Assembly (NCBI GenBank): GCA_030428885.1
Contig: JAUIEJ010000006.1
Location: forward strand, 124,001 to 188,000
Direction of reading: 5' to 3'
Source: Gemmatimonadota bacterium
GTDB lineage: Bacteria; Gemmatimonadota; Gemmatimonadetes; Longimicrobiales; Gaopeijiaceae
DNA length: 64,000 bases
Both the position numbers and the translations under genes were made by a program. The first letter of the stretch is position 1, and each line of letters opens with the position of its first letter. Under the pieces are notes generated by a model. That model was not told the origin of the DNA. It searched no databases and was given only the letters and a program-made list of their open reading frames with translations. Below are positions 1 through 64,000 of this stretch, in pieces.

Positions 1-1014
1 GGCGGCGTAGCGGGCCGCCTCTTCCCAGGCGCCGAGTTCGGGTCGGTAGAATGCCTGGGCGTCGACGCCTCCCGCCGTGCGGTGCAGGTCCCACACGTAC
101 TCGTTGCTCGTGGAGAACGCGAAGTCCCGGACGTCGTCGGCCTCGAAGCGCCAGGTCACCGACGATCCCGAGGCGCCCCGGGTGGAGCGGCCGGCGCCCC
201 GGTCGTCGGGGGCCACGATCCGCACCGTTTCGCCGGGGCGGCTCCGGGCCTCGGCGAGGCGCGCCACCACCGCGTCGGTCAGGACGTCTTCGGCATTGGC
301 CAGCGTGCCCGTGGCGCCGATGAGCCACCCCGACGGCACCGTGAGGGACACGTCGAAGTCGCCGTACTCCAGGTAGAACTCGCCGTCCCCCAGGTAGGGG
401 GTGGTGTCCCACCCGTAGACGTCGTCGTAGACCGCCATGCGGGGGTACCACTGGGCCACGGCGAACACCCGCCCGTCGAGGTTGCCGTTGCGGAAGGTGG
501 GCGCGGGGGGGACGGTGAACGACCAGCTCACCTCGACGGTCACCGAGGATCCCGGGGCCACCGGAGAGGCGGGCCGCACCTCCAGGAGCGTCAGGGCCTC
601 CTGATATCCGCCGCCGGGATGGCGGGACTCGGCCGGGACCCCATCCACCGACACGCTCTCGACGTACATGCCGCCGGTGATGGGCGCGCGCCGGTTCCGC
701 CGGGCGCCCGGGGCGAAGACGTTCTGGTCGAGATGGAGGATCAGGCGATCCAGGGCGTCGGGAGAACGGTTGTGGTACGTGATGGTCTCCCGTCCCGTCA
801 CCCGGCCGTCCCGGGGATCCAGGGTGGCCTCGATGACGTAGTCGGCGCCGTTCTGCCAGTACCCGGGGCCCGGGACCCCGGTGTCGGTCCGGGTGCCCGC
901 GGCCACCGCCGCCCGGAACGCCGCCGGGGCGTCGGCCGCCTGGGCCATGGCGGAGCGGGGGGCGCCGGCCAGGAGCACGGCGGGGATCCACAGGGCGGTG
1001 GCGATTCTGCGCAT
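1..1014 (-). CDS. M1-like metallopeptidase, N-terminal part (runs off left edge)
   Basis: The first 338 codons of a secreted protein whose C-terminus lies outside the window. Residues 1-25 form a signal peptide (basic MRRIA, hydrophobic core, Ala-rich end at AMAQA). The next stretch, with GADYVIEATLDP and GRETITYHN, resembles the N-terminal beta-sandwich of M1-family aminopeptidases, which precedes the HEXXH zinc domain. That zinc motif would lie off the left edge, so peptidase activity is not shown here. The gene is last in a minus-strand run after a SirB1-like gene and ygfZ, starting 5 bp after the ygfZ stop. The ATG was chosen because it opens the signal peptide. Family assignment is from the fold-like opening only. 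Confidence 0.6.
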   Translation of the reverse strand, partial: MRRIATALWIPAVLLAGAPRSAMAQAADAPAAFRAAVAAGTRTDTGVPGPGYWQNGADYVIEATLDPRDGRVTGRETITYHNRSPDALDRLILHLDQNVFAPGARRNRRAPITGGMYVESVSVDGVPAESRHPGGGYQEALTLLEVRPASPVAPGSSVTVEVSWSFTVPPAPTFRNGNLDGRVFAVAQWYPRMAVYDDVYGWDTTPYLGDGEFYLEYGDFDVSLTVPSGWLIGATGTLANAEDVLTDAVVARLAEARSRPGETVRIVAPDDRGAGRSTRGASGSSVTWRFEADDVRDFAFSTSNEYVWDLHRTAGGVDAQAFYRPELGAWEEAARYAA

Positions 1015-1019
1015 GGTCT

Positions 1020-2060
1020 TCACTCGTCGGTTCCGTTGTCGAACTCGATCTCGGGGCCGTCGGGCCCTCCGAAACGTACCGGGCCGGGCGGCGGCACCTC
1101 CCGACGAACATACCCCAGGGCCAGGGTGCCCCGCCGGGGCGAGACGGCCCCGCTGGTGACCACACCCACCGCCTTGGCCCCGTCGGCCCGCCACAACTCG
1201 GTGCCCGGGTCCGGGACCGGCCGGTCTCCCAGACGGAGGCGCCGCAGGTGACGGTTCACGTGGCCCCGGTCCCGGATGCGGACGATGACTTCCTGCCCGG
1301 TGTAGCAGCCCTTGTCGTAGTCGATGGCCCGGGTGTGGACCCCCGCCTCCACGGGGATGTGCTCTTCGGTGAAGTCCACACCGAAGGCCGGGCGACCGGC
1401 TTCGTGGCGGAGGGCGTCCCACACCTCCCGCCCCACCGAGACGGCGCCGGCGGCGTCCAGCCGAGCCCGAAGGGCCGACACGTCGGCGGCGTCGGCCACC
1501 ACGTCCCACGCCGGTTCGGAGACGTCGCCGCACCGGATGAGGGTCAGGGGCCGCGCCCCGCCCACCTCCACGGCGCGAAGGTCGCCTTCCGCCATGGCCT
1601 CCAGCTCCGCCGCCTCCAGACGGAGCCCGGTGGCCTCCCGGGCCAGAAGCCCGGCCCCGAGGGGGCCCAGCACGGTGAGCATGCCCGTCTCGGCCGACAC
1701 GTCGGTGACCCGGGCCAGGCGGGGAGGCAGAAAGCGGGACAGGTGGGCCTGGAGGGCCTCGGCCCCGGCGGCGGGGACGTCGAGGAGGAGCGACGCGTCG
1801 TCGCCGTGGGCCCCGGCCTCCCGCCACAGGCGCAGATCGGAGACAGTACGCCCCCTGGGCGTGAGCACCACCGAATATTCGGCTCGTCCCGCGCCCACCC
1901 CGTCCCCCTGCACCCAGGGGCCGGGCATGTGCCCGGTGACCACGCCCTGGAGCATGGCCGAGGGCTGCTTGCCCGTGACCGTCCATCGACGGCGATGGCC
2001 TCGGTCCCGAACCGCCGCGCCGGTGGTGGCCGCGGTCCACTCGTCCATGGGAACGGTCAC
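1020..2060 (-). CDS. ygfZ: YgfZ/GcvT-family folate-binding protein
   Basis: A 346-residue member of the YgfZ family, folate-binding relatives of aminomethyltransferase GcvT that help maintain certain Fe-S enzymes. The diagnostic signature KGCYTGQE is present near residue 247 and is followed by the usual basic RIRDRGHVNRHL stretch. The C-terminus has the GVVTSGAVSPRRGTLALGYV barrel typical of GcvT relatives. The start is GTG and overlaps the stop of the upstream SirB1-like gene by 4 bases, so the two are translationally coupled. An internal ATG lies four codons in. The catalytic residues of true GcvT are not expected, so an aminomethyltransferase role is unlikely. Confidence 0.88.
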   Translation of the reverse strand: MTVPMDEWTAATTGAAVRDRGHRRRWTVTGKQPSAMLQGVVTGHMPGPWVQGDGVGAGRAEYSVVLTPRGRTVSDLRLWREAGAHGDDASLLLDVPAAGAEALQAHLSRFLPPRLARVTDVSAETGMLTVLGPLGAGLLAREATGLRLEAAELEAMAEGDLRAVEVGGARPLTLIRCGDVSEPAWDVVADAADVSALRARLDAAGAVSVGREVWDALRHEAGRPAFGVDFTEEHIPVEAGVHTRAIDYDKGCYTGQEVIVRIRDRGHVNRHLRRLRLGDRPVPDPGTELWRADGAKAVGVVTSGAVSPRRGTLALGYVRREVPPPGPVRFGGPDGPEIEFDNGTDE

Positions 2061-2887
2061 GAATCTTCTCCCAGATCGCGCAGGATCGCCCGGACCCGGG
2101 GGGCCTCGGGCGAGCCCGGCGCCCGGTCCAGAAAGGTGCGGAGGTGCCGGGCGGCGTCTTCGGCCCGGCCGAGGCGGGCGAGGAGGAGTCCCAGCTCCCG
2201 ATGTTCATTGTGGGCATCGGGCCGCAGGAGCAGGATCCGCTCCACGGCGGCCACGGCCCGAACGTCGTCGCTCACGTTGGAATAGAGGCTCTTCAGGTTG
2301 TTCAGGAGGCGCACCAGCATGTCGCGCCGGGACGCCGCCTCGAGATACGACGGCCGAACCCGGACCATGCCGCCGTAGACCCGGTCCAGGAACTCCTGTG
2401 CCTGATCCTGGAATCGCACCTGGCCGCCGTCGAAGGGGTCCACCAGGAGCTGGAGCACGTCACCCGAATACCGCACCAGGAAGTGGTGCGGAAAGTTGAC
2501 GCCCTCCAGCGGCAGTCCCAGGCGCCACCCCACTTCCAGCACCACGATGCCCAGGGTCAGGGGAATCCCCTTCCGGCGATCCAGGACGTCGTTCAGGAAC
2601 GAGTTCCTGGGGTCGTAGTAGGCCTCCCGATTGCCCTGGAACCGGTGCCGGCGGTAGACCACGTCCAGCAACTCCTGGAGCACCACGGGAGGCGCCGATT
2701 CCTGCCCGAGTCGGTCCCGGACCTCCTCGGCCATCTGGTCCAGCCGGGCCAGGTAGGGCTCGGGAGGAAGCTGGGGATACTCCTCCCGGGCGATGAGGAG
2801 CGCGACCCGGGCGAGATCGAGATCCGCATCGGGCCGGGCGGCGGCCCGGGCGAAGTCCCGGCGGGGCGATGAAGCGGGGGCGGTCAC
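2057..2887 (-). CDS. SirB1-like transglutaminase-fold protein with TPR region
   Basis: A SirB1-family protein: an N-terminal transglutaminase-like domain (DRRKGIPLTLGIVVLEVGWR and GVNFPHHFLVRY are its conserved strips) followed by a helical TPR-like tail (DAHNEHRELGLLLARLGRAE). The biochemical function of this family is not settled; it is a common single-copy bacterial protein. I chose a GTG start at 2887. An ATG at 3013 with a good GGAGGA would add 42 poorly conserved residues, but it would overlap the selD start, which sits at 3012 on the other strand. The 125-bp gap left by the GTG start would hold both divergent promoters. The gene is coupled to ygfZ downstream by a 4-base overlap. Confidence 0.75.
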   Translation of the reverse strand: MTAPASSPRRDFARAAARPDADLDLARVALLIAREEYPQLPPEPYLARLDQMAEEVRDRLGQESAPPVVLQELLDVVYRRHRFQGNREAYYDPRNSFLNDVLDRRKGIPLTLGIVVLEVGWRLGLPLEGVNFPHHFLVRYSGDVLQLLVDPFDGGQVRFQDQAQEFLDRVYGGMVRVRPSYLEAASRRDMLVRLLNNLKSLYSNVSDDVRAVAAVERILLLRPDAHNEHRELGLLLARLGRAEDAARHLRTFLDRAPGSPEAPRVRAILRDLGEDS

Positions 2888-3011
2888 GTCTCTCGCGTCG
2901 GTGGTGCAGGTCGGATAGCTTGGCCCGTCCCAGGGTCGGGCCGGTGATGCATACCCGGCCACGGCCCCGGGTTTCCGCCCTTCCCCACCCTCCACCCAGG
3001 ACATCGTCGGC

Positions 3012-4106
3012 ATGACCGACTCCTCCAGGCCGCGGGATCAACGACCCCGCATTCGCCTGAGCCACCTGTCCCACGGCGCCGGTTGAGCGTGTAAACTCGG
3101 CATGGCCGAGCTGGCGCAGGTTCTGCGCCCCCTCCTTCCCAGCGGCGATCCCCACGCCCTCGTGGACGCATCCACGGGGGACGACGCCGCCGTGTACCTA
3201 CCCGACGGGACCGAGGGCGGAACCGCACGCGCCATCGTGGTGAGCGTGGACTTCTTCACCCCCATGGTGGACGACGCCCGGGACTTCGGCCGCATCGCCG
3301 CGGCCAATGCCCTGTCGGACATCTACGCCATGGGGGCCCGGCCCCTCTTCGCCCTGAACCTGCTGGGGTTCCCGCGCCGGCTCCTGGACTCGGGGCTCGC
3401 CGAGGGCATCATCGGCGGCGCCGCCGAGGTGGCGGCCCGGGCGGGAGTGCCGATCCTCGGCGGACATTCCATCGACGATCCCGAGCCCAAGTTCGGGATG
3501 GTGGCCGTGGGAGACGCGGATCCGGCGGCCCTGGTGACCAACGCCGGGGCCCGGGCCGGCGACCGCCTCGTGCTCACCAAACCGCTGGGCACGGGGGTGG
3601 TCACCACGGCGCTGAAGAACGACGCCGCCGACCCGGAGACCATCGCCTCGGCGGTGGCGTCCATGACCACCCTCAACGCCGCGGCCCGGGACGCCATGAT
3701 GGCCGTGGGGGTCTCGGCGGCCACCGACGTCACGGGCTACGGGTTGCTCGGCCACCTCCGCACCCTGCTCCGGGCATCGGGGGTGGAGGCCGTGGTCCGG
3801 GCCGACGCCGTGCCCCTCCTGCCGGGGGCGACGGCGCTGGCCCGGGCCGGTGAGATCCCCGGGGGCTCGTCCCGCAACCGGGCCGACCTGGAGAGCGACG
3901 TCCGGTGGGGCGACGGGGTGGACGAGGTCCTACGGGTTCTGCTGTGCGACGCCCAGACGTCCGGGGGACTCCTCATGGCCGTGCCCGGGGAGCGGCTGGA
4001 TCCGCTCCTGGCGGAATTGGCCCACCGAGACGTGGACGGCGCCGTGGTGGGCACCGTTCGGGAGGGCGACCGGCCGGGGCGGGTGGACGTGGTCCAGGGG
4101 TCGTGA
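3012..4106 (+). CDS. selD: Selenophosphate synthase SelD, itself a selenoprotein (in-frame UGA = Sec25)
   Basis: Selenide, water dikinase makes selenophosphate from selenide and ATP for Sec-tRNA and selenouridine synthesis. The conserved core is clear: GDDAAVY, VDFFTPMVDDARDFGRIAAA, LGGHSIDDPEPKFG, GGSSRN and LLCDAQTSGGLL. A start at ATG 3102 would remove the catalytic loop. Reading upstream in the same frame gives MTDSSRPRDQRPRIRLSHLS then HGAG-UGA-ACK, which aligns with the E. coli SHGAGCGCK loop, so the TGA at 3084-3086 falls exactly on the catalytic Cys/Sec. The true start is therefore ATG 3012, with AGGA about 10 bases upstream. Length with Sec is 364 residues, normal for the family. Read-through requires selA, selB and tRNA-Sec elsewhere in the genome; none is in this window. 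Confidence 0.93.
3096..3129 (+). promoter_or_regulatory. Candidate bacterial SECIS hairpins for selD
   Basis: Two hairpins follow the selD UGA. The first is a perfect 6-bp stem CTCGGC/GCCGAG with loop ATG (3096-3110), whose loop begins 16 bases after the UGA. The second is a perfect 6-bp stem GGCGCA/TGCGCC with loop GGTTC (3113-3129), whose loop begins 33 bases after the UGA. The second reads GCAGGUUCUGC, very close to the apical GCAGGUCUGC of E. coli fdhF, the known SelB-binding hairpin, and has G at the first loop position as bacterial SECIS elements do. Both distances are within the range accepted for bacterial SECIS. Which one is used is not known. Confidence 0.65.
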
Positions 4107-4119
4107 TCCGACCCGAAGG

Positions 4120-4470
4120 TCAGCCCTTTCCGGCCAGCGCGTTCCCCAACAGGGCGCCCATGATGGCCGACACCCCCGACGAGAGGCTTCCGGCCAGGAT
4201 CAGCCAGGCGAACACCTGACCCAGGGCGAACGCCAGAACCAGACCCAGCGCAGCGGGAATGACGCCCAGAAGGAAGCCCTGCTTCACGGCGTTCATGGTC
4301 CCCGGACCCGACCGCCCCCAGAAGAAGGCGATGACCAGGGGGATGCCCACGCCGAAGTAGAGGGCCATGGCCCCGATGTCCTGCGACACCGTGGCGCCCA
4401 GGACGTGAGCGCACTGGAGCAGCACGCTCAGGACGTACCATCCGACGGGCATGGGGGCGCGGTCGCTCAT
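4120..4470 (-). CDS. Small multi-pass membrane protein, unknown function
   Basis: A 116-residue hydrophobic protein with three or four predicted membrane segments (around VGWYVLSVLLQCAHVLGA, IGAMALYFGVGIPLVIAFF, GFLLGVIPAALGLVLAFALG and AWLILAGSLSSGVSAIMGAL). I do not recognise a family. It lies downstream of lon on the same strand but is separated from it by a strong hairpin, so it is probably transcribed on its own. It converges with selD (13 bp between stops). Codon use is like the host. The ATG is preceded by GGAG within CCAAGGAGCCACC. Confidence 0.6.
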   Translation of the reverse strand: MSDRAPMPVGWYVLSVLLQCAHVLGATVSQDIGAMALYFGVGIPLVIAFFWGRSGPGTMNAVKQGFLLGVIPAALGLVLAFALGQVFAWLILAGSLSSGVSAIMGALLGNALAGKG

Positions 4471-4500
4471 ACTCGGTGGCTCCTTGGGTGGACGACGCCG

Positions 4501-4548
4501 GGCCTCCCGGCTTCATGTGACGACCTTATCACATGAGGCCGGGAGGCC
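4501..4548 (-). terminator. 20-bp inverted repeat, probable lon terminator
   Basis: Arms 4501-4520 and 4529-4548 pair over 20 positions with a single G-T wobble and an 8-base loop. The repeat begins 9 bases beyond the lon stop codon and precedes the small membrane-protein gene. There is no U-tract, so it may be a Rho-assisted terminator or an mRNA 3'-end stabiliser rather than a classical intrinsic terminator. Confidence 0.7.
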
Positions 4549-4557
4549 GCAAGGGGA

Positions 4558-7068
4558 TCAGGCCCGGGCCGGAGCCTCGTCCTGGGGGGGCTTCCGAGAG
4601 CGGGTCCGGGCCTTCTTGGACGACCCCTTCCCCGAAGCGCCCGACGACGTGCCGCCCGGTTCCTTGCGGAACGCCAGGGAGACCACGTCGTCCAGGGTCT
4701 CCACCAGGTGGACCGTCAGGCTCTTCCGCACGTCCTTGGGCAGGTCGTCCAGGTCGGCCTCGTTGTCCTTGGGCACGATGACCTCGGTGATCCCGGCGCG
4801 CACGGCCCCCAGGAGCTTCTCCTTCACTCCGCCGATGGGCAGCACCCGCCCGGTGAGGGTCAACTCGCCGGTCATGGCGAGATCCCGCCGCACCCGCTTG
4901 TGCCCCAGGGCCGACACCAGGGCCGTGGCCATGGTGATGCCCGCCGACGGGCCGTCCTTGGGAATGGCGCCGGCGGGAACGTGGATGTGCACCTCCTGTC
5001 CCTTGAGGGCGCCCTCCACGATGCCCAGATCCTTCCAGTGGGCCTTGGCGTACGACAGGGCCGCTCGACCCGATTCCTTCATGACGTCGCCGAGCTGACC
5101 GGTGAGCACCAGGCCCCCTTCACCGGGCATGACGCTGGCCTCCACGAACATGATGTCGCCGCCCATGGGCGTGTAGAACATGCCCGTGGCCACGCCCACG
5201 GCGTCTTCCGACGCCATGCGCTCGGGATGGACCCGGGGCCGACCCAGCAGGTCGCGGATCTCGTCCCGGCCCACGGTCTCGGCCTCGGTGCCCCCGGCGA
5301 TCCGCCGGGCCACCTTCCGGGCCAGTTTGCCCAGTTCCCGCTCGAGCTGCCGGACCCCCGCTTCCCGGGTGTACTCCTGGATGATGGAGGTCAGGCCGTC
5401 GTCGTTCACCTCCAGCTCGCCGTCGTACAGCCCGTTTTCCTTCTCCTGACGGGGAAGGAGGTATCGCTTGGCGATCTCGAGCTTCTCGGCCTCCGTGTAC
5501 CCGCTGAACTCCACCCGCTCCATGCGATCCAGGAGCGGCGCGGGAATCCGGTCGATGTAGTTGGCCGTGGCGATGAAGAGCACCTCCGACAGATCGAAGG
5601 GGATGCCCAGATAGTGGTCGACGAAGGTGGAGTTCTGGGCCGGATCCAGCACCTCCAGGAGCGCCGAACTGGGGTCCCCCTGGAACGACACGCCGAGCTT
5701 GTCGACCTCGTCCAGAAGGAACACCGGATTCTTGCTCTTGGCCTGGCGCATGCCCTGGACGATGCGGCCCGGCATGGCGCCGACGTACGTGCGCCGGTGC
5801 CCCCGGATGTCGGCCTCGTCCCGGGCTCCCCCCAGGGAGATGCGGACGTACTTCCGACCCAGGGCCTTGGCGATGGACTGGGCGATGGAGGTCTTTCCCA
5901 CGCCCGGAGGGCCGACGAAGAGCAGGATGGGACCCTTCCCCGACGGATCCTCGTTGCCCGGCACCGTCCCGGGGGACGCGTCGCCGGCCTCCGCTTCGGG
6001 CGCCTCGCCCTCGTCGGCCTCGTCCTCGTCCGGCGCCCGCTCCATCTGGAGCTTCCGCACGGCGAGGAACTCCAGAACCCGGTCCTTCACGTCCTCGAGT
6101 CCGTAGTGATCCTCGTGCAGGATCTCCTCGGAGCGGTCCAGGTCGATCTTGTCTTCGGTGCGCTCGTTCCAGGGCAGGTCGATGATCCACTCCAGGAACG
6201 TGCGGATCACCTGATACTCGGCCGACTGGGGCGACGTGCGCTCCAAGCGGCGGAGTTCCCGGTCCACCTCGGTCCGGGCTTCCTCACCGAGTTCCAGCGC
6301 CTCGATGCGCTCCTTGAGTTCATCGAGATCGCCCTGCTCCTCCTCTTCGCCGAGCTCCTTCTGGATCTGCTTGAGCTGCTCCCGGAGGAGCATCTCGCGC
6401 TGCCGCTCCCCGAGCTCGGACTGGACCCGAGCCTGGATCTCCTCCTGGGCCTCGATGCGCGCCAGTTCCCGCTCCACGGCGACCAGCGCCTGCCGCATGC
6501 GCTCCTCGTCGTCCAGGATCTCCAGCAGCTTCTGCTTCTCCGGGGTGGGCAGCTCGAGATAGAACGAGACCAGGTCGGCGAACGGACCGGGTTCGTCCAC
6601 ACCCTGGATCAACTGGTTCAGCGCCTCGGCGGGAACTCCCCGGCGGGTGCCCAACTCCGCGGCCCGGTCCCGGAGCTCCCGATCCAGGGCCTGGAAGGCC
6701 GGGTCTTCGGTATTGCGGGGCTCCTGGCGGTCCATGGAGAGAAGGACGGCTCGGAGCATCTGCTCGCCGTCGTCCTGATAGCTGATGGCCTGGGCTCGCC
6801 CTTCTCCCTGGACGAGCAACTGGACGCCGCCCCGCACCCGGTGCGTCTGGATGATGCGGACCACGGTGCCGACGTTGTACAACACGCCGGGTTCGGGATC
6901 ATCGACGTTTTCGCGCTGGGCCACGGCGAAGAGCCGCCGGTCGCCGTCCAGGGCCGCCTGTACGGCCTCGACGGTGCCGGGTCGTCCCGCACTGATGGGA
7001 ACGGCCACGCCCGGGTACACGACGGTGTCCCGGAGGGGGAGAACCGGAAGGGTGAATCGCTCGCCCAT
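4558..7068 (-). CDS. lon: ATP-dependent protease Lon
   Basis: Lon degrades misfolded and regulatory proteins in the cytoplasm. Order: N-terminal substrate-binding domain (LPVLPLRDTVVYPG at the start), long coiled-coil helices (EEIQARVQSELGERQREMLL), AAA+ module with Walker A GPPGVGKT (K392) and Walker B PVFLLDEVDK, then the protease domain with DGPSAG (catalytic Ser about 708) and the catalytic Lys in GGVKEKLLGA. Two oddities: an acidic stretch of about 35 residues (rich in Asp, Glu, Pro, Gly) just before Walker A, and a basic, Ser/Lys/Arg-rich C-terminal tail of about 35 residues. The start is ATG at 7068 with GAGAG upstream; an open frame extends further but lacks Lon similarity. Length is 836 residues, near the usual 780-820. 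Confidence 0.96.
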   Translation of the reverse strand: MGERFTLPVLPLRDTVVYPGVAVPISAGRPGTVEAVQAALDGDRRLFAVAQRENVDDPEPGVLYNVGTVVRIIQTHRVRGGVQLLVQGEGRAQAISYQDDGEQMLRAVLLSMDRQEPRNTEDPAFQALDRELRDRAAELGTRRGVPAEALNQLIQGVDEPGPFADLVSFYLELPTPEKQKLLEILDDEERMRQALVAVERELARIEAQEEIQARVQSELGERQREMLLREQLKQIQKELGEEEEQGDLDELKERIEALELGEEARTEVDRELRRLERTSPQSAEYQVIRTFLEWIIDLPWNERTEDKIDLDRSEEILHEDHYGLEDVKDRVLEFLAVRKLQMERAPDEDEADEGEAPEAEAGDASPGTVPGNEDPSGKGPILLFVGPPGVGKTSIAQSIAKALGRKYVRISLGGARDEADIRGHRRTYVGAMPGRIVQGMRQAKSKNPVFLLDEVDKLGVSFQGDPSSALLEVLDPAQNSTFVDHYLGIPFDLSEVLFIATANYIDRIPAPLLDRMERVEFSGYTEAEKLEIAKRYLLPRQEKENGLYDGELEVNDDGLTSIIQEYTREAGVRQLERELGKLARKVARRIAGGTEAETVGRDEIRDLLGRPRVHPERMASEDAVGVATGMFYTPMGGDIMFVEASVMPGEGGLVLTGQLGDVMKESGRAALSYAKAHWKDLGIVEGALKGQEVHIHVPAGAIPKDGPSAGITMATALVSALGHKRVRRDLAMTGELTLTGRVLPIGGVKEKLLGAVRAGITEVIVPKDNEADLDDLPKDVRKSLTVHLVETLDDVVSLAFRKEPGGTSSGASGKGSSKKARTRSRKPPQDEAPARA

Positions 7069-7380
7069 GATGTCGTCTCTCTTCGAACGCGGCGACGGCG
7101 GTACACCCGCGCCGCGTTCGCTTGAATTCGGAGGGTCGCTGGGGCTCTCGCTCGTTCGGAGCCCGCATGCGCCGAAGGTGAATCGTACCCCAGTGCAGGA
7201 TGCGGGCCACGCTCCACACCCCCCTTTCGGGGCGGGATGGCAGGGCGCCCCTGTCAAAGTGGCGCGGCCCGACCCGATGCGCGAGAAGGGCCTGCCCCGG
7301 GGGCGGGATCGGGCCGCCCCGTTTTCCCCGACTGGCCCCCGGCGTACCTTCAGCCGGAGTAGTCCACCGAGGAGGAGCCG
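7069..7380. other. Divergent intergenic region between lon and the metallo-hydrolase gene
   Basis: 312 bp without a gene. It must carry the lon promoter (leftward) and the promoter for the metallo-hydrolase/ggt pair (rightward). On the plus strand a TACCTT -10-like element lies at 7345-7350, followed by GAGGAG at 7370-7375 in front of the ATG. A short CCCC-TTTC-GGGG hairpin lies near 7221-7232. I could not identify a convincing heat-shock promoter for lon. Confidence 0.4.
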
Positions 7381-8010
7381 ATGCCACACGAACTCCTGGA
7401 CGGGGTGACCTGGTTCCGGGGATCATCGATCCGGATCCGCAGGGCCGGCGTCGAGGTGCACGTCGACCCCTACGGCCACGACCAGACGGACGATGGTCGG
7501 GCCGACTTCATCCTGCTCACCCACCCCCACTACGACAACTTCTCCGAAGAGGACATCGACCGCCTTCGCTCTCCCGAGACGGTGGTCATCGCCCCGGCCA
7601 CCATGAAGAAGCAGTTGTCCGAGGCCGACCACTTTCTCCGTCCCGGCGACGTGCTCCAACTCCACGACTTCGACCTGCTGGCCATGCCGGCCTACAACGT
7701 CGACAAGCGGTATCACCCCCCCGAGGCGGGGTGGTTGGGGTACGTCTTCACCCTGGGCGGCGTGACGTACTACCACGCCGGCGACACCGACCTCATCGAC
7801 GCCATGATGTCGGTGCGCTGCGACGTGGCCTTCCTCCCCGTGGACGGCCACTACACCATGGGCGCCGAGGGCGCTGCTCGAGCGGCGGACCTCTGCGGCG
7901 CGGCAGTGGTGGTGCCCATTCGCTGGTCCGAGGGCCCCACCGCCGAAGAGGCCCACCGCCTCGCCGAGATGGACGACCTCCACGTCGAACTCCTGGAGCG
8001 ACAGGCATGA
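7381..8010 (+). CDS. Metallo-beta-lactamase-fold hydrolase (UlaG-like)
   Basis: A 209-residue hydrolase of the MBL superfamily, UlaG-like branch. The metal-binding motif is THPHYDNF (an HxHxD variant) near residue 47, with further ligands in YYHAGDTD (about 137) and PVDGHYTMG. Substrates in this branch vary (lactones, phosphodiesters, N-acyl compounds), so the reaction is not assigned. The ATG is preceded by GAGGAG at ideal spacing. Its stop overlaps the start of the gamma-glutamyltransferase gene (ATGA), so the two are co-translated. The protein has no signal peptide and is probably cytoplasmic. Confidence 0.85.
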   Translation: MPHELLDGVTWFRGSSIRIRRAGVEVHVDPYGHDQTDDGRADFILLTHPHYDNFSEEDIDRLRSPETVVIAPATMKKQLSEADHFLRPGDVLQLHDFDLLAMPAYNVDKRYHPPEAGWLGYVFTLGGVTYYHAGDTDLIDAMMSVRCDVAFLPVDGHYTMGAEGAARAADLCGAAVVVPIRWSEGPTAEEAHRLAEMDDLHVELLERQA

Positions 8011-9728
8011 CCCCCTCCCCCCGCCTGCCCTCGTTCGCGGCCACCGGTGCGGCCCTCCTCGTGTCTCTCGCCGCCGGCTGTGCGCCGGGGGGCGACGCTG
8101 CCGCCGTCCAGGGCGACGACTCCGACGACCCCGCCCCCGCCCCGGTGGCCGGACGCTCCACCGTCTACGCGCCCCACGGACTCGCCGCCACCAGCCAGCC
8201 CCTGGCCTCTGCGGCGGCCCTCCGCATTCTGGAGGCGGGTGGCAACGCCTTCGACGCCGCCGTGGCGGCCTCGGCGGTGCTGTCGCTGGTGGAGCCCCAC
8301 ATGACCGGATTGGGGGGCGACCTCTTCGCCATCTTCTGGTCGGCCGAAGAGGGCCGTGTGGTGGGGCTCGACGCGTCGGGACGGGCCGGTGCCCGCATGA
8401 CGCCCGAGCAGATCCGGGCCGACGGCTTCGACCGTGTGCCCTACCAGGGCCCCGGCTCGGTCACCGTGCCCGGCGCCGTGGCCGGGTGGGCTGCTCTCCT
8501 GGACCGGTACGGAAGCCTCCCCCTGGCCCGGGTGCTGGAACCCGCCCTCGGCTTGGCCGAAGACGGCTTCCCCGTGTCGCCCATCATCGCCGGCCAGTGG
8601 CAGGCCCAGCTCGACCTGCTCCAGGACGACGCCGGGGCCACCGCGACCTACCTGGTGGACGGCGGCACCCGGGCTCCCCGGGCCGGCGAGTGGTTCCGCA
8701 ATCCCGACTTCGCCGCCTCGCTCCGGGCCATCGCCCAGGAGGGTCCCGCGGCCCTCTACGGCGGGGCGCTGGGTCGCCGCATCGTGGCCCACCTGGACAC
8801 CGTGGGCGGGTACCTCACCGACGCCGACATGGCGTCCATGGAGGTGCGATGGGTCGAGCCCCTGAGCGTGGACTACCGGGGGTGGACGGTCCACGAGCTG
8901 CCCCCGGCGGGGCAGGGCATCGCCGCCCTCCAGATGCTGGAGATGCTCGAGCCCCTGGATCTGGCCGCCATGGGCCACAATTCCCCCGAGTACCTCCACC
9001 ACCTCATCGAGGCCAAGAAGCTCGCCTTCGCCGATCTGTCCCGGTACGTCTCCGACGCCGACCACCTGGAGATCGACCCCGCGGCGCTCCTCGACCCCGA
9101 CTACGTGGCCGCTCGCCGGGCTCTCATCGATCCGGCAACCGCCGCCGAGCGGGTGGAGCCGGGCGACGCCGTGCAGCAGAGCGAGACGGTCTTCCTGGTG
9201 GTGGCCGACGACGAGGGCAATCAGATCGCCTTCATCCACTCCATCTACGAGTACTTCGGCTCGGGCGTGGTCGTCCCCGGCACGGGCTTCGTGCTGCAGA
9301 ACCGGGGCGCCGGATTCACCCTGGACGACGGCCACCCGAATCAGGTGGCGCCGGGCAAGCGTCCGTTCCACACGCTGATCCCGGGCTTCGTCACCCGCGA
9401 CGGCGCCCCCTACATGGCCTTCGGGGTCATGGGGGGCAGCATGCAGCCCCAGGGGCATGTGCAGCTCCTGCTCAACATGGTGGACTTCGACATGGAGCCG
9501 CAGGCCGCGGTGGATGCCGCCCGCTTCCGTCATCTCGGGGGACTCCGGGTCGCCATGGAAAACGTCACGCCCGAACTGCGTGCGGCGCTGGAGGCCCTGG
9601 GCCACGAGATCACCGACGACTGGACCCGAACGGCGTTCGGAGGCGCCCAGGTGGTGATCCGTCTCGACGGAGGGGGATGGGCCGGCGCCTCCGACGCACG
9701 CAAGGACGGGATGGCCGTCGGATACTGA
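8007..9728 (+). CDS. ggt: Gamma-glutamyltransferase-family lipoprotein
   Basis: A 573-residue Ntn-hydrolase of the gamma-glutamyltransferase family, which cleaves gamma-glutamyl bonds such as those in glutathione. The N-terminus is a lipoprotein signal peptide (LLVSLAAGC). Family blocks include GGNAFDAAVAA, EPHMTGLGGD, PGSVTVPGAVAGW and PGKRPFHTLIPGF. The expected self-cleavage/nucleophile site aligns with QQSETVFLVVADDEGN. Thr is present but is followed by Val-Phe instead of the classical Thr-His, as in some YwrD-like relatives, so maturation and substrate may differ from E. coli GGT. Its start overlaps the stop of the upstream metallo-hydrolase gene by 4 bases. It is probably anchored outside the cytoplasmic membrane. 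Confidence 0.88.
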   Translation: MTPSPRLPSFAATGAALLVSLAAGCAPGGDAAAVQGDDSDDPAPAPVAGRSTVYAPHGLAATSQPLASAAALRILEAGGNAFDAAVAASAVLSLVEPHMTGLGGDLFAIFWSAEEGRVVGLDASGRAGARMTPEQIRADGFDRVPYQGPGSVTVPGAVAGWAALLDRYGSLPLARVLEPALGLAEDGFPVSPIIAGQWQAQLDLLQDDAGATATYLVDGGTRAPRAGEWFRNPDFAASLRAIAQEGPAALYGGALGRRIVAHLDTVGGYLTDADMASMEVRWVEPLSVDYRGWTVHELPPAGQGIAALQMLEMLEPLDLAAMGHNSPEYLHHLIEAKKLAFADLSRYVSDADHLEIDPAALLDPDYVAARRALIDPATAAERVEPGDAVQQSETVFLVVADDEGNQIAFIHSIYEYFGSGVVVPGTGFVLQNRGAGFTLDDGHPNQVAPGKRPFHTLIPGFVTRDGAPYMAFGVMGGSMQPQGHVQLLLNMVDFDMEPQAAVDAARFRHLGGLRVAMENVTPELRAALEALGHEITDDWTRTAFGGAQVVIRLDGGGWAGASDARKDGMAVGY

Positions 9729-9798
9729 CGGGCAACCCCGGGCGGGGGTGGGAGGACCTCAATCCCCGAGTCCTCGTCCGCCCCTTCCGATCCTCTTC

Positions 9799-10995
9799 AT
9801 GCGTCTTCCATCCATGGTCTCGGCGGTGGTCCTCGCCACCGCCCTCCTCGTCGACTCCGTCCCCGCCCGGGGTCAGTCTCCCGTCACCCTGAACCGCACC
9901 GTCGTCGCCACGGTGGGCACGGTGGACGGGTTTTCAGCCCTCACCTTCGGCGAGCTCGGCAGCATGGGCTTCGACGCGTCGGGTCGGCTCCACGTCCTGG
10001 ATTCGCAGGCGGGCCACGTGGTGGTGGTCGACACCCTGGGGCGGCTCCTGGAGGTGGTGGGCCGTCGGGGTCAGGGGCCGGGCGAGTTCCGCATGCCCCA
10101 CGAGATGCTCGTGCTCCCCGACGGGGGGCTGGGGGTGGTGGACTTCGGCCGGGGGCTGGTGCTGCTGGAGGCCGACGGCACCGATCGAGGCGCACTGCGA
10201 CTGAGCGACGCGGGGTACAATCAGCGTCGTCTCGTGGCCGCCGACGGAGAGTTCGTGTTCTGGGACACCGTGGAAGGCGCCCTCCTGGCGGGGGGTGGAG
10301 ACGTTCGGCGGGTGGTGCGGGGACGCCCCGAGGTCGCCGACTCGTGGCGGGTCGTGCACGAGGCGCCCATGCCGGCCCTGGCGGGCCCCGAAGGCCGTGT
10401 GGGCGGCGATCTGTGGTCCGGTGGGCTTCCGGGCCTCGTGGAGTTCGTCCCCGACCTGCACGTGGCCGCCCTCCCCGACGGGCGGCTGGCCGTGGCCGAC
10501 ACCACGACCTACCGGGTGGTGCTCCTGGATCGCGATGGCGTGGAAACCGGACGAATCACTCGGGATCAGCGTCCGCGGCGCGTCACCAACGCCCTCCGCG
10601 AAGAGGCTCTCGCCTCGATTCTCGGCGCCCTCGACGAGGCCACGGCCGGCGCCTCCATGAGGCTGGACGACGGACGCACCGTGCCCGCCCAGGGCTACGC
10701 CCGGGAGATTCAGCGCCAGCGGGCCCGGGCCATGCGCTTCGGGCCCGAGGTTCCGGTGATCCAGGCCCTCGCCGCCGATGGCGACGGTCGTCTGTGGGTG
10801 CTCCGGGAAACCGCCGACGGACGAGGCCGGGCCCTGGACCTCTTCGACGGTGGGGGGCGGTTCCTGGGCACGGCCACCACCACTCCGGACCGCCTCCCCG
10901 ACGCCTTCGGTCCGGGGGGACTCGCCGCCTGGTCCGTGGTCGACGACCTGGGCGTGCCCCGGATCCGCATCGAGCGAGTGGAGCTGGTTCGCTGA
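9799..10995 (+). CDS. Secreted six-bladed beta-propeller protein
   Basis: A 398-residue protein with an N-terminal signal peptide (MVSAVVLATALLVDSVPARG). The body is a series of propeller blades: GFDASGRLHVLDSQAGHVVV, GRRGQGPGEFRMPHEMLVLP, LPDGGLGVVDF and ALAADGDGRLWVLRE. Such six-bladed 6-bladed/NHL-like proteins are numerous in this kind of organism; their ligands are unknown. The start is the ATG that opens the signal peptide. It follows ggt by 70 bp and converges with the NTF2-like gene, with 3 bp between stops. Confidence 0.75.
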   Translation: MRLPSMVSAVVLATALLVDSVPARGQSPVTLNRTVVATVGTVDGFSALTFGELGSMGFDASGRLHVLDSQAGHVVVVDTLGRLLEVVGRRGQGPGEFRMPHEMLVLPDGGLGVVDFGRGLVLLEADGTDRGALRLSDAGYNQRRLVAADGEFVFWDTVEGALLAGGGDVRRVVRGRPEVADSWRVVHEAPMPALAGPEGRVGGDLWSGGLPGLVEFVPDLHVAALPDGRLAVADTTTYRVVLLDRDGVETGRITRDQRPRRVTNALREEALASILGALDEATAGASMRLDDGRTVPAQGYAREIQRQRARAMRFGPEVPVIQALAADGDGRLWVLRETADGRGRALDLFDGGGRFLGTATTTPDRLPDAFGPGGLAAWSVVDDLGVPRIRIERVELVR

Positions 10996-10998
10996 AGC

Positions 10999-11868
10999 TC
11001 AGCCCACCGGACCCCGGGAGTAGTCCACGTAGTCGCGGTGGGCGGTGACCTTGCCGTCTCGCACCTCCACCACGAACACCGCGGGCTGGGCGAAGCGCTG
11101 ACCACCGGCCAGGGTGTATCGGGTGGTGCCCATGAAGACGGCGTGGTGGGCGCTGACGAAGCTGGTCTCCACATCCAACCCGAAGTCCGTCACGTTGGCG
11201 AAGGTCCGGGCGCGGCGGGCCAGGAGGGCGTCGGCGCCCCGGATGGGCTGACCCGACCCGGGGCCGTACACCTGGGCGGTGGGGTCCTGGAAGTCCACGT
11301 CGGGGGCCAGGAGCTCCCGCTGCACCTCCAGATCGGCGTCCAGGTAGGCCTGGAGGTACCGCTCCGCCACGCGGCGGGTGGCCGCGGTGGCGTCTCCGAA
11401 CCCGTCCAGACCGAACGACTCCACGTACTCGGCGTGATCGATGCGCTCGGCGATGCGCCCGTCCACGACCCGGAGAACGGTGGCGAAGGGAAGGGCCACG
11501 TCCACGTCCGACCCCGCATACCCCACGTTCAGGGTGCCCCGGTGCACCGAGTACTGGCCCACGGTGAAGCCTTCGTCCTCCTGGAAGTCCACCCGGTCCA
11601 GCCCCCATCCCTTCTGGAGCGCCACGATGGCCGACGCGCCCACCACCGGCCCGGCCACCTCCGGATCCTCGAACACCTCCGCAGTGGGGTCGGAGAAGAC
11701 AGCATCGGGCGCATAGAGCTCCAGGAGTGCGTCGTACTGCCGCCCGAAGCTGAGTTCGAGGTACCGCTCCGCCACCCCCGCCGGGTCGGATCGCTGGGCC
11801 TCCACGCCCACGGCTCCACACCCGACCCCCACCGCCACCACCGTGGCGACCCACCACCGTCGCATCAT
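10999..11868 (-). CDS. Secreted protein with two tandem NTF2/SnoaL-like domains
   Basis: A 289-residue protein with a signal peptide (WWVATVVAVGVGCGAVGVEA) and two repeated NTF2-like units. Unit 1 (AERYLELSFGRQYDALLELY to EYVESFG) and unit 2 (AERYLQAYLDADLEVQRELL to DYVDYSRG) share the AERYL opening, the APD-DP turn and the final HAEYV/HRDYV strand. The fold forms a small-molecule pocket used by ketosteroid isomerase-like enzymes and binding proteins; no catalytic residues can be assigned. The start is ATG 11868 with GAGGAG 6 bases upstream. The tandem duplication within one secreted chain is the notable point. Confidence 0.72.
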   Translation of the reverse strand: MMRRWWVATVVAVGVGCGAVGVEAQRSDPAGVAERYLELSFGRQYDALLELYAPDAVFSDPTAEVFEDPEVAGPVVGASAIVALQKGWGLDRVDFQEDEGFTVGQYSVHRGTLNVGYAGSDVDVALPFATVLRVVDGRIAERIDHAEYVESFGLDGFGDATAATRRVAERYLQAYLDADLEVQRELLAPDVDFQDPTAQVYGPGSGQPIRGADALLARRARTFANVTDFGLDVETSFVSAHHAVFMGTTRYTLAGGQRFAQPAVFVVEVRDGKVTAHRDYVDYSRGPVG

Positions 11869-11967
11869 CCCTGACTCCTCGTCGCAAAACGTGAACCGGC
11901 ACCCTCCTTCTACGCCGACGGCCCGGGTCGCATACACGGACGGGGGTGCCGGGGCTACCTTGGACCC

Positions 11968-12816
11968 ATGCCCGATCCCGAATCCGTGATTCCCTTCGAC
12001 CGGCTCCCCCCGGGGTTCGCCGACACCCTGGACCACCCTCCCGCCGAGCCCGCGGTGCCCCGGCCCGCGGCCACGGTGGTCCTGCTCCGGGACTCCGCCG
12101 AAGGCCCCGAGGTGCTGCTCCTGCGGCGCGTCCGGTCGTCGGGCTTCGTGCCGGGCGCCTACGTCTTTCCCGGGGGACGGGTCGACGCCGACGATGCGTC
12201 GCCGGCACTCGTGGCGCGCCTCGACGGCCTGGACACGCCCACGGCGGCGGCCCGCCTGGGACTGGGCTCCGACGCCGTGCCTCCGGCGTTGGCCTACGTC
12301 CTGGCCTCGATCCGGGAGGCGTTCGAGGAGACGGGACTCCTCCTGGCCCGCGGCGGGTCCGGTGACCCGGTGGCCTCGGCGGCCCGCGACCCCCGCATGG
12401 CGGCGGCCCGGGACCGGCTCCTGGCCGACGAGGGGGCGTTCGCCTCGATCCTGGACGACCTCGATGTGCGCCTGGACGGAAGTGCCGTGGCGTACATCGC
12501 CCACTGGATCACCCCGGTGGTGGAGCCGCGCCGCTACGACACCCGCTTCTTCGCCGCCGCCGTGGAGGGCGACTCGGAGGTGGCGGTCCACGCCGCGGAG
12601 ATGTCCGACGCGGTGTGGCTGACCCCCCGGGCGGCCCTGGCCCGACACGGCGAGGGGCGGCTCCCCATGGTCTTCCCCACCGTCCACACCCTGGAGACGC
12701 TGGCCGACTTCACGTCGACCCGTGCGATCCTGGGCGACGCCCGCTCTCGCCCCGTGCCTCCCATCCTCCCCCGCCTCGTGAAGACGGCGAGGGGCGTGGG
12801 GCTGGAGATCGAGTAG
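11968..12816 (+). CDS. Nudix hydrolase, NUDT19/CoA-type long-insert form
   Basis: A 282-residue Nudix-family hydrolase, an enzyme class that cleaves nucleoside-diphosphate-X compounds. The Nudix box is split: GAYVFPGGRVD near residue 60 and REAFEETGLLL near residue 112, with about 45 residues between. This is the arrangement of the NUDT7/NUDT19 branch (acyl-CoA-like substrates), so CoA derivatives are possible, but the substrate is not proven. A TACCTT element ends 6 bases before the ATG, so the transcript may be leaderless; no ribosome site is visible. The gene is divergent from the NTF2-like gene (99 bp apart) and converges with the ADOP permease gene. Confidence 0.82.
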   Translation: MPDPESVIPFDRLPPGFADTLDHPPAEPAVPRPAATVVLLRDSAEGPEVLLLRRVRSSGFVPGAYVFPGGRVDADDASPALVARLDGLDTPTAAARLGLGSDAVPPALAYVLASIREAFEETGLLLARGGSGDPVASAARDPRMAAARDRLLADEGAFASILDDLDVRLDGSAVAYIAHWITPVVEPRRYDTRFFAAAVEGDSEVAVHAAEMSDAVWLTPRAALARHGEGRLPMVFPTVHTLETLADFTSTRAILGDARSRPVPPILPRLVKTARGVGLEIE

Positions 12817-12820
12817 GGGG

Positions 12821-15223
12821 TCAGCCGTCGCTGCGCATCACGGCCAGGGGATCGGATCGGGCCGCCCGGACGGCGGGCACCAGCGCCGCCACCGCCGTGA
12901 ACACCAGAAGCACGGCCCCCGCGCCCCCCAGGCTCCACGGGTCGGTGGGGGCGACGCCGTGGACGAGTCCGCCGAGGAACCGGGCCCCGATGAGGAAAAG
13001 TCCGCTCCCCACCGCGACGCCCGTCACCCCCACCGCCAGGGACGACCGCAACACCAGCCCCGCCACGTCCAGGCCCCGGGCGCCCAGGGCCATCCGGACG
13101 CCCATCTCCCGCACGCGCCGGGCCACCGTGTACGACACCACGGCGTAGACGCCCACGGCCGAAAGGGCCAGAGCCGCCAGGGCCAGGGCCGTGAGCACCA
13201 TGGCCTGGAACCGGGGCCGCACCCGGGCCCGAGCGGCGGAGGCCTCCAGCGTGAAGGGGGTCCCCAGGGAGAGATCGGGGTCCAACCCCAGGAGCGCCTC
13301 CGTGACCCTCCGAGCCGACGGGGCGAGCCCGTTCCGGCCCCGGACGACGAAAAACGTGGCCGGCCGCCCGGCCTGGCGGTTGGACCAGTAGACTTCGGCG
13401 GCAGGCGCCTCGCCGGGAGTCATGGGGGGGACGTCGGCCACCACTCCCACCACGTCCACGCTCAGGCCCAGCTCCGGTAGGCGGATGCGGCGGCCGGTCG
13501 CGGGCCCCGACAGGCCCGCCGCCCGGACGAAGGCCTGGTTCACCACCGCCGCCGGCACCGACCCCTCGGCGTCGGTCTCGGCCAGCTCCCGCCCCTCCAC
13601 CATGGGGAGTCCCAGGGTCCCGAAGAAGCCGGGGCCCACGTCGAACCACGCCACCGACGGAGGCGACTCCAGGGCCGGCTCACCCTCCACCTGGAAGGGC
13701 GTGGATCCGTCACCGCCCCCGAAGAGCGGTCCCGCCGACGCCGTGGCCGCGGCGGCCACCTCCGGAAGCGCCTCCACCTCGTCTTCGGCCCGGCGCCAGA
13801 ACGTCGTCCACTCCGCGCCCGTGGGGTAGCGGCTGGTATCCAGGAACGCACTCACCGCCACCACACCCTCCGGTTCGAAGCCCGGATCCCAGTCGAGCCA
13901 CGCCGCGAAGCTCCGGGTCAGCAGACCGGCCCCGGCCAGGAGCACCACCGAGACGGCCAGTTCCACCACCAGGAGTCCCGATCGCAACCGGGAGGCCGTT
14001 GCCGACGAGCCGTCCCGTCCGCCGGTGCGCAACGCGGCGCTCAGGTCCCATCGGGTGGCGCGGAGGGCCGGGATCAGGGCGAAGGCCAGGGTGGCGGCCA
14101 GGGCCATCCCCGCCGCAAACCCCAGGACGCGCCCGTCCATGGCGACTTCGTCCACCCGGGGAATGCCCGCGGGGGCCAGGGCCAACAGCCCCCGGGTGGC
14201 GCCGGCGGCCAGGAACCACGCCACGACGGTGGCCACCCCGGCCAGCACCAGGCTTTCGCCCACCATGTCCCGCACCAGGGTGCCCCGGGAGGCTCCCAGG
14301 GCCGCCCGCAGGGCGAGTTCCCGGCGGCGGCGCAGGCCCCGGACCAGGAGCAGGTTCGCCACGTTGGCGCACACCACGAGGAGGAGCAGCCCGGCTCCCC
14401 CCAGGAAAGCAAGGAGCACCGGACGAGCGTCGCCCACCACTTCGGTCAGGACCGGCTCCACCCGGAGCCGCCACTCGTCGTCCACCTCGTCGTGGACCTC
14501 ACCGATGCCCCGGTAGAGCGATGCCAACTCGGCCGACGCGGCGGCCGTGGACGCGCCGGGGGCCAGCCGACCGATGGCCCGGAATCCGCGCCAACTCCGC
14601 ACCTCGGGATCCAGGGGATCGAAGTGGGGAGGTTTCCAGAGGGCGACGTTGTCGAGTCCGAAGGGCACGTCGAACCCCGCGGGCATGACCCCCACGACTT
14701 CGTACGGTTCGCCGTCGAGTTGAAGGGTGCGTCCCAGTACTTCGGGGTCGGCCCCGTAGCGGGTCTCCCAGGTCGCGTGCGACAGGATCACCACACCGTC
14801 GCCGTCGGGCCCCACCTCGTCGTCGCGGAAGAGGCGGCCCATTTCAGGGGCGACGCCAAGCGCCCGGAGGAATCCGGCCGTGGCGAGTCCGCCGTTCACT
14901 CCTCGGGTCCCGGCCTCGTCGGCCAGGGCGTAGGGCCACGAGCGGCCGATGCCCAGGTCGGACAGGGTCGTCGACCCGGTGCGGAGATCGTCCACGTTGC
15001 CCGGGGAGCCGATGCACAGCCCCTGGAGGCGGGGATGATCCTCGCAGACGATGACCAGTCGATGGGACTCGGGAAGGTCCAGGGGCCGGAAGGCGATGGA
15101 ATCGACGATGGTGAAGATCGCCGTGGCCGACGTCATGCCCAGCGCCAGGATGGCCAGCGCCGGCACGGTGAACCCCGGGTTCGCCATCAGCGAACGCGTC
15201 GAACGGCGCAGCCACGACATCAT
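12821..15223 (-). CDS. FtsX-type ADOP-family permease
   Basis: An 800-residue permease of the acidobacterial duplicated orphan permease type, related to MacB/FtsX but lacking a linked ATPase gene. It carries two FtsX units: an N-terminal membrane helix (NPGFTVPALAILALGMTSA), a periplasmic MacB-like domain, a block of helices after LLAFLGGAGLLLLVVCANVA, a second periplasmic domain, and a final three-helix set (MVLTALALAALALSAVGVYA, VSYTVARRVREMGVRMALG). Members probably couple with a separate ATPase to export small molecules or lipoproteins, or act in signalling; no substrate is known. The ATG is preceded by GGGGACGATG-type sequence. It is the intact relative of the permease remnant found near 21.3 kb. 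Confidence 0.87.
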   Translation of the reverse strand: MMSWLRRSTRSLMANPGFTVPALAILALGMTSATAIFTIVDSIAFRPLDLPESHRLVIVCEDHPRLQGLCIGSPGNVDDLRTGSTTLSDLGIGRSWPYALADEAGTRGVNGGLATAGFLRALGVAPEMGRLFRDDEVGPDGDGVVILSHATWETRYGADPEVLGRTLQLDGEPYEVVGVMPAGFDVPFGLDNVALWKPPHFDPLDPEVRSWRGFRAIGRLAPGASTAAASAELASLYRGIGEVHDEVDDEWRLRVEPVLTEVVGDARPVLLAFLGGAGLLLLVVCANVANLLLVRGLRRRRELALRAALGASRGTLVRDMVGESLVLAGVATVVAWFLAAGATRGLLALAPAGIPRVDEVAMDGRVLGFAAGMALAATLAFALIPALRATRWDLSAALRTGGRDGSSATASRLRSGLLVVELAVSVVLLAGAGLLTRSFAAWLDWDPGFEPEGVVAVSAFLDTSRYPTGAEWTTFWRRAEDEVEALPEVAAAATASAGPLFGGGDGSTPFQVEGEPALESPPSVAWFDVGPGFFGTLGLPMVEGRELAETDAEGSVPAAVVNQAFVRAAGLSGPATGRRIRLPELGLSVDVVGVVADVPPMTPGEAPAAEVYWSNRQAGRPATFFVVRGRNGLAPSARRVTEALLGLDPDLSLGTPFTLEASAARARVRPRFQAMVLTALALAALALSAVGVYAVVSYTVARRVREMGVRMALGARGLDVAGLVLRSSLAVGVTGVAVGSGLFLIGARFLGGLVHGVAPTDPWSLGGAGAVLLVFTAVAALVPAVRAARSDPLAVMRSDG

Positions 15224-15296
15224 CGTCCCCCCTCGTTTCGGGCCCGAATCCCCCTTCCGTAGATTGGATACCGGCCGCGGGCCCGAGGTTGCCGCC

Positions 15297-16973
15297 CTAC
15301 ATGCGTCGGTACGCCGGCCCGCTGCCGCCCTCCCGGGGCGTCCACCGGGGGCCCAGCACGTCGGTGGCCTTGCAGTCCACGCAGTTGGGGGCGTTCACCA
15401 CCAGCGTGTCGCCGTCCCGTTCGTAGACCCCGGCGGGGCAGACGTGCTCGTACATCTCGGCCACCTCGGCGGAGATGTCCTCGCCCACGATGAGATGGCT
15501 CGGGATGTCGTCCCGGGTCTGATTCCCCGACTTGAAGACCGCGTCGACCTTGCTGAAGGTCAGGGTCCCGTCGGGGGTGAAGGGCGTCTCCGACCCCAGC
15601 ACCTTGGGCTCGGCGGCGTCTTCCTCCACGGCGATGCGGCCCCCGGGAAACGCCCCGCCGGTGAGGGTCATGAGGCCGGCCCGGAGTCCCCCACCCACGA
15701 ACCCCTTCTTGAAGGCGAGGCGCATGTTGCGCGTCTTCTTCATGTCGGCGGCGATGTAACTGGCGTCCACCGACTCGGTGTAGCTCTTCAGGCCGTCGGC
15801 CGAAACGTCGTCGGCCTTCAGGGCGCGGAAGATGGCCCGGGCCGCCAGCATGCCCGAGTGCATGGCGTAGTGGATGCCCTTCAGCGAGGGCACGTCGACG
15901 TACCCGGCCGAGTCTCCCACCACGCAGAGTCCGTTGCCGTGGCGCCGCTCCGGGAGCGAGTGGAAGCCGCCCTCGGGAATGGTCTTGGCGCCCCATTCCA
16001 CCATCTCCCCGCCCTCGAGGTAGGGGCGGAAGAGGGGGTGCAGCTTCATGCGCTGGAGCAACTCGTGGACATCGAGGCGCGCGTCGTGATAGTCGAGCCC
16101 CACGACGAGTCCCAACGACACCAGGTTGTCTTCCAGGGGATACATCCACGAGCCCCCGAACGCGTCGCCGGGCAGGGGCCAGCCCAGGGTGTGGATGATC
16201 CGGTCCAGGGGCTTCTTCGTCTCCCACAGCTCCTTGACCCCCAGGGCGTAGATCTGGGGATTGTCGCTCTTCACCCCCTCCCACGCGTACCAGGCCTGGG
16301 CCAGGGTGCCCCGGGTGCCTTCCGACAGCACCGTGACCCGGGCCGTGATGTCCATGGCGGGCATGGCGTCGGGCCCCGTGGGTTCCCCGTTGCGGTCGAG
16401 GCCCGAAGGCGTCGTGCGCACACCCTGCACCGTGCGCCCGTCCACCAGGAGGGCGTCGGCCGGGAAGCCGGGAAAGACGTTGATGCCCGCCTCCTCCGCC
16501 TTCTCGCCCATCCAGCGCACCATCTCGGAGAGCGACGCCACGAAGTTGCCGTGGTTTTTCATGGTGGGCGGCGTGGGCAGCTTGATGGACGAGCCCTCCC
16601 GGAGCATGTACACGGCCTCGTTCGTCACCGGGCGACGGAACGGAAAGTCGCCGTCGGAGAGGTCGGGAAAGAGCTCCCGGAACGCCCGGGGGTTCACCAC
16701 TGCGCCGGAGAGGGAGTGCTCCCCCAGAGCCGCCGCCTTCTCCAGCACCCCGATCTCCACGTCGCCCAGCCCGCCCCCCGCCTCGTTGTCCTCCCGCACC
16801 AACCGCGCCAGTTCCAGGGCCCCGGCCAACCCCGCGGGTCCTCCTCCCACGAACACCACGTCCATGGGCACCGCCTCGGCGTCGGGTTGCTCGTCCAGGA
16901 CGAGCCGATCCAGGGGAAGCGACGGCTGATGGTCGAGGGGGCGGACGGTTCCCTTGAGGGCGTCGTGGGCCAT
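15297..16973 (-). CDS. Electron-transfer flavoprotein:ubiquinone oxidoreductase
   Basis: A 558-residue ETF-QO, which passes electrons from ETF (fatty-acid and amino-acid oxidation) to the quinone pool. The N-terminal FAD motif is VVFVGGGPAGLAGALELARL. The middle carries the ubiquinone-binding region and the GLCVVGDSAGYVDVPSLKG strip typical of the family. The C-terminal ferredoxin-like part has Cys residues in EHVCPAGVYE and NAPNCVDCKATDV that would hold the [4Fe-4S] cluster. Length matches the usual 550-600 residues. The ATG was chosen because the frame, although open far upstream, has similarity only from here. No ETF genes are adjacent. Confidence 0.93.
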   Translation of the reverse strand: MAHDALKGTVRPLDHQPSLPLDRLVLDEQPDAEAVPMDVVFVGGGPAGLAGALELARLVREDNEAGGGLGDVEIGVLEKAAALGEHSLSGAVVNPRAFRELFPDLSDGDFPFRRPVTNEAVYMLREGSSIKLPTPPTMKNHGNFVASLSEMVRWMGEKAEEAGINVFPGFPADALLVDGRTVQGVRTTPSGLDRNGEPTGPDAMPAMDITARVTVLSEGTRGTLAQAWYAWEGVKSDNPQIYALGVKELWETKKPLDRIIHTLGWPLPGDAFGGSWMYPLEDNLVSLGLVVGLDYHDARLDVHELLQRMKLHPLFRPYLEGGEMVEWGAKTIPEGGFHSLPERRHGNGLCVVGDSAGYVDVPSLKGIHYAMHSGMLAARAIFRALKADDVSADGLKSYTESVDASYIAADMKKTRNMRLAFKKGFVGGGLRAGLMTLTGGAFPGGRIAVEEDAAEPKVLGSETPFTPDGTLTFSKVDAVFKSGNQTRDDIPSHLIVGEDISAEVAEMYEHVCPAGVYERDGDTLVVNAPNCVDCKATDVLGPRWTPREGGSGPAYRRM

Positions 16974-17053
16974 GCGTTCCTTCCGGCGTGTGGGGCACGG
17001 GTCCGGGCCGGTGTGCGGCGCGGGACCCTGTCCCGAACGCCGGTGTACCGGGC

Positions 17054-17076
17054 GCTCCCCGCCAACGTGGGGGAGC
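17054..17076 (+). promoter_or_regulatory. Hairpin in the divergent region before the MoxR-like gene
   Basis: The inverted repeat GCTCCCC/GGGGAGC with a 9-base loop lies in the 162-bp gap between the divergent ETF-QO and MoxR-like genes. An AAGATACC -10-like stretch follows at about 17083. It may be an operator or a leader hairpin; no regulator is known. Confidence 0.25.
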
Positions 17077-17135
17077 CCTTCAAGATACCCCAAGTGGTGG
17101 GCCGACACAGGCCCCGCACATCGGAGTCCCGGTTC

Positions 17136-18602
17136 ATGTCGTCCACGCGTCCCGCGACCGTCGGAGAGCTTCGCGAATCGGGGTATCGCCCCCGGTCGGT
17201 GAAGGAGGAAATCCGAGCCAACCTCCTGGAGAAGCTCCGTCGGGGAGACGATCTCTTTCCCGGGGTCCTGGGATACGAAGACACGGTGGTTCCCCAGATC
17301 GTCAACGCCCTCCTGTCGAAGCACGACTTCATTCTCCTGGGACTCCGGGGTCAGGCCAAGAGCCGGATCCTGCGCGAGCTCGCGGGACTCCTGGACGACG
17401 AGGTCCCGGTGCTCCGGGGCAGCGAGGTCAACGACGATCCCCTGAACCCCATCTCCCGGTACGCGAAGGAGCTGCTCCGGGAGGAGGGCGACGACGCCCC
17501 GGTGGCGTGGGTGCCCCGGAGCCAGCGGTACGTGGAGAAGCTGGCCACCCCCGACGTCACCATCGCCGACATCATCGGCGACGTGGACCCCATCAAGGCG
17601 GCCCGGGGCGGCCACATCCTGGCCGACGAGCTGACGATCCACTTCGGGCTCCTGCCCCGGGCGAACCGGGGCGTGTTCGCCATCAACGAGCTTCCCGATC
17701 TGTCGGGGAAGATCCAGGTGGGGCTCTTCAACGTGCTCCAGGAGGGCGACGTGCAGGTGAAGGGGTATCCGATCCGGCTGCCCCTCGATGTGCTCATGGT
17801 CTTCACGGCCAACCCGGAGGACTACACGGCCCGGGGCAAGATCATCACGCCCCTGAAAGACCGCATCGGCTCGGAGATCCGCACCCACTACCCCCGGGAG
17901 CTGGAGATCGGGGTGGACGTGACGCGGCAGGAGGCCTGGACCGAGCGCGGGGGACTCCCGGTGGAGATCCCCGACCTGGTGGCCGAGGTGGTGGAGCGCA
18001 TCGCCTTCCTGGCCCGCCAGGACAAGCGCATCGACCAGCGCTCGGGCGTGAGTCAGCGCATGCCCATCACCACGCTGGAGATGGTGGTCTCCAACGCCGA
18101 ACGTCGGGCCCTCCTGCTGAACGAGCCCGGGGCGGTGCCCCGCATCGTCGACGTGTACGCGGCCCTCCCCGCCATCACGGGGAAGATGGAGCTGGAGTAC
18201 GAAGGCGAACTCCACGGCCACGAGCGCATCGGCCGGGAGCTCGTCTCGTCGGCGGCCCACGGGGTGTACGCCGCCCGGGCCGGGGGCGCCGACGTCGACG
18301 ACATCGTGGAGTACTTCGAACAGGGGGCCGCGCTCCAGGTGGGCGAGGACTCGGCGGCCGAGGCGTGCCTGAAGGGCTACGGCACGGTCCCCGGTCTGTT
18401 GGAGCTCGTGCACCAGGTGGGTCTGGCGCCGGAATCGGCGTCGGCGGGGGTGAAAGCCGCGGCGTGTGAGCTCGTGCTGGAGGCCCTGGTGGCCGAGCGC
18501 CGGGTGAGCCGCACCTCGTCGGGCAGCTACCGGCGGCCGCCCCACGACGACTCCGATCCTCTGGGCGGCGGGATGCAGGGGTTCGATCCGTTCGGCGCGT
18601 GA
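17136..18602 (+). CDS. MoxR/Mg-chelatase-like AAA+ ATPase
   Basis: A 488-residue AAA+ ATPase of the magnesium-chelatase/MoxR group. The P-loop is GLRGQAKS (69-76), a variant usual for this subfamily, with Walker B in GGHILADELTIH and a sensor region in LMVFTANPEDYTARGKIITP. MoxR ATPases work with VWA-domain partners as chaperones. The VWA gene at 29209 is the probable partner; without the inserted island it would lie just past mutY. The ATG is preceded by CGGAGTCCC, a variant of a start-site motif repeated in this window. The stop overlaps the GTG start of the SDR gene by 4 bases. Confidence 0.85.
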   Translation: MSSTRPATVGELRESGYRPRSVKEEIRANLLEKLRRGDDLFPGVLGYEDTVVPQIVNALLSKHDFILLGLRGQAKSRILRELAGLLDDEVPVLRGSEVNDDPLNPISRYAKELLREEGDDAPVAWVPRSQRYVEKLATPDVTIADIIGDVDPIKAARGGHILADELTIHFGLLPRANRGVFAINELPDLSGKIQVGLFNVLQEGDVQVKGYPIRLPLDVLMVFTANPEDYTARGKIITPLKDRIGSEIRTHYPRELEIGVDVTRQEAWTERGGLPVEIPDLVAEVVERIAFLARQDKRIDQRSGVSQRMPITTLEMVVSNAERRALLLNEPGAVPRIVDVYAALPAITGKMELEYEGELHGHERIGRELVSSAAHGVYAARAGGADVDDIVEYFEQGAALQVGEDSAAEACLKGYGTVPGLLELVHQVGLAPESASAGVKAAACELVLEALVAERRVSRTSSGSYRRPPHDDSDPLGGGMQGFDPFGA

Positions 18603-19492
18603 AGACCGCGGTCGTCACCGGCGCGTCCCGGGGCATCGGCGCCGGCGTCGCCCGTCGCCTCGCCGCGGCGGGCTACGGGCTCCTGGTCACGGCCCGGGAG
18701 TCGGGCGCGGCGCGGCAGGCCCTGGCGGCCATGCGGGCCGAGGCCCCCGCCGACACCCCGGTGGTCTTCGTGCCCGCCGACCTGTCGCGCCTGGCCGACG
18801 TGACGCGCCTGGCTGAAACGGTGCTGGCCACCATGGGAGCTCCGTCGCTCCTGCTCCACTGCGCCGCCGTGGTGCCCGCCGACGACCAGCGCTCGCCCGA
18901 CGGGTTCGAGCGCCAGTGGGCGGTGAACCATCTGGCGCCGGCCCTGCTGACCCGCCTGGTGCCCGTGGCCCCGGGACCCGACGGCGCGCCGGGACGGGTC
19001 GTCACCGTGTCTTCGAAGTTGCACCGGGAGGGACGCATCACCCCCCGCCCCGGGCTCTTCTCGGCGGGGCCGTACGATCGCGGGCAGCGCTATCGGGACA
19101 CCAAGCTGGCCAACGTCCTCTTCGCCCGGGCCCTGGCCCGGCGTACGGACCCGTCGCTCTGTGTGTCCCTCTCCCTGCACCCCGGCGCGGCGGGCACGGG
19201 CCTGTACCACGACCTGGGCGGAACGGGCACCCTGGATCGCCTGGTCGACCGCACCCTCCGGGGGATCCGGTCCAAGCCCCCCTGGGGCCTGACCGAGTGC
19301 GTGGATCGGGTCTACCACGCCGCCACCCGCGACTTGGCGCCGGCGGACCACGGGGGCTACGAAGAAGACGGCGAACTCGTCGCTCCCTCCCCCGCCGCCA
19401 TGGACGACGAGTTCGGCGAGCGGCTGTGGGCCGAAACCCAACGGGCCATCGAGCCCCATTGCGCGGGGCTGCCCCAATTCCGGAGAGGCTGA
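18599..19492 (+). CDS. Short-chain dehydrogenase/reductase
   Basis: A 297-residue classical-like SDR using NAD(P)H. The dinucleotide motif TGASRGIGAGVARR is at residues 8-21, the Ser of the active site is in VTVSSKL, and the Tyr-Lys pair is in YRDTKLANVL. The C-terminal LHPGAAGTGLYHDLGG and the WGLTECVDRVYHAAT strip resemble retinol-dehydrogenase/WW-oxidoreductase-type SDRs. The substrate is unknown. GTG start overlaps the MoxR-like gene stop by 4 bases, so it is co-translated with it. Confidence 0.88.
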   Translation: MKTAVVTGASRGIGAGVARRLAAAGYGLLVTARESGAARQALAAMRAEAPADTPVVFVPADLSRLADVTRLAETVLATMGAPSLLLHCAAVVPADDQRSPDGFERQWAVNHLAPALLTRLVPVAPGPDGAPGRVVTVSSKLHREGRITPRPGLFSAGPYDRGQRYRDTKLANVLFARALARRTDPSLCVSLSLHPGAAGTGLYHDLGGTGTLDRLVDRTLRGIRSKPPWGLTECVDRVYHAATRDLAPADHGGYEEDGELVAPSPAAMDDEFGERLWAETQRAIEPHCAGLPQFRRG

Positions 19493-19582
19493 GGATCGCG
19501 CCGATCCGAACACTCGGCGGGGAGTGGTGTTGGACCGCCCCACGATCCATCCCCTTCCGCGCGATTCAAGGACCCGATCACC

Positions 19583-20011
19583 ATGGCCCAGGCCAAGACC
19601 GGCGACACCGTCCACATCCACTACACCGGGCGCCTCGAAGACGGCACCGTCTTCGACTCTTCCCAGGACCGGGAGCCCCTCTCCTTCACCCTGGGCGAAG
19701 GCCGGGTGATTCCGGGCTTCGAGCAGGCCGTCACCGGCATGGAGCCCGGGGAGTCGAAGGTGGCCGAGATCCCAAGTGGCGAGGCGTACGGGCCCCGGCG
19801 GCCCGAGATGGAGATGAGCGTGCCCCGGAGCCAGTTGCCTGACGGGCTCGATCCGCAGGTGGGCCAGCAGCTCCAGATGCAGACCGCCGAGGGGCAGGCC
19901 TTTCCGGTCCGGGTCACGGGCACGTCCGACGACACCATCGACCTCGACGCCAACCATCCTCTGGCCGGGAAGGACCTCACCTTCGACATCGAGCTCGTGA
20001 AGGTCGACTGA
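19583..20011 (+). CDS. FKBP-type peptidyl-prolyl isomerase, SlyD-like
   Basis: A 142-residue FKBP that catalyses cis-trans isomerisation of X-Pro bonds. The FKBP core is HIHYTGRLEDGTVFDSS and GRVIPGFEQAVTGMEPGE, interrupted by a SlyD-type flap domain (ETAYGPRRPE-like segment GEAYGPRRPEMEMSVPRSQL) and completed by DANHPLAGKDLTFDIELV. There is no His/Cys-rich metal-binding tail as in E. coli SlyD. No signal peptide is present, so it is cytoplasmic. It converges with mutY, with 13 bp between the stops. Confidence 0.92.
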   Translation: MAQAKTGDTVHIHYTGRLEDGTVFDSSQDREPLSFTLGEGRVIPGFEQAVTGMEPGESKVAEIPSGEAYGPRRPEMEMSVPRSQLPDGLDPQVGQQLQMQTAEGQAFPVRVTGTSDDTIDLDANHPLAGKDLTFDIELVKVD

Positions 20012-20024
20012 CCCGCCGATCCGT

Positions 20025-21092
20025 TCAGCGGGTCGCGGCGAGGGCCGCGATCCGCTGCTGAGCCACGGGGAGCGCGAGTTCTCCCGGGTCGTCGAGGGGC
20101 GTCCAGTGCATGATCTGCGCGTCGGGAATCTCGCCCTCGACCGTCATCACCCACGGCCGGTACGTGACGTGCAGGTGCGAGAACTGGTGGGGCACCGGGT
20201 CGAGGGCTTCCCCGGCGCCGCCCACCCCGGTCAGCCCCAGCTCTCCGGCCAGCGCGCGCACCGCATCGCCCACGGCCCGGTCGCCGGCCCGGAGTCCCAC
20301 GATCACCGAGGGGAACTCCCACATGCCGGCCAGGAGGCCTTCGGGAGGCCGCCGCCGCAGGAGCGCCCGGCCGTCGCGCAGGAACACGCCAACCGCGCGC
20401 ACTTCCCTTCGCACCTTCGTGCGCTTCTTCGGAGCCGGCCGCTCGGCCACCGTGCCGGCGTCGAGGGCCGCACAGTGCGACGATACCGGACACGCATCGC
20501 AGTCCGGGTTCCGGGGCGTGCAGACCGTGGCCCCCAGTTCCATGAGGGCCTGGTTGAAGTCGCCGGGCCGATCGGGATCGACCGCGTCGGCCGCCCACGC
20601 CCGCACCGCGGCCGCCGCCGGCGTCGCCACGTCGGCCAGCCGCGCGTACACGCGCCGGACGTTGCCGTCCACCGCCGGCACGGGGCGCTCGAAGGCGATG
20701 GAGGCGATGGCGCCGGCCGTGTAGTCGCCCACACCCGGGAGCGCCCTCAGACCTTCGAACGAATCGGGAACCACGCCGCCGTGACTCTCGGTCACCACGC
20801 CCGCCGCCCGGTGCAGGTTGCGGGCGCGGGAGTAGTACCCGAGGCCCTCCCACGACTTCAAGACGTCATCGAGGGGTGCCTCGGCCAGGGCTCCCACGGT
20901 GGGATACCGCTCGAGCCATCGCAGGTAGTACGGCACCACCGTCTCGACCCGCGTCTGCTGCGCCATGATCTCCGACACCCAGATCGCGTAGGGGTCGCGG
21001 GTGTCGCGCCACGGCAGGGGGCGGGCCCGCTCGTCGAAGAAGGCGAGAAGTCGTCGACGGAACGACCCGAGTGCTTCCGGAGATTCAGGCAT
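20025..21092 (-). CDS. mutY: A/G-specific adenine glycosylase MutY
   Basis: MutY removes adenine mispaired with 8-oxoguanine. The 355-residue protein has the catalytic Glu in WVSEIMAQQT, the helix-hairpin-helix LPGVGDYTAGAIA, the catalytic Asp in VDGNVRRVYARL, the [4Fe-4S] cysteines in VCTPRNPDCDACPVSSHC, and a C-terminal Nudix-like 8-oxoG-recognition domain (GVFLRDGRALLRRRP). The start is ATG 21092 (MPESPEALGSFRRR); the frame is open for another 12 codons. The first 13 codons and the upstream leader recur imperfectly at 29145-29219 on the far side of the inserted island. Confidence 0.95.
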   Translation of the reverse strand: MPESPEALGSFRRRLLAFFDERARPLPWRDTRDPYAIWVSEIMAQQTRVETVVPYYLRWLERYPTVGALAEAPLDDVLKSWEGLGYYSRARNLHRAAGVVTESHGGVVPDSFEGLRALPGVGDYTAGAIASIAFERPVPAVDGNVRRVYARLADVATPAAAAVRAWAADAVDPDRPGDFNQALMELGATVCTPRNPDCDACPVSSHCAALDAGTVAERPAPKKRTKVRREVRAVGVFLRDGRALLRRRPPEGLLAGMWEFPSVIVGLRAGDRAVGDAVRALAGELGLTGVGGAGEALDPVPHQFSHLHVTYRPWVMTVEGEIPDAQIMHWTPLDDPGELALPVAQQRIAALAATR

Positions 21093-21128
21093 GACCCCCA
21101 ACACCCCGGAGTCCCCCCTGCGGTTCAC
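21055..21128 (+). repeat. Left imperfect direct repeat flanking the island (mutY 5' end and leader)
   Basis: 74 bp beginning CGACGGAACGACC and ending CCCCCCTGCGGTTCAC. It covers the first 13 codons of mutY and the bases beyond its start. It aligns with 29145-29219 at roughly 85% identity with a single one-base gap. It contains CCGGAGTCCCCC followed by CTG, where the other copy has ATG as the start of the VWA gene. Confidence 0.85.
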
Positions 21129-21130
21129 GA

Positions 21131-21188
21131 CCGGATCTCCGGAATGCCCCCTTCGGCCACTGGGGCATCCGTAAGACGCCGGGGCGTC
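21131..21188. repeat. Three short inverted repeats at the left island boundary
   Basis: Directly beyond the left direct repeat lie three perfect inverted repeats in 58 bp: CCGGA-TC-TCCGG (21131-21142), ATGCCCC/GGGGCAT with an 11-base spacer (21144-21168), and GACGCC-GG-GGCGTC (21175-21188). They could be recombinase or regulator sites, or part of the original mutY promoter region. Their purpose is unknown. Confidence 0.4.
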
Positions 21189-21240
21189 ACCGCAGTGGCC
21201 ATATCGACCATCCTACTGCCGAGGTACGCCCCTCCGCTGT

Positions 21241-21351
21241 ACGCGCGAGGGCTGGTTGATCGGCACCTTCCAGGTGCTGGCGGCACTGCTCGCGGCCGTG
21301 GAGTTGTATGGCGCCATCGGGTACTCGGTCAGCCGCCGGGTCCGCGCGTCC
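21241..21351 (+). pseudogene. Remnant of an ADOP/FtsX permease C-terminal domain
   Basis: About 37 codons read WLIGTFQVLAALLAAVELYG then AIGYSVSRRVRAS, which is the last-domain signature of ADOP permeases (compare ALALAALALSAVGVYAVVSY in the intact gene at 12821-15223). Nothing else of a permease is recognisable around it, so this is a fragment left by rearrangement. It lies in host-like high-GC DNA between the left direct repeat and the first island gene. Confidence 0.7.
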
Positions 21352-21514
21352 TCAATGGCCGGCGGGGCCGTCTTCTACGGCCCTCACCCCCTGGGATTGC
21401 GAGAGGGGCTATCGCACGATGAACGTCCAAGGACCCGGAAGACTCCGGTGATCTGTAGAGGATCAGGTGAGAATCCTTTGGCGACCCTCAGCCGAAACGT
21501 TCAGGCCTGAGGAG

Positions 21515-22726
21515 CTACATGTCCACACCAACGTGAAAGCACGTGCCGTCGGGACCGACGCTCAGCCGGGGGTCATCCGACCGCCGACGGGTCCGTGGGA
21601 CTCGATTGTGTGCCTCCATGCTACCGCCAAGCGCGGTCGTGCGGAGGTCGCCCGCCCTGATCCGCTCCAGTACCTCCGTCTTCAGACCCCTGAAAACGGC
21701 TGGCTCTTGCAGCCCGAGTTCAGGGGCCAGTGGGACCTTCACGCCGAGGAACTCGCCTTCTTCTGTGGCGAGCGTTTGAAGTTCAGCATCCGGAAGTTGG
21801 AGGTCCCGTGCGGGGAGATCGAGGCGGTCCTCTAGAAGGGAGGCCGTCTGGTGCTGCCCGGCCCATCTCAGGAGGGCTAGGTCAGTCCCGATGCTTACCT
21901 TCTCCGCAAAGGCGTCCGGGTCGACCACTTCGAACGTTCGTTCTCCCGTCCTTCGAGGGATACTCTCACTTGGTCGCCGTGTACCGCGGCCTTCGGTCTC
22001 CGGCTCTCTGTCGCCGGGTGGGTCGAGCACAAAGACTTGGGTTAGATCATCCTGAAGATGCGTCGCGATCACTAGCTCCTCAGTCGCCCCCCCTGGGATC
22101 CGGATGGATCGCAGTTGTTCCATTCCGCGCCGCAACTGGCCCACCACCGTCGACCGCGTGGTCTGGCTTCCCTTGCACTCGACGATGTACACGGGGGTGT
22201 CAGATCCCCAGAACAGGTAGTCTGGTCGTCTTCGGCTCTGGGCGTGGACGCCGAAGTATCGTCTAGGATTCGCAAGGGCGAAGTCCACATCAATGAAACG
22301 CGTGGTACCCAGAAGGTGCTCTGCAACCAACCCTGCGAAGCCGACCCCAAACTCGTCAGAAAGCAGGGTCTTCTGATGACGCTCCATCTTTCGAGCATCT
22401 TCGCTAAGGGCGAAGCTAGATGGGCCCGGATGAATCGGGTCACGAATCGACCAGAAGTACCTTCTGGTGGCCCAGCTGGCGCTGAGTCGCGCCATGTTGA
22501 CATTGAGCGGAGTAGTTAGCTCACCGATCTTCCTGAGAAGGTCAATGGCTCGTACTTCGAAGTCCTGCTGAGGTGGGAAGCTCTGAAAGGCCCGGGCGGG
22601 TTTTGGGTTTAGGCGCGGCGGGCGATCGATGGACGCTGCCATCACCTGCGCGGCAAGATCATCTGAGGTCTCAACCGAGACCTGCAAAGGAGTCGCGAGG
22701 ACTCGCCGTAGCCAAACAAGCGACAT
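21515..22726 (-). CDS. PD-(D/E)xK nuclease-like protein, island gene
   Basis: A 403-residue protein of unknown family with a recognisable restriction-endonuclease core: RRPDYLFWG (Asp169) followed by VYIVECKGSQT (Glu183, Lys185), the PD-(D/E)xK arrangement. The N-terminal 160 residues and C-terminal 200 residues match nothing I know. The ATG at 22726 has AGGAGG 8 bases upstream; the frame is open further, but that extension has no ribosome site as good. It is the last gene of a minus-strand run after the HNH nuclease gene (101 bp gap). G+C is lower than in host genes. A defence role is inferred from motif and company. Confidence 0.65.
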   Translation of the reverse strand: MSLVWLRRVLATPLQVSVETSDDLAAQVMAASIDRPPRLNPKPARAFQSFPPQQDFEVRAIDLLRKIGELTTPLNVNMARLSASWATRRYFWSIRDPIHPGPSSFALSEDARKMERHQKTLLSDEFGVGFAGLVAEHLLGTTRFIDVDFALANPRRYFGVHAQSRRRPDYLFWGSDTPVYIVECKGSQTTRSTVVGQLRRGMEQLRSIRIPGGATEELVIATHLQDDLTQVFVLDPPGDREPETEGRGTRRPSESIPRRTGERTFEVVDPDAFAEKVSIGTDLALLRWAGQHQTASLLEDRLDLPARDLQLPDAELQTLATEEGEFLGVKVPLAPELGLQEPAVFRGLKTEVLERIRAGDLRTTALGGSMEAHNRVPRTRRRSDDPRLSVGPDGTCFHVGVDM

Positions 22727-22827
22727 GAAGTGCCTCCTGGATGCGCATCTGGGCCTGCGTTCCGGCCCCTCCGAACCGGCGCCGGCCACCTCGCTCACCA
22801 CCCACAACGTGTCCCTTGGCGGTGGCG

Positions 22828-23580
22828 CTACCAATAGGTCTGGGTCTGCCAGCTTCCGTCCTCGTCTTTCTGACCCTTCTCGAGGTTACACCCTCCACAA
22901 AGGACCTGAAGATTAGTGGGATCGTTGGATCCCCCCTTCGCAAGGGGCATGATATGATCGATGTGGACGCGCCCCTCCATCAAGAGGACCCCTGACAAAT
23001 CGGCTTGGCAGGCCTGGCACCTTCCCTTATCACGATGGAACACGGCCGTAGACACCCACGTCGGCCACCCCGCGCGGCGTCGGAGGGTACCCCTAGCTGA
23101 GAGGTACTCTGGATGGTCCCTTGGATCAAAGGTCTGTACTCGCAGCGCTACAGCGCGTTGGAAGGCCTGCAGCAACCTCATGTCGCTGAAGAGCAGGTGA
23201 AACGCCGCGGGAACGATCCGGCGGACCGCCGTATTCACTAGCTCTTCAAGCTCCTCCTTGTGATCCCCGACCTCGTCCTCGCGGAACCAGAGCGGCACCG
23301 GTTCCCCAGCCGCAACGAGCAAAGGGCCAAAATCAGCTGTCCACGTGTCAGGCGCGCCCTTGTCGAGAGTATATTCAGTCCCATTGGTCACACAGTTGTA
23401 GATGTACTCATGTAGCAGTGTGCACCTATGGGGCTTGGACGCCTTCTCCAGGAAGGAGCCTGCCTCATAGGGAAGGAACCAACCGGGGGCATCGGGATCG
23501 TCCTCGGTCGTGAATATTGCGTCCTGAACGCCGGCGCAGAATTCATACGCGAGCCTGAAGTCCAACCGCTCAAGCCCCAT
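22828..23580 (-). CDS. HNH endonuclease, island gene
   Basis: A 250-residue protein whose last 75 residues are an HNH nuclease: FHRDKGRCQACQADL (first Cys pair), VHIDHIMPLAKGGSNDPTNL (catalytic HxDH with the Asn) and QVLCGGCNLEKG (second Cys pair). The two CxxC pairs should bind structural zinc, as in McrA-like HNH enzymes. The N-terminal 170 residues contain a tract starting GLERLDFRLAYEF that I do not recognise; it may be the sensing or specificity part. It starts 12 bp after the SEFIR gene stop, so the two are probably one transcript. Confidence 0.8.
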   Translation of the reverse strand: MGLERLDFRLAYEFCAGVQDAIFTTEDDPDAPGWFLPYEAGSFLEKASKPHRCTLLHEYIYNCVTNGTEYTLDKGAPDTWTADFGPLLVAAGEPVPLWFREDEVGDHKEELEELVNTAVRRIVPAAFHLLFSDMRLLQAFQRAVALRVQTFDPRDHPEYLSARGTLRRRAGWPTWVSTAVFHRDKGRCQACQADLSGVLLMEGRVHIDHIMPLAKGGSNDPTNLQVLCGGCNLEKGQKDEDGSWQTQTYW

Positions 23581-23592
23581 TTGACAAGCCCT

Positions 23593-24885
23593 CTAGATGG
23601 CGCGGCCCAGATCACATTCGCCGACTACTGAGATCGTAGTGGGCTCAACGTTCGAATACTTCCGATGTCGACGTCCCGCGAAGTCGATCGACAATGTTGC
23701 GCCGACGAGGCGGAGGTTCAGCTTATCCACGTACTCCACCACGCCAGACAGTCTTAGCCAAAGTACGGCGACTAGCCTGGCTGCGGCAACAAAGAACCCG
23801 GGATCGGCTCCGATCTGGCGAAAGAGGTCGGGAAATGGCGAATGGGGGACCTGTAGTGGAGTGCTCTGGCCCCTGATCAGAAGGTCTAAGAACTGCCTCT
23901 CCCTCTCAGGCCGTCGCGCGAAGGGTGTCTCATCCATCCGCTCGTCGAGGAGGATTCGGCGGGCCCGCATTGCTGCGAACTGATCTGCCGAGACGCCCGA
24001 AGTGCTCATCTCCATCATCCCCGCACCGTAGTCAGACGCTTCAAGGCCGACCACCAGCTCCCAGCGTTCCAAGCCGTGACGGACCGTCTGCTGGACTGTG
24101 GTGACGTCGCCGAGGAACGCCGAGGTTCCATACGCCACTGCGGTGAGCCGTGCCCGTCGGGACCTCAGGTCATTGAGAAGTGAGGTGTCGGCCGCGGAGA
24201 TCGGTTCCAAGGTGAGCTCTAGATTGTCGGCCAGCCGCACGTCAACGCAGTGGTATAGCACCAGTTCGGAACGTTCGGAGAATAGGAGAACGAGATCGGC
24301 CACCCGCTCGTCCTCTCCGTCGGGTCCGGTCGCTCGCCGCGCCGGGTCGGGGCGACCCAAGTCGCGGACGATTCCAAGCTCGGGTGCGACGATCGAAGGC
24401 TGGCTCGTAAGGCGCCTGTACAGGGCCTCATATCCGCCTTCCGTACTGAGGTCATAGTAGGTCGTGGCCCGGAGGAAGGTAGGGCGGTGCTCGATGTCGG
24501 CGGACGAGAAGAGAACGGGTAAGAACTTCTCGTTGTCTCCGTCGGCGTCGTAGACAGCTTGGCCGATGATTGCCCCCTCCCACTTCGCCCCCAACCCGAC
24601 CCCATGCTGCTCCTGCCCGGAGACGCGAAGGTTGTATGTCTCGGTGCAAACTACCAACACAAAGTCTGCGGCGCGGATCGATCCCTCCATCCACCGAGTC
24701 CAGCCCTCCTTCGGCGCCATATGATACTGGTCTAGATCGCAGTCTACTCCCTCCTCGCGGAGACGGTTCGCGAGGCGAAGCACGTCTTGCGCGTGCGCTT
24801 CCGAGTCATGGGTGTAGCTGATGAACGCCCGAGGAGGACCGCCGATATCATGCGTCGCGGGTAGGTGCCGCTCGCCGCGGGTCAT
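23593..24885 (-). CDS. SEFIR (TIR-like) domain protein with unknown C-terminal region
   Basis: A 430-residue protein. Residues 19-110 are a SEFIR domain, the TIR relative used in bacterial anti-phage signalling: RAFISYTHDSEAHAQDVLRL, GVDCDLDQYH, GWTRWMEGSIRAADFVLVVC, and GLGAKWEGAIIGQ. Glu103 in the last strip is the candidate NADase residue by analogy with TIR enzymes. Residues 200-430 have no family I recognise. ATG 24885 is preceded by AAGGG 8-9 bases upstream. It is flanked at 22 bp and 12 bp by a PD-(D/E)xK nuclease gene and an HNH nuclease gene on the same strand. Known bSEFIR defence proteins act alone through NAD depletion; a SEFIR gene between nucleases is different. Line 23641-23700 counts 34 of 60 G+C. 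Confidence 0.8.
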   Translation of the reverse strand: MTRGERHLPATHDIGGPPRAFISYTHDSEAHAQDVLRLANRLREEGVDCDLDQYHMAPKEGWTRWMEGSIRAADFVLVVCTETYNLRVSGQEQHGVGLGAKWEGAIIGQAVYDADGDNEKFLPVLFSSADIEHRPTFLRATTYYDLSTEGGYEALYRRLTSQPSIVAPELGIVRDLGRPDPARRATGPDGEDERVADLVLLFSERSELVLYHCVDVRLADNLELTLEPISAADTSLLNDLRSRRARLTAVAYGTSAFLGDVTTVQQTVRHGLERWELVVGLEASDYGAGMMEMSTSGVSADQFAAMRARRILLDERMDETPFARRPERERQFLDLLIRGQSTPLQVPHSPFPDLFRQIGADPGFFVAAARLVAVLWLRLSGVVEYVDKLNLRLVGATLSIDFAGRRHRKYSNVEPTTISVVGECDLGRAI

Positions 24886-24907
24886 CGAATCAACCCTTCT
24901 CGGGTGT

Positions 24908-25738
24908 TCACGACTCGATCTCGGGATCGTGTGGCTGACGCCCAGAGGGGCGACCAACAGCGGCGGCGAGAATTGCGCTCTGTTTCAAAAGGATGTCAGC
25001 GGTTTCCCGCGCGGAAGCTGCTAGGTCTTCGAGGCCCGCCAAGGTGGCGATGTGCACTATCGTGTGCGGAGTGCCAAGACCCGGGTTGCGCCAAATGAGT
25101 GAGGCACCCTCAACTCTCTCTACGATGATCTGATTCGACTCCCCAAGGTGAACCTCGAACAATGGTCCATCGATGACCACGAGAGGGAAGTAGACGGCGG
25201 TCACGACGCTCCCCTCTAGTCCACGGGCCAGACCCGCCGCGGCGTTTGTCACAGCCATTAGGGCCTGATACGACTTGTCACTAGAAGACTCGAATGCCCG
25301 CGTCACGCTGTACCCCGGGCGGCGAGGAGCGCGGAACAGCCCGGCCTCGCCAACATGAGGGGCTCGTTCGGCGACCGCACGGAGGAACTTCTTCCCCAGC
25401 CAGGATGCCGCGCGTTGAGTGATCCTAGCGGACGCCGCAAGGGAGATAGAGGAGTCCGTAAAGACGAGCCACGGCTTATCCTTCGACACCTTGCATTCCA
25501 CAGGGAACGCGACCCGCAAGATCCGGCCATCTAGGTTCCGCTGAGCGGTGGCGACGACGTCGATCTCTCGGCTGAGACCACCTTCGGCATGCGGGTAGAA
25601 CTCCGACTGCTGCACGCGGGGAAACACCTCCTTCATGCGACGCGCAACCGTCATCTCTAGAGGGTAGCCAGCCGATTGAAGCCAGTCCGCGACCCGGCGT
25701 TCAAGCGCAGGTGATTCCTCTTGTGACACCAGCTTCAC
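24908..25738 (-). CDS. Restriction-endonuclease-like PD-(D/E)xK protein, island gene
   Basis: A 276-residue protein with a PD-(D/E)xK core in its first third: SREIDVVATAQRN (Asp60) and AFPVECKVSKDKPW (Glu81, Lys83). The rest is alpha/beta with no family I recognise. The core resembles Mrr-like restriction enzymes in layout, but no DNA-recognition domain is evident. It is the first gene of the four-gene minus-strand run, 22 bp before the SEFIR gene. The ATG at 25738 is the first in frame. Confidence 0.65.
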   Translation of the reverse strand: MKLVSQEESPALERRVADWLQSAGYPLEMTVARRMKEVFPRVQQSEFYPHAEGGLSREIDVVATAQRNLDGRILRVAFPVECKVSKDKPWLVFTDSSISLAASARITQRAASWLGKKFLRAVAERAPHVGEAGLFRAPRRPGYSVTRAFESSSDKSYQALMAVTNAAAGLARGLEGSVVTAVYFPLVVIDGPLFEVHLGESNQIIVERVEGASLIWRNPGLGTPHTIVHIATLAGLEDLAASARETADILLKQSAILAAAVGRPSGRQPHDPEIES

Positions 25739-26139
25739 TCCTTCGTCGCGCCAGGGCGCCCAACGTGCAGGGCATTCCGAACCGGCCCCGATCAGAACTG
25801 CTCACTGGGGATGCTACGGGAGGTCAGACCTTTTCCGCTAGACCGGCGCATCCCTCACCGAGGGCCGGTTGGGACGGTACGCCCGCGGGGCCCGGAGCCG
25901 AACACTTGTTGCTAAACGGAGTCGCCTCGCCACGCGAGTTGCCCCGGGCAGCATTCTTAGACCCATGATGAAGTGAGAACGGGGTGCCGAAAACTCCTGC
26001 CGGGCTGCGTCGCCAGCCGCTGCAACGTCGGGACAGCCCGGGGCCGCGACTTGAGGTCCGCGTAGCCACCCGCGACCGTTCCGAGGTCGAAATGCGCGAT
26101 CAGCGCTTCGCACAATAGGGGCCGACAAGTCCGATGATC
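25739..26139. other. 401-bp stretch without a convincing gene inside the island
   Basis: Open frames here are short and have no recognisable motifs or good ribosome sites. It contains a perfect 7-bp inverted repeat CGGGCTG/CAGCCCG with a wide spacer at about 26010-26042. It must include the promoter of the PD-(D/E)xK/SEFIR/HNH run. It could be the site of a lost gene or hold a small RNA; I see no direct evidence of either. Confidence 0.4.
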
Positions 26140-26490
26140 TCATCTCGAAGCGGCGCGACGGATGCGAACTGCGCGATACTCCCCAACCTTCGAATGGTGC
26201 CACAGCTTCTCGAGCTGATGTCCGTAGTTCGATCGTATCTGGGTATGAGTCTTCCTGTCTCGAAGCCAGATCAACGCCTTCAGATAGAGTTCGACGGCCT
26301 GGCAGTTCAGATGAAACGACACTGGATCGAATCCCTCAACGGGTACATCGCGAAGGACTCGGGCCGCCTGATCGCACTGCCCGACGTATACGGGGAGGCC
26401 CACTCCAATGGAGTCAAACATCGCCGGTCTGACTGACACAACGACACCCTTCGGCTCGTCGGCGTTCCGGCCGTCATCCGAGGGTACCAT
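26140..26490 (-). CDS. Small HEPN-like protein
   Basis: A 116-residue protein. FHLNCQAVELYLKALIWLRD followed by SNYGHQLEKLWHHS resembles the helical core of HEPN proteins, which often carry a polar motif near the second helix and act as RNases or as partners in toxin and defence loci. The classical RxxxxH RNase motif is not clearly present, so activity is uncertain. It may be a shortened member. AGGA lies 7 bases before the ATG. It stands alone on the minus strand, with intergenic gaps of about 250-400 bp on either side. Confidence 0.5.
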   Translation of the reverse strand: MVPSDDGRNADEPKGVVVSVRPAMFDSIGVGLPVYVGQCDQAARVLRDVPVEGFDPVSFHLNCQAVELYLKALIWLRDRKTHTQIRSNYGHQLEKLWHHSKVGEYRAVRIRRAASR

Positions 26491-26747
26491 AGAGATCCTG
26501 GCGCGACCGATCGTATGCTATTGATTCTGATAGCGTGTAGGCGCTTTCGAACTGGCCCCCCTCTGTAGTGTCTCAGATGGCCGGCATACGCTCCTTCGCA
26601 GACTGATGCGAAACCCCCTTCCGATGTGCTTGCCAGGAGCCAGTTGGGGCGGAGCGCCGCCTCCAGCGGCGCGGAGCCGGGAGCCTTGAGTCATCGCGCG
26701 CCAGGTCCCCATCGGGTGCGCTCCCACCTGCATCCAGCTCGGTGTGC
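26491..26747. other. Intergenic stretch in the island, no gene seen
   Basis: 257 bp between the HEPN-like gene and the HEPN/Toprim gene. Its G+C rises in the middle, and a short open frame there has no recognisable similarity. It could be a degraded gene end. Confidence 0.3.
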
Positions 26748-27965
26748 CTAACCCCGCTCGCCGTGGAAGGCGGTGATGAGCGCGCTGATGATCTCACGCA
26801 TGCCCGACCAGTCATAGGAGTTCAGGCGTGTCGGATCGGCCTCACACGCTGATAGTTTCACCTCAAACGCCTGCTGAAGCTCTCGCTTTCGCATTACCTC
26901 ACCTTGATATCGACCCAATCGGTCATCGAACCCACGCCACTGCACCGGTGTGAGCCGCCCGTCAGGACCAAGAAGGACGTCACGACCGAAGTACAGCTCG
27001 AGGCACCCAGCGAGGCCGTTCACATCTGCTGAGATAAGGCCATGAGGCCCAAGAGTGGGGTAATCTCGAGCGATGTCGAGGGCTGGATACTGGATGACCC
27101 GGACGTTCCCTGGTACCCGAGTCTGGTCGAGGGACTCAAGAGCCGAGGCAGCCGCAGTATCATTGTCGAAGACCGCGACGATACGGTTGGCGATCCCAGC
27201 GCCGTTTAGCACCTTAAGCGTGTGGACTAGGCGGCCAGCCCCCCCCTCTACTCGATGTAGGTCGAAGTCCACGAAGTTGAAGTACGGTGCTAGGTGAGGC
27301 GCGAGGAGTGCGAGAGAGCGCTCCAAGAGGCGCTGGTCTGTCTTCCCTTCCGTCAGGACAACGATGCCGTTGGCAAGAAGCTCGTTGTCCGACGTCGTGC
27401 GCAGGGACCAGGTGGTGAGATCTTCTTCGAGAGAAACATATCCGGCCCACAAGAGGTCACTGAGATCGTACTCGAACCTTGCGTTGGGGTCGGCGAACTC
27501 AGCGACGACCCGGATAAACGGTCTTGCGTCGAACCCCGGAAAGCCAAAGAAGGACTCCGGACACGCGGCCCTGATCCTCCGCTCAATGGGAGTCGCCGCC
27601 TCCCAGGCGTCTGAACCCCGGCGAATGGAGGGCTCTCGATAGCGGAGGACTGCGGCGAAGCTGTTGCACCAGCGTTCAAAGGTCAGGTCCTCCAGGGCTT
27701 GGCGTTCTTCTCGGACCAGGACCTCCGAGCCTGGCATGCTCCACGCTGGCATGCTCGCCCTCTCCTTCCACGTCTCGAGTTCCTCTTCGCGGGCTCGGTC
27801 GAAGGTACGCTTCGCATGCGCGAGGTTGAAATCAAAGAGCTCCAACCGCTCTCTCACGGCTCGGGCCTCAGCCGAATAGGTAAGCTGGTGTGTCGGGTGG
27901 TCACCGGGATGTGAGCCCGCCGGCGCAGCGAGTCTTGTGACGCACCTATCGGTCTCACGGAACAC
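26748..27965 (-). CDS. HEPN/Toprim-associated protein (TOPRIM nuclease-like)
   Basis: A 405-residue protein from a GTG start. The C-terminal half has a TOPRIM fold: VLTEGKTDQRLLERSL supplies the metal-binding Glu and IVAVFDNDTAA the DxD pair, as in OLD-type nucleases and topoisomerases. The N-terminal part matches the HEPN/Toprim-associated domain. The GTG start is probably too late: the frame is open for 35 more codons, to a TAA at 28071-28073. The translated extension SSYGRFQVGGFQLFSSRNAP matches the expected family N-terminus but has no ATG or GTG; CTG at 28044-28046 is the best candidate start. Either a rare start codon is used or the start has mutated. A role in defence is inferred from family and place. 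Confidence 0.75.
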   Translation of the reverse strand: MFRETDRCVTRLAAPAGSHPGDHPTHQLTYSAEARAVRERLELFDFNLAHAKRTFDRAREEELETWKERASMPAWSMPGSEVLVREERQALEDLTFERWCNSFAAVLRYREPSIRRGSDAWEAATPIERRIRAACPESFFGFPGFDARPFIRVVAEFADPNARFEYDLSDLLWAGYVSLEEDLTTWSLRTTSDNELLANGIVVLTEGKTDQRLLERSLALLAPHLAPYFNFVDFDLHRVEGGAGRLVHTLKVLNGAGIANRIVAVFDNDTAAASALESLDQTRVPGNVRVIQYPALDIARDYPTLGPHGLISADVNGLAGCLELYFGRDVLLGPDGRLTPVQWRGFDDRLGRYQGEVMRKRELQQAFEVKLSACEADPTRLNSYDWSGMREIISALITAFHGERG

Positions 27966-28161
27966 GACCAGTGCGTCTGGAGCCGGCGCGTTGCGGCTCG
28001 AGAAGAGCTGGAAGCCACCGACCTGGAACCTGCCGTAGCTGCTCAGATCAGGCCCCGCGAGAACGGGATGTTACGGGCACCCTGCGGAGGAAGCCTCTGC
28101 GCGCTGTCATCCGGCGCGGGCACTCCTGCGGCGGACAGCAATGCTCCTTCCTCCGTCTCCT

Positions 28162-28893
28162 TCACAGCTCGGCAGACGTGATTTCGAGGAACTCGCTCAG
28201 TTCATCAGGTACATCACGGAAGACGGCGCCGAAATCACGTCGCGCGACCCACTCACCTTCAACTCGAGAAGTCCTAACCTGACCACCAGCCGCGTGAACG
28301 ATGAGGTCTGCTACTTCTAGGAAGGGCTCCAAGGAGCGCTTGGGCATGCGGTACTTGAGGAACGGCAGGGTAGTAGTCGTCATCTTGGACTCCGTGACTA
28401 TGGAGTAGCCCGAGAAGTACCTGGAGAACAGGGCGTCGCCTCGCGAGGACTCTTCGTGAACGAGGACGACGCCGTCGCAATCGAACAGACGAACGAACTT
28501 CACGATTTTCTCGAGTACCCACCGGGCCACCACCTTGAAATCAGGAAGGATGTCCGGCTTCTCGGTTTCATGCGAAGAGAGAATCGCGATCCGACCGAAG
28601 GAACCCTCTCGGAAGAACGATGCAATCGCCTCAACCCTCGGGGGCGTGATCTCCAAGTCAGTGGCGTGAGCCGGAAGATCCACGCCGCCGAGGAATCTCT
28701 CCTTCAGCCTGAGCCATGGATTCCGCACCGAGGCCTCGTAGTCACGCACAGGGAGAGCGCAACCCCCAATGCCGAACACAGGATGATCGCTGGGGTCAGG
28801 CTGTTCGTGACCCGTCTCGTCCAAGGCGACAAGCAGGTGGGAGCCAGGAACTGTCACTTGTCCGGAGTCGGTCTCGATGGTCATGTCTGTCAT
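28162..28893 (-). CDS. DUF3800-family protein
   Basis: A 243-residue protein with the DUF3800 pattern: LLVALDETGHEQ near residue 18, VFGIGGCALP, an acidic strand around RLFDCDGVVLVHEE, and the closing EVADLIVHAAGG. DUF3800 proteins have an RNase-H-like outline with conserved acids and are frequent in mobile and defence islands; their activity is not established. ATG 28893 is preceded by GGGGAGGGATGC, an excellent ribosome site, so the longer open frame upstream is rejected. It is the outermost island gene at the right side. Confidence 0.75.
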   Translation of the reverse strand: MTDMTIETDSGQVTVPGSHLLVALDETGHEQPDPSDHPVFGIGGCALPVRDYEASVRNPWLRLKERFLGGVDLPAHATDLEITPPRVEAIASFFREGSFGRIAILSSHETEKPDILPDFKVVARWVLEKIVKFVRLFDCDGVVLVHEESSRGDALFSRYFSGYSIVTESKMTTTTLPFLKYRMPKRSLEPFLEVADLIVHAAGGQVRTSRVEGEWVARRDFGAVFRDVPDELSEFLEITSAEL

Positions 28894-29143
28894 GCATCCC
28901 TCCCCGGTCGGATCCGGCCGTTGGTGTGCCCGGTCCCCTGAGCTTGGCGCACTTCCAATAGCTGCTTCACGGCTGCGGGACGGGCCGGCAGACCCCACAC
29001 CCTGCCGTCGAATCCCGAGAAGCCGCGCCCGATACACCGCCCGCCGACATGCTGCCAAGCTTCACCAACGCGCCCGGTTGCGCAAGGAACGCGCCGGGCC
29101 AGAGGGCGGCCACCCCGCTGCTCCCCGTTGCCGGGAGCACCGC

Positions 29144-29182
29144 CCGACGGAACGACCGGAGGGCTTCAGGGGATTCAAGCAT
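29144..29182 (-). pseudogene. mutY 5' fragment at the right end of the island
   Basis: Thirteen codons, MLESPEALRSFRR, copy the first 13 codons of mutY; the frame then continues into unrelated sequence. It is a truncated duplicate made when the island entered, not a working gene. Confidence 0.75.
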
Positions 29183-29219
29183 GGTCCCCCATCACTCCGG
29201 AGTCCCCCATGCGGTTCAC
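29145..29219 (+). repeat. Right imperfect direct repeat flanking the island
   Basis: 75 bp matching 21055-21128 at roughly 85%. On the minus strand it holds a copy of the mutY start region (MLESPEALRSFRR against MPESPEALGSFRR in the intact gene). On the plus strand it ends in the CCGGAGTCCCCC-ATG start of the VWA gene. The two copies place the ends of the inserted DNA at about 21.13 and 29.14 kb. Confidence 0.85.
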
Positions 29220-30501
29220 CACCTACACGAAGTACACGGGTGCCTGGCTCGACGCGCTCAACCTCGAAGGCCTCATGGAGATGCTCTCCGACTTCCTCAT
29301 GGACGGCGGGTTCGCCGGGGGTCCCAACTACCATCCCTACTGGGGGTGGTCGGGTACGGAGGACACCAGTTCGCTGGAGGCGCTGAAGCAGGCGTTGCTG
29401 GAGGCGCTCATCAAGAGCGGACAACTCACCCCCGAGATGCTCCAGGAACTGCGGGGGGAGGGCGCCGGCGATGCCGAGGTGCAGAAGAAGATCGCCGAGC
29501 TGCTGGACGACCTGATCCAGCGCATGGTGGAAGAGGGCTACATCTCCCTGGACCAGGGCTCACCCCAGTTCACCGGCCCCGTGCAGGACGTCACCGGCCA
29601 GGGGCAGATCGACGAGGCGAAGGACGCCTCGCGCTCGGTGCAGTTCAATCTCAGCCAGAAGGGCATGGACTTCCTGGGCTACCGGGCGCTGCGCAACCTC
29701 TTGGGGGCGCTGGGCAAGGCCAGCCTCGGCGTGCACGACACGCCCCACCTGGCCACGGGGGTGGAGGCCGAAGCGGCCAGCAAGCCGTACGAGTTCGGTG
29801 ACACGCTCAACCTCGACATTCCGGCGACGCTGAAGAACGCCATCGAACGGGAGGGGCTGTCGCTGCCCCTGAACCTCGAGTACGGCGATCTCATGGTGCA
29901 CCAGTCCGAGTACCGGTCGTCGTGCGCCACGGTGCTCATGCTCGACATCAGCCACTCCATGATCCTCTACGGCGAGGACCGCTTCTCGCCGGCGAAGAAG
30001 GTGGCGCTGGCGTTGTCGCATCTGATCCGGACCCAGTTTCCCGGCGACACGCTCAAGGTCGTGACCTTCGGGGACCGGGCCCAGGAGATTCCCCTCTCCC
30101 AGCTCGCCCGGGCCCAGGTGGGACCGTTCCACACCAACACGGCCGAGGGACTCGAGGTGGCGCGGCGCCTGCTCTCCGCCCAGAAGCAGGACATGCGGCA
30201 GATCATCATGATCACCGACGGAAAGCCGTCGGCCGTGACCCTCCCCGACGGTCGGGTCTACACCAACTCCGGGGGCATGGACGCCCACATCCTGCGGCGC
30301 ACGTTCCAGGAGGTGGCCGCCTGCCGGAAGGGCGGCATCCTCATCAACACCTTCATGCTCGCCCGGGACCCCTACCTCGTGCAGTTCGTGAAGAAGGTGT
30401 CGGAGATCGCGCGCGGGAAGGCGTACTTCACCAGCACCATGACCCTGGGTCAGTACATCATGATGGACTTCATGAAGCGGAAGCGGCGACGGGTGGGCTG
30501 A
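29209..30501 (+). CDS. VWA-domain protein, probable partner of the MoxR-like ATPase
   Basis: A 430-residue protein. The C-terminal half is a von Willebrand A domain with a complete MIDAS start MLDISHSM (Asp246-Ser250), followed by VVTFGDRAQEIPL, a TNTAEG loop (the MIDAS Thr) and IIMITDGKPSAV. The N-terminal 200 residues are helical and acidic. Such proteins pair with MoxR/Mg-chelatase-like ATPases to remodel target proteins; the matching ATPase is at 17136. The ATG has GGAG seven bases upstream, in a 16-base start-site motif shared with two other genes. The island separates this gene from mutY and the ATPase. Confidence 0.85.
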   Translation: MRFTTYTKYTGAWLDALNLEGLMEMLSDFLMDGGFAGGPNYHPYWGWSGTEDTSSLEALKQALLEALIKSGQLTPEMLQELRGEGAGDAEVQKKIAELLDDLIQRMVEEGYISLDQGSPQFTGPVQDVTGQGQIDEAKDASRSVQFNLSQKGMDFLGYRALRNLLGALGKASLGVHDTPHLATGVEAEAASKPYEFGDTLNLDIPATLKNAIEREGLSLPLNLEYGDLMVHQSEYRSSCATVLMLDISHSMILYGEDRFSPAKKVALALSHLIRTQFPGDTLKVVTFGDRAQEIPLSQLARAQVGPFHTNTAEGLEVARRLLSAQKQDMRQIIMITDGKPSAVTLPDGRVYTNSGGMDAHILRRTFQEVAACRKGGILINTFMLARDPYLVQFVKKVSEIARGKAYFTSTMTLGQYIMMDFMKRKRRRVG

Positions 30502-30517
30502 TCTGGCGCCGAAGGCC

Positions 30518-30564
30518 GAGGCGGGGGATCTTGGGCCGCTGCGCCCGAACCGTCCCCCCGCCTC
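30518..30564 (+). terminator. Hairpin between the VWA and DUF5916 genes
   Basis: A perfect 10-bp stem GAGGCGGGGG/CCCCCGCCTC with a 27-base loop lies in the 69-bp gap. It could end the VWA transcript or shape the leader of the next gene; there is no U-tract. Confidence 0.35.
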
Positions 30565-30570
30565 GATCTC

Positions 30571-32889
30571 ATGCTCCGCCCACCCTCCCTCTGGTCGATC
30601 CCCGCCCTCCTGGGGCTGACCCTCGGCGTCGGCACTCCCGCACTCCAGGCGCAGGACAACGGTCCCACCCTCGACGGATCGCCACCGCCCGAGTGGCCCC
30701 AGTCCATCACCCGGGACGACCGGGGCCGCGCCACCGTGCGGGCCATCCGGCTCGACGAGCCGCTGTCGCTCGACGGTCGGCTCGACGAGGCCGTGTACTC
30801 GGACTACGCCCCCTTCGGCGACTTCGTGCAGGTCGTTCCCGACGCGGGAGCGCCCTCGTCGGAGCGGACCGACGTCTGGGTGATGTTCGACGACGAAAAC
30901 GTCTACGTCACCTGCCGGTGCTTCGACTCCGCGCCACCGGAGCAGTGGGTCATCAACGAGTTGCGCCGGGATACTCCGGGCAACCGGAACAACGAGCACT
31001 TCGGCGTCATCTTCGACACCTTCTACGACCGCCGGAACGGCATGGCGTTCTACGCCAACCCCCTCGGCGCGCGATCCGACTACTCCATCGTCGACGAGGG
31101 GAGTACCAACACCGACTGGAATCCGGTCTGGGACGTGGTCGGAGGTGAGTTCGACGGCGGGTGGGTCGTGGAGATGGCGATCCCCTTCAAGTCGCTCCGG
31201 TACGTGTCCGGAGACGATCAGTTCTGGGGAATCCAGATGCGCCGCTCGATCCGCCACAAGAACGAGTGGGCGTACCTGAACCCCGTGCCGTCCTTCCTCG
31301 CCGGACCGCAGGGGCTCAACCGGGTCTCGGTGGCGGGGACCCTCATCGGACTCGACCTGCCGTCGGCGGGCAACAACCTCGAGCTCAAGCCCTACGCCAT
31401 CGGCGGGCTGTCCACGAACCGTCTCGTCGACCCGGTGGTCTCCAACGACGTGACCGGCGACATCGGCCTCGACCTCAAGTACGGGGTGACGGCCAACCTG
31501 ACGGCGGACGTGACGGTGAATACCGACTTCGCCCAGGTCGAGGTCGACGAACAGCAGGTCAACCTGACCCGCTTCTCGCTCTTCTTTCCCGAGAAGCGCG
31601 AGTTCTTCCTCGAGGGGCGGGGCATCTTCGACTTCGGGCAGGGTGGCTCGGGCGGGTTCGGTGGAGGCGGCGGTGGAGGGGGGGGCGGGGGATTCAGCCG
31701 CGGGGGCGGCGATCGCCCAACGCTCTTCTACAGCCGGCGGATCGGGCTCGACCGCGGGGAGGTAGTCCCCATCCAGGCCGGCGGACGCCTGACCGGAAAG
31801 GTGGGGCCGTTCACGGTCGGGGCGGTGAACATCCAGACCGGCGACGTCGAAGCGACCGATATCCAGAGCACGAACTACTCGGTGCTCCGGATCAAGCGGG
31901 ACATCCTGACGCGTTCCGCGATCGGCGCCCTGATCACCAACCGTTCGGTGGCCGTCGACGGGGGTGGCTCGAGCCAGTCGTACGGCCTCGACGCGGCGTT
32001 CGGCTTCGGCGACAACTTCGAGCTGGGGGGCTACTGGGCCCGCACGGAGACCCCGACCCAGACGGGCGACGACACCTCGTGGCAGACCGCGTTGAACTAC
32101 TCCGCGGACGCGTACGGGGTCACGGCGTCCCACCTCTCCATCGGCGATGCCTTCAACCCCGAGATCGGATTCGTGCGGCGCTCCGATTTCGACAAGTCGT
32201 CGGGCTCGCTGCGGTACTCCCCCCGCCCCGCCTCGATCTCGTGGATTCGGAAGCTGACGTGGCAGGCCAATCTCGACTACTTCGAGGACGGAGCCGGCCG
32301 CATGGAGTCACGGCGCCAGTCCGGCCGCTTCGAGATCGAGATGGAGACCGCCGACCGGTTGTCGTTCACGACCACGCGGGACTTCGACCGGCTGGACCAG
32401 CCCTTCGACGTCGCCGACGACCTCGCCGTTCCCACCGGGCGGTACACGTTCACCAGCCACCGGGTGAATCTCCGCACGGGTGAGCAGCGCCCCCTGTCCG
32501 GAAACATCTCGTACCAGTGGGGCGCGTACTACCACGGCGACCTGCAGTCACTCAGCGTGAACCAGGGCCGCCTCGTCGTCTCGAACCAGTTCTCGCTGGA
32601 GCCGGGCATCAGCCTCAACCTGATCGACCTGCCCGAGGGCGAATCCGACCAGACCGTCTTCCGACTGCGCTCCGACTACGCCTTCTCACCGCGCATGTTC
32701 GCCAGCGCACTGGTCCAGTACAACACCGCCACGGACTACCTGTCGAGCAACGTGCGCTTCCGCTGGGAGTACGCGCCGGGCAGCGAGGTCTTCCTCGTCT
32801 GGACGGACGAACGGGACAACGGACCCGGCGGGACGGGGCTCCGGACCCGGGCGCTGGCGGTCAAAGTGACGCGACTGCTGCGGTACTAG
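30571..32889 (+). CDS. DUF5916 outer-membrane protein with CBM9-like N-terminus
   Basis: A 772-residue secreted protein. After a signal peptide (LLGLTLGVGTPALQAQ) comes a carbohydrate-binding-module-9-like domain (LSLDGRLDEAVYSDY, DVWVMFDDENVYVTCRCFDS, FGVIFDTFYDRRNGMAFYAN). The DUF5916 segment follows (VNTDFAQVEVDEQQVNLTRF and FFPEKREFFLEG), and a C-terminal series of amphipathic beta-strands is typical of an outer-membrane barrel, ending in LAVKVTRLLRY. A run of more than ten glycines (about 31652-31710) forms a flexible loop. The family is of unknown function; transport or surface binding of glycans or peptides is a guess. Confidence 0.82.
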   Translation: MLRPPSLWSIPALLGLTLGVGTPALQAQDNGPTLDGSPPPEWPQSITRDDRGRATVRAIRLDEPLSLDGRLDEAVYSDYAPFGDFVQVVPDAGAPSSERTDVWVMFDDENVYVTCRCFDSAPPEQWVINELRRDTPGNRNNEHFGVIFDTFYDRRNGMAFYANPLGARSDYSIVDEGSTNTDWNPVWDVVGGEFDGGWVVEMAIPFKSLRYVSGDDQFWGIQMRRSIRHKNEWAYLNPVPSFLAGPQGLNRVSVAGTLIGLDLPSAGNNLELKPYAIGGLSTNRLVDPVVSNDVTGDIGLDLKYGVTANLTADVTVNTDFAQVEVDEQQVNLTRFSLFFPEKREFFLEGRGIFDFGQGGSGGFGGGGGGGGGGGFSRGGGDRPTLFYSRRIGLDRGEVVPIQAGGRLTGKVGPFTVGAVNIQTGDVEATDIQSTNYSVLRIKRDILTRSAIGALITNRSVAVDGGGSSQSYGLDAAFGFGDNFELGGYWARTETPTQTGDDTSWQTALNYSADAYGVTASHLSIGDAFNPEIGFVRRSDFDKSSGSLRYSPRPASISWIRKLTWQANLDYFEDGAGRMESRRQSGRFEIEMETADRLSFTTTRDFDRLDQPFDVADDLAVPTGRYTFTSHRVNLRTGEQRPLSGNISYQWGAYYHGDLQSLSVNQGRLVVSNQFSLEPGISLNLIDLPEGESDQTVFRLRSDYAFSPRMFASALVQYNTATDYLSSNVRFRWEYAPGSEVFLVWTDERDNGPGGTGLRTRALAVKVTRLLRY

Positions 32890-32914
32890 GGACTGCGGAG
32901 GGACGGCACGGCCC

Positions 32915-35236
32915 TCACCGAAACTCGTGCCGGACGGGGATCGACTTGGTCACGGTGGTGGAGCCCAGGGTGAAGGTGATCTCGATGCGGCCCTCCACCA
33001 GAGGCCCCGCCGTCGCCATGGTGCAGAGGTCGCGCACGGTCTGGATCGGCCACACCGTCCAGTCGGTGGTGGGCCCGGGAGCCGGCGGGGTCTGTCCGGT
33101 GGCGGGAGCCACCGCGAATCCGGGGACATCCACCACCGTCACCACGTAGTCCACCGGGTCGGGTGAGAAGCTCACCAGGTTGAAGGCGGTGTAGGGCATG
33201 GGGCAGGGCTGGCTCGTATCCACCGGCCCGTTGGTGACGCCTTCGATCATCTGCAGGTTCGGACGCACGCACTCGAACCCCTGGCCTCCCGAGAGGGAAT
33301 TGCCGCCGATGGTCGAGGCGTTCTTCGACAGCGTCTGGGCTCCGCCGGAGCCGCCCGTCCCCCGGGGTTCCCCGTTGCCGCCGTTGCCGGCGTTGCCGGC
33401 CCGATCGAGCTGGATGCTCCCGTCCACCCCGGCGGTGGCCCCGGTGCCCGCCACTCCGTGGGTGGCGTCCAGGCTTCCGCCGTCCCCGCCCACACCCCCG
33501 GGGAGGAGGCCGTTCGGAAGCCCGCACCGGGTGGCTCCCGGACCGCCCTTCGCCCCGGCCAGGAACGCATCGCCGCCGTCACCGCCCCGACCGAATAGGG
33601 CCAGGGTGTGGTCCTTCAGGCGCGACGTCCCGCCGTCGCCCCCCTCGGCCCAGGAGGCTCCGCCCCGGCCTCCGTCGGGACGCAGCCCGCTCCCCGCGCC
33701 ACCGGTTCCTCCCACCGCCGTGGCCGATCCGCCGTGACCCCCGTCGCCGCCCGAAACCACCACGTGCTCCAGGCCCGAGATCTGGACGCCGCCGTGGGCG
33801 GCCAGGGTGTCGTTGGGCGTCCCTCCCCCGGCGCCGCCGGTGGCGAAGGCCGGACCCCCACCCTGGGCCACGCTGCTGCCCTGGGCGTCCAGGCCCGCGG
33901 CCGAAAACGCCTCGGCGTCGCCCCCATCGCCCCCGTGACCGATGACCAGATCCACCTGATCGGTGAAGTCGATGACCGGCGCGAAGACCCCGAAGAGACC
34001 CGGCTCACCGCCCGCGCCCCCCACGGCCCGGGCCGTCGGCCCGCTGACCCCGCCTCCGGACGGACTGGACGTGGCCGAGGCGTCGCCGCCGCGCCCCCCG
34101 TTTCCGCTCACGATCTCATTGAGGATCCCGCTGAACACCACGGCCTCGGTGGCCCGGACGTACATCTTGCCGCCCCGGCCTCCGGCCCCGCCCTCGGCGT
34201 AGGCGTCGATGGACGCCGGGGCGTGGGTACCCGTCCCGCCGTCGCCGCCGTGCTGCCCGTGGTATTCCACACCGCCCTCCACCCGAAGCGTGCCCCGGCA
34301 GTCCACCCGCCAGTCTCGACCGTCCCGCCCCGCGCCGGCCGTGCCGTTCCGGCTGATGCCGTTCCGTCCCTTGGCGGGGTACGGGCGCAGCACCACGGAG
34401 CGCAGACGGCACCGGCGGGTGGCCACCTGGTTCGCCGTACCCACGGGGGCCGCCCCCACCGCACCGGGGAAGTCGCCGTCGGTCAGGGTCGGATCGTTGG
34501 CGATCCGCACGTCCCCCGAGCTGCGGATCGTGGCCGAGTCCACGTCGAATCCACCCCGACCCACCAGGTCCAGGGCGGCCTCGGGATCTCCGTCGTCGCA
34601 GGCGTTGTCCACCGTGCCCCGCACCACCAGTTCGGCGCCCGCCTCCACCCGCACCGGCGTGCAGGCGCCCTGGATGGCACCCCGGATCTCCACCGTGGAG
34701 TCGGCCTGGAGCACCAGGCTGTCCAACACGGTCACCGTGACGCCGGCGGGAATCTCGATGCGGGTCCCCGTCACCACGCCCGAGAGGGTGGTGTCCGACG
34801 CCGGGGCCAGCACGATCTCCTGGCCCGTGGCCGTGAAGACGGTGGGGCTTCCGCTGGTGGCGCCGCTGGCCGTGGCCGTGAGGGTGTTGGTCCCCACGGC
34901 GCCCAGGGTCCACGACCCCACGGCGGCCACCCCGTCGGCCCCGGTGGAGGCGGCGGCCCCGGTGACCGCCCCGCCACCGGCCGTCACGGCGAAGGTCACG
35001 CTCACCCCCGAGACCGGGTTGCCGCTGCCGTCGGTGACCCGCACCGCCGGCGGCACGGCCACCGCCTGGCCGACCCCCGCCGACTGCCCGTCTCCCGCCG
35101 CGGCCGCCACCGCCCGGGTGGTCGGCGTGGGATCGGGATCGACCCCGGTGGGCGTCTTCTCCCCGCCGCACCCGGGAACGAGGAGCATCAGGGCCAGGGT
35201 GACGCGACGAAGGGAAGAGGGGCGTGAGCCAGACAT
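32915..35236 (-). CDS. Glycine-rich surface lipoprotein with a bacterial Ig-like domain
   Basis: A 773-residue exported protein. The lipoprotein signal is LALMLLVPGCGG. Residues 50-150 form a Big-1-like Ig domain (VRVTDGSGNPVSGVSVTFAV, TGADGVAAVGSWTLGAVGTN). Residues 340-640 are rich in GGxGGxGG and GGDGG repeats, reminiscent of PE_PGRS or antifreeze-like glycine-rich folds, where regularly spaced glycines pack polyproline-II helices. The remaining segments look like right-handed beta-helix strands. A C-terminal 100-residue beta domain ends the protein. It may be an adhesin or matrix protein. It converges with the DUF5916 gene. Confidence 0.72.
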   Translation of the reverse strand: MSGSRPSSLRRVTLALMLLVPGCGGEKTPTGVDPDPTPTTRAVAAAAGDGQSAGVGQAVAVPPAVRVTDGSGNPVSGVSVTFAVTAGGGAVTGAAASTGADGVAAVGSWTLGAVGTNTLTATASGATSGSPTVFTATGQEIVLAPASDTTLSGVVTGTRIEIPAGVTVTVLDSLVLQADSTVEIRGAIQGACTPVRVEAGAELVVRGTVDNACDDGDPEAALDLVGRGGFDVDSATIRSSGDVRIANDPTLTDGDFPGAVGAAPVGTANQVATRRCRLRSVVLRPYPAKGRNGISRNGTAGAGRDGRDWRVDCRGTLRVEGGVEYHGQHGGDGGTGTHAPASIDAYAEGGAGGRGGKMYVRATEAVVFSGILNEIVSGNGGRGGDASATSSPSGGGVSGPTARAVGGAGGEPGLFGVFAPVIDFTDQVDLVIGHGGDGGDAEAFSAAGLDAQGSSVAQGGGPAFATGGAGGGTPNDTLAAHGGVQISGLEHVVVSGGDGGHGGSATAVGGTGGAGSGLRPDGGRGGASWAEGGDGGTSRLKDHTLALFGRGGDGGDAFLAGAKGGPGATRCGLPNGLLPGGVGGDGGSLDATHGVAGTGATAGVDGSIQLDRAGNAGNGGNGEPRGTGGSGGAQTLSKNASTIGGNSLSGGQGFECVRPNLQMIEGVTNGPVDTSQPCPMPYTAFNLVSFSPDPVDYVVTVVDVPGFAVAPATGQTPPAPGPTTDWTVWPIQTVRDLCTMATAGPLVEGRIEITFTLGSTTVTKSIPVRHEFR

Positions 35237-35305
35237 GTGGGGCCTTCCGGAACCAGGGGAGAACGATCCTTCACCCCCAGACGCCGAAAAGCGGCCCGAA
35301 CCCGA

Positions 35306-36157
35306 TCACCCGCCCGGCACGACCTCCCTCACCCGGGCCGTCACCGGGAAGTGGTCGGAGGGGAAGGTGCCGTCGATCCGGTCGTCCAGGATCCGGGCCG
35401 ACACGGCCTCGAGGCCCGGCCCCACCAGCACGTGGTCGATGCGGCCGCTCCCCCCGGTGGGATCCCGGAAGCCGTTGAAGGTGCCCCGCGTCTCGCCGGG
35501 ATGGAGGGCCGTCACCGCCGACACGTAGCCCAGGTCGGCGAACGTCCGGATCGCCTCGGAGCCGTCGGGCACGTTGAGGTCGCCCATCACCACCGTGGGG
35601 TGGCCGCCGTCCCGAGCGTGCGCCGCGATGAGGCGGGCGCTCTCGATGCGAGCCTCCTCCCCCCGGTGGTCGAAGTGGGTGCCGTAGACCCGCACCGCCC
35701 CCTCGAAGCCCGGCACCTGCACGTCGGCCCACACCGCCATTCGGTGTAGGGCGGCGTCCCACCCCCGGGAGGCCACCACGTCGGGGGTGGGCGACAGCCA
35801 GAATTCTCCGTCGTCCACGACCTCCACGGCGGCCGTCCGGACGTACAGGCCGGAGAACTCCCCCCCGGTACCCCCGTCCCGGTGCTGTCCCAGCTTCCGG
35901 TACCCCTCCAGCACCGGCGCCAACTCGTCGAGCTGGAACGCCAGGGCCTCCTGGATCGCCAGCACGTCGGGGGCCTCCCGGGCGATGACGTCGGCCACGA
36001 TGTCCCGCCGGTTGGGCCAGACGTGATCGCCGTCGTCGGCCGTGCCGTACCGGATGTTGAAGGTCATCACCCGGAGTTCGGGGGACTCCTGTGCGACCGC
36101 CCCACCCGCCGGCAGGAGGGCGGCGAAGACGACGGCGGCGACGAGGGAACGGATCAT
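35306..36157 (-). CDS. Secreted endonuclease/exonuclease/phosphatase-family protein
   Basis: A 283-residue protein of the DNase-I-like superfamily with a signal peptide (SLVAAVVFAALLPAGGAVA). Catalytic strips are all present: VMTFNIRYG, APDVLAIQEAL (metal Glu), YGTHFDHRGEEAR (catalytic His), VVMGDLNVPDGS, and the final FPSDHFPVTARV (His). The substrate could be nucleic acid, sphingomyelin-like lipid or a phosphate ester; the compact size and NIRYGTADDG opening match common periplasmic members of unknown substrate. ATG 36157 begins the signal peptide. Confidence 0.87.
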   Translation of the reverse strand: MIRSLVAAVVFAALLPAGGAVAQESPELRVMTFNIRYGTADDGDHVWPNRRDIVADVIAREAPDVLAIQEALAFQLDELAPVLEGYRKLGQHRDGGTGGEFSGLYVRTAAVEVVDDGEFWLSPTPDVVASRGWDAALHRMAVWADVQVPGFEGAVRVYGTHFDHRGEEARIESARLIAAHARDGGHPTVVMGDLNVPDGSEAIRTFADLGYVSAVTALHPGETRGTFNGFRDPTGGSGRIDHVLVGPGLEAVSARILDDRIDGTFPSDHFPVTARVREVVPGG

Positions 36158-36303
36158 GGCGACGAGCCGGGCCGGGGTCGGAAGGGGCGAGCCCCGCACA
36201 ATGCCTCTCGGGGCGGCGCCCTGTCCACCGGGTCGACGCCGTTGACGCCGGACCGTGACCGGGCCAAGGTGACCCGATCCCATTCCCCCGCCCGGAGTCC
36301 CCC

Positions 36304-37731
36304 GTGAGTCACCCCGACGACCCCACCGGCCCCTCGCATCTCGACCGACGCGAACTCCTGAAGCTCGGCGCCCTCGGCGTAGGCGGCGCCGCCCTCGGCG
36401 GGTTGTCGGCGTGTGCGCCCCAGGACCCGGGCACCACCGCCGGTGGATCCCAGGCCCCGTCGTCTTCGCCGCCCCCGGGCCTCGCCGCCCAGGCCCCGGC
36501 CGAGCCGTTCCGCACCCCGCCCATGGAGACCGTGCGGGTGGGGTTCGTGGGCGTGGGACTCCAGGGCGGCAGCCACGTTCGCAACTTCCTGGGAATCGAG
36601 GGCGTGGAGATCGTGGCCCTCTGCGACATCGACGTGCCCCGCATGGAAGAGGTGGCGTCGTGGGTCGAGGCCGACGGTCGCCCCCGCCCCACCCTGTACG
36701 GCGAGGGTGAGACCGACTTCGTGCGGCTGTGCGAGACGGAGGATCTCGACCTGGTCTTCACCGCCACGCCGTGGCGCTGGCACGTACCCGTCTGCGTCGC
36801 GGCCATGGAAAACGGCAAGCACGCGGCTACCGAGGTCCCGGCGGCCTACACCCTGGACGACTGCTGGCGCTTGGTGGAGGTGGCCGAAGCCCAGCAGAAG
36901 CACTGCGTCATGATGGAGAACTGCAACTACGACCGCCCCGAGATGATGGTGTTCAACATCGTCAAACAGGGACTCCTGGGTGAGTTGCTCCACGCCGAGT
37001 GCGGCTACAACCACGACCTCCGGGCCATCAAGTTCTCCGACGCCAACGAGGGGCTGTGGCGCCGGGCCCACTCCCGGGATCGGAACGGCAATCTCTACCC
37101 CACCCATGGTCTCGGGCCCGTGGCCAACTGCATGGACATCAACCGGGGCGACGCCTTCGACTACCTGGTGTCCATGAGTTCGCCGAGCCGGGGACTCCAG
37201 GACTTCGCCCGGGACAACTTCCCCGAAGGCGATCCGAAACGGGACGAGCAGTTCGTCCTGGGCGACGTGAATACGAGCCTGATCAAGACCGCCCGGGGCC
37301 GGACCATCTACGTGGTGCACGACACCAATCTCCCCCGTCCCTACTCCCGGATCCACATGGTCCAGGGTAGCCGGGGGCTCTTCCAGGGCTACCCGAACCG
37401 GCTCCACATCGAAGGCCGCTCCCCGGCGCACCGGTGGGAGGACTACGCCGACGTTCTCGCCGAGTTCGACCACCCCCTGTGGCGGGACCTGGAAGCCATG
37501 TCGGAGGGCGCGGGCCACGGCGGCATGGACTTCATCGAGGACTACCGGCTGGTGAAGTGCCTCCGGGAAGGGCTGCCCACGGACATGAACGTCTACGACG
37601 CCGCGGCCCTCTCGGCCGTGGGTCCCCTGAGCGAGTGGTCGGTGGCCAACGGCAGCCGGCCCGCGGCCTTTCCGGACTTCACCCGGGGTCGGTGGCAGTC
37701 GTACCCGTCGTGGGAGATCGTCCGGGCCTGA
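36304..37731 (+). CDS. Gfo/Idh/MocA-family oxidoreductase with Tat signal
   Basis: A 475-residue exported oxidoreductase. The N-terminus has a twin-arginine signal (DRRELLKLGALGVGGAALGG) with a possible lipobox at LSAC. The NAD-binding domain is VRVGFVGVGLQGGSHVRNFL. The middle has the MENCNYDRPEMMVFNIVKQG and HAECGYNHDLR strips seen in GH109-type enzymes, Gfo/Idh/MocA members that cleave glycosides by NAD-dependent redox chemistry. Either a sugar dehydrogenase or a GH109-like glycosidase is possible. Its GTG start sits in the CCCGGAGTCCCCC-GTG motif. It precedes the galactokinase-family gene by 2 bp, suggesting joint sugar catabolism. Confidence 0.83.
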   Translation: MSHPDDPTGPSHLDRRELLKLGALGVGGAALGGLSACAPQDPGTTAGGSQAPSSSPPPGLAAQAPAEPFRTPPMETVRVGFVGVGLQGGSHVRNFLGIEGVEIVALCDIDVPRMEEVASWVEADGRPRPTLYGEGETDFVRLCETEDLDLVFTATPWRWHVPVCVAAMENGKHAATEVPAAYTLDDCWRLVEVAEAQQKHCVMMENCNYDRPEMMVFNIVKQGLLGELLHAECGYNHDLRAIKFSDANEGLWRRAHSRDRNGNLYPTHGLGPVANCMDINRGDAFDYLVSMSSPSRGLQDFARDNFPEGDPKRDEQFVLGDVNTSLIKTARGRTIYVVHDTNLPRPYSRIHMVQGSRGLFQGYPNRLHIEGRSPAHRWEDYADVLAEFDHPLWRDLEAMSEGAGHGGMDFIEDYRLVKCLREGLPTDMNVYDAAALSAVGPLSEWSVANGSRPAAFPDFTRGRWQSYPSWEIVRA

Positions 37732-37733
37732 CC

Positions 37734-38900
37734 GTGGCATCCGAATCCGACACCCGGGTGGTCCGGGCCCCCGGTCGGGTGAACCTCATCGGCGAGCACA
37801 TCGACTACCACGACCTGCCGGTGATGCCCATGGCCCTCACCCGGGGCGTGGAGATCCGGTACGCCCCCCGGGCCGACGGGCGCGTCGTCCTGCGAAACGC
37901 AGACCACCGTTTCGAGCCGCTGGACTTCCTCATCGAAGAGGACCCACCCCGGTCCCCCCGGGGCCATTGGGGCAACTACGTGCGCGCCGCCGCCGCCGCG
38001 GTCTGCGAGCTCGCCCCTCCCGGGGCCTGGGGGGGACTGGAGGGGGTCGTCCACTCCGACCTTCCCCCCGCGGCGGGGTTGTCCTCGTCGTCGGCCCTGG
38101 TGGTGGCCACCGCGCTGGCGATTCTGGACACCCACGGCGATCCGGACTTCACGCCCCCGACCCGGCCCCGTCTCGCCGCCCTCCTGGCCCGTGGAGAACG
38201 GTACGTCGGGACGGCGGGCGGAGGCATGGACCAATCGGCCAGTCTCGGCGGCCGCGCCGGGTCGGTGCTTCGGGTCACGTTCGACCCGGTGGGCTGGACC
38301 TTCCGGGACGTCCCGGAGGGGTGGGCGGTGGTGGTGGCCCACACCGGTGTACACGCCGAGAAGAGCGGGGCGGCCCAGCGGGCCTACAACGACCTGCGCA
38401 GCCGGGGAGAGGTGGCCCGGGACGCGCTGACCGCGGAATTCGACACCGCCCCCCGCTTCGCGGATCTCCGCGCGGCGGCGACCACCGAGACCCTCCTGGC
38501 CGCAGCCGCCCGGCTCCTGGACCCGCCCACCGCCGCCGTGGCCGCCCACGTGCTCACCGAGGCCGACCGGGTGGACGCGGCCTGGGAGGCCCTGGCTCGA
38601 GCCGACCTCCCGTCGTTCGGCCGCGCCATGGACGCCTCCCACGCCTCCCTCACGGAGCGATGCGGTGTGGGCCATCCCCGTCTGGACGCCCTGGCGGTCG
38701 AGGCCCGCCGGGTCGGAGCCGTGGGAGCGCGCCTGACGGGGGCCGGATTCGGCGGGTCCATCGTCGCCCTGGCCGAAGACCGTGTGGCGGACCGGATCGT
38801 CGAAACCCTCCGGGCTGCGAACCGCGCCGCGGGCCTCGCGCCCGCCGAGGCCCCGGTCTTCCGCGCCGAACCCGGCGCCGGAGCGGGACGATCGCGCTGA
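37734..38900 (+). CDS. Galactokinase-family GHMP kinase
   Basis: A 388-residue GHMP sugar kinase. Motif 1 is APGRVNLIGEHIDY, where galactokinases have GEHTDYN. Motif 2, the ATP loop, is PPAAGLSSSSALVVAT. Motif 3 is LTGAGFGGSIVALAE. GGMDQSASLGG contains the catalytic Asp. Changes around the sugar-binding HIDYHDLPVMPMAL segment leave the exact sugar (galactose, galacturonate or another) open. The GTG start lies 2 bp after the upstream oxidoreductase stop, so the two form an operon. Confidence 0.85.
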   Translation: MASESDTRVVRAPGRVNLIGEHIDYHDLPVMPMALTRGVEIRYAPRADGRVVLRNADHRFEPLDFLIEEDPPRSPRGHWGNYVRAAAAAVCELAPPGAWGGLEGVVHSDLPPAAGLSSSSALVVATALAILDTHGDPDFTPPTRPRLAALLARGERYVGTAGGGMDQSASLGGRAGSVLRVTFDPVGWTFRDVPEGWAVVVAHTGVHAEKSGAAQRAYNDLRSRGEVARDALTAEFDTAPRFADLRAAATTETLLAAAARLLDPPTAAVAAHVLTEADRVDAAWEALARADLPSFGRAMDASHASLTERCGVGHPRLDALAVEARRVGAVGARLTGAGFGGSIVALAEDRVADRIVETLRAANRAAGLAPAEAPVFRAEPGAGAGRSR

Positions 38901-38915
38901 TCGCCCCCGCCGCCG

Positions 38916-39539
38916 TCAGTCGTCGTCGCTCTCCACTTCGATGCTGGAGACGATGGACCGGCCCGTGATGCGCACCACCGGGGCGTTGGCGTCCCGGGTG
39001 GCCCGCTTCCGGGGCCCCCGCACGGCGAAGCTGCCCATGAACGACCGCCCGTAGTCCTCCACCTCCACGTGAGGCGGCAGGTCGATCTCCACGCTGCCCA
39101 TGACTGCACGCACCCGAATCTCGGTGACGCCCGGGGGGAAATCGGCGTCCCGGAGGTCCAGCTCCACCGAGGCCATGACCGCCCGCACGTTCAATCGCTC
39201 GGGCAGGGTGCCGTTGACCCGCCGCTCGATGCTGCTCAGGACCGAAGCGATGTGCCGGGACCGCTCCCGGGGCACGTCCACGGCCCGGGCCTCGGTGCGA
39301 CGGGCCGGCAACCCCGACGGCGCGGTGGTAGACGCGCCCTCCGCCGGAAGATCTCGGGTCAGCGCCACCAGTGCCCGCGTGCTCGTGACCTTCCAGACCT
39401 CGGCCACGCGCCGCTCGAACTCGTCCACGGCGATGGCGTCTTCGGCGAAGGCGGTGGTGAGCCGCTTCACGGCGGCCTCTCGGTCGCCCTCGGACGGGAG
39501 GCGGGCGAGCTCGGTGGATTCGGAATGGGATTCGGTCAT
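38916..39539 (-). CDS. DUF1707 / LiaF-like C-terminal domain protein
   Basis: A 207-residue protein. The N-terminus is a DUF1707/SHOCT-like helical domain (PSEGDREAAVKRLTTAFAED, VDEFERRVAEVWKV). The C-terminus is a LiaF-like beta repeat (VRAVMASVELDLRDADFPPG, VRAVMGSVEIDLPPHVEVED, GRSFMGSFAVRG), a right-handed stack found in envelope-stress sensors. There are no membrane segments, so it is probably a cytoplasmic or peripheral regulator. Function is unproven. ATG 39539 was preferred to a TTG three codons upstream. Confidence 0.75.
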   Translation of the reverse strand: MTESHSESTELARLPSEGDREAAVKRLTTAFAEDAIAVDEFERRVAEVWKVTSTRALVALTRDLPAEGASTTAPSGLPARRTEARAVDVPRERSRHIASVLSSIERRVNGTLPERLNVRAVMASVELDLRDADFPPGVTEIRVRAVMGSVEIDLPPHVEVEDYGRSFMGSFAVRGPRKRATRDANAPVVRITGRSIVSSIEVESDDD

Positions 39540-39564
39540 GGTTCTCAAGACTACCGCAGGGGTC

Positions 39565-40521
39565 TCAGCCTCTCCAGTCCCCGCTTCGCGTCTCCCCTCG
39601 GTAGAGATTGGTGGAGAGGTACTTCAGTCCGGAATCGCACATCAGGGTCACCACCATGCGGTCCGGTCCCAGGCGGGCCGCTTCCCGGAGGGCCGCCACG
39701 ACGTTTGCACCGGTGGAGGTGCCGCCGAAGAGTCCCTCCTCCCGCGCGAGCCGTCGGCACATGGCGGAGGCCTCGGCGGTGGACACGGTCTCCACGGAAT
39801 CGGCCAGGTCGGGACTCCACATGGGCGGCACGAAGCCCGGTCCCACGCCCTCGATGTGATGGGGGCCCGCGGCGCCGCCGGACAGCACGGGAGACTCGGC
39901 CGGTTCCACGGCGACGATGCCGATCTCGGGCCGGGATCGCCGCAGCGCCGTCCCCACCCCCTTGAGACACTGAGCAGTCCCCACGGACTGCACGAAGACG
40001 TCGACCCACCCGCCCGTGCCGTCGAACACCTCCCGGGCCAGACCCTCGTAGCCGCCCGCCGCGTCGGGGTTCCTGAACTGGTCGGCGTAGAAGGCCCCCG
40101 GCGCCGCCGCCAGTTCGTCGGCCCGGGCGATCATGGCCTGGATGAGGGTCGGGGTAGTGCGCCCACCCTCGCTCGGAATCTCCTCCACCGCAGCCCCGAA
40201 CGCCCGCATCTGGTCACGCTTCTCCCGACTGAACGCGTCGGACGACACGAAGGTCGCCGGCACGCCCCGGGCCGCGCACACGAACGCCAGCGACGTCCCC
40301 GTGCTCCCTCCCGTGTATTCAACGAGACCGCCCTCGGGTGTGAGACGGCCGTCGGCCAGGGCCCGATCCACCACGGCCAGGGCCATGCGGTCCTTCATGC
40401 TCCCGGTGGGATTGGCGCCCTCCAACTTGAGAAACACCCGCGCCGAACCCGGGGGGACGATTCGACGGAGTTCCACGAGAGGCGTGTCGCCCACGGTCTC
40501 CAGAAGCGGCGTCGGACCCAT
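39565..40521 (-). CDS. Cysteine synthase/cystathionine-beta-synthase-family PLP enzyme
   Basis: A 318-residue fold-type II PLP enzyme. The cofactor Lys is K43 in NPTGSMKDRMA. The substrate loop reads EYTGGSTGTSLAF where true O-acetylserine sulfhydrylases have TSGNTG, so the substrate may not be O-acetylserine. The phosphate loop lies in LFGGTSTGANVVAAL. The C-terminal CDSGLKYLST strip is normal for the family. The ATG overlaps the stop of the upstream secreted-protein gene by one base. Confidence 0.83.
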   Translation of the reverse strand: MGPTPLLETVGDTPLVELRRIVPPGSARVFLKLEGANPTGSMKDRMALAVVDRALADGRLTPEGGLVEYTGGSTGTSLAFVCAARGVPATFVSSDAFSREKRDQMRAFGAAVEEIPSEGGRTTPTLIQAMIARADELAAAPGAFYADQFRNPDAAGGYEGLAREVFDGTGGWVDVFVQSVGTAQCLKGVGTALRRSRPEIGIVAVEPAESPVLSGGAAGPHHIEGVGPGFVPPMWSPDLADSVETVSTAEASAMCRRLAREEGLFGGTSTGANVVAALREAARLGPDRMVVTLMCDSGLKYLSTNLYRGETRSGDWRG

Positions 40522-41048
40522 CAGCGACCCTGCCGAACCCGCCGGTAGGTGGCCTCTCCGAAGAGGCGCTCCCCCTCAGGCGTGCCCACCCAGTCCCGCA
40601 CCACGACCTGGTCGGGGGATCGCACCACGTACTCCGTGCGCCCCCGTTCGCTCTCCGCCGACCATTCCGACACCAGGCTGGAGTCGGTGACCACGGCCCG
40701 GATGAGAATCTGCTGGGGGCGATCATCGATCCAGGCTCCCGTCCCGGTGCCGTCGACGAAGCGGTAGTGGGCCCGGGCCTCGAGCACCGGCTGCCGCTCC
40801 CCATCGTCGCCGACGAAGGCGTTCCGGAAATGCAGCGTGGCAAAGCCCCGCTCCAACACGCCCCACGACATCTCGAAGGCGCCGGGACGCCCCAGAAGCT
40901 CGCCTTCCCCCGTCCAGTCCCCCACCAGGGCGCCCACGACCTCCGGCATCGCGGCTCCACCCGCCTCCTGGGCCGACGCCGCCACCGGCCCCGACATCAC
41001 GGCCCACGGAATCAGCCCGGCCATCACCCACCCGTTCCCGCGTCTCAT
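40521..41048 (-). CDS. Secreted DUF1579-like protein, unknown function
   Basis: A 175-residue exported protein with a signal peptide (AGLIPWAVMSGPVAASAQ). The body (LVGDWTGEGELLGRPGAFEM, ARAHYRFVDGTGTGAWIDDR, VSEWSAESERGRTEYVVRSP) looks like a lipocalin-type small barrel related to the DUF1579/THAP4-like group; I am not certain of the family. ATG 41048 has GGGAGG 5 bases upstream. It is co-translated with the PLP enzyme downstream. Confidence 0.6.
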   Translation of the reverse strand: MRRGNGWVMAGLIPWAVMSGPVAASAQEAGGAAMPEVVGALVGDWTGEGELLGRPGAFEMSWGVLERGFATLHFRNAFVGDDGERQPVLEARAHYRFVDGTGTGAWIDDRPQQILIRAVVTDSSLVSEWSAESERGRTEYVVRSPDQVVVRDWVGTPEGERLFGEATYRRVRQGR

Positions 41049-41221
41049 CCGACCTCCCGGCTCGCCTGTCCCTGCCACGTCGGTGGCTCGTGCCGCAAAG
41101 ATGGCCAGTCCGCCCACCAGCGCGCCACAATCCCGCATCCTCCTCGAATTCGAGGGGCACGTGGCACCCTACGTGGGGTATAAAACGATACGACCCTCCG
41201 GCCTTCTCTTCTGGAGGAGTT

Positions 41222-41632
41222 ATGTCTGAGAAGCGAACCCGACGCGGTGCCTGCGCCGCCGCACTTGTCTGCGTAGCCGGGCTCGTGGCCTGCGACGGGA
41301 GAAACCTCATTGGCCCCGAGAACCAACTCGAGGTGACCAACGTCGTCGATAGCTTCCAATGGCAGGTCTCGGATCTCGATGACGTCTCCCAGACGCTGAC
41401 CTACGCCTGGCAGAACACCGGAAACCAAGCGGACGTGAATCAGTCGGTGACGCTCACGTCGGGCTCCGCTTTCCTTCGCATCGAAGACTCGTCCGGCGAT
41501 GAGGTGTATTCCCGGTCCCTGGCCGAAAACGGCACCTTCTCCACGGCCGCCGGTTCCGGAGGGACGTGGACCATCACGGTGACGCTCGATCGAGCTACGG
41601 GGACGTTGAACTTTCGCGTTCAGAGACCCTAG
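41222..41632 (+). CDS. Small lipoprotein, unknown function
   Basis: A 136-residue predicted lipoprotein with signal and lipobox in ALVCVAGLVACDG. The mature part is beta-rich (DSFQWQVSDLDDVSQTLTYA, GTWTITVTLDRATGTLNF), like a single Ig-like or BACON-like domain. No family is recognised. GGAGGAG lies 4 bases before the ATG. It stands alone between divergent and convergent neighbours. Confidence 0.65.
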   Translation: MSEKRTRRGACAAALVCVAGLVACDGRNLIGPENQLEVTNVVDSFQWQVSDLDDVSQTLTYAWQNTGNQADVNQSVTLTSGSAFLRIEDSSGDEVYSRSLAENGTFSTAAGSGGTWTITVTLDRATGTLNFRVQRP

Positions 41633-41684
41633 CTCGGGCCCAGGTCATTCGAACACCAATCGAACCACGGTCTCCACACCGAAC

Positions 41685-42560
41685 TCATCGGCCACCACCC
41701 CCAACATCCGACCATCGCGGACCACCGGCGGAGGTGATCGGCAGCGGCGCGACCGACGCCTGCAGGTCCAGGAGGGTGTCGCCCGAGGCATCCAGGCGCA
41801 CGATCCGGTAGCCATCGGACACGGCCGTCCAGATGGAGCCGTCGGGGGCCGGAGCCGTCAGGCGCTGAGCCTGGAACGGGAAGACTGCACCGGCGCGGAT
41901 CAGGTCGAGGCCCCTACGTGGGACTCCATCGAGGACGAGGGTATCCAGCCCCGGACTCCCGGGCCGCCACCTCACGACTCCCACCGGGAACGCGCTCTCG
42001 ATGACGGCCGGGGTGCGGTCCTGCGCCTGGGGGATCCGATTGCCGACGGTGATCCGGAAGACGGCGGCCCCCGTGGCATCGACGCCACCGACCCAGATCC
42101 CCGGCGGCGCAGAGAGGAGAAACGGCCACGTATCGATGTTTCCGTCCACCCCGCGGCGGAAGAGGCTCCCGGAGCCGAGGTCCGCCACCCAAACGCCCCC
42201 GTCCAGATCCACGTGCAGTCCAATGGGGATTCCCAACTCCCCCGGGCCTTCCCCCGCGCGCCCCAGGGTCCCTCGGTGCCGCCCGAGCGAGTCGAACCGG
42301 TGTAGAACGGCGCCTCGCCCATCCAGCACCAGCGACTCGCCCTCGGGCGTGATGCCGAGGCCGCGCACTCCGGCGAACGCGACCCCATCCACCTCCGGCG
42401 CGGCACCCAGTCGTGCTTCGATCCTCATGCCACCGGCGGCGGGGAGATCACGATGCACGACGGCGCCTGCATCCTGGGGGCTCTCGACCCCGCACGACGC
42501 CAGGAGGATCGCGAGTCCCACTCCCATTCCGGCTCGGCAGGGCAGGGCCCGACGAGTCAC
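41685..42560 (-). pseudogene. Six-bladed beta-propeller lipoprotein, 3' end frameshifted
   Basis: 291 codons of a beta-propeller lipoprotein (GLAILLASCG lipobox; blades GLGITPEGESLVLDGRGAVL, LGRAGEGPGELGIPIGLHVD, VDLDGGVWVADLGSGSLFRR). The reading frame ends at TGA 41685 in a nonsensical GGPRWSDVGGGGR tail. One base out of register, the same DNA reads PVVRDGRMLGVVADEFGVET then VVRLVFE and stops at 41645-41647, which is the normal ending of this family. So a one-base insertion (or two-base loss) at about 41720-41730 breaks the gene, or the base call is wrong. GTG start overlaps the stop of the PLP decarboxylase gene by 4 bases. Confidence 0.72.
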
Positions 42561-43951
42561 CCCATCCCCGCCAGCACCCGCCCCACGGCGTCCAGGGTGC
42601 GATCGATGTCGGCGTCGGTAGTGCGGTGGTTGCACACCGAGATGCGCATGACCCGCCGGCCCTTCCAGGTGGAGGCGCCGAACCAGGCGGTGCCCTCGGC
42701 CCGGATGGCGTCGGTCACGGCGTCGGTGAAGGCGTCGTGGTCTCCGTCGGCCGCCAGGAAGCGCACCAGTCCCTGGTTCATGCGGGCCGGGGCCACGACC
42801 TCGCAGCCCGGCAGCTCCCCGAGGCCCGTGACGAGGCGATCCGCCAGTCGACAGGCTTCGTCGACGAGCTCGGCCACCCCGTCCCGACCGAGACAGCGCA
42901 GGGCGGCGTAGGTCACCATGCCCCGGGGGCGACGCGACCACTCGGGGTTCCAGTTCACCTGGTCCCGGCCGCTGCCGTCGGCGGCGATGAAGTAGCCCGC
43001 GGTCATGGCCATGGAGTCGTGATGGGCCTGGGCGTCCCTCACGAAAGCGAACCCGTTGTCGTAGGGCAGTTGGAGCCACTTGTGGCCGTCGGTGGCCCAG
43101 GAATCGGCCAGCTCCACGCCCTCCAGAATGCCGCGCCGCGACGGGCTGGCGTTCATCCAGAGTCCGAAGGCGCCATCCACGTGCACCCAGGCGCCTCGGG
43201 CGTGGGCCGCCGCGCAGGCTTCGCGAAAGGGGTCCGCCGCCCCGGTGTTGAGGTCCCCGGCCATGAGGCAGACGATGGTGGGGGCGGCCGGATCGGCATC
43301 CAGGGCGGCCTCGAGAGCCGTGAGATCGATCCTGCCGTCGGCATCCAGGGCCACCTGCTCCACCGAACCCGCACCGAGTCCCAGGTAGCGGATCGCCCGG
43401 ATGAGGGACTCGTGCCGGTGGTCACCCGTGATGACGCGCACCCGGGGAGCGCCGAACAGGCCGTCCTTCTCCACGTCGATCCCCCGATCGATGTACAGAC
43501 GGTGCCGGGCCGCCGCCAGGGCCGTGAAATGGGCCATCTGACAGCCCGTCACCATGGCGAAGGAGGCATCGGACGGCAGACGCAGCAGGTCCTTCAGCCA
43601 GGCACCGGCCACCTCTTCGGCCACGGCCGCCGCAGGACTGCACTGGTAGATGGCGGCGTTCTGATCCCACGACGACATGATCCAGTCGGCGGCGATGGCC
43701 CCGGGCGTCGATCCCCCGATCACCCACCCGAAGAAGCGGGGCCCGCCGGCCCCGACCAGACCGTCGAGGGAATCGTCCATGAGGTCGTCCACGACCCGGA
43801 TCGGATCCTCGGCCCGGTCCGGGAGCGGTCGGTCGAAACGGGCGCGAAGCTCGCCGTACGAGGCCCGAGCGGCCACGGGAAGGTGATCGAGAGCCTCGTA
43901 GTGGCGGGCCGCGCGCTGGGCGGCGTGGTGGAGCACCGAGGTGTCGGGCAT
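42557..43951 (-). CDS. PLP-dependent group II decarboxylase (aromatic-amino-acid type)
   Basis: A 464-residue decarboxylase of the aromatic-L-amino-acid/glutamate decarboxylase group. The PLP Lys is in DSWATDGHKWLQLPYD. The cofactor-stacking region is in FAMVTGCQMAHFTALAAARH, and AWVHVDGAFGLWM holds the Asp that binds the pyridine nitrogen. The C-terminal RVMRISVCNHRTTDADIDRT is typical. The substrate cannot be fixed from sequence. ATG 43951 was chosen over an upstream in-frame start because MPDTSVLHHAA fits the family N-terminus. It is coupled to the frameshifted propeller gene downstream. Confidence 0.87.
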   Translation of the reverse strand: MPDTSVLHHAAQRAARHYEALDHLPVAARASYGELRARFDRPLPDRAEDPIRVVDDLMDDSLDGLVGAGGPRFFGWVIGGSTPGAIAADWIMSSWDQNAAIYQCSPAAAVAEEVAGAWLKDLLRLPSDASFAMVTGCQMAHFTALAAARHRLYIDRGIDVEKDGLFGAPRVRVITGDHRHESLIRAIRYLGLGAGSVEQVALDADGRIDLTALEAALDADPAAPTIVCLMAGDLNTGAADPFREACAAAHARGAWVHVDGAFGLWMNASPSRRGILEGVELADSWATDGHKWLQLPYDNGFAFVRDAQAHHDSMAMTAGYFIAADGSGRDQVNWNPEWSRRPRGMVTYAALRCLGRDGVAELVDEACRLADRLVTGLGELPGCEVVAPARMNQGLVRFLAADGDHDAFTDAVTDAIRAEGTAWFGASTWKGRRVMRISVCNHRTTDADIDRTLDAVGRVLAGMG

Positions 43952-44074
43952 GGATCCGGGTCGTGGAGGTTGGGGGGCGTGTTCCCATGGGACTGCGTAA
44001 CGGGACACGACCAAGGTGACATGGCCGCCGCCCCCGGGTCCACCGATCCACGACCGTGGAACTCCTCACCAGGG

Positions 44075-45172
44075 TCACTCAGGTGGGCCGAGTCGCCACA
44101 CGTCGATCAGTGGGGATCCCCATCGGGCGTCGTACCGAAGGGTCAGTGCGTGCTGGCCGTCGATGTGGAGGAGAGTTCCGGCGGGCGGAATCATCCGGAC
44201 GACCGCCTCCCCGGTCTCGTTCAGGCGGACCAGCGTGTCTCCAATGTGGATCCACCCTCCACCGCGGGGGTCGCCCCACCACGCCTCGATATCCGGGTAT
44301 GCATCGGGAAGCCCCCCCGGACGGTGCCGTCGCACCTGGGCCCGCACTGTCGACTCCAGCCGCTCCACCACGTCGGTCGGAAGCGCCCGGCGCAGGGCCG
44401 GGAGCGCAGTGAGCGTGGCCCGGTTCGCCTCTCGGTCGATGCGCTCCAGGTCGAGGGAGTCGTTGGGCGTCGCCCAGAGATGCCCTCCGGAGGCCGCGAG
44501 CATCGTACGCCGGCCGAAAGGCACGGCATGCACACCTCGCCCCTCTCGGCGAACCACGTACTCCGTGTCGACAAACGAGACGGACGGCGACGCCTCCTCG
44601 GGACCCAGGCACCGGGCGGTGGTCGATCCGCGACCGTAGTCACCTCGTTCGATGGAGGCCGTATCGACCACGGCCCGCAGGACCCACAGACAGTGGTCCC
44701 CGGACGCGCCCAGTATGACCCGTCCGACCGGGTGAAACGACCACAGGGGGAAGTCATCGAGCAGGCGGCCCCGCGTGTCGAAGCGGGACACCCGGAGTTG
44801 GGCGGCGTCCCACACCCAGATCTGGCCGTCGACCCCCACGGCGCCCTCAAGTGACCGGAACTCGGCGGGGCCCTGACCCCACCGGCCCCAATGTGCCGGC
44901 GGGCCTCCGTCGAGGCGAAGTGCAGTGATGGAGAAGCGGCTTCCGTCGAACACGACCACCACCGAGTCGCCCGCCATCTGGGCCGAAGCGACCCTCCGAA
45001 ATGGTGCGTCCGGCCCACCCAATGTGGCGGCGGATTCAGCTGGAAACGCAACCTCGGGCACACTGTCGAGCCAGGTCGTCCGTTCCCGATCCGAACGCGC
45101 CTCGGCACGGCCGCAGGCCATGGAAGCCGCCAGCACCGTTGTTGCCACGAGTCCTTGGAGGACAGCTTTCAC
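44075..45172 (-). CDS. Six-bladed beta-propeller lipoprotein
   Basis: A 365-residue exported propeller protein with a lipobox in LAASMACGR. Blades include RVASAQMAGDSVVVVFDGSR, GRWGQGPAEFRSLEGAVGVD and DGQIWVWDAAQLRVSRFDTR. The GTG start overlaps the stop of the tiny membrane-protein gene (GTGA), making it the third gene of a tightly coupled trio. Ligand and role are unknown. Confidence 0.75.
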   Translation of the reverse strand: MKAVLQGLVATTVLAASMACGRAEARSDRERTTWLDSVPEVAFPAESAATLGGPDAPFRRVASAQMAGDSVVVVFDGSRFSITALRLDGGPPAHWGRWGQGPAEFRSLEGAVGVDGQIWVWDAAQLRVSRFDTRGRLLDDFPLWSFHPVGRVILGASGDHCLWVLRAVVDTASIERGDYGRGSTTARCLGPEEASPSVSFVDTEYVVRREGRGVHAVPFGRRTMLAASGGHLWATPNDSLDLERIDREANRATLTALPALRRALPTDVVERLESTVRAQVRRHRPGGLPDAYPDIEAWWGDPRGGGWIHIGDTLVRLNETGEAVVRMIPPAGTLLHIDGQHALTLRYDARWGSPLIDVWRLGPPE

Positions 45173-45348
45173 GACGGACCTGACGGTGCCGACCCACCCG
45201 TGGAGTGCCTCCGCACGAGCCGCGCGGCCCGCCCAACCGCCAGCACCGCCACCAGGATGTACAGCCACCGGAAGTCCGGATACTGCACCGCCGCCCACAC
45301 GAACAGCGCGGTGGCCGCGAGGTACACGGGGATCAGGGCCCTACTCAT
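45169..45348 (-). CDS. Tiny two-helix membrane protein between two propeller genes
   Basis: A 59-residue protein, MSRALIPVYLAATALFVWAA followed by VQYPDFRWLYILVAVLAVGR and a basic, Ser/Gly-rich tail. It has two membrane helices joined by a short loop, with a positive C-terminus. Its ATG overlaps the upstream propeller stop (ATGA), and its TGA overlaps the downstream propeller GTG (GTGA). Overlaps at both ends strongly support a real gene. It may anchor or assist export of the propeller lipoproteins; that is a guess. Confidence 0.7.
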   Translation of the reverse strand: MSRALIPVYLAATALFVWAAVQYPDFRWLYILVAVLAVGRAARLVRRHSTGGSAPSGPS

Positions 45349-46535
45349 CCGCCCACCCCGCGCACGATCCGGTACACGACCACCCGGCGCACTTCGGCCT
45401 CGTCGATCTCCATCGACGCGAACCGGTCGGCGTCCAGGAAGGCCAGGGGGAAGGGAGTGTCCGGCGGCGCCGTGCCCACGTAGGCGCCCGTGGCGTCGAA
45501 CGCGTCGATGGGACCCTGGGCATCGGGACCGACGGCGAATCGGCGCGCCCAGATCTCCCCCGTAGGAGAGACGGCCACCTCGTCGATCCAGGGCAGGACC
45601 TCGGCAAACCCCCGGAGCGGCACCATCTCGGTGGGCGGGATCGTGCAGGGCCCCGAGCCGAAATTGATCCGGAAGCCCTCACCGAGGTGTTCTTCGGCCA
45701 TGGCCTCGGTGGCGACCCGAGGCTCGCGGTCTACCCGGATCCGCCGCACGGGACTCCCGGCCTCGAACACGGTGAAGGCGTAGGCCGGTCCCGCCGCCGC
45801 GGCCACCGTGGTGCCGTGGTTGTCCCACGTGACGTGGGCCTCGAAGACCCGGGGCAGGTTCAGGCCGCCGCCGCAGGAGGTGTAGCGCACCATGCCGGGC
45901 TGGGGAAAGACGTGATCCACCAGGGGCACGGTGTCGGCGCCCACGTACCACCGCAGGCCGTGCTGGAAATGGCCCTCCGGCGGGGAACGAAGCATGGAGG
46001 CCGCAACCACACCCTGGTCCGACACGCCCATGTGGCGGCCCGCGTCGGGCCACGGGTACGCCGGAAAGGGCATCTCGGCGAGGACCCGTCCCGCGGAATC
46101 GAATCGGACCAGACCCCCTTTGCCGAAGTCGAAGACCGACACCACACCACCTGGAGCCACGGCCACCGAACTGGGTGACGTCAGCTCCCCCGGTCCCTCG
46201 CCCCGGCCACCCAGAGTCCGGATGAACTCGCCCTCGGAGTCGAACACCACCACCCGGGCCTGACTCGGGTCGAGGACGTAGACCCGCCCCTCGCCGTCGG
46301 CGTCGACCGTCCCGGTGCCGACCCAGTAGAACGACTCGGGGCCCTCCTCGGCGCCGCCCCGTGCGTAGAGCCGCTCCATCGACCACGCCAGAGGACGATC
46401 GTCCACCACGGAGGCGACGATCTCCACCCCCGCCGAGTCGGACCGGGCCACCGACGGGCCCCGATCGTTGAGGGCGCCACACGCCGCCGTGGACAGGGCC
46501 GCGGCGACCGCCACACTTTTCGGAAGGGTTCTCAT
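45345..46535 (-). CDS. Six-bladed beta-propeller lipoprotein
   Basis: A 396-residue exported protein with a lipobox in ALSTAACGA. Propeller blades are clear: DADGEGRVYVLDPSQARVVV, LGGRGEGPGELTSPSSVAVA, GVVSVFDFGKGGLVRFDSAG. A Cys pair (SCGGG and GPCTIP) may form a disulfide outside the cytoplasm. First gene of a coupled trio with the tiny membrane protein and the second propeller. ATG 46535 opens the signal peptide; no good ribosome site is seen. Confidence 0.75.
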   Translation of the reverse strand: MRTLPKSVAVAAALSTAACGALNDRGPSVARSDSAGVEIVASVVDDRPLAWSMERLYARGGAEEGPESFYWVGTGTVDADGEGRVYVLDPSQARVVVFDSEGEFIRTLGGRGEGPGELTSPSSVAVAPGGVVSVFDFGKGGLVRFDSAGRVLAEMPFPAYPWPDAGRHMGVSDQGVVAASMLRSPPEGHFQHGLRWYVGADTVPLVDHVFPQPGMVRYTSCGGGLNLPRVFEAHVTWDNHGTTVAAAAGPAYAFTVFEAGSPVRRIRVDREPRVATEAMAEEHLGEGFRINFGSGPCTIPPTEMVPLRGFAEVLPWIDEVAVSPTGEIWARRFAVGPDAQGPIDAFDATGAYVGTAPPDTPFPLAFLDADRFASMEIDEAEVRRVVVYRIVRGVGG

Positions 46536-46683
46536 GGCTGGGGAGGGATCGGGGGGAGCTGGACTCGATCCGAGTGTGGGCGATGGCGCATCGGAGGCGC
46601 AAGGACGACAACAGGCTTGATCTACGCCCGTCGATGAACCCACCCTCGACGCACCCGATCCACCTGCGGCCCCGGAGTCCCCC

Positions 46684-47427
46684 GTGCAGCGTGAACAGAT
46701 CCTCCGCCGTATCGCCGGAGGGCGAACAGACGAAATCTTCCGGCTCATGCGGTTGCCCGACTGGCCCGACCTCCTCCACCGCGGCCAGGTGAAGCCCCTG
46801 CAGTGGCTCGTCTACTACGACGACGTCACGGGATTGAAGGCGGTGCTGGAGAGCGGCGCCGACCTGGAGTCCCTCGACCTCCATCGGGAACTGGGCAACG
46901 CCGCCTTCTTCGGCCACTGGCGAACCGCCGACTTCCTCCTGCTCCACGGCGCCGATGCGTCCTGGCGGGATCCCGAAACCGGCGAAACGGCGCTCCACAA
47001 TACGCTGGCCAAGGCGGGGCGCCCCTACCACGGGTTCGTGGTGCGGCTGCTGCTGGAACGGGGCGCCGATCCCAACGCCGCCACCGTCCCCGGAGTGGAG
47101 ACGGGCGCGTTCATGCGGGATGTGCGCACCAGGGGCGAGACCCCCCTGCACCGCGCCGCCGCCTACGCCGACGAGGCCATCATCCAGGCGCTTCTCGACG
47201 CGGGGGCCCGGAAGGACGCTCGGGACGCCCATGGCGCCTCGCCTCTCACGTGGGCCAGCGAGCACCTGCGTCCCGGTGCGATCCTGGCCCAGTTGGCCTT
47301 CGGGGAGCACCGCATCGGCGAGAAATCCCGGCGACGGATCACCAGCGATCACGGCGCCGGATGGGGCCACGGCATGGAGTGGAACTTCGTGGGGGACTAC
47401 CTGCCGGAGAGCGACCCCTCGGAGTGA
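46684..47427 (+). CDS. Ankyrin-repeat protein
   Basis: A 247-residue protein made of about four ankyrin repeats (VTGLKAVLESGADLESLDLH, LGNAAFFGHWRTADFLLLHG, VVRLLLERGADPNAATVPGV, ETPLHRAAAYADEAIIQALL). Ankyrin repeats bind other proteins; the partner is unknown. No signal peptide or membrane segment is present, so it is cytoplasmic. The GTG start follows CCCGGAGTCCCCC, the same 13 bases that precede the oxidoreductase gene at 36304. Confidence 0.82.
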   Translation: MQREQILRRIAGGRTDEIFRLMRLPDWPDLLHRGQVKPLQWLVYYDDVTGLKAVLESGADLESLDLHRELGNAAFFGHWRTADFLLLHGADASWRDPETGETALHNTLAKAGRPYHGFVVRLLLERGADPNAATVPGVETGAFMRDVRTRGETPLHRAAAYADEAIIQALLDAGARKDARDAHGASPLTWASEHLRPGAILAQLAFGEHRIGEKSRRRITSDHGAGWGHGMEWNFVGDYLPESDPSE

Positions 47428-47440
47428 GGCCTGCGGGGTC

Positions 47441-48475
47441 CTACAGTCGGCGGCTGCCCTGCGACCATTCGTCCAGAACCCGAACGATCCGGCTGGCCGT
47501 TCGGCCGTCCCACCGCGCCGGCGCACGGCGATGCCGCGCCTCGGACCCAAGCGCGTGGTACGCCTCGAGAATCGCACCAGGACGGCGATCCGGAACGAGG
47601 ACGTTGGTCCCCTCGAAGACCGTGATCGGATGCTCCGTCGTCGACCGGAGCGTGAGGCAGGGAACGCCCAGCGCCGTAGACGCCTCCTGAAGCCCATCGG
47701 AGTCGGTGAGAACCACCGCGGCGTTGTCGAGCAACGCGACCATCTCGAGGTAGGGCGGCGGGTGGGCCGGGAAGATCAGAGGCCGTTCCCGGGCGATCTC
47801 CTCGAGGGCCTGCATGACGCCCCGGAACGTCTCCCCATCCTCGACGTTGGAGGGCCGGTGGAGCGAGACCAGCCCATAGCCGCCCGGCTCCACGCCGTGT
47901 CGGAGAAGGACCGTCTCGGGATGGCATCGGGCCTTGGCGAAGAGGAGGGCGTCGACGGTGATGTTGCCGACGAAGTGGATGCGGTCCCGGTCGATCCCCG
48001 CTCGCGCCAGGGTCTCGGCGGCAGCGCGAGTGGTGGTCAGGCAGAGGCTCGAGATGCGATCCGTCAGGACTCGATTGATCTCCTCGGGCATTCTGCGATC
48101 ACCGGACCGATGACCCGCCCCCAGGTGCGCGACGGGGATGTGGAGCTTCACCGCCGCCAGAGCCGCGGCCAGGGTCGAGTCGTGGTCGCCCACGACGACG
48201 ACCAGATCCGGGGCTGTCGTGCGGAGCACGGGCTCCAGCCCGGTCAGCACTCCAGCGACCTGAGACGCGTGCGAGCCCACGCCGACAGCGAGATTCACGT
48301 CGGGAGCACGGATCTCCAGGTCACGGAAGAGCGACTCGTCCATGGCATCGTCGGACCGTCGTCCCGTGTGTACGAGACGCGTCTCCCACTGCGGCCGCTC
48401 GTCGAGCGCCCGAAGGAGCGGCGCGACCTTCGCGAAGTCCGGTCGAGCGCCGACGACGAGGAGTCCGCGGGGCAT
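47441..48475 (-). CDS. UDP-GlcNAc 2-epimerase-like protein, active-site Glu replaced
   Basis: A 344-residue member of the WecB/NeuC family, which epimerises UDP-GlcNAc (or hydrolyses it). The fold signatures are GARPDFAKVAPLL, VVVVGDHDSTLAAALAA (Asp97), HRSGDRRMPEEINRVLTDRI (Glu131/132), VSLHRPSNVED (His) and VLTDSDGLQEASTALGVPCL. Where family members have HVEAGLR with a catalytic Glu (Glu117 in E. coli WecB), this protein has HLGAGHR, so Gly119 replaces it. The reaction may be altered or lost. It starts 22 bp after the carrier-protein stop and probably belongs to the peptide cluster, perhaps supplying or modifying a sugar. Confidence 0.8.
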   Translation of the reverse strand: MPRGLLVVGARPDFAKVAPLLRALDERPQWETRLVHTGRRSDDAMDESLFRDLEIRAPDVNLAVGVGSHASQVAGVLTGLEPVLRTTAPDLVVVVGDHDSTLAAALAAVKLHIPVAHLGAGHRSGDRRMPEEINRVLTDRISSLCLTTTRAAAETLARAGIDRDRIHFVGNITVDALLFAKARCHPETVLLRHGVEPGGYGLVSLHRPSNVEDGETFRGVMQALEEIARERPLIFPAHPPPYLEMVALLDNAAVVLTDSDGLQEASTALGVPCLTLRSTTEHPITVFEGTNVLVPDRRPGAILEAYHALGSEARHRRAPARWDGRTASRIVRVLDEWSQGSRRL

Positions 48476-48497
48476 CGTTGGAGCGACCGGAGGTCCG

Positions 48498-48737
48498 TCA
48501 GCCGCGACGGGACAGGACGTACGCGTCGATGTGGGCCAGGGTGGCGAAGTGGTCGAGCGTTACGTCCTGGGGTGGGATCTCGATCTCGTACGTCTCTTCC
48601 AGGTAGGCTACGAGCCTGAATACGGCCAGCGAGTCGAGGATCCCGCTGAGGAGGAGGTTGTCGTCGGGCGCAAGGTCCATCGAGCGATCATTCACGATCT
48701 CGGCTCGAATGAAGTCCCGGATCGTTTCGACGCTCAA
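48498..48737 (-). CDS. Stand-alone acyl/peptidyl carrier protein
   Basis: A 79-residue carrier protein with the phosphopantetheine Ser at S36 in LLSGILDSLAVFRL. Helix 1 (SVETIRDFIRAEIVNDRS) and the acidic helix region (VAYLEETYEIEIPPQDVTLD) fit the ACP fold. TTG start overlaps the stop of the adenylation gene by 4 bases (TTGA), so it is made with that enzyme and is its likely loading partner. Such an A/carrier pair prepares a starter or a modified amino acid for the assembly line. Confidence 0.85.
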   Translation of the reverse strand: MSVETIRDFIRAEIVNDRSMDLAPDDNLLLSGILDSLAVFRLVAYLEETYEIEIPPQDVTLDHFATLAHIDAYVLSRRG

Positions 48738-50278
48738 GACGGCGCTCCGCTGTGGTCGGCGGCGAGTTGCCGGTGATCGATCTTCCCGCTGGTGGTACGG
48801 GGGAGTTCCTTCGTCGGCACGATCGCGGCCGGCAGAGCGTAGCCGGGAAGCACGGCGCGGAGCCGCTGGAGCAGTTCCGTCGGGTCGACATCGCCGGAGA
48901 GCGTGACGGCGGCCCGGATCTGTCGGCTCCCCCGTCCGTCGGGCACCGCGAAGACCGCGGCCTCCACCACCCCTTCCTGACGTCCGAGTGCGAGCTCGAC
49001 ATCGTCGAGTTCGACCCGGTGGCCCCGGGTCTTGATCATGCGGTCTCGGCGACCGAGGAAGTCGAGGAGCCCGTCCTCCCGACGGACCACGACATCGCCG
49101 GTACGATAGTAGACGTGCGGGAAGGGCCCCCCACTGTCGCGTCTCAGGAAAGCCCTCGCGTTCAGGTCGGGACGATTCCAGTAGCCGCGCGTGAGGGTGG
49201 AACTCCGGATGCACAGTTCCCCCTCTTCACCGATGCCGCACTCGTCTCCGTTTTCGTCGACGATCAGGTCGACGGAATTCTTCGAGACGGTGCCGATGGG
49301 GACCGGTTCCGGAAAGTCGGGGGGCACGTCATAGCAGGTGCAGGAGGGCGCTTCCGCGGGACCATAGACGTTCGTGAACCGCACGTCGGGCAACGCGGCC
49401 ATGAGCGACCGCAAATGTTTTGGGGGGAACGGCTCTCCGCCGAAGAGGATCCACCGGAGGCTCGACAGGTCGGTCTGCTCCATGGCGCCGCGCTCGAGCA
49501 TCTCCATGAGTGTGTAGGGCACCGTGAACACCACGGAGATGCGCTCGTCCTGAACGTATCGAGTCCAACTGGCCGGGAACTTCGTCACCGGCTCCGGCAC
49601 GAGCACCACGGTGCCTCCGGCCTGCGCCGTGGAGAAGAAGTCGAAGATGCTGAGGTCGAAGTGGAGCGGCGCGTGACTCGCCACCCGGTCGGTCGACTGG
49701 AGCCCCACGTGCAACGCACCCCAGCGCGCGTAACTCACGCTGCCGTGATGCGTGTGCATCATCCCTTTCGGCTCACCCGTCGACCCCGACGTGTACATGA
49801 GGTACCCGAGGTCCTGATCGATCAGGCGGACACCGGGGTGCGAGGCGGGATAGCTCCGGACGTGGTCCCACGACGTCGACGATTCGTGGACCGGTCCGAA
49901 GACGTCCGGCCGAAGCCCGGAGTCGATGGCGTCGAGGCGCCCGACGAGCAGGTCCGACGTCACCAGGTGCCGAATCCCGCAGTCCTCGAGAATGAACGCG
50001 AGGCGCTCCGTGGGCAGGAACGGATCGAGCGGCACGAACACGCCCCCCGCCTTGAGGCTGCCGTAGATCGCCGTCCCCAGGTCCAGACTCTTGTGCATCC
50101 AGATCCCGACCCGATCACCGGGTGCGAGGCCGTGGTCGATCAGCGCATTCGCGAGCTGGTTCGACGCGGCGTCGAGGGCGCCGTAGGTGACTTCCGCTCC
50201 CTGGCAGGCCATGGCGGGCCGGTCGGGCGAGAGCCGGGCGTAATGCTCGACCGGAGAGTGAATCAGGAAGTCCAGCAT
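48734..50278 (-). CDS. Stand-alone amino-acid adenylation enzyme
   Basis: A 514-residue A-domain protein that should activate a carboxylic or amino acid with ATP and load a carrier. Cores: LMYTSGSTGEPKGMMHTHHG (A3), NVYGPAEAPSCTCYDV (A5), YYRTGDVV (A7), GRRDRMIKTRGHRVELDDVE (A8), and the catalytic Lys in RTTSGKIDHRQL (A10). The stretch HAPLHFDLSIFDFF and the YGPAE form resemble stand-alone prolyl-carrier ligases of pyrrole-2-carboxylate pathways. Hand-read pocket residues (Asp, Leu, Phe, Thr, Leu, Gly, Val, Ser, Cys) agree only partly with known proline codes, so the substrate stays open. Coupled to the carrier-protein gene. Confidence 0.88.
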   Translation of the reverse strand: MLDFLIHSPVEHYARLSPDRPAMACQGAEVTYGALDAASNQLANALIDHGLAPGDRVGIWMHKSLDLGTAIYGSLKAGGVFVPLDPFLPTERLAFILEDCGIRHLVTSDLLVGRLDAIDSGLRPDVFGPVHESSTSWDHVRSYPASHPGVRLIDQDLGYLMYTSGSTGEPKGMMHTHHGSVSYARWGALHVGLQSTDRVASHAPLHFDLSIFDFFSTAQAGGTVVLVPEPVTKFPASWTRYVQDERISVVFTVPYTLMEMLERGAMEQTDLSSLRWILFGGEPFPPKHLRSLMAALPDVRFTNVYGPAEAPSCTCYDVPPDFPEPVPIGTVSKNSVDLIVDENGDECGIGEEGELCIRSSTLTRGYWNRPDLNARAFLRRDSGGPFPHVYYRTGDVVVRREDGLLDFLGRRDRMIKTRGHRVELDDVELALGRQEGVVEAAVFAVPDGRGSRQIRAAVTLSGDVDPTELLQRLRAVLPGYALPAAIVPTKELPRTTSGKIDHRQLAADHSGAPS

Positions 50279-50303
50279 GGCAGTCGCAATCCGGAGCGCC
50301 CGG

Positions 50304-51551
50304 CTATCGGTTGAGCAGCGGCTGCAGGGGAGCGGGTACGAGGGGGATGTCGATGTCGAACGCCCGCTCGGTGAACCAGTAGAGGGCGATGGTGATCAGC
50401 ACCAGTGAGCCCAGAACGCGGATCCACCGGTACACCGGCTTGCGGCGAAGGGCGAACAGAATCGGGAAGGCCACGCAGATGATGGCGACCTGGCCGAGTT
50501 CGACGCCGATGTTGAAGCCCAGCAGCGACAGCACGAGGTACTCCCGACCCATGCCGATGTCACCCAGTACGGTGGCGAACCCGAATCCGTGGAAGAGGCC
50601 GAAGGCGAAGGCGATCATCCACTCTCGCACGTTCAGCCGGGTCGTCAGGTTCGCCAGCGCGGCCGCGGCGATCGAGGCGGCGATGACCGACTCCACGAGG
50701 CGGGACGGCATTCGGATCACGTCGAGCGCCGCGAGGCTCAGCGTCACGCTGTGCGCGATGGTGAAGAAGGTGACGATGGTCACGATCTTCATGAGGGCAC
50801 TGCGGAAGTCCGGCACGGGCTCCCATTCGCCCTTCCGGCGGAGCAGCACGGCCGGGAGCACCAGGGCCATCAGGAACAGGATGTGATCGAACCCGATCAG
50901 GATGTGCCAGACGCCGAGCCAGATGAACCCGATGAACCCCCGAAGCACACTCGACGATGTCAGGTCGAGCGTCTGGGTGCTGGCCCGCGGACTGAAGATG
51001 AGCGAGACGTTGCCTTCGTTGTTGAAGGTCGCCGTTTTCCAGTTGTGCTCGACGATGAGCATGTTCCGATGGTCGGAATCGACCTCGAACAATGGCGTGA
51101 ACTCGACCTCGATCTCGTCCGGCAGCCCGGTCCAACCCTCCGTCTCGTATACCAGGTTGATGTAGTCGTTCGCCCCGAGGTCCAACAGCTCGGACTCCCG
51201 GAATCGCAGCACGAGTTCGGTTCCCTCGGTTCGAAGCGAGACCTTCGGCTCCACGTATGCGCGAAGTCGTCCCTCCACGTTCCGCACGTCGGCCGTGGTG
51301 ACCGCCTCGGGGTCCCACCCGAATTCCAGGACCCGCTCGGCGTCCCGGACCGACAGCTCCACCCGGACGACCAGCGAATCGTCGTAGACCCGCAGATAGA
51401 TGTAGGTCTGGCCAAGTTCGTGGGGAACCACCGCGACGGCGGTCGCGCCGACGAGGCCGGGCTCGGCCGCGGCGGCCCCGGGGAGGGTCGCCGCCGAGAG
51501 GACGAGGGCCAGGAGGATGCTCGGGAAGCGGAGGAAAACCCGACGAATCAT
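50304..51551 (-). CDS. HupE/UreJ-family membrane protein
   Basis: A 415-residue protein with a signal peptide, a 200-residue periplasmic beta-rich domain, then about seven membrane helices that match the HupE/UreJ-2 family (GVWHILIGFDHILFLMALVL, FAFGLFHGFGFATVLGDIGM, NIGVELGQVAIICVAFPILF). The smaller HupE/UreJ proteins move Ni or Co; the role of these long forms is unknown. It lies between the two arms of the peptide cluster and is divergent from the first synthetase. It may be a cluster exporter or metal permease, or a bystander. Confidence 0.82.
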   Translation of the reverse strand: MIRRVFLRFPSILLALVLSAATLPGAAAAEPGLVGATAVAVVPHELGQTYIYLRVYDDSLVVRVELSVRDAERVLEFGWDPEAVTTADVRNVEGRLRAYVEPKVSLRTEGTELVLRFRESELLDLGANDYINLVYETEGWTGLPDEIEVEFTPLFEVDSDHRNMLIVEHNWKTATFNNEGNVSLIFSPRASTQTLDLTSSSVLRGFIGFIWLGVWHILIGFDHILFLMALVLPAVLLRRKGEWEPVPDFRSALMKIVTIVTFFTIAHSVTLSLAALDVIRMPSRLVESVIAASIAAAALANLTTRLNVREWMIAFAFGLFHGFGFATVLGDIGMGREYLVLSLLGFNIGVELGQVAIICVAFPILFALRRKPVYRWIRVLGSLVLITIALYWFTERAFDIDIPLVPAPLQPLLNR

Positions 51552-51725
51552 GGAAGCGGGGGAGCGGGAGGGGGACGTCGCCGGAGTGGGCCCGTCGCTT
51601 CAGGTGAGGCTCGGCGGGAGGACCCATCCTGTCAAGCGATGGTATCGATGCTCCGATGATACTTCGGTGTCGGGGTCCCGGACGCCGATCGCAGGACATG
51701 TTCCCCATGACGGTCGGAAAGATCC
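51552..51725. promoter_or_regulatory. Divergent promoter region of the peptide cluster, with a candidate operator
   Basis: 174 bp between the HupE/UreJ gene and the first synthetase. It holds an imperfect inverted repeat GTATCGATG/CGATGATAC (51642-51662) and GGAAAG ahead of the GTG start at 51726. No regulator gene is present in the visible part of the cluster. Confidence 0.35.
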
Positions 51726-54700
51726 GTGGTCCGAACCCTTCCCGAGACCGGTACGCTCACCACCGCCGAGGGGCTCATCTGGCTCGGACAGCGACTCGAC
51801 CCCGAGTCGACGCTGTACAACATGGCCCTGGCGGTCGAAGTGGTCGGCGCGCTCGATGTCACGGCGCTCCGGACCGCGCTTCGTGCGGTCGTCGAGGCCG
51901 ACGAGGTCCTCCGGACGGTGTATCCCGATGTCGACGGCACGCCGGAGCGCCGAGTGCTCGAACACGTGCCGATCGATCTCGACGTACTGGACGCCCCCGA
52001 GGACGAGTTCACGGACCAGGCCGTCGAGCAGATTCTCTCGGATCGGACGGAACACCCGCTTCCCCTCGACCGTCCCCTGTTCGACATCTGCGTCGTACGA
52101 CGCGCCCCCGAACGATTCGTGCTCTACGTCAACCACCATCACATCGCCACCGACGCGTGGTCGATGGGAGTGTTCTTCGAGCGGTGGGCAGCGGCCTACG
52201 ACGGCGTCGTGTCCAAACACCCCTCCTACGCCGATCACGTCACGCGGGAACGCGAGGCCCGGTCGTCGTCGCAGTCTCAGAAGGCCCTGGAGTACTGGGG
52301 TCGCGGAACGTCGGACTCGGCCGCACCGCCGCTCTTCTACGGGGCGGCCGGCGTCGGAGACGGTCGGGTGGCGAAGGTGTCGGTTCCGTTCGGTCCGGAG
52401 CGGGGTGACCACCTCGCCCGGATCGCGTCACAGGCGCCGTTTCGAAGCCTGACGCTGGAGCAGTCCCGCTACCAGGTCTTCGCCACGCTCCTTCTGGCAT
52501 GGCACCATCGGGTGTCCGACCGGGCCGATGTCTCCATCGGGTCTCCCTGGCACAATCGCACGTCTGCCGAGGCGCGTGAGACCCTCGGCCTCTTCGTGGA
52601 GTTGTTCCCGCTCCGGACGCGGATCGACGCCGACGAAACGTTCGCCTCGCTCGGGGCCAAGGTGGCCCGGGCGATGATGACCAACATGCGCCACGTGTTC
52701 CCGGGCGCGAGTCTCGCGCCCGGTGCCCGCGGATTCCCGGTGGTGCTGAACTACATCACGGCCCAGATCTCGGAATTCGCCGGGCATCCCGCGAGCACGC
52801 GCTGGCTGCGGCCCGACTTCATCGATCCGGACCACCGGGCGCGACTGCACGTGCACGACTTCGCCGGGGCCGGGGAGCCGCTCCTCGATCTCGATCTCGC
52901 CGAAGCCGTCTTCGACGAACCGGCGCGCCGGTGGGTTGTACGCGATCTCCTGCGTCTCTTCGACGCTCTCGCGGCGGACCCGGACCGGCGCATCGCCGAT
53001 GTCCCGCTGGTGGAGGGCGGTGAGGCCGCCGAATTCGCGGCCTCGGGATCGAGGGTGGCGTCCCCCCCGCTCGTGCTCGCTTCGATCCGCGCCTGCGCCG
53101 ACACGGCGCCCGACCGGATCGCCCTGGTCGATGGCACCTCTCGCCTGACCTACGGCGAACTCGTGGAACAGGTCTCCGTTCTCGCGACGCACCTCCGGAC
53201 CGAGGGCGTCGCCGCGGGTGACGTCGTGGGCGTCGCCGTTCCCCGATCCGCCGACCTCGTGGTGGCGTTGCTCGGGGTGCTCGAGGCGGGGTGCGCCTTC
53301 CTGCCCCTGGACCCGACCCACCCGGACGAGCGCCTCCACTTCATGGCCGGTGAAGCGGGTGCCGCATGGGTCCTGTGCGACGAGGCCCACCGCGACCGGG
53401 TGGAACGGTGGGGGGCGCGGCCGGTCGTCTTCTCGGCCCGCGGAAGCGGCGACGAGGCGCCGGCAGCGTCGACCGCGACGGCTCGGGCCGACCTCGCCTA
53501 CGTGCTCTACACCTCCGGCTCGACGGGCCGTCCGAAAGGCGTCGAGGTCACCCACGAGGCGCTGGCGGAATACGTGCACTGGGCTCGACGCGTCTACGCA
53601 CCCGAGCCCGGACTGCGCTTCCCGCTGTTCACCTCGCCGGCCTTCGACCTGACCCTCACCTCGATCTTCGTACCGCTGGTCTCCGGGGGGACCATCGTCG
53701 TGTATCGGGAGGACCCGGGCTTCGAAGGGCTGCAGGTTCGACGCGTCTTCGAGGACGGCGACGTCGACGTGGTCAAACTTTCCCCTTCCCACCTCGCGTT
53801 GGTGCGGGACCTCGACCTGCGGGAGTCGCCCATCCGACGGCTCGTCCTGGGAGGGGAGGACCTGAAGACCCGTCTGGTGCGTTCGGTGCTCGAGTCGTTC
53901 GGCGGCGACGTGGAGATCTACAACGAGTACGGCCCCACCGAGGCCACCGTCGGGTGCATGATCCACCGATACGATCCGGACCACGACACCGGGGCATCGG
54001 TCCCCGTCGGGGTACCCACCGACAACGTCGGCATCCACGTCCTGGACCCCGGGGGACGGCCGGTCCCCCGCGGGGTGCGCGGTGAGATGTGCATCAGCGG
54101 GGCGCGCCTGGCGCGGGGCTACCGCAACCGTCCTGACGAGACCGACCGGGCGTTCACGCGCGTGCCCGGCGTCGATTCACCTCGGGTGTACCGCACGGGA
54201 GACGTGGGCCGTTGGATGCCGTCGGGGACGCTGGAGTTCCTGGGTCGGGCCGACGACCAGGTGAAGCTCCACGGCGTTCGGATCGAGTTGGGCGAGGTCG
54301 ACGCGGCGCTTTCGCGCCACCCCGACGTGCGCGAGCAGGTCGCCGTACTGGTCGAGGCCCGCGATCGGACCGAAGCCACCTGCGTTCGCTGTGGACTCCA
54401 GGGCGCGCATCCGGAGGCCAATCTCGACGTCGAGGGCGTATGCGCACCGTGCCGGCGATTCGAGCAGGATCGCGAGCGCGTGGCCGCCTACTTCGGATCG
54501 CCGGACGATCTCGCCGGCCGGCTCGCCGAGGCGCGGGAGCGCGCCACCGGTCCCCACGACGTCCTCATGCTCTACAGCGGTGGCAAGGACAGTACCTACG
54601 CCCTGTGCCGACTCATGGACATGGGTGCGCGGCCGCTGGTGTTCATGATGGACAACGGATACATCTCCGACGACGCCCACCGGAACATCCGCAAGGTGGT

Positions 54701-55877
54701 CGACACCCTCGGCCTCGAGCTCATCGTGGGCCGTACGCCGGCCATGCGCGAGATCTTCGCCGAGAGCCTGGCTCGATTCAGCGACGTGTGCGACGGGTGT
54801 TTCAAGGTGATCTACACCCTCGCCATGAATGTCGCCGTCGAACGAGGGATTCCGGCGATCGTCACCGGCCTGTCGCGAGGGCAGATCTTCCAGACGCGGT
54901 TGGCCGACCTCTATCGCCGCGGCATCTTCGAGCCCGAGGTCGTGGATCGCACGATCCTCGAAGCGCGGAAGATCTACCACAGGATGGACGATGCGGTGTC
55001 CCGCAACCTCGATGTCTCGGTCTTCGAGGACGACCGGGCCCTGGAGGAGGTCGCGTTCATCGACTTCTACCGATACATGGACGTGCCGTTGGACGAGTTG
55101 TACGCCTACCTCGCTGAACGCACGCCGTGGATCCGGCCCGGTGACACGGGCCGTTCGACGAACTGCCTCATCAACGAGGTCGGGATCTTCGTCCATCAGA
55201 TCGAACGTGGATACCACAACTACACGCTCCCCTACAGTTGGGACGTGATCCTCGGACAGAAGCAACGGGACGCGGCGCTGGAGGAGTTGGACGACGATCT
55301 CGACCCGGTGCGGGTCCGACGCATGCTGGACGAGGTCGGATACCGTGAGCGGCCGGCGCCCCCCCCCACCCCCCGTCTCGTCGCGTACTACACGGCGGAC
55401 CGCGACATTCGGAGTGCGGAGTGGCGCGCGTTCCTCGGCGAGTGGCTGCCGGCCGACATGGTGCCGTCGCGGTTCGTGCGGATCGAGTCCATGCCGCTCA
55501 CCCCGCACGGGAAGATCGATCGATCGGCCCTGGCGCCACCGGACGAGGAACGACCGCCCCTCGAGACCGCCTACGTCGCGCCGACCACGCCCGTCGAGGA
55601 AGTGCTGGCGGACGTCTGGAGCGACGTGCTGGGGCTGCGGACCATCGGTACCCGGGACGACTTCTTCGAGCTGGGCGGCGACTCGATGCAGTGCATCCAG
55701 ATCGTCGGGGCGGCCGGGGATCGGGGACTCCTCTTCGCGCCCCGGGACCTCTTCGCGAACCCCACGGTCGCGGAACTCGCCCGGGTCGTTCAGGTGGGTG
55801 CCGAACGGGCAGCCCCCGCCGCGGCGACCGCCAGCGCCTCCGAGCTGTCGGAGCTCGAACTCGAGCTGGGCTCGTGA
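51726..55877 (+). CDS. NRPS C-A-T module whose A domain contains a PP-loop ATP pyrophosphatase
   Basis: A 1383-residue synthetase. Residues 10-430: condensation domain with HHIATD (138-143). Residues 450-880: A domain with YTSGSTG (595-601), NEYGPTE (733-739), YRTGDVG and GRADDQVKLHGVRIELGEV. Between A8 and A9 (about 880-1215) sits a PP-loop domain: CVRC (886-889) and CAPC (906-909) zinc-finger-like pairs, SGGKDST (951-957), CDGC (1022-1025) and DTGRSTNCLINEVG. A9/A10 follow (LVAYYTAD from 1218; Lys1263 in PHGKIDRS), then a T domain with Ser1320 in LGGDSMQ. Pocket residues read by hand against GrsA are D-L-T-K-V-G-E-V-G, closest to Asn/Asp codes. PP-loop enzymes activate a carbonyl for amidation or thiolation, so side-chain or carrier-bound modification of Asx is a reasonable inference. 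Confidence 0.92.
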   Translation: MVRTLPETGTLTTAEGLIWLGQRLDPESTLYNMALAVEVVGALDVTALRTALRAVVEADEVLRTVYPDVDGTPERRVLEHVPIDLDVLDAPEDEFTDQAVEQILSDRTEHPLPLDRPLFDICVVRRAPERFVLYVNHHHIATDAWSMGVFFERWAAAYDGVVSKHPSYADHVTREREARSSSQSQKALEYWGRGTSDSAAPPLFYGAAGVGDGRVAKVSVPFGPERGDHLARIASQAPFRSLTLEQSRYQVFATLLLAWHHRVSDRADVSIGSPWHNRTSAEARETLGLFVELFPLRTRIDADETFASLGAKVARAMMTNMRHVFPGASLAPGARGFPVVLNYITAQISEFAGHPASTRWLRPDFIDPDHRARLHVHDFAGAGEPLLDLDLAEAVFDEPARRWVVRDLLRLFDALAADPDRRIADVPLVEGGEAAEFAASGSRVASPPLVLASIRACADTAPDRIALVDGTSRLTYGELVEQVSVLATHLRTEGVAAGDVVGVAVPRSADLVVALLGVLEAGCAFLPLDPTHPDERLHFMAGEAGAAWVLCDEAHRDRVERWGARPVVFSARGSGDEAPAASTATARADLAYVLYTSGSTGRPKGVEVTHEALAEYVHWARRVYAPEPGLRFPLFTSPAFDLTLTSIFVPLVSGGTIVVYREDPGFEGLQVRRVFEDGDVDVVKLSPSHLALVRDLDLRESPIRRLVLGGEDLKTRLVRSVLESFGGDVEIYNEYGPTEATVGCMIHRYDPDHDTGASVPVGVPTDNVGIHVLDPGGRPVPRGVRGEMCISGARLARGYRNRPDETDRAFTRVPGVDSPRVYRTGDVGRWMPSGTLEFLGRADDQVKLHGVRIELGEVDAALSRHPDVREQVAVLVEARDRTEATCVRCGLQGAHPEANLDVEGVCAPCRRFEQDRERVAAYFGSPDDLAGRLAEARERATGPHDVLMLYSGGKDSTYALCRLMDMGARPLVFMMDNGYISDDAHRNIRKVVDTLGLELIVGRTPAMREIFAESLARFSDVCDGCFKVIYTLAMNVAVERGIPAIVTGLSRGQIFQTRLADLYRRGIFEPEVVDRTILEARKIYHRMDDAVSRNLDVSVFEDDRALEEVAFIDFYRYMDVPLDELYAYLAERTPWIRPGDTGRSTNCLINEVGIFVHQIERGYHNYTLPYSWDVILGQKQRDAALEELDDDLDPVRVRRMLDEVGYRERPAPPPTPRLVAYYTADRDIRSAEWRAFLGEWLPADMVPSRFVRIESMPLTPHGKIDRSALAPPDEERPPLETAYVAPTTPVEEVLADVWSDVLGLRTIGTRDDFFELGGDSMQCIQIVGAAGDRGLLFAPRDLFANPTVAELARVVQVGAERAAPAAATASASELSELELELGS

Positions 55878-58639
55878 GCCGCGTCCAGCGGGCGTTCCCG
55901 TTGACGCCCCTGCAGGAGGGCATGCTCTGGCACACGGTGCGGGAGCCCACGTCGGGGCTGTACCACGGTCAGGTCGACGCCCTGCTGCGAGGGGCCCTCG
56001 ACGAGACGCGGTTCCGAGCGGCATGGCGCACCGCCATGGGGCGCCACGAGGCCTTCCGGACGGTCTTCGCGTGGGAGCGTCGGGAGCGGCCGCTCCAGGT
56101 GGTGCTCCACGACGCGCCGCTGCCCATGCGGTTCCTCGACTGGCGCGGCCTCGACGACGCGGCGCGCGCCGCCCGCTGGAATGCGCTCCTCGAGAAGGAT
56201 CGGGCCGAGCCCTTCGATCTCATGAGGGCGCCCCTGATGCGATGGGTCGTCGTCCGTTGGAAGGACGACGAACACCGACTCCTCTGGAGCGTGCACCACG
56301 CACTGGCCGACGGGTGGTCGGCCCTGTCCGTGCTCGGCGAGATCCTCGTCGACCACGACCGTCCCGTCGGGGCTCCTGCCGTCGCTCGACCCGAAGCTCC
56401 GAACTTCGCCCAGTTCGTCGGCTGGCTCGAGACACGGGACACGGAGGCCGCGCGGCGACACTGGACGCGCGAGCTCGCGGGCGTCGGGACCACCATCGCC
56501 CTGCCCTACGCGCCCACCGGCCCCGGCGGGTCCAGGCGGGTGAGGACGGAGCTGACGCTGACCGGCGCCGACACCGCCGCGGCCGTCGCGGCAGCCTCCC
56601 GGCTTCGCGTCACGCTCAACACGCTGCTCGTCGCGGCCTGGTCGAGGGTTCTCGCACGCCGGACGGGGCGCGACGACGTGGTCTTCGGTGTCACCAGCTC
56701 GGAGCGGCCCACGGTCATTCCCGCCATCGAGTCCGCCGTGGGACTGTACCTGTCGACCGTGCCCGTGCGCGTACGCTCGCGGCCCGACGAGCGGGTCGGC
56801 GCATGGCTTGCGCGCATGCAGACCAATCTCGCCGAGGGCAGGGAGCATGGTGCCCCCGGACTGGCGGAAATCCAGCGCTGGAGCGGCGTCCGGGACGGAC
56901 CGCTGATCAACAGCCTGGTGGTGTTCGAGAGCTTTCCCGGAGCCGTGGAGCACGCGGTGGACGGCGGGAGCCTCGAGGTGGTCGACCTCTCCATGGCCGT
57001 TCCCTCCGACCTGCCGCTGGCCCTGCTGGCGTATCCGGGTGAGCGTCTGCGGCTGGTGTTGTGCCGGGACCCCGACGCCCTGTCGGCCGACACGGCAGGG
57101 GGCCTCCTCCGCCAGGTCGCGGCCGAGTTCGCGGCCCTGCAGGGCGATCCCGGTCGCACCATGGCGGACCTGGACGCGGCGTCTGGATCGGCTGCGTCCG
57201 GCGCCGGGGGCGGCTCCCCGGTTCGGGGTCCCGAACTCGACGAAGCGCCCGTCGACGTCCTCGCCCTGGTGGAGGCACAGGCCCGCGACCGGCCCGACGC
57301 CATCGCCGTGGTCGGACCCGACGGTTCCCTCACCTACGGGCAACTCGACGCCTGGGCGGACGCGGTCTCCCGGCGCCTGACGGCGGTCGGGGGCGGCCCC
57401 GAGAGGTTCGTCGCGGTGCTTGCGGGTCGCGTTCCCGAGGCCATCGTGGGGATGCTCGCGGCGCTGAAGGCACGGTGTGCGTACATCTCCCTCGATCCCG
57501 ACCTGCCGACGGCGCGCCTCGCGGCGATGGCGAGCGCAGCGGATCTGGCGGTCACGACCGCCGAACACGAGGGGCGGCTCCCTCCCCGGGTGCCCCGGGT
57601 CGTGGTCGGTCGGGATCCCGAGTCCGCCCAGGCGGCCGAGCGTATGCCCCCCGCGGAGCGCGAGCCGTCCGCCGACGCGGCGTACGCGATCTTCACGTCG
57701 GGGTCCACCGGGACGCCCAAGGCGGTGGTGGTGGAGCGCCGGCAGCTCGCGTGGTCCACCGCGGCGCGGCTCCAGTACTTCTCCGAGCACCCGGGGGTCT
57801 TCCTGCTGTTGTCTCCGATCTCGGTGGACAGCGCCACAGCGGGCATCTACTGGGCCCTGTGCGCCGGGGGGACCCTCGTGCTCCCGCCGCCGAGAGCGGA
57901 GCAGGACGTCGAGGAGCTGGGACGCATGATCGCCCGCGAGGGCGTGACGCATACGCTCCTCGTGCCCTCGCTGTACCACGCGCTCCTCGACCACGTCGAC
58001 GTCGATCGGCTCGCGACCCTGCGCGTGGTGGTCGTCGCGGGCGAGGCGTGTCGGGACGAGGTGGCTCGTGCGCATCGGCGAACCATCGGGCACGTGGCCC
58101 TGTTCAACGAATACGGGCCCAGTGAGGCGACCGTCTGGGCCACCGCCGACGATCTGTCGGATCGCTCGACGGGCACCGTGACCATCGGCCGCCCCGTACC
58201 GGGCGTGCGGATCCACCTTCTCGACGACGACGGGCGCGAGGTCGACGAGGGGCGGGCCGGCGAGATCGGCATCTCGGGGCCCGGCGTCGCACGCGGGTAC
58301 CTCGGCCGACCCGAACTCACCGCGGAACGATTCGTCGAAGGGGGTCCGGGGCACGGACCGAGGATCTACCGGACAGGCGACCGGGGTCGGTGGCGCGCCG
58401 ACGGTCGGCTGCAGTTCCTGGGCCGTGTCGACGATCAGGTGAAGATTCGAGGCCACCGGGTCGAGGTGGGCGAGATCGAGTCCGTCCTGTCCGACCACCC
58501 GTCGGTACGGGAGGCGGTGGTGGCGCTCGTCGACTCCGACGGGGGGCCCCCCGACATCCAGCGGCTGATTTCCCTGCTGCTCGACCTCGAACCCGACGAC
58601 CGGCTCGAGCTGATTGCGCAGGCGGAGGCGATGGAATGA
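55874..58639 (+). CDS. NRPS C-A protein ending inside the A domain (no A9/A10, no T)
   Basis: A 921-residue synthetase. Condensation domain: FPLTPLQEGMLWHT at the start, HHALADGWS (141-149). A domain: FTSGSTG (607-613), NEYGPSEATVW (from 745), YRTGDRG, GRVDDQVKIRGHRVEVGEIE (A8). The chain stops about 40 residues later, after a helical LEPDDRLELIAQAEAME tail. The A9/A10 subdomain with the catalytic Lys and the carrier are missing here but appear at the start of the gene at 59421, with a methyltransferase gene between. Pocket residues read D-S-A-L-V-A-E-V-W; I cannot assign a substrate. GTG start overlaps the previous stop (GTGA); its TGA overlaps the next ATG (ATGA). Confidence 0.9.
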   Translation: MSRVQRAFPLTPLQEGMLWHTVREPTSGLYHGQVDALLRGALDETRFRAAWRTAMGRHEAFRTVFAWERRERPLQVVLHDAPLPMRFLDWRGLDDAARAARWNALLEKDRAEPFDLMRAPLMRWVVVRWKDDEHRLLWSVHHALADGWSALSVLGEILVDHDRPVGAPAVARPEAPNFAQFVGWLETRDTEAARRHWTRELAGVGTTIALPYAPTGPGGSRRVRTELTLTGADTAAAVAAASRLRVTLNTLLVAAWSRVLARRTGRDDVVFGVTSSERPTVIPAIESAVGLYLSTVPVRVRSRPDERVGAWLARMQTNLAEGREHGAPGLAEIQRWSGVRDGPLINSLVVFESFPGAVEHAVDGGSLEVVDLSMAVPSDLPLALLAYPGERLRLVLCRDPDALSADTAGGLLRQVAAEFAALQGDPGRTMADLDAASGSAASGAGGGSPVRGPELDEAPVDVLALVEAQARDRPDAIAVVGPDGSLTYGQLDAWADAVSRRLTAVGGGPERFVAVLAGRVPEAIVGMLAALKARCAYISLDPDLPTARLAAMASAADLAVTTAEHEGRLPPRVPRVVVGRDPESAQAAERMPPAEREPSADAAYAIFTSGSTGTPKAVVVERRQLAWSTAARLQYFSEHPGVFLLLSPISVDSATAGIYWALCAGGTLVLPPPRAEQDVEELGRMIAREGVTHTLLVPSLYHALLDHVDVDRLATLRVVVVAGEACRDEVARAHRRTIGHVALFNEYGPSEATVWATADDLSDRSTGTVTIGRPVPGVRIHLLDDDGREVDEGRAGEIGISGPGVARGYLGRPELTAERFVEGGPGHGPRIYRTGDRGRWRADGRLQFLGRVDDQVKIRGHRVEVGEIESVLSDHPSVREAVVALVDSDGGPPDIQRLISLLLDLEPDDRLELIAQAEAME

Positions 58640-59424
58640 CGAGGAAGCTCAAGAGAACGTCCGCGTTCGAACTCCGGCTCGAGGTTCGGGACGAGGGGTT
58701 CGTGCGTCCTCCCGTCGATGCCCAGCGGCACGCGCTCCTCAATCAGTTCATGAAGGAGGCGGCCCTCGACCTGGAAGCACTCGACGCGCTCGCCGACCGG
58801 TTCGTCGCGGGGGGCGAGCGGCACCGCCCCGTCGACATGCGAGACCGGGCGCTTTCGGACGACCAGATCATGGAGGACTGGCAGTTGCCGCTGATGCGGG
58901 CCATGGCCGACATCGTCGGGGCACACGGCGGCGACGTGCTCGAGATCGGCTTCGGCCGCGGGGTGTCGGCGACGTTCCTCCAGGAACACGATCTGCGGTC
59001 CCATACCATCATCGAGTGCAACGACTCCGTGGTGGATCGCTTCGACGAATGGCGAACGGCGTATCCCGATCGTGACATCCGCATGGTCCACGGCCTGTGG
59101 CAGGACACCATCGGATCGCTCGGACAGTTCGACGGCATCTTCTTCCACACCTACGCCCTCGACGAGGACGAGGCCATCGATCTCCTCGCCCGCAGCGTGA
59201 CCTTCGCCGATCACTTCTTCCCCACGGCCAGTGCCCACCTGCGACCGGGCGGCGTCTTCACCTACCTGACCAACGAAGTGGACTCGCTGAGCCGTGCGCA
59301 CCAACGGCTGCTCCTCCAGAGGTTCCGTTCCTTTCGTGTGCAGATCGTCCCCCTCCAGCTCCCCGACGACGTCCGGGACGCGTGGTGGGCCGATTCCATG
59401 GCCGTCATCGAGGTAGTCAAGTGA
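58636..59424 (+). CDS. GAMT-like SAM methyltransferase lying between halves of a split A domain
   Basis: A 262-residue class I methyltransferase related to guanidinoacetate N-methyltransferase: IMEDWQLPLMRAM, VLEIGFGRG (101-109, SAM loop), HTIIECND (123-130), GLWQD (153-157), FDGIFFHTY (165-173) and LRPGGVFTYLTNE. Both acids that hold the guanidino group in mammalian GAMT (Glu46 in RWETP, Asp135 in YDTY) are replaced, by Gln83 and His171, so a guanidino substrate is unlikely. Methylation of the carrier-bound aminoacyl group is inferred from its position, which is where cis-embedded methyltransferases interrupt A domains. It overlaps both neighbours by 4 bases (ATGA and GTGA). Confidence 0.88.
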   Translation: MTRKLKRTSAFELRLEVRDEGFVRPPVDAQRHALLNQFMKEAALDLEALDALADRFVAGGERHRPVDMRDRALSDDQIMEDWQLPLMRAMADIVGAHGGDVLEIGFGRGVSATFLQEHDLRSHTIIECNDSVVDRFDEWRTAYPDRDIRMVHGLWQDTIGSLGQFDGIFFHTYALDEDEAIDLLARSVTFADHFFPTASAHLRPGGVFTYLTNEVDSLSRAHQRLLLQRFRSFRVQIVPLQLPDDVRDAWWADSMAVIEVVK

Positions 59425-61388
59425 CGGGGACCGACGAGCGGGCCCGTCTCACTCGGCGCCTGGAGGCGATGTCGCCCCTGGCCCTGGCATCGCTGGCGAG
59501 GGCGCTCGGCGAAACCGGTGGCGATCGCTCCCGCCTGACCGCGTTCATCGAGGCAGAGGGGCCCGACGTCGACGGGGCCGAACTCCGGGCCCACCTCGAG
59601 GAGCGCCTCCCGGACTACATGGTGCCCGCACGGTACGTCCGGATCGAGCGGTTTCCCCGCACGCCTGCAGGGAAGCTCGATCGGCGGGCCGTGGCGGCGA
59701 TGTCGGGCGACGAACTCTCCGCGGCGGCTGCCCCCGGGGCCTTCGTGCCGCCGCGCGACGAGACCGAGGAGCTTCTGGCGCGGATCTGGCGCGACGTGCT
59801 CGGAACGGACGAGATCGGCGTGCACGACGACTTCTTCGAACTGGGAGGCGACTCGCTCCTGAGCATCCGGGTGATCTCCCGGGCCGGCCGGGAGGGCCTC
59901 GAGATCGCTCCGGCAGACTTCTTCGACCATCCGACCATCGCTCAACTGGCGGTCCTGGCCGGAACGACGCGCGCCTCGGCCGAACAGGGCGTCGTCACCG
60001 GCTCCGCTCCCCTCACGCCCATCCAGCACTGGTTCTTCGAGAGGGTCACGCAGGCACGACACCACTGGAACCAGGCGGTGTTGCTCACCCCGCCGCCATC
60101 GATGGACGCGGCGGCGTTCGAACGCGCAGTCGAAGCGCTCGTGCGGCATCACGATGCGCTTCGCGCCCGCCTCGTGGTCCAGGACGGCCAACGGCGTCAG
60201 GTCTTCGATCCCCCCGAGGAGGTCGGGTGCGCCGAGGTGATCGATTTCTCGGGCGTGGCGCCCACCGACCGTCTCGATCGCCTGGCCGCGGAGGCGACGC
60301 GCATCCACGAGTCGTTCTCCCTGGACGGCGGACCCCTCTTCCGGGCGGTCCTCTTCCATGGAGGCGACGCGTTCAAGCGTGTCCTCCTCGTGGCGCACCA
60401 CCTCGTCGTCGACGCCCACTCCTGGACGATCCTGCTCGACGACCTGTCGGCACTCGTGGCCGGCGGGCCGGGCGACGAAACCCACCCGCTCCCCCGCAAG
60501 ACCTCGTCGATGCTCGCGTGGGCCGAGGGCCTCGCCGCAGCCGCCGAAGAGCTCGACGTGGGCACCCTCCGGACGGTGTGGGCCCTCCCGGAGCGGGGCA
60601 CCTCGACCCACGACCCCGACCCCGCACATATCGGCCCCGCCACCCGGAACCGGCGGGTCGAGCTGACCGAAAGCGCGTCGTCGGACTTCCTCCAGGCCGT
60701 CTCGGCTCGCGACGACGTGAGCCCGCAGCAGGCGATCCTGGGGGCGGTCGTCACGGCGTGGCGCCGGTGGTCGGGGACGCCTCTTTCGCAGGTCGACGTG
60801 GAGGGCCATGGACGGGACGTGCTGTCGGGGACGCTCGACGTCTCGCGCACGGTGGGCTGGTTCACGACCGTCTTTCCACTGGCGCTCGAGATTCGCACCG
60901 GGTCGGTGCACGAGGCCGCCTCGGCGGTGAGGGGCGCCTTCGCCTCTCTCCCGCTCCGCGGCGGGAGCCACGGCCTCCTGCGCTATCTCCATCCCGATCC
61001 CGCCGTGCGGGAGGAATTCGCGGCCGGTCGGCACTCCGACCTCCTCTTCAACTACCTCGGCGCCTACGACGGCGAACTCGCGCCCGACTCCCCCTTCGAG
61101 AGCGCGGCCGAGTCGACGGGCCCTGCGCGCCCGGTCGATACACGACCCGCCTACGGTGTCGAGATCAACACTTCGGTGGAGCGCGGCCGTCTGACCCTGC
61201 GGGTGACCGTCGACGCGGCCCGGTATGCTCCCGAGGCGGTGGCCGATCTCGTCGAACACATGGAGCAGGCGCTCGAGGAATTCACTCGGGAGGCCCCTGC
61301 CGAGACGACCCGCCTCGACCTGGCGGGGCTCGACGACGCCGGACTCGAACACCTGTCCGACCTGCTTTCCGAGATCGACGGGGAGTAG
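59421..61388 (+). CDS. NRPS A(C-terminal part)-T-E protein
   Basis: A 655-residue synthetase beginning with a helical stretch, then the A-domain C-terminal subdomain: LEERLPDYMVPARYVRIERF (A9) and TPAGKLDRRA (A10, Lys85). It has no N-terminal A subdomain; that is in the gene at 55874. A T domain follows with Ser145 in LGGDSLLS, then an epimerisation domain (IQHWFFERVTQARHHWNQAV, HHLVVDAHSW from 326, DVSRTVGWFTTVFP, LLFNYLGAYDG, RPAYGVEINTSVERG). So the residue activated by the split A domain should be delivered in D form. GTG start overlaps the methyltransferase stop by 4 bases. Confidence 0.9.
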   Translation: MTGTDERARLTRRLEAMSPLALASLARALGETGGDRSRLTAFIEAEGPDVDGAELRAHLEERLPDYMVPARYVRIERFPRTPAGKLDRRAVAAMSGDELSAAAAPGAFVPPRDETEELLARIWRDVLGTDEIGVHDDFFELGGDSLLSIRVISRAGREGLEIAPADFFDHPTIAQLAVLAGTTRASAEQGVVTGSAPLTPIQHWFFERVTQARHHWNQAVLLTPPPSMDAAAFERAVEALVRHHDALRARLVVQDGQRRQVFDPPEEVGCAEVIDFSGVAPTDRLDRLAAEATRIHESFSLDGGPLFRAVLFHGGDAFKRVLLVAHHLVVDAHSWTILLDDLSALVAGGPGDETHPLPRKTSSMLAWAEGLAAAAEELDVGTLRTVWALPERGTSTHDPDPAHIGPATRNRRVELTESASSDFLQAVSARDDVSPQQAILGAVVTAWRRWSGTPLSQVDVEGHGRDVLSGTLDVSRTVGWFTTVFPLALEIRTGSVHEAASAVRGAFASLPLRGGSHGLLRYLHPDPAVREEFAAGRHSDLLFNYLGAYDGELAPDSPFESAAESTGPARPVDTRPAYGVEINTSVERGRLTLRVTVDAARYAPEAVADLVEHMEQALEEFTREAPAETTRLDLAGLDDAGLEHLSDLLSEIDGE

Positions 61389-61390
61389 CC

Positions 61391-63829
61391 ATGGCTCCGA
61401 AGAACGTCGACGACATCTTCCCGCTGACCCCCATGCAGCGGCTGATGCTCATGCACAGCGTCGCCCACCCGGAGTCGCCCACCCTGACCAACCAGGTCCG
61501 CTACGACATCGACGGTCCACTCGACGTGCCCCGGTTCCGGGCCGCCTGGGAGGCGTTGATGCGGCGGCATGCCGCGCTCCGGACCGCAGTGCTCTGGGAG
61601 GGACTGGACCGACCGTTGAACGTGGTCCGCCGCGAGGTCGTCCTTCCTTTCGAGGAGGTCGACGCTTCGGATGCGTCGCCGGAGGAGCAGGACCGGGTAG
61701 TTGCCGCCATGGCCGAGCGGCATGCCTCGGGTTTCGAGCTTCCCCGGGCGCCGCTCATGCGGTGCGCTCTCGTGCGGCGCGCGCCGACCCGCCACGCCTT
61801 CGTGTGGAGCGTCCACCACATCGTCGTGGACCGCTGGAGCTACGAGATCCTCATCCGCGATCTGGAGGCGTTCTACGAGGCCGGCAATTCCGGTGTGGAG
61901 CCGGAGCTGCCGGCTCCGGGCCGGTTCCGCGACTACGTGGCGTGGCTCGGACGCCGGCCCGCCGGCGCGTCGGAGCGCTTCTGGCGCGACCACCTGTCCG
62001 GGGTCCGGGCACCCACCCTCTGGGAGCCGGGCCCGGGCGCGGATCCAGGGGCAGGCCGGGCCCGCACCGAGCGGGCTCTCGACCCGGCCGACGCCGCACG
62101 TCTCGAGGCTCGAGCGTCGCAGTGGCGCACCACGCCGGCCACCGTCGTCCTGGCCTCCATCGGCCTGATGCTGGCTGAGCGCAACGAATCGCCCGACGTC
62201 GTGACGGGGCTCACCGTGTCCGGTCGCCCGGCCGATGTGGACGGCGTCGAGGAGGCGGTGGGGTCGTTCATCAACAACGTGCCCCTTCGATTCAGTCTGC
62301 GGAACGACCGGCCACTCGGCGATTGGATGCGCGACATCCAGACCGTACAGGTGCAGCGGCAGCCGCACGAGCACGAGTCGTTGGACGTCATCGAGGAGTG
62401 GTCCGATCTGCCGGCGGGGAAGGCCCTCTCCGATGGCCTGGTCGTGCTCAACCTGCTCTCATCGGAATACCGCGCCTGGTCGGACATCCGGGTCCGCCCC
62501 GTGGCGGCCACCCTCGATGCCCGCTACCGGTGGGTGCTCCAAGTTGCGAAGGCGGGCGACGGTCTCGAACTCACCGTGGTCCACGACGCCGGTTCCGACG
62601 GTGCGCCCGCGCTCCTCGACGCCCTGGTGGAGACACTTCGCCGACTCGTGGCCGCCCCGGCCGACGCCACACTGGGCGCGGTCCTTCGGCTTCCGGAGCG
62701 GGTAGGCGGGGCCGCCGAGCCCGTCGACCGGGCCGACGGATCCCCCCGCGTCTGGGACGAGGATTCATCGTTCGTCGGGCAGGAAGTGCTCGCCATCTGG
62801 CGGGAGGTCCTGGGCCAGCCCGAGCTGGGGCTCGACGACGACTTCTTCGAGAGGGGAGGCACGTCGCTGCAGGCCGCCCGGATCTTCCGGCGGGTCGAGG
62901 GGATCACCGGGCGTGTACTCTCGCTGTCGGTCCTGCTCGAGGCCTCCACGCCGCGGCGGCTTCTCGCGGCGCTCGAGGTGCCCTCGGACCCGGCGGGCCC
63001 CCTGGTGCCCATCGTCCCCGGCGGGAGCGGACGCCCCATGGTCGCGGTGCCGGGCATCGGAGGGAACGTGGTCGGGCTCTATCCGCTCGCGAAGGCGTTG
63101 CGGGCCACGCGGCCTCTCTACGGTCTGCAGTCCCGCGGGCTGGACGGGTGCGCCCCACCCCTGACCACGATCGAGGAGATCGCGGCGGACTTCGCCGACG
63201 CGGTCCTCGAGGTGGGGGACGAGGGGATCCACCTCATGGGTGCCTGCTGGGGTGCGGCGGTGGCGTTCGAGCTGGCCCACCAACTGGAGGAACGGGGGGT
63301 CGCAGTGGCCTCGCTCTCGCTGGTCGATCCCGCGACCCTCCTGAGGAAGGACCCCGGGAGTCACGGCACGCCGGGTCAGGAGGAGGGAGCCGGGGAGCCG
63401 GTGGCGCGGGCCTTCGTCGCGGAACGACTGCGTTCGTACTGGGCGGATTTCCGAGACCGAGACTGGAGGAGTCGAGTTCGGTTCGTGCTCGGGAAGGCAA
63501 GCCTGGCGATGCGGCTGGTCCGCTCGGGTGGACGGACGGCGGAGTCCGTTTCGGAGATGAACGCCATCCGGGTCAAGGCGGCCAACACCGTGGCGGTGGA
63601 GGGCTACCGGCCGACCCGGGTTCGGGTCCCCGCCCGCGTGTACTTCTCCGAAGGTACGTGGATGGGGGCCGACGACCCGAGGCTCGAGTGGGTCGACCTG
63701 GTCGAGCCGACTCCCGAGGTCGTCACGACTCCGGGCATCGACTCCGGTGACGCCATCCAGACGTACGCGAAGGACTTCGCCGGCGAGTTGGAGCGCTGGT
63801 TGGACGCCGTCGATCCCCCGGCGCCCTGA
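61391..63829 (+). CDS. NRPS C-T-TE terminal module without an A domain; Cys-type thioesterase
   Basis: An 812-residue termination protein. Condensation domain: IFPLTPMQRLMLMHS, HHIVVDRWS (142-150). T domain: Ser492 in ERGGTSLQAA. Thioesterase: PMVAVPGIGGNVVGLYPLAK, then MGACWGAAVAFELAHQLEE, where the nucleophile elbow is G-A-C-W-G with Cys619 in place of Ser. The acid is probably in SLVDPATLL. The usual C-terminal GxH catalytic His is not seen: the corresponding TTPGIDSGDAIQTYAKDF has none. No A domain is present, so the T domain must be loaded in trans, perhaps by the stand-alone A enzyme at 48734. The C domain follows an E domain and should be a DCL type. ATG 61391 lies 2 bp after the previous stop. 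Confidence 0.9.
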   Translation: MAPKNVDDIFPLTPMQRLMLMHSVAHPESPTLTNQVRYDIDGPLDVPRFRAAWEALMRRHAALRTAVLWEGLDRPLNVVRREVVLPFEEVDASDASPEEQDRVVAAMAERHASGFELPRAPLMRCALVRRAPTRHAFVWSVHHIVVDRWSYEILIRDLEAFYEAGNSGVEPELPAPGRFRDYVAWLGRRPAGASERFWRDHLSGVRAPTLWEPGPGADPGAGRARTERALDPADAARLEARASQWRTTPATVVLASIGLMLAERNESPDVVTGLTVSGRPADVDGVEEAVGSFINNVPLRFSLRNDRPLGDWMRDIQTVQVQRQPHEHESLDVIEEWSDLPAGKALSDGLVVLNLLSSEYRAWSDIRVRPVAATLDARYRWVLQVAKAGDGLELTVVHDAGSDGAPALLDALVETLRRLVAAPADATLGAVLRLPERVGGAAEPVDRADGSPRVWDEDSSFVGQEVLAIWREVLGQPELGLDDDFFERGGTSLQAARIFRRVEGITGRVLSLSVLLEASTPRRLLAALEVPSDPAGPLVPIVPGGSGRPMVAVPGIGGNVVGLYPLAKALRATRPLYGLQSRGLDGCAPPLTTIEEIAADFADAVLEVGDEGIHLMGACWGAAVAFELAHQLEERGVAVASLSLVDPATLLRKDPGSHGTPGQEEGAGEPVARAFVAERLRSYWADFRDRDWRSRVRFVLGKASLAMRLVRSGGRTAESVSEMNAIRVKAANTVAVEGYRPTRVRVPARVYFSEGTWMGADDPRLEWVDLVEPTPEVVTTPGIDSGDAIQTYAKDFAGELERWLDAVDPPAP

Positions 63830-63848
63830 CGCCGCCGTGGGACCCGGC

Positions 63849-64000
63849 TCATCCTCGGCCGGACCCGCCGACCGCCATGAAAGCAGCGATCAGGTTCCGC
63901 TGCATTTCCGCGGTGCCCGCACTCACGGTGGCACCCAGAGCGTCCCGCACGTCGCGCTCGACCTCCCCCTCCGTCATGTACCCGCGCGCCCCATGGACCC
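63849..64000 (-). CDS. Acyl-CoA-dehydrogenase-family protein, C-terminal end (runs off right edge)
   Basis: About 50 codons of the C-terminus: VHGARGYMTEGEVERDVRDA then GTAEMQRNLIAAF, the standard ending of acyl-CoA dehydrogenases. At the place where medium-chain enzymes have the catalytic base (YEGT) this one has SAGT, as in the isovaleryl-CoA branch, where the base lies elsewhere. That branch includes the oxidases acting on carrier-bound proline. Beside a stand-alone A/carrier pair, this suggests dehydrogenation of a carrier-bound amino acid. It converges with the terminal synthetase gene, 19 bp apart. Confidence 0.8.
   Translation of the reverse strand, partial: VHGARGYMTEGEVERDVRDALGATVSAGTAEMQRNLIAAFMAVGGSGRG

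What the first reader, a model, noticed from the sequence alone, without database searches (positions are those of the whole stretch)
54363..55373. PP-loop ATP pyrophosphatase embedded in an NRPS adenylation domain
The first synthetase has an insertion of about 335 residues between A8 and A9, the position where methyltransferases interrupt some A domains. Here the insert is an N-type PP-loop domain (SGGKDST) with CVRC, CAPC and CDGC pairs, like sugar amidotransferases of the WbpG type and thiolating AANH enzymes. I do not recall a characterised example. The A-domain pocket reads DLTKVGEVG by hand, near Asn/Asp. A domain that ATP-activates a carbonyl next to an Asx-activating site suggests in-module amidation, thioamidation or amidine formation. 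The insertion is in frame, so it is not an assembly artefact.
Basis: partly seen in the sequence, partly recalled or inferred. Interest (0 to 1): 0.93.

Follow-up and report, generated by a model that had tools for sequence, protein, structure and literature searches.

The report
Asparagine-modifying domain inside peptide synthetase
A peptide-building enzyme carries, inside its asparagine-selecting part, a second ATP-using domain that almost certainly belongs to the known AMDH class (cystobactamid, albicidin), which turns asparagine into a nitrile or isoasparagine; what is new is a widespread unstudied pathway around it and a seven-cysteine signature suggesting that this class binds zinc and an iron-sulfur cluster.

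Summary
ORF 51726-55877(+) is C-A-T with a ~335-residue PP-loop domain inserted between A8 and A9; the A code is DLTKVGEVG (Asn-like). It is not an artefact: 19 further genomes or plasmid records from several bacterial groups carry the same domain in an Asn-coded A domain.

The claim that no characterised example exists is wrong. CysH (cystobactamid) and AlbIV (albicidin) carry a ~342-residue/38-kDa SGGKD 'AMDH' domain inserted in an Asn-activating A domain. On carrier-bound Asn it makes beta-cyanoalanine or isoasparagine (PMC7966384; PMC8949500; PMC12283262). This insert is best read as a new AMDH member; I predict dehydration to beta-cyanoalanine, because no CysJ-like hydroxylase and no ammonia-supplying HisH/HisF was found. 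CysH and AlbIV sequences could not be fetched, so membership rests on shared features.

New here: (1) seven cysteines are invariant in 21/21 domains: the zinc tetracysteine of N-acetyl sugar amidotransferases plus CxGC...C, whose CxGC aligns with the [4Fe-4S] CxxC of LarE. This could explain the brown CysH that its authors could not. (2) A conserved pathway: proline-derived (pyrrole) starter - Asn* - His. (3) In four lineages the His-type A domain is split around a GAMT-like methyltransferase gene.

The parts
51726..55877 (+). NRPS gene 1, module 1: C-A(AMDH-like)-T, 1383 aa
   Evidence: same architecture in L002, L003, L004, L013, L015, L057 and others
51777..52694 (+). Condensation domain, takes the starter acyl group (inferred)
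   Evidence: Pfam PF00668 residues 18-323
53094..54341 (+). Adenylation domain core A1-A8, specificity code DLTKVGEVG (Asn-like)
   Evidence: TIGR01733 up to residue 872 and PF00501; code; Asn/beta-cyanoalanine code DLTKIGEVGK in PMC12283262
54363..55373 (+). PP-loop (AANH) insert, AMDH-like, between A8 and A9
54381..54452 (+). Tetracysteine CVRC...CAPC, equivalent to the zinc site of N-acetyl sugar amidotransferase
   Evidence: invariant in 21/21; CXXCXn[GN]XCXXC zinc motif of NASAT, PMC10607449
54576..54593 (+). PP-loop SGGKDS
54789..54800 (+). CDGC (CxGC), aligned with the [4Fe-4S]-binding CxxC of LarE
   Evidence: invariant in 21/21; profile alignment to 8cnz
55164..55166 (+). Third Cys of the putative Fe-S triad, in GRSTNCLIN
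   Evidence: invariant in 21/21
55374..55580 (+). A-domain C-terminal part with A9 and A10 (HGKID)
55602..55787 (+). Thiolation (carrier) domain of module 1
   Evidence: PF00550 residues 1293-1354
55874..58639 (+). NRPS gene 2: C and A-domain core of module 2, ends after A8; code DSALVAEVW (His-type)
   Evidence: DSALIAEVWK = His in PMC12283262
58636..59424 (+). Guanidinoacetate-methyltransferase-like gene lying between the two halves of the module 2 A domain (ATGA overlap)
   Evidence: PDB 3orh, E 3.4e-22; junctions; same order in L002, L003 and, as far as its contig reaches, L016
59421..61388 (+). NRPS gene 4: A-domain C-terminal part (A9/A10), T, and a condensation-family domain that reads as epimerisation (GTGA overlap)
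   Evidence: Pfam; junctions
61391..63829 (+). NRPS gene 5: C-T-thioesterase, no A domain
   Evidence: Pfam on the longer frame; gene call
48734..50278 (-). Stand-alone amino-acid adenylating enzyme, proline-type code by eye (DLFFLGVSC)
   Evidence: TIGR01733 363 bits; relatives in L002, L003, L004; pocket from the sequence printed
48498..48737 (-). Stand-alone carrier protein, 79 aa
   Evidence: relatives match PF00550 and AmcB/DltC-type models
63849..64000 (-). 3' end of the prolyl-carrier dehydrogenase-type gene (continues past the window: L005 1849-3528, minus strand)
   Evidence: Acyl-CoA DH Pfam for L005; its L002 relative hits PigA 411 bits
50304..51551 (-). HupE/UreJ-family membrane protein, conserved beside the NRPS
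   Evidence: PF13795 1.8e-48; found in L002, L003, L004, L013, L015, L057

Best explanation
The insert is an AMDH-type domain (aminomutase/amide dehydratase), the class known from CysH and AlbIV, here built in line into the first extension module (C-A-T) of an assembly line instead of a stand-alone A-T module. The A domain selects L-Asn and loads it on the T domain (inferred from the code). The embedded PP-loop domain then uses ATP to activate the side-chain amide oxygen as an AMP or phosphate ester, and expulsion of that group gives the nitrile, i.e. carrier-bound beta-cyano-L-alanine. With a beta-hydroxylase, which I did not find here, isoasparagine would be the expected alternative. The domain probably binds zinc through its tetracysteine and an Fe-S cluster through CxGC...C. 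The module would receive a proline-derived, probably pyrrole-2-carbonyl, starter and pass pyrrolyl-cyanoalanine to a His module. Shown by computation: domain identity, site, codes, conservation, partner genes. Shown in the literature for CysH only: Asn loading and dehydration/isomerisation. Inferred: the same reaction here, the metal sites, the product.
For: Published AMDH features met here: insertion in an A domain; ~335 aa against 342 aa/38 kDa; SGGKD; Asn-type code, with the exact nine positions DLTKIGEVG in L002, L004, L013, L016, L028, L030-L032, L084 and DLTKVGEVG in the window, against DLTKIGEVGK for AlbIV's Asn/beta-cyanoalanine. Gross et al. report that all BLAST homologues of AMDH lie inside Asn-specific A domains (PMC7966384), which is what the survey here found with one exception. 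The A domain looks active (A3, A5, A7, A10 intact). In L028 and L030-L032 the domain is in A-T proteins with no C domain and a downstream TubC_N-thioesterase, so the Asn side chain is the only amide available on the carrier. asnB lies beside it in L028 and L059. No HisH/HisF partner belongs to these clusters, as expected for a reaction that needs no nitrogen donor. The nitrile synthetase ArtA, which only dehydrates an amide, is among the structural matches (Z 11.7; PMC13060819). Fe-S: 7 Cys invariant in 21/21; second-best PDB profile hit is [4Fe-4S] LarE, CxxC on CxGC; purified CysH is dark brown; C2-to-C3 spacing 122-123 residues here against 127 in the Fe-S thioamide synthetase CtaC.
Against: CysH and AlbIV sequences could not be fetched, so no direct identity was measured. 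The nearest curated model is a sugar amidotransferase that makes amidines. ArtA is one of many PP-loop enzymes at a similar Z. The CxGC...C triad is also that of sulfur-inserting enzymes, and CtaC makes thioamides on carrier-bound substrates. Gross et al. looked for CxxCxxxC only and judged a radical mechanism unlikely. No hydroxylase was noticed, but not every neighbouring gene was scanned in every locus. The CWHC...C triad also occurs in sugar amidotransferases beside HisH, so the triad alone does not fix the reaction.
Confidence: 0.66

Rival explanations
1. Aminomutase outcome: the domain isomerises carrier-bound Asn to isoasparagine, as the major cystobactamid pathway does, rather than dehydrating it.
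For: Deleting the AMDH domain of CysH abolishes isoasparagine and cyanoalanine linkers alike (PMC7966384).
Against: In that system isomerisation is favoured after CysJ hydroxylation, and no CysJ-like hydroxylase was noticed in the scanned neighbours.
Confidence: 0.13
2. Thioamide synthetase in cis: the Fe-S-bearing PP-loop domain replaces the side-chain amide oxygen of Asn by sulfur (thioasparagine), or a backbone amide, like CtaC of closthioamide biosynthesis.
For: CxGC...C triad at the place of the Fe-S cysteines of LarE; CtaC is a PP-loop enzyme with CxxC and a third Cys 127 residues on, acts only on carrier-bound substrate, and its homologues sit near NRPSs (PMC6772006).
Against: AMDH domains in the same architecture with the same A code dehydrate or isomerise Asn; no sulfur donor gene seen; CtaC-type enzymes described are separate proteins.
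Confidence: 0.1
3. Amidine formation on the Asn side chain with ammonia, as sugar amidotransferases of the WbpG/WbuX type do on N-acetyl groups; a GAMT-like enzyme could then methylate the amidine.
For: TIGR03573 105 bits over the whole insert, shared zinc tetracysteine, best structural match 8wex; GAMT-like gene in four clusters.
Against: TIGR03573 cut-off 203.2 not reached; no dedicated HisH/HisF in the clusters, while most of the 12 stand-alone loci examined have HisH; embedded domains form their own branch; the methyltransferase gene lies in the His module, not the Asn module.
Confidence: 0.08
4. The domain has lost its chemistry and is a structural remnant.
For: None found.
Against: PP-loop and seven Cys invariant in 21/21; insert more conserved than the A domain around it.
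Confidence: 0.02

Closest known systems
AMDH domain of CysH, cystobactamid biosynthesis (Gross et al. 2021, PMC7966384)
   Same: ~38 kDa SGGKD domain inserted in an Asn-activating A domain followed by T; ATP-binding motif; homologues reported only in Asn-specific A domains
   Different: CysH is a stand-alone A-AMDH-T module that loads another synthetase in trans with CysB; here mostly in-line C-A-T; no CysJ/CysQ/CysB-like partners noticed; sequences not compared directly
AlbIV alpha-ANH-like domain, albicidin biosynthesis (Cociancich 2015, as described in PMC8949500 and PMC12283262)
   Same: 342-aa SGGKD insertion, Asn preferred by the A domain, code DLTKIGEVGK, proposed amide dehydration to beta-cyanoalanine
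   Different: stand-alone A-T module acting in trans; different pathway and starter
N-acetyl sugar amidotransferases (TIGR03573; WbpG, WbuX; structure 8wex)
   Same: fold, PP-loop, zinc tetracysteine, full-length alignment
   Different: below family cut-off; no HisH/HisF; embedded in an NRPS; many members including 8wex lack the CxxC...C triad
CtaC thioamide synthetase (closthioamide)
   Same: PP-loop enzyme of thiotemplated pathways with CxxC...C Fe-S motif
   Different: separate protein; acts on backbone amides; makes thioamides
[4Fe-4S] LarE, TtuA, NcsA sulfur-inserting PP-loop enzymes
   Same: core fold; CxxC of LarE aligns with CxGC
   Different: substrates are nucleotides or tRNA; only the core is shared
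A domains interrupted by methyltransferase or oxidase (TioS, KtzH, IndC)
   Same: insertion between A8 and A9; tailoring of T-bound amino acid
   Different: inserted domain is an ATP pyrophosphatase-type enzyme
Nitrile synthetase ArtA (PDB 9lei)
   Same: PP-loop fold, amide to nitrile with ATP
   Different: asparagine-synthetase-like, not inserted in an NRPS, weak sequence match (E 0.6)

Membership tests
AMDH domain (CysH/AlbIV) | inserted within an NRPS A domain (A8-A9 region) followed by T | tested here: met
AMDH domain (CysH/AlbIV) | about 342 aa / 38 kDa with SGGKD ATP motif | tested here: met
   ~335 aa, SGGKDS; published size and motif
AMDH domain (CysH/AlbIV) | host A domain of Asn specificity | tested here: met
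   DLTK[VI]GEV[GA] against DLTKIGEVGK; specificity not assayed
AMDH domain (CysH/AlbIV) | sequence homology to CysH/AlbIV AMDH and its seven core motifs | not testable with these tools
   neither sequence nor supplement could be retrieved
AMDH domain (CysH/AlbIV) | dehydrates or isomerises T-bound Asn | not testable with these tools
   needs protein assay
N-acetyl sugar amidotransferase (TIGR03573) | scores above the curated cut-off 203.2 bits | tested here: not met
   105 bits
N-acetyl sugar amidotransferase (TIGR03573) | PP-loop and CXXCXn[GN]XCXXC tetracysteine | tested here: met
N-acetyl sugar amidotransferase (TIGR03573) | HisH/HisF-type ammonia partner in the gene cluster | tested here: not met
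   signature scan of 19 loci; the only HisH (L057, L058) belongs to a neighbouring sugar locus with its own amidotransferase
CtaC-type Fe-S thioamide synthetase | CxxC plus distant Cys after the PP-loop | tested here: met
   CxGC and C, 122-123 apart; CtaC C154, C157, C284
CtaC-type Fe-S thioamide synthetase | Fe-S cluster bound and sulfur inserted | not testable with these tools
   needs spectroscopy and assay
CtaC-type Fe-S thioamide synthetase | sequence similarity to CtaC | not testable with these tools
   CtaC sequence not in the reachable collections
Interrupted A domain | auxiliary domain between A8 and A9 with intact A core motifs | tested here: met

The most novel reading that the evidence does not exclude
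This clade has moved away from AMDH chemistry: its embedded domain uses a [4Fe-4S] cluster to put sulfur (or nitrogen) into the Asn side chain in cis, making a pyrrolyl-thioasparaginyl-histidine metal-binding peptide, the first thioamide or amidine synthetase built into an A domain.
Probability: 0.12. Interest if true: 0.85.

Novelty: new member of a known kind. Interest (0 to 1): 0.45.

Why it matters
AMDH chemistry has been described as proceeding by an unknown mechanism with an unassigned metal. A seven-cysteine signature shared by 21 domains, homology to a zinc-bearing sugar amidotransferase and alignment to a [4Fe-4S] PP-loop enzyme give a concrete, testable answer. The work also exposes a conserved, apparently undescribed pathway (proline-derived starter, modified Asn, His) in Alphaproteobacteria, Actinomycetota and other groups, including sequenced strains such as Roseovarius pelagicus HL-MP18, and shows AMDH working in line.

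Tried and rejected
Amidine by a WbuX-type mechanism was my first reading from the best HMM; it lost ground when no HisH/HisF was found and when the AMDH papers turned up. Thioamide was my second reading, from the Cys triad and CtaC; kept as a rival, since some HisH-linked sugar amidotransferases also have CWHC...C, so the triad does not decide. AlphaFold of the whole interrupted A domain (848 aa, 4 sequences) was poor, pLDDT 59, and was not used to argue geometry. Coordinates of models were not available in the box, so Cys-Cys distances were not measured. A scan of viral contigs found no relative. TtuA-type family TIGR00269 is absent from the own genome. No CysH, AlbIV or CtaC sequence was reachable. 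The tree has long branches (L059, NBC_00470), so single origin of the insertion is favoured but not shown. Literature searching is limited to open-licence papers, so other reports of AMDH proteins in this clade may exist.
Full report
Observation. ORF 51726-55877 on the + strand encodes 1383 residues without interruption. Pfam and NCBIfam place C (18-323), A (to 872) and T (1293-1354), with about 335 extra residues between A8 and A9. The boundaries are clear when set beside the uninterrupted module 2 A domains of L013 and L015: the insert replaces the short loop between '...VREQVAVLVE' and 'RLVAYY'. A3, A5, A7, A8, A9 and A10 are all intact, so the A domain should work. The pocket is DLTKVGEVG.

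What the insert is. Excised, it aligns over its whole length with the N-acetyl sugar amidotransferase model TIGR03573 (105 bits, cut-off 203.2). Its predicted structure (pLDDT 74.8) matches PDB 8wex at Z 18.9, far above LarE, TtuA, NcsA and the nitrile synthetase ArtA at Z 11-12. 8wex is described with a PP-loop and a zinc tetracysteine CXXCXn[GN]XCXXC (PMC10607449); the insert has both.

Relatives. A scan of genomes gave three relatives, all inside long NRPS ORFs in the same frame. Searches of the own family and phylum, of plasmids and of three other groups gave more. In all, 20 embedded copies including the window were read; every A-domain code that could be read is DLTK[VI]GEV[GA] (a few positions missed by the script are visible in the printed sequences). 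One Streptomyces record (L059) has the domain at the N-terminus of a condensation-domain protein next to asnB and a separate A-T protein, and another (L060) has a distant stand-alone copy. In a maximum-likelihood tree the 21 domains, with the long-branched L060 copy, separate from all stand-alone sugar amidotransferases on a branch with 99/97 support. Insert and A core diverge together (r = 0.87), the insert being the more conserved. The domain is rare: 6 of 394 other genomes of the own phylum, 2 of 289, 2 of 274 and 3 of 346 in the other groups sampled, centres included (full-length matches only).

Cysteines. In 21/21 domains exactly seven Cys are invariant: the four of the tetracysteine, CxGC after the PP-loop, and one in the STNCLIN motif. 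A profile of the insert against PDB sequences ranks 8wex first (2.3e-7) and the [4Fe-4S] LarE 8cnz second (2.1e-6), with LarE's CxxC under CxGC. LarE of Thermotoga binds [4Fe-4S] with Cys92, Cys95 and Cys172 (PMC9283937). CtaC, which thioamidates carrier-bound peptides, has C154, C157 and C284 (PMC6772006). The third Cys was not covered by the LarE alignment, so its role rests on invariance and spacing. Most stand-alone sugar amidotransferases looked at lack the triad, but a CWHC...C subgroup has it and two of its members sit beside HisH.

Known precedent. Cystobactamid CysH and albicidin AlbIV carry a 342-residue, 38-kDa SGGKD domain in an Asn-activating A domain. Gross et al. named it AMDH: CysH loaded with Asn shifts from +114 to +96 (loss of water, beta-cyanoalanine), CysH lacking the domain does not, and deletion abolishes isoasparagine and nitrile linkers in vivo. 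They report that all homologues are in Asn-specific A domains, that CysH is dark brown, and that they found no CxxCxxxC motif. A later survey gives DLTKIGEVGK as a code shared by Asn and beta-cyanoalanine and repeats the AlbIV insertion. The window protein meets every descriptor that could be tested. I therefore file it as an AMDH member at about 0.9, with the caveat that the sequences themselves could not be compared.

Which reaction here. No nitrogen donor of the HisH/HisF kind belongs to these clusters and no hydroxylase of the CysJ kind appeared among the neighbours scanned. In cystobactamid biosynthesis dehydration dominates when CysJ is absent. Dehydration to beta-cyanoalanine is therefore the best-supported outcome. 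The A(AMDH)-T operons with phosphopantetheinyl transferase, acyl-CoA dehydrogenase-like enzyme and TubC_N-thioesterase (L028, L030-L032) have no condensation domain, so the Asn side chain is the only amide present; this argues against a backbone amide as the target.

The pathway. Conserved beside the larger NRPSs are a stand-alone adenylating enzyme, a carrier protein, and a dehydrogenase closest to PigA/RedW prolyl-carrier dehydrogenases (411 and 373 bits, below their cut-offs of 500 and 650), which points to a pyrrole-2-carboxyl starter; and a HupE/UreJ-family membrane protein. Module 2 has the code DSAL[IVM]AEVW (one DSVLIAEVW), the published His code DSALIAEVWK. In the window, L002, L003 and L016 the module 2 gene stops after A8 and a guanidinoacetate-methyltransferase-like gene follows (PDB 3orh, E 3.4e-22); in the window, L002 and L003, whose contigs reach further, the next gene starts with A9-A10-T. 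Overlapping ATGA/GTGA or closely spaced junctions in several lineages argue against frameshift errors. In L013 and L015 this A domain is whole and no methyltransferase is seen.

Verdict. Observation confirmed; interpretation partly supported; architecture and class already described, so a new member of a known kind. The parts that go beyond the literature I could read are the in-line placement, the seven-cysteine zinc plus Fe-S proposal for an enzyme class whose metal was unassigned, the shared proline-starter/Asn*/His pathway, and the split A domain.

Noticed in passing
window 55874-61388: The His-type module 2 A domain is split over two genes at the same A8-A9 loop, with a GAMT-like methyltransferase gene between them and ATGA/GTGA overlaps; the same order occurs in L002 and L003, and L016 shows the first part before its contig ends.
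   Followed up: partly
L028, L030-L032: Compact operon: phosphopantetheinyl transferase, acyl-CoA dehydrogenase-like protein, A(AMDH)-T, TubC_N-thioesterase; it may make a single modified amino acid. L028 has an asparagine synthetase gene in the middle.
   Followed up: partly
L059 14080-18900 (Streptomyces sp. NBC_01216 plasmid): AMDH-like domain at the N-terminus of a condensation-domain protein, outside the A domain, between asnB, an A-T protein and an Asp/Glu-type racemase.
   Followed up: partly
L060 9704-10852 (Streptomyces sp. NBC_00470 plasmid): Distant stand-alone PP-loop protein with CWPC and STNCMMN but no tetracysteine, near a ketosynthase and an acyl carrier protein.
   Followed up: no
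L018 14979-16217, L052, L061 6992-8197: Some N-acetyl sugar amidotransferases have a CWHC...C triad (in L018 and L061 next to HisH), so part of that family may also bind an Fe-S cluster.
   Followed up: partly
window 50304-51551 and L005 3782-5878: HupE/UreJ-family protein in the larger clusters and a TonB-dependent receptor just beyond the window; with a His residue and pyrrole in the predicted product this could hint at a metal-binding peptide.
   Followed up: no
L057 and L058 (Roseovarius pelagicus and Pseudohalocynthiibacter aestuariivivens plasmids): Nearly the same cluster on plasmids of two genera, next to a sugar locus with its own amidotransferase, HisF and HisH; suggests recent transfer.
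   Followed up: no
window 39565-40521: PLP-dependent enzyme of the PALP (cysteine synthase-like) family upstream of the cluster; relation to the pathway unknown.
   Followed up: no
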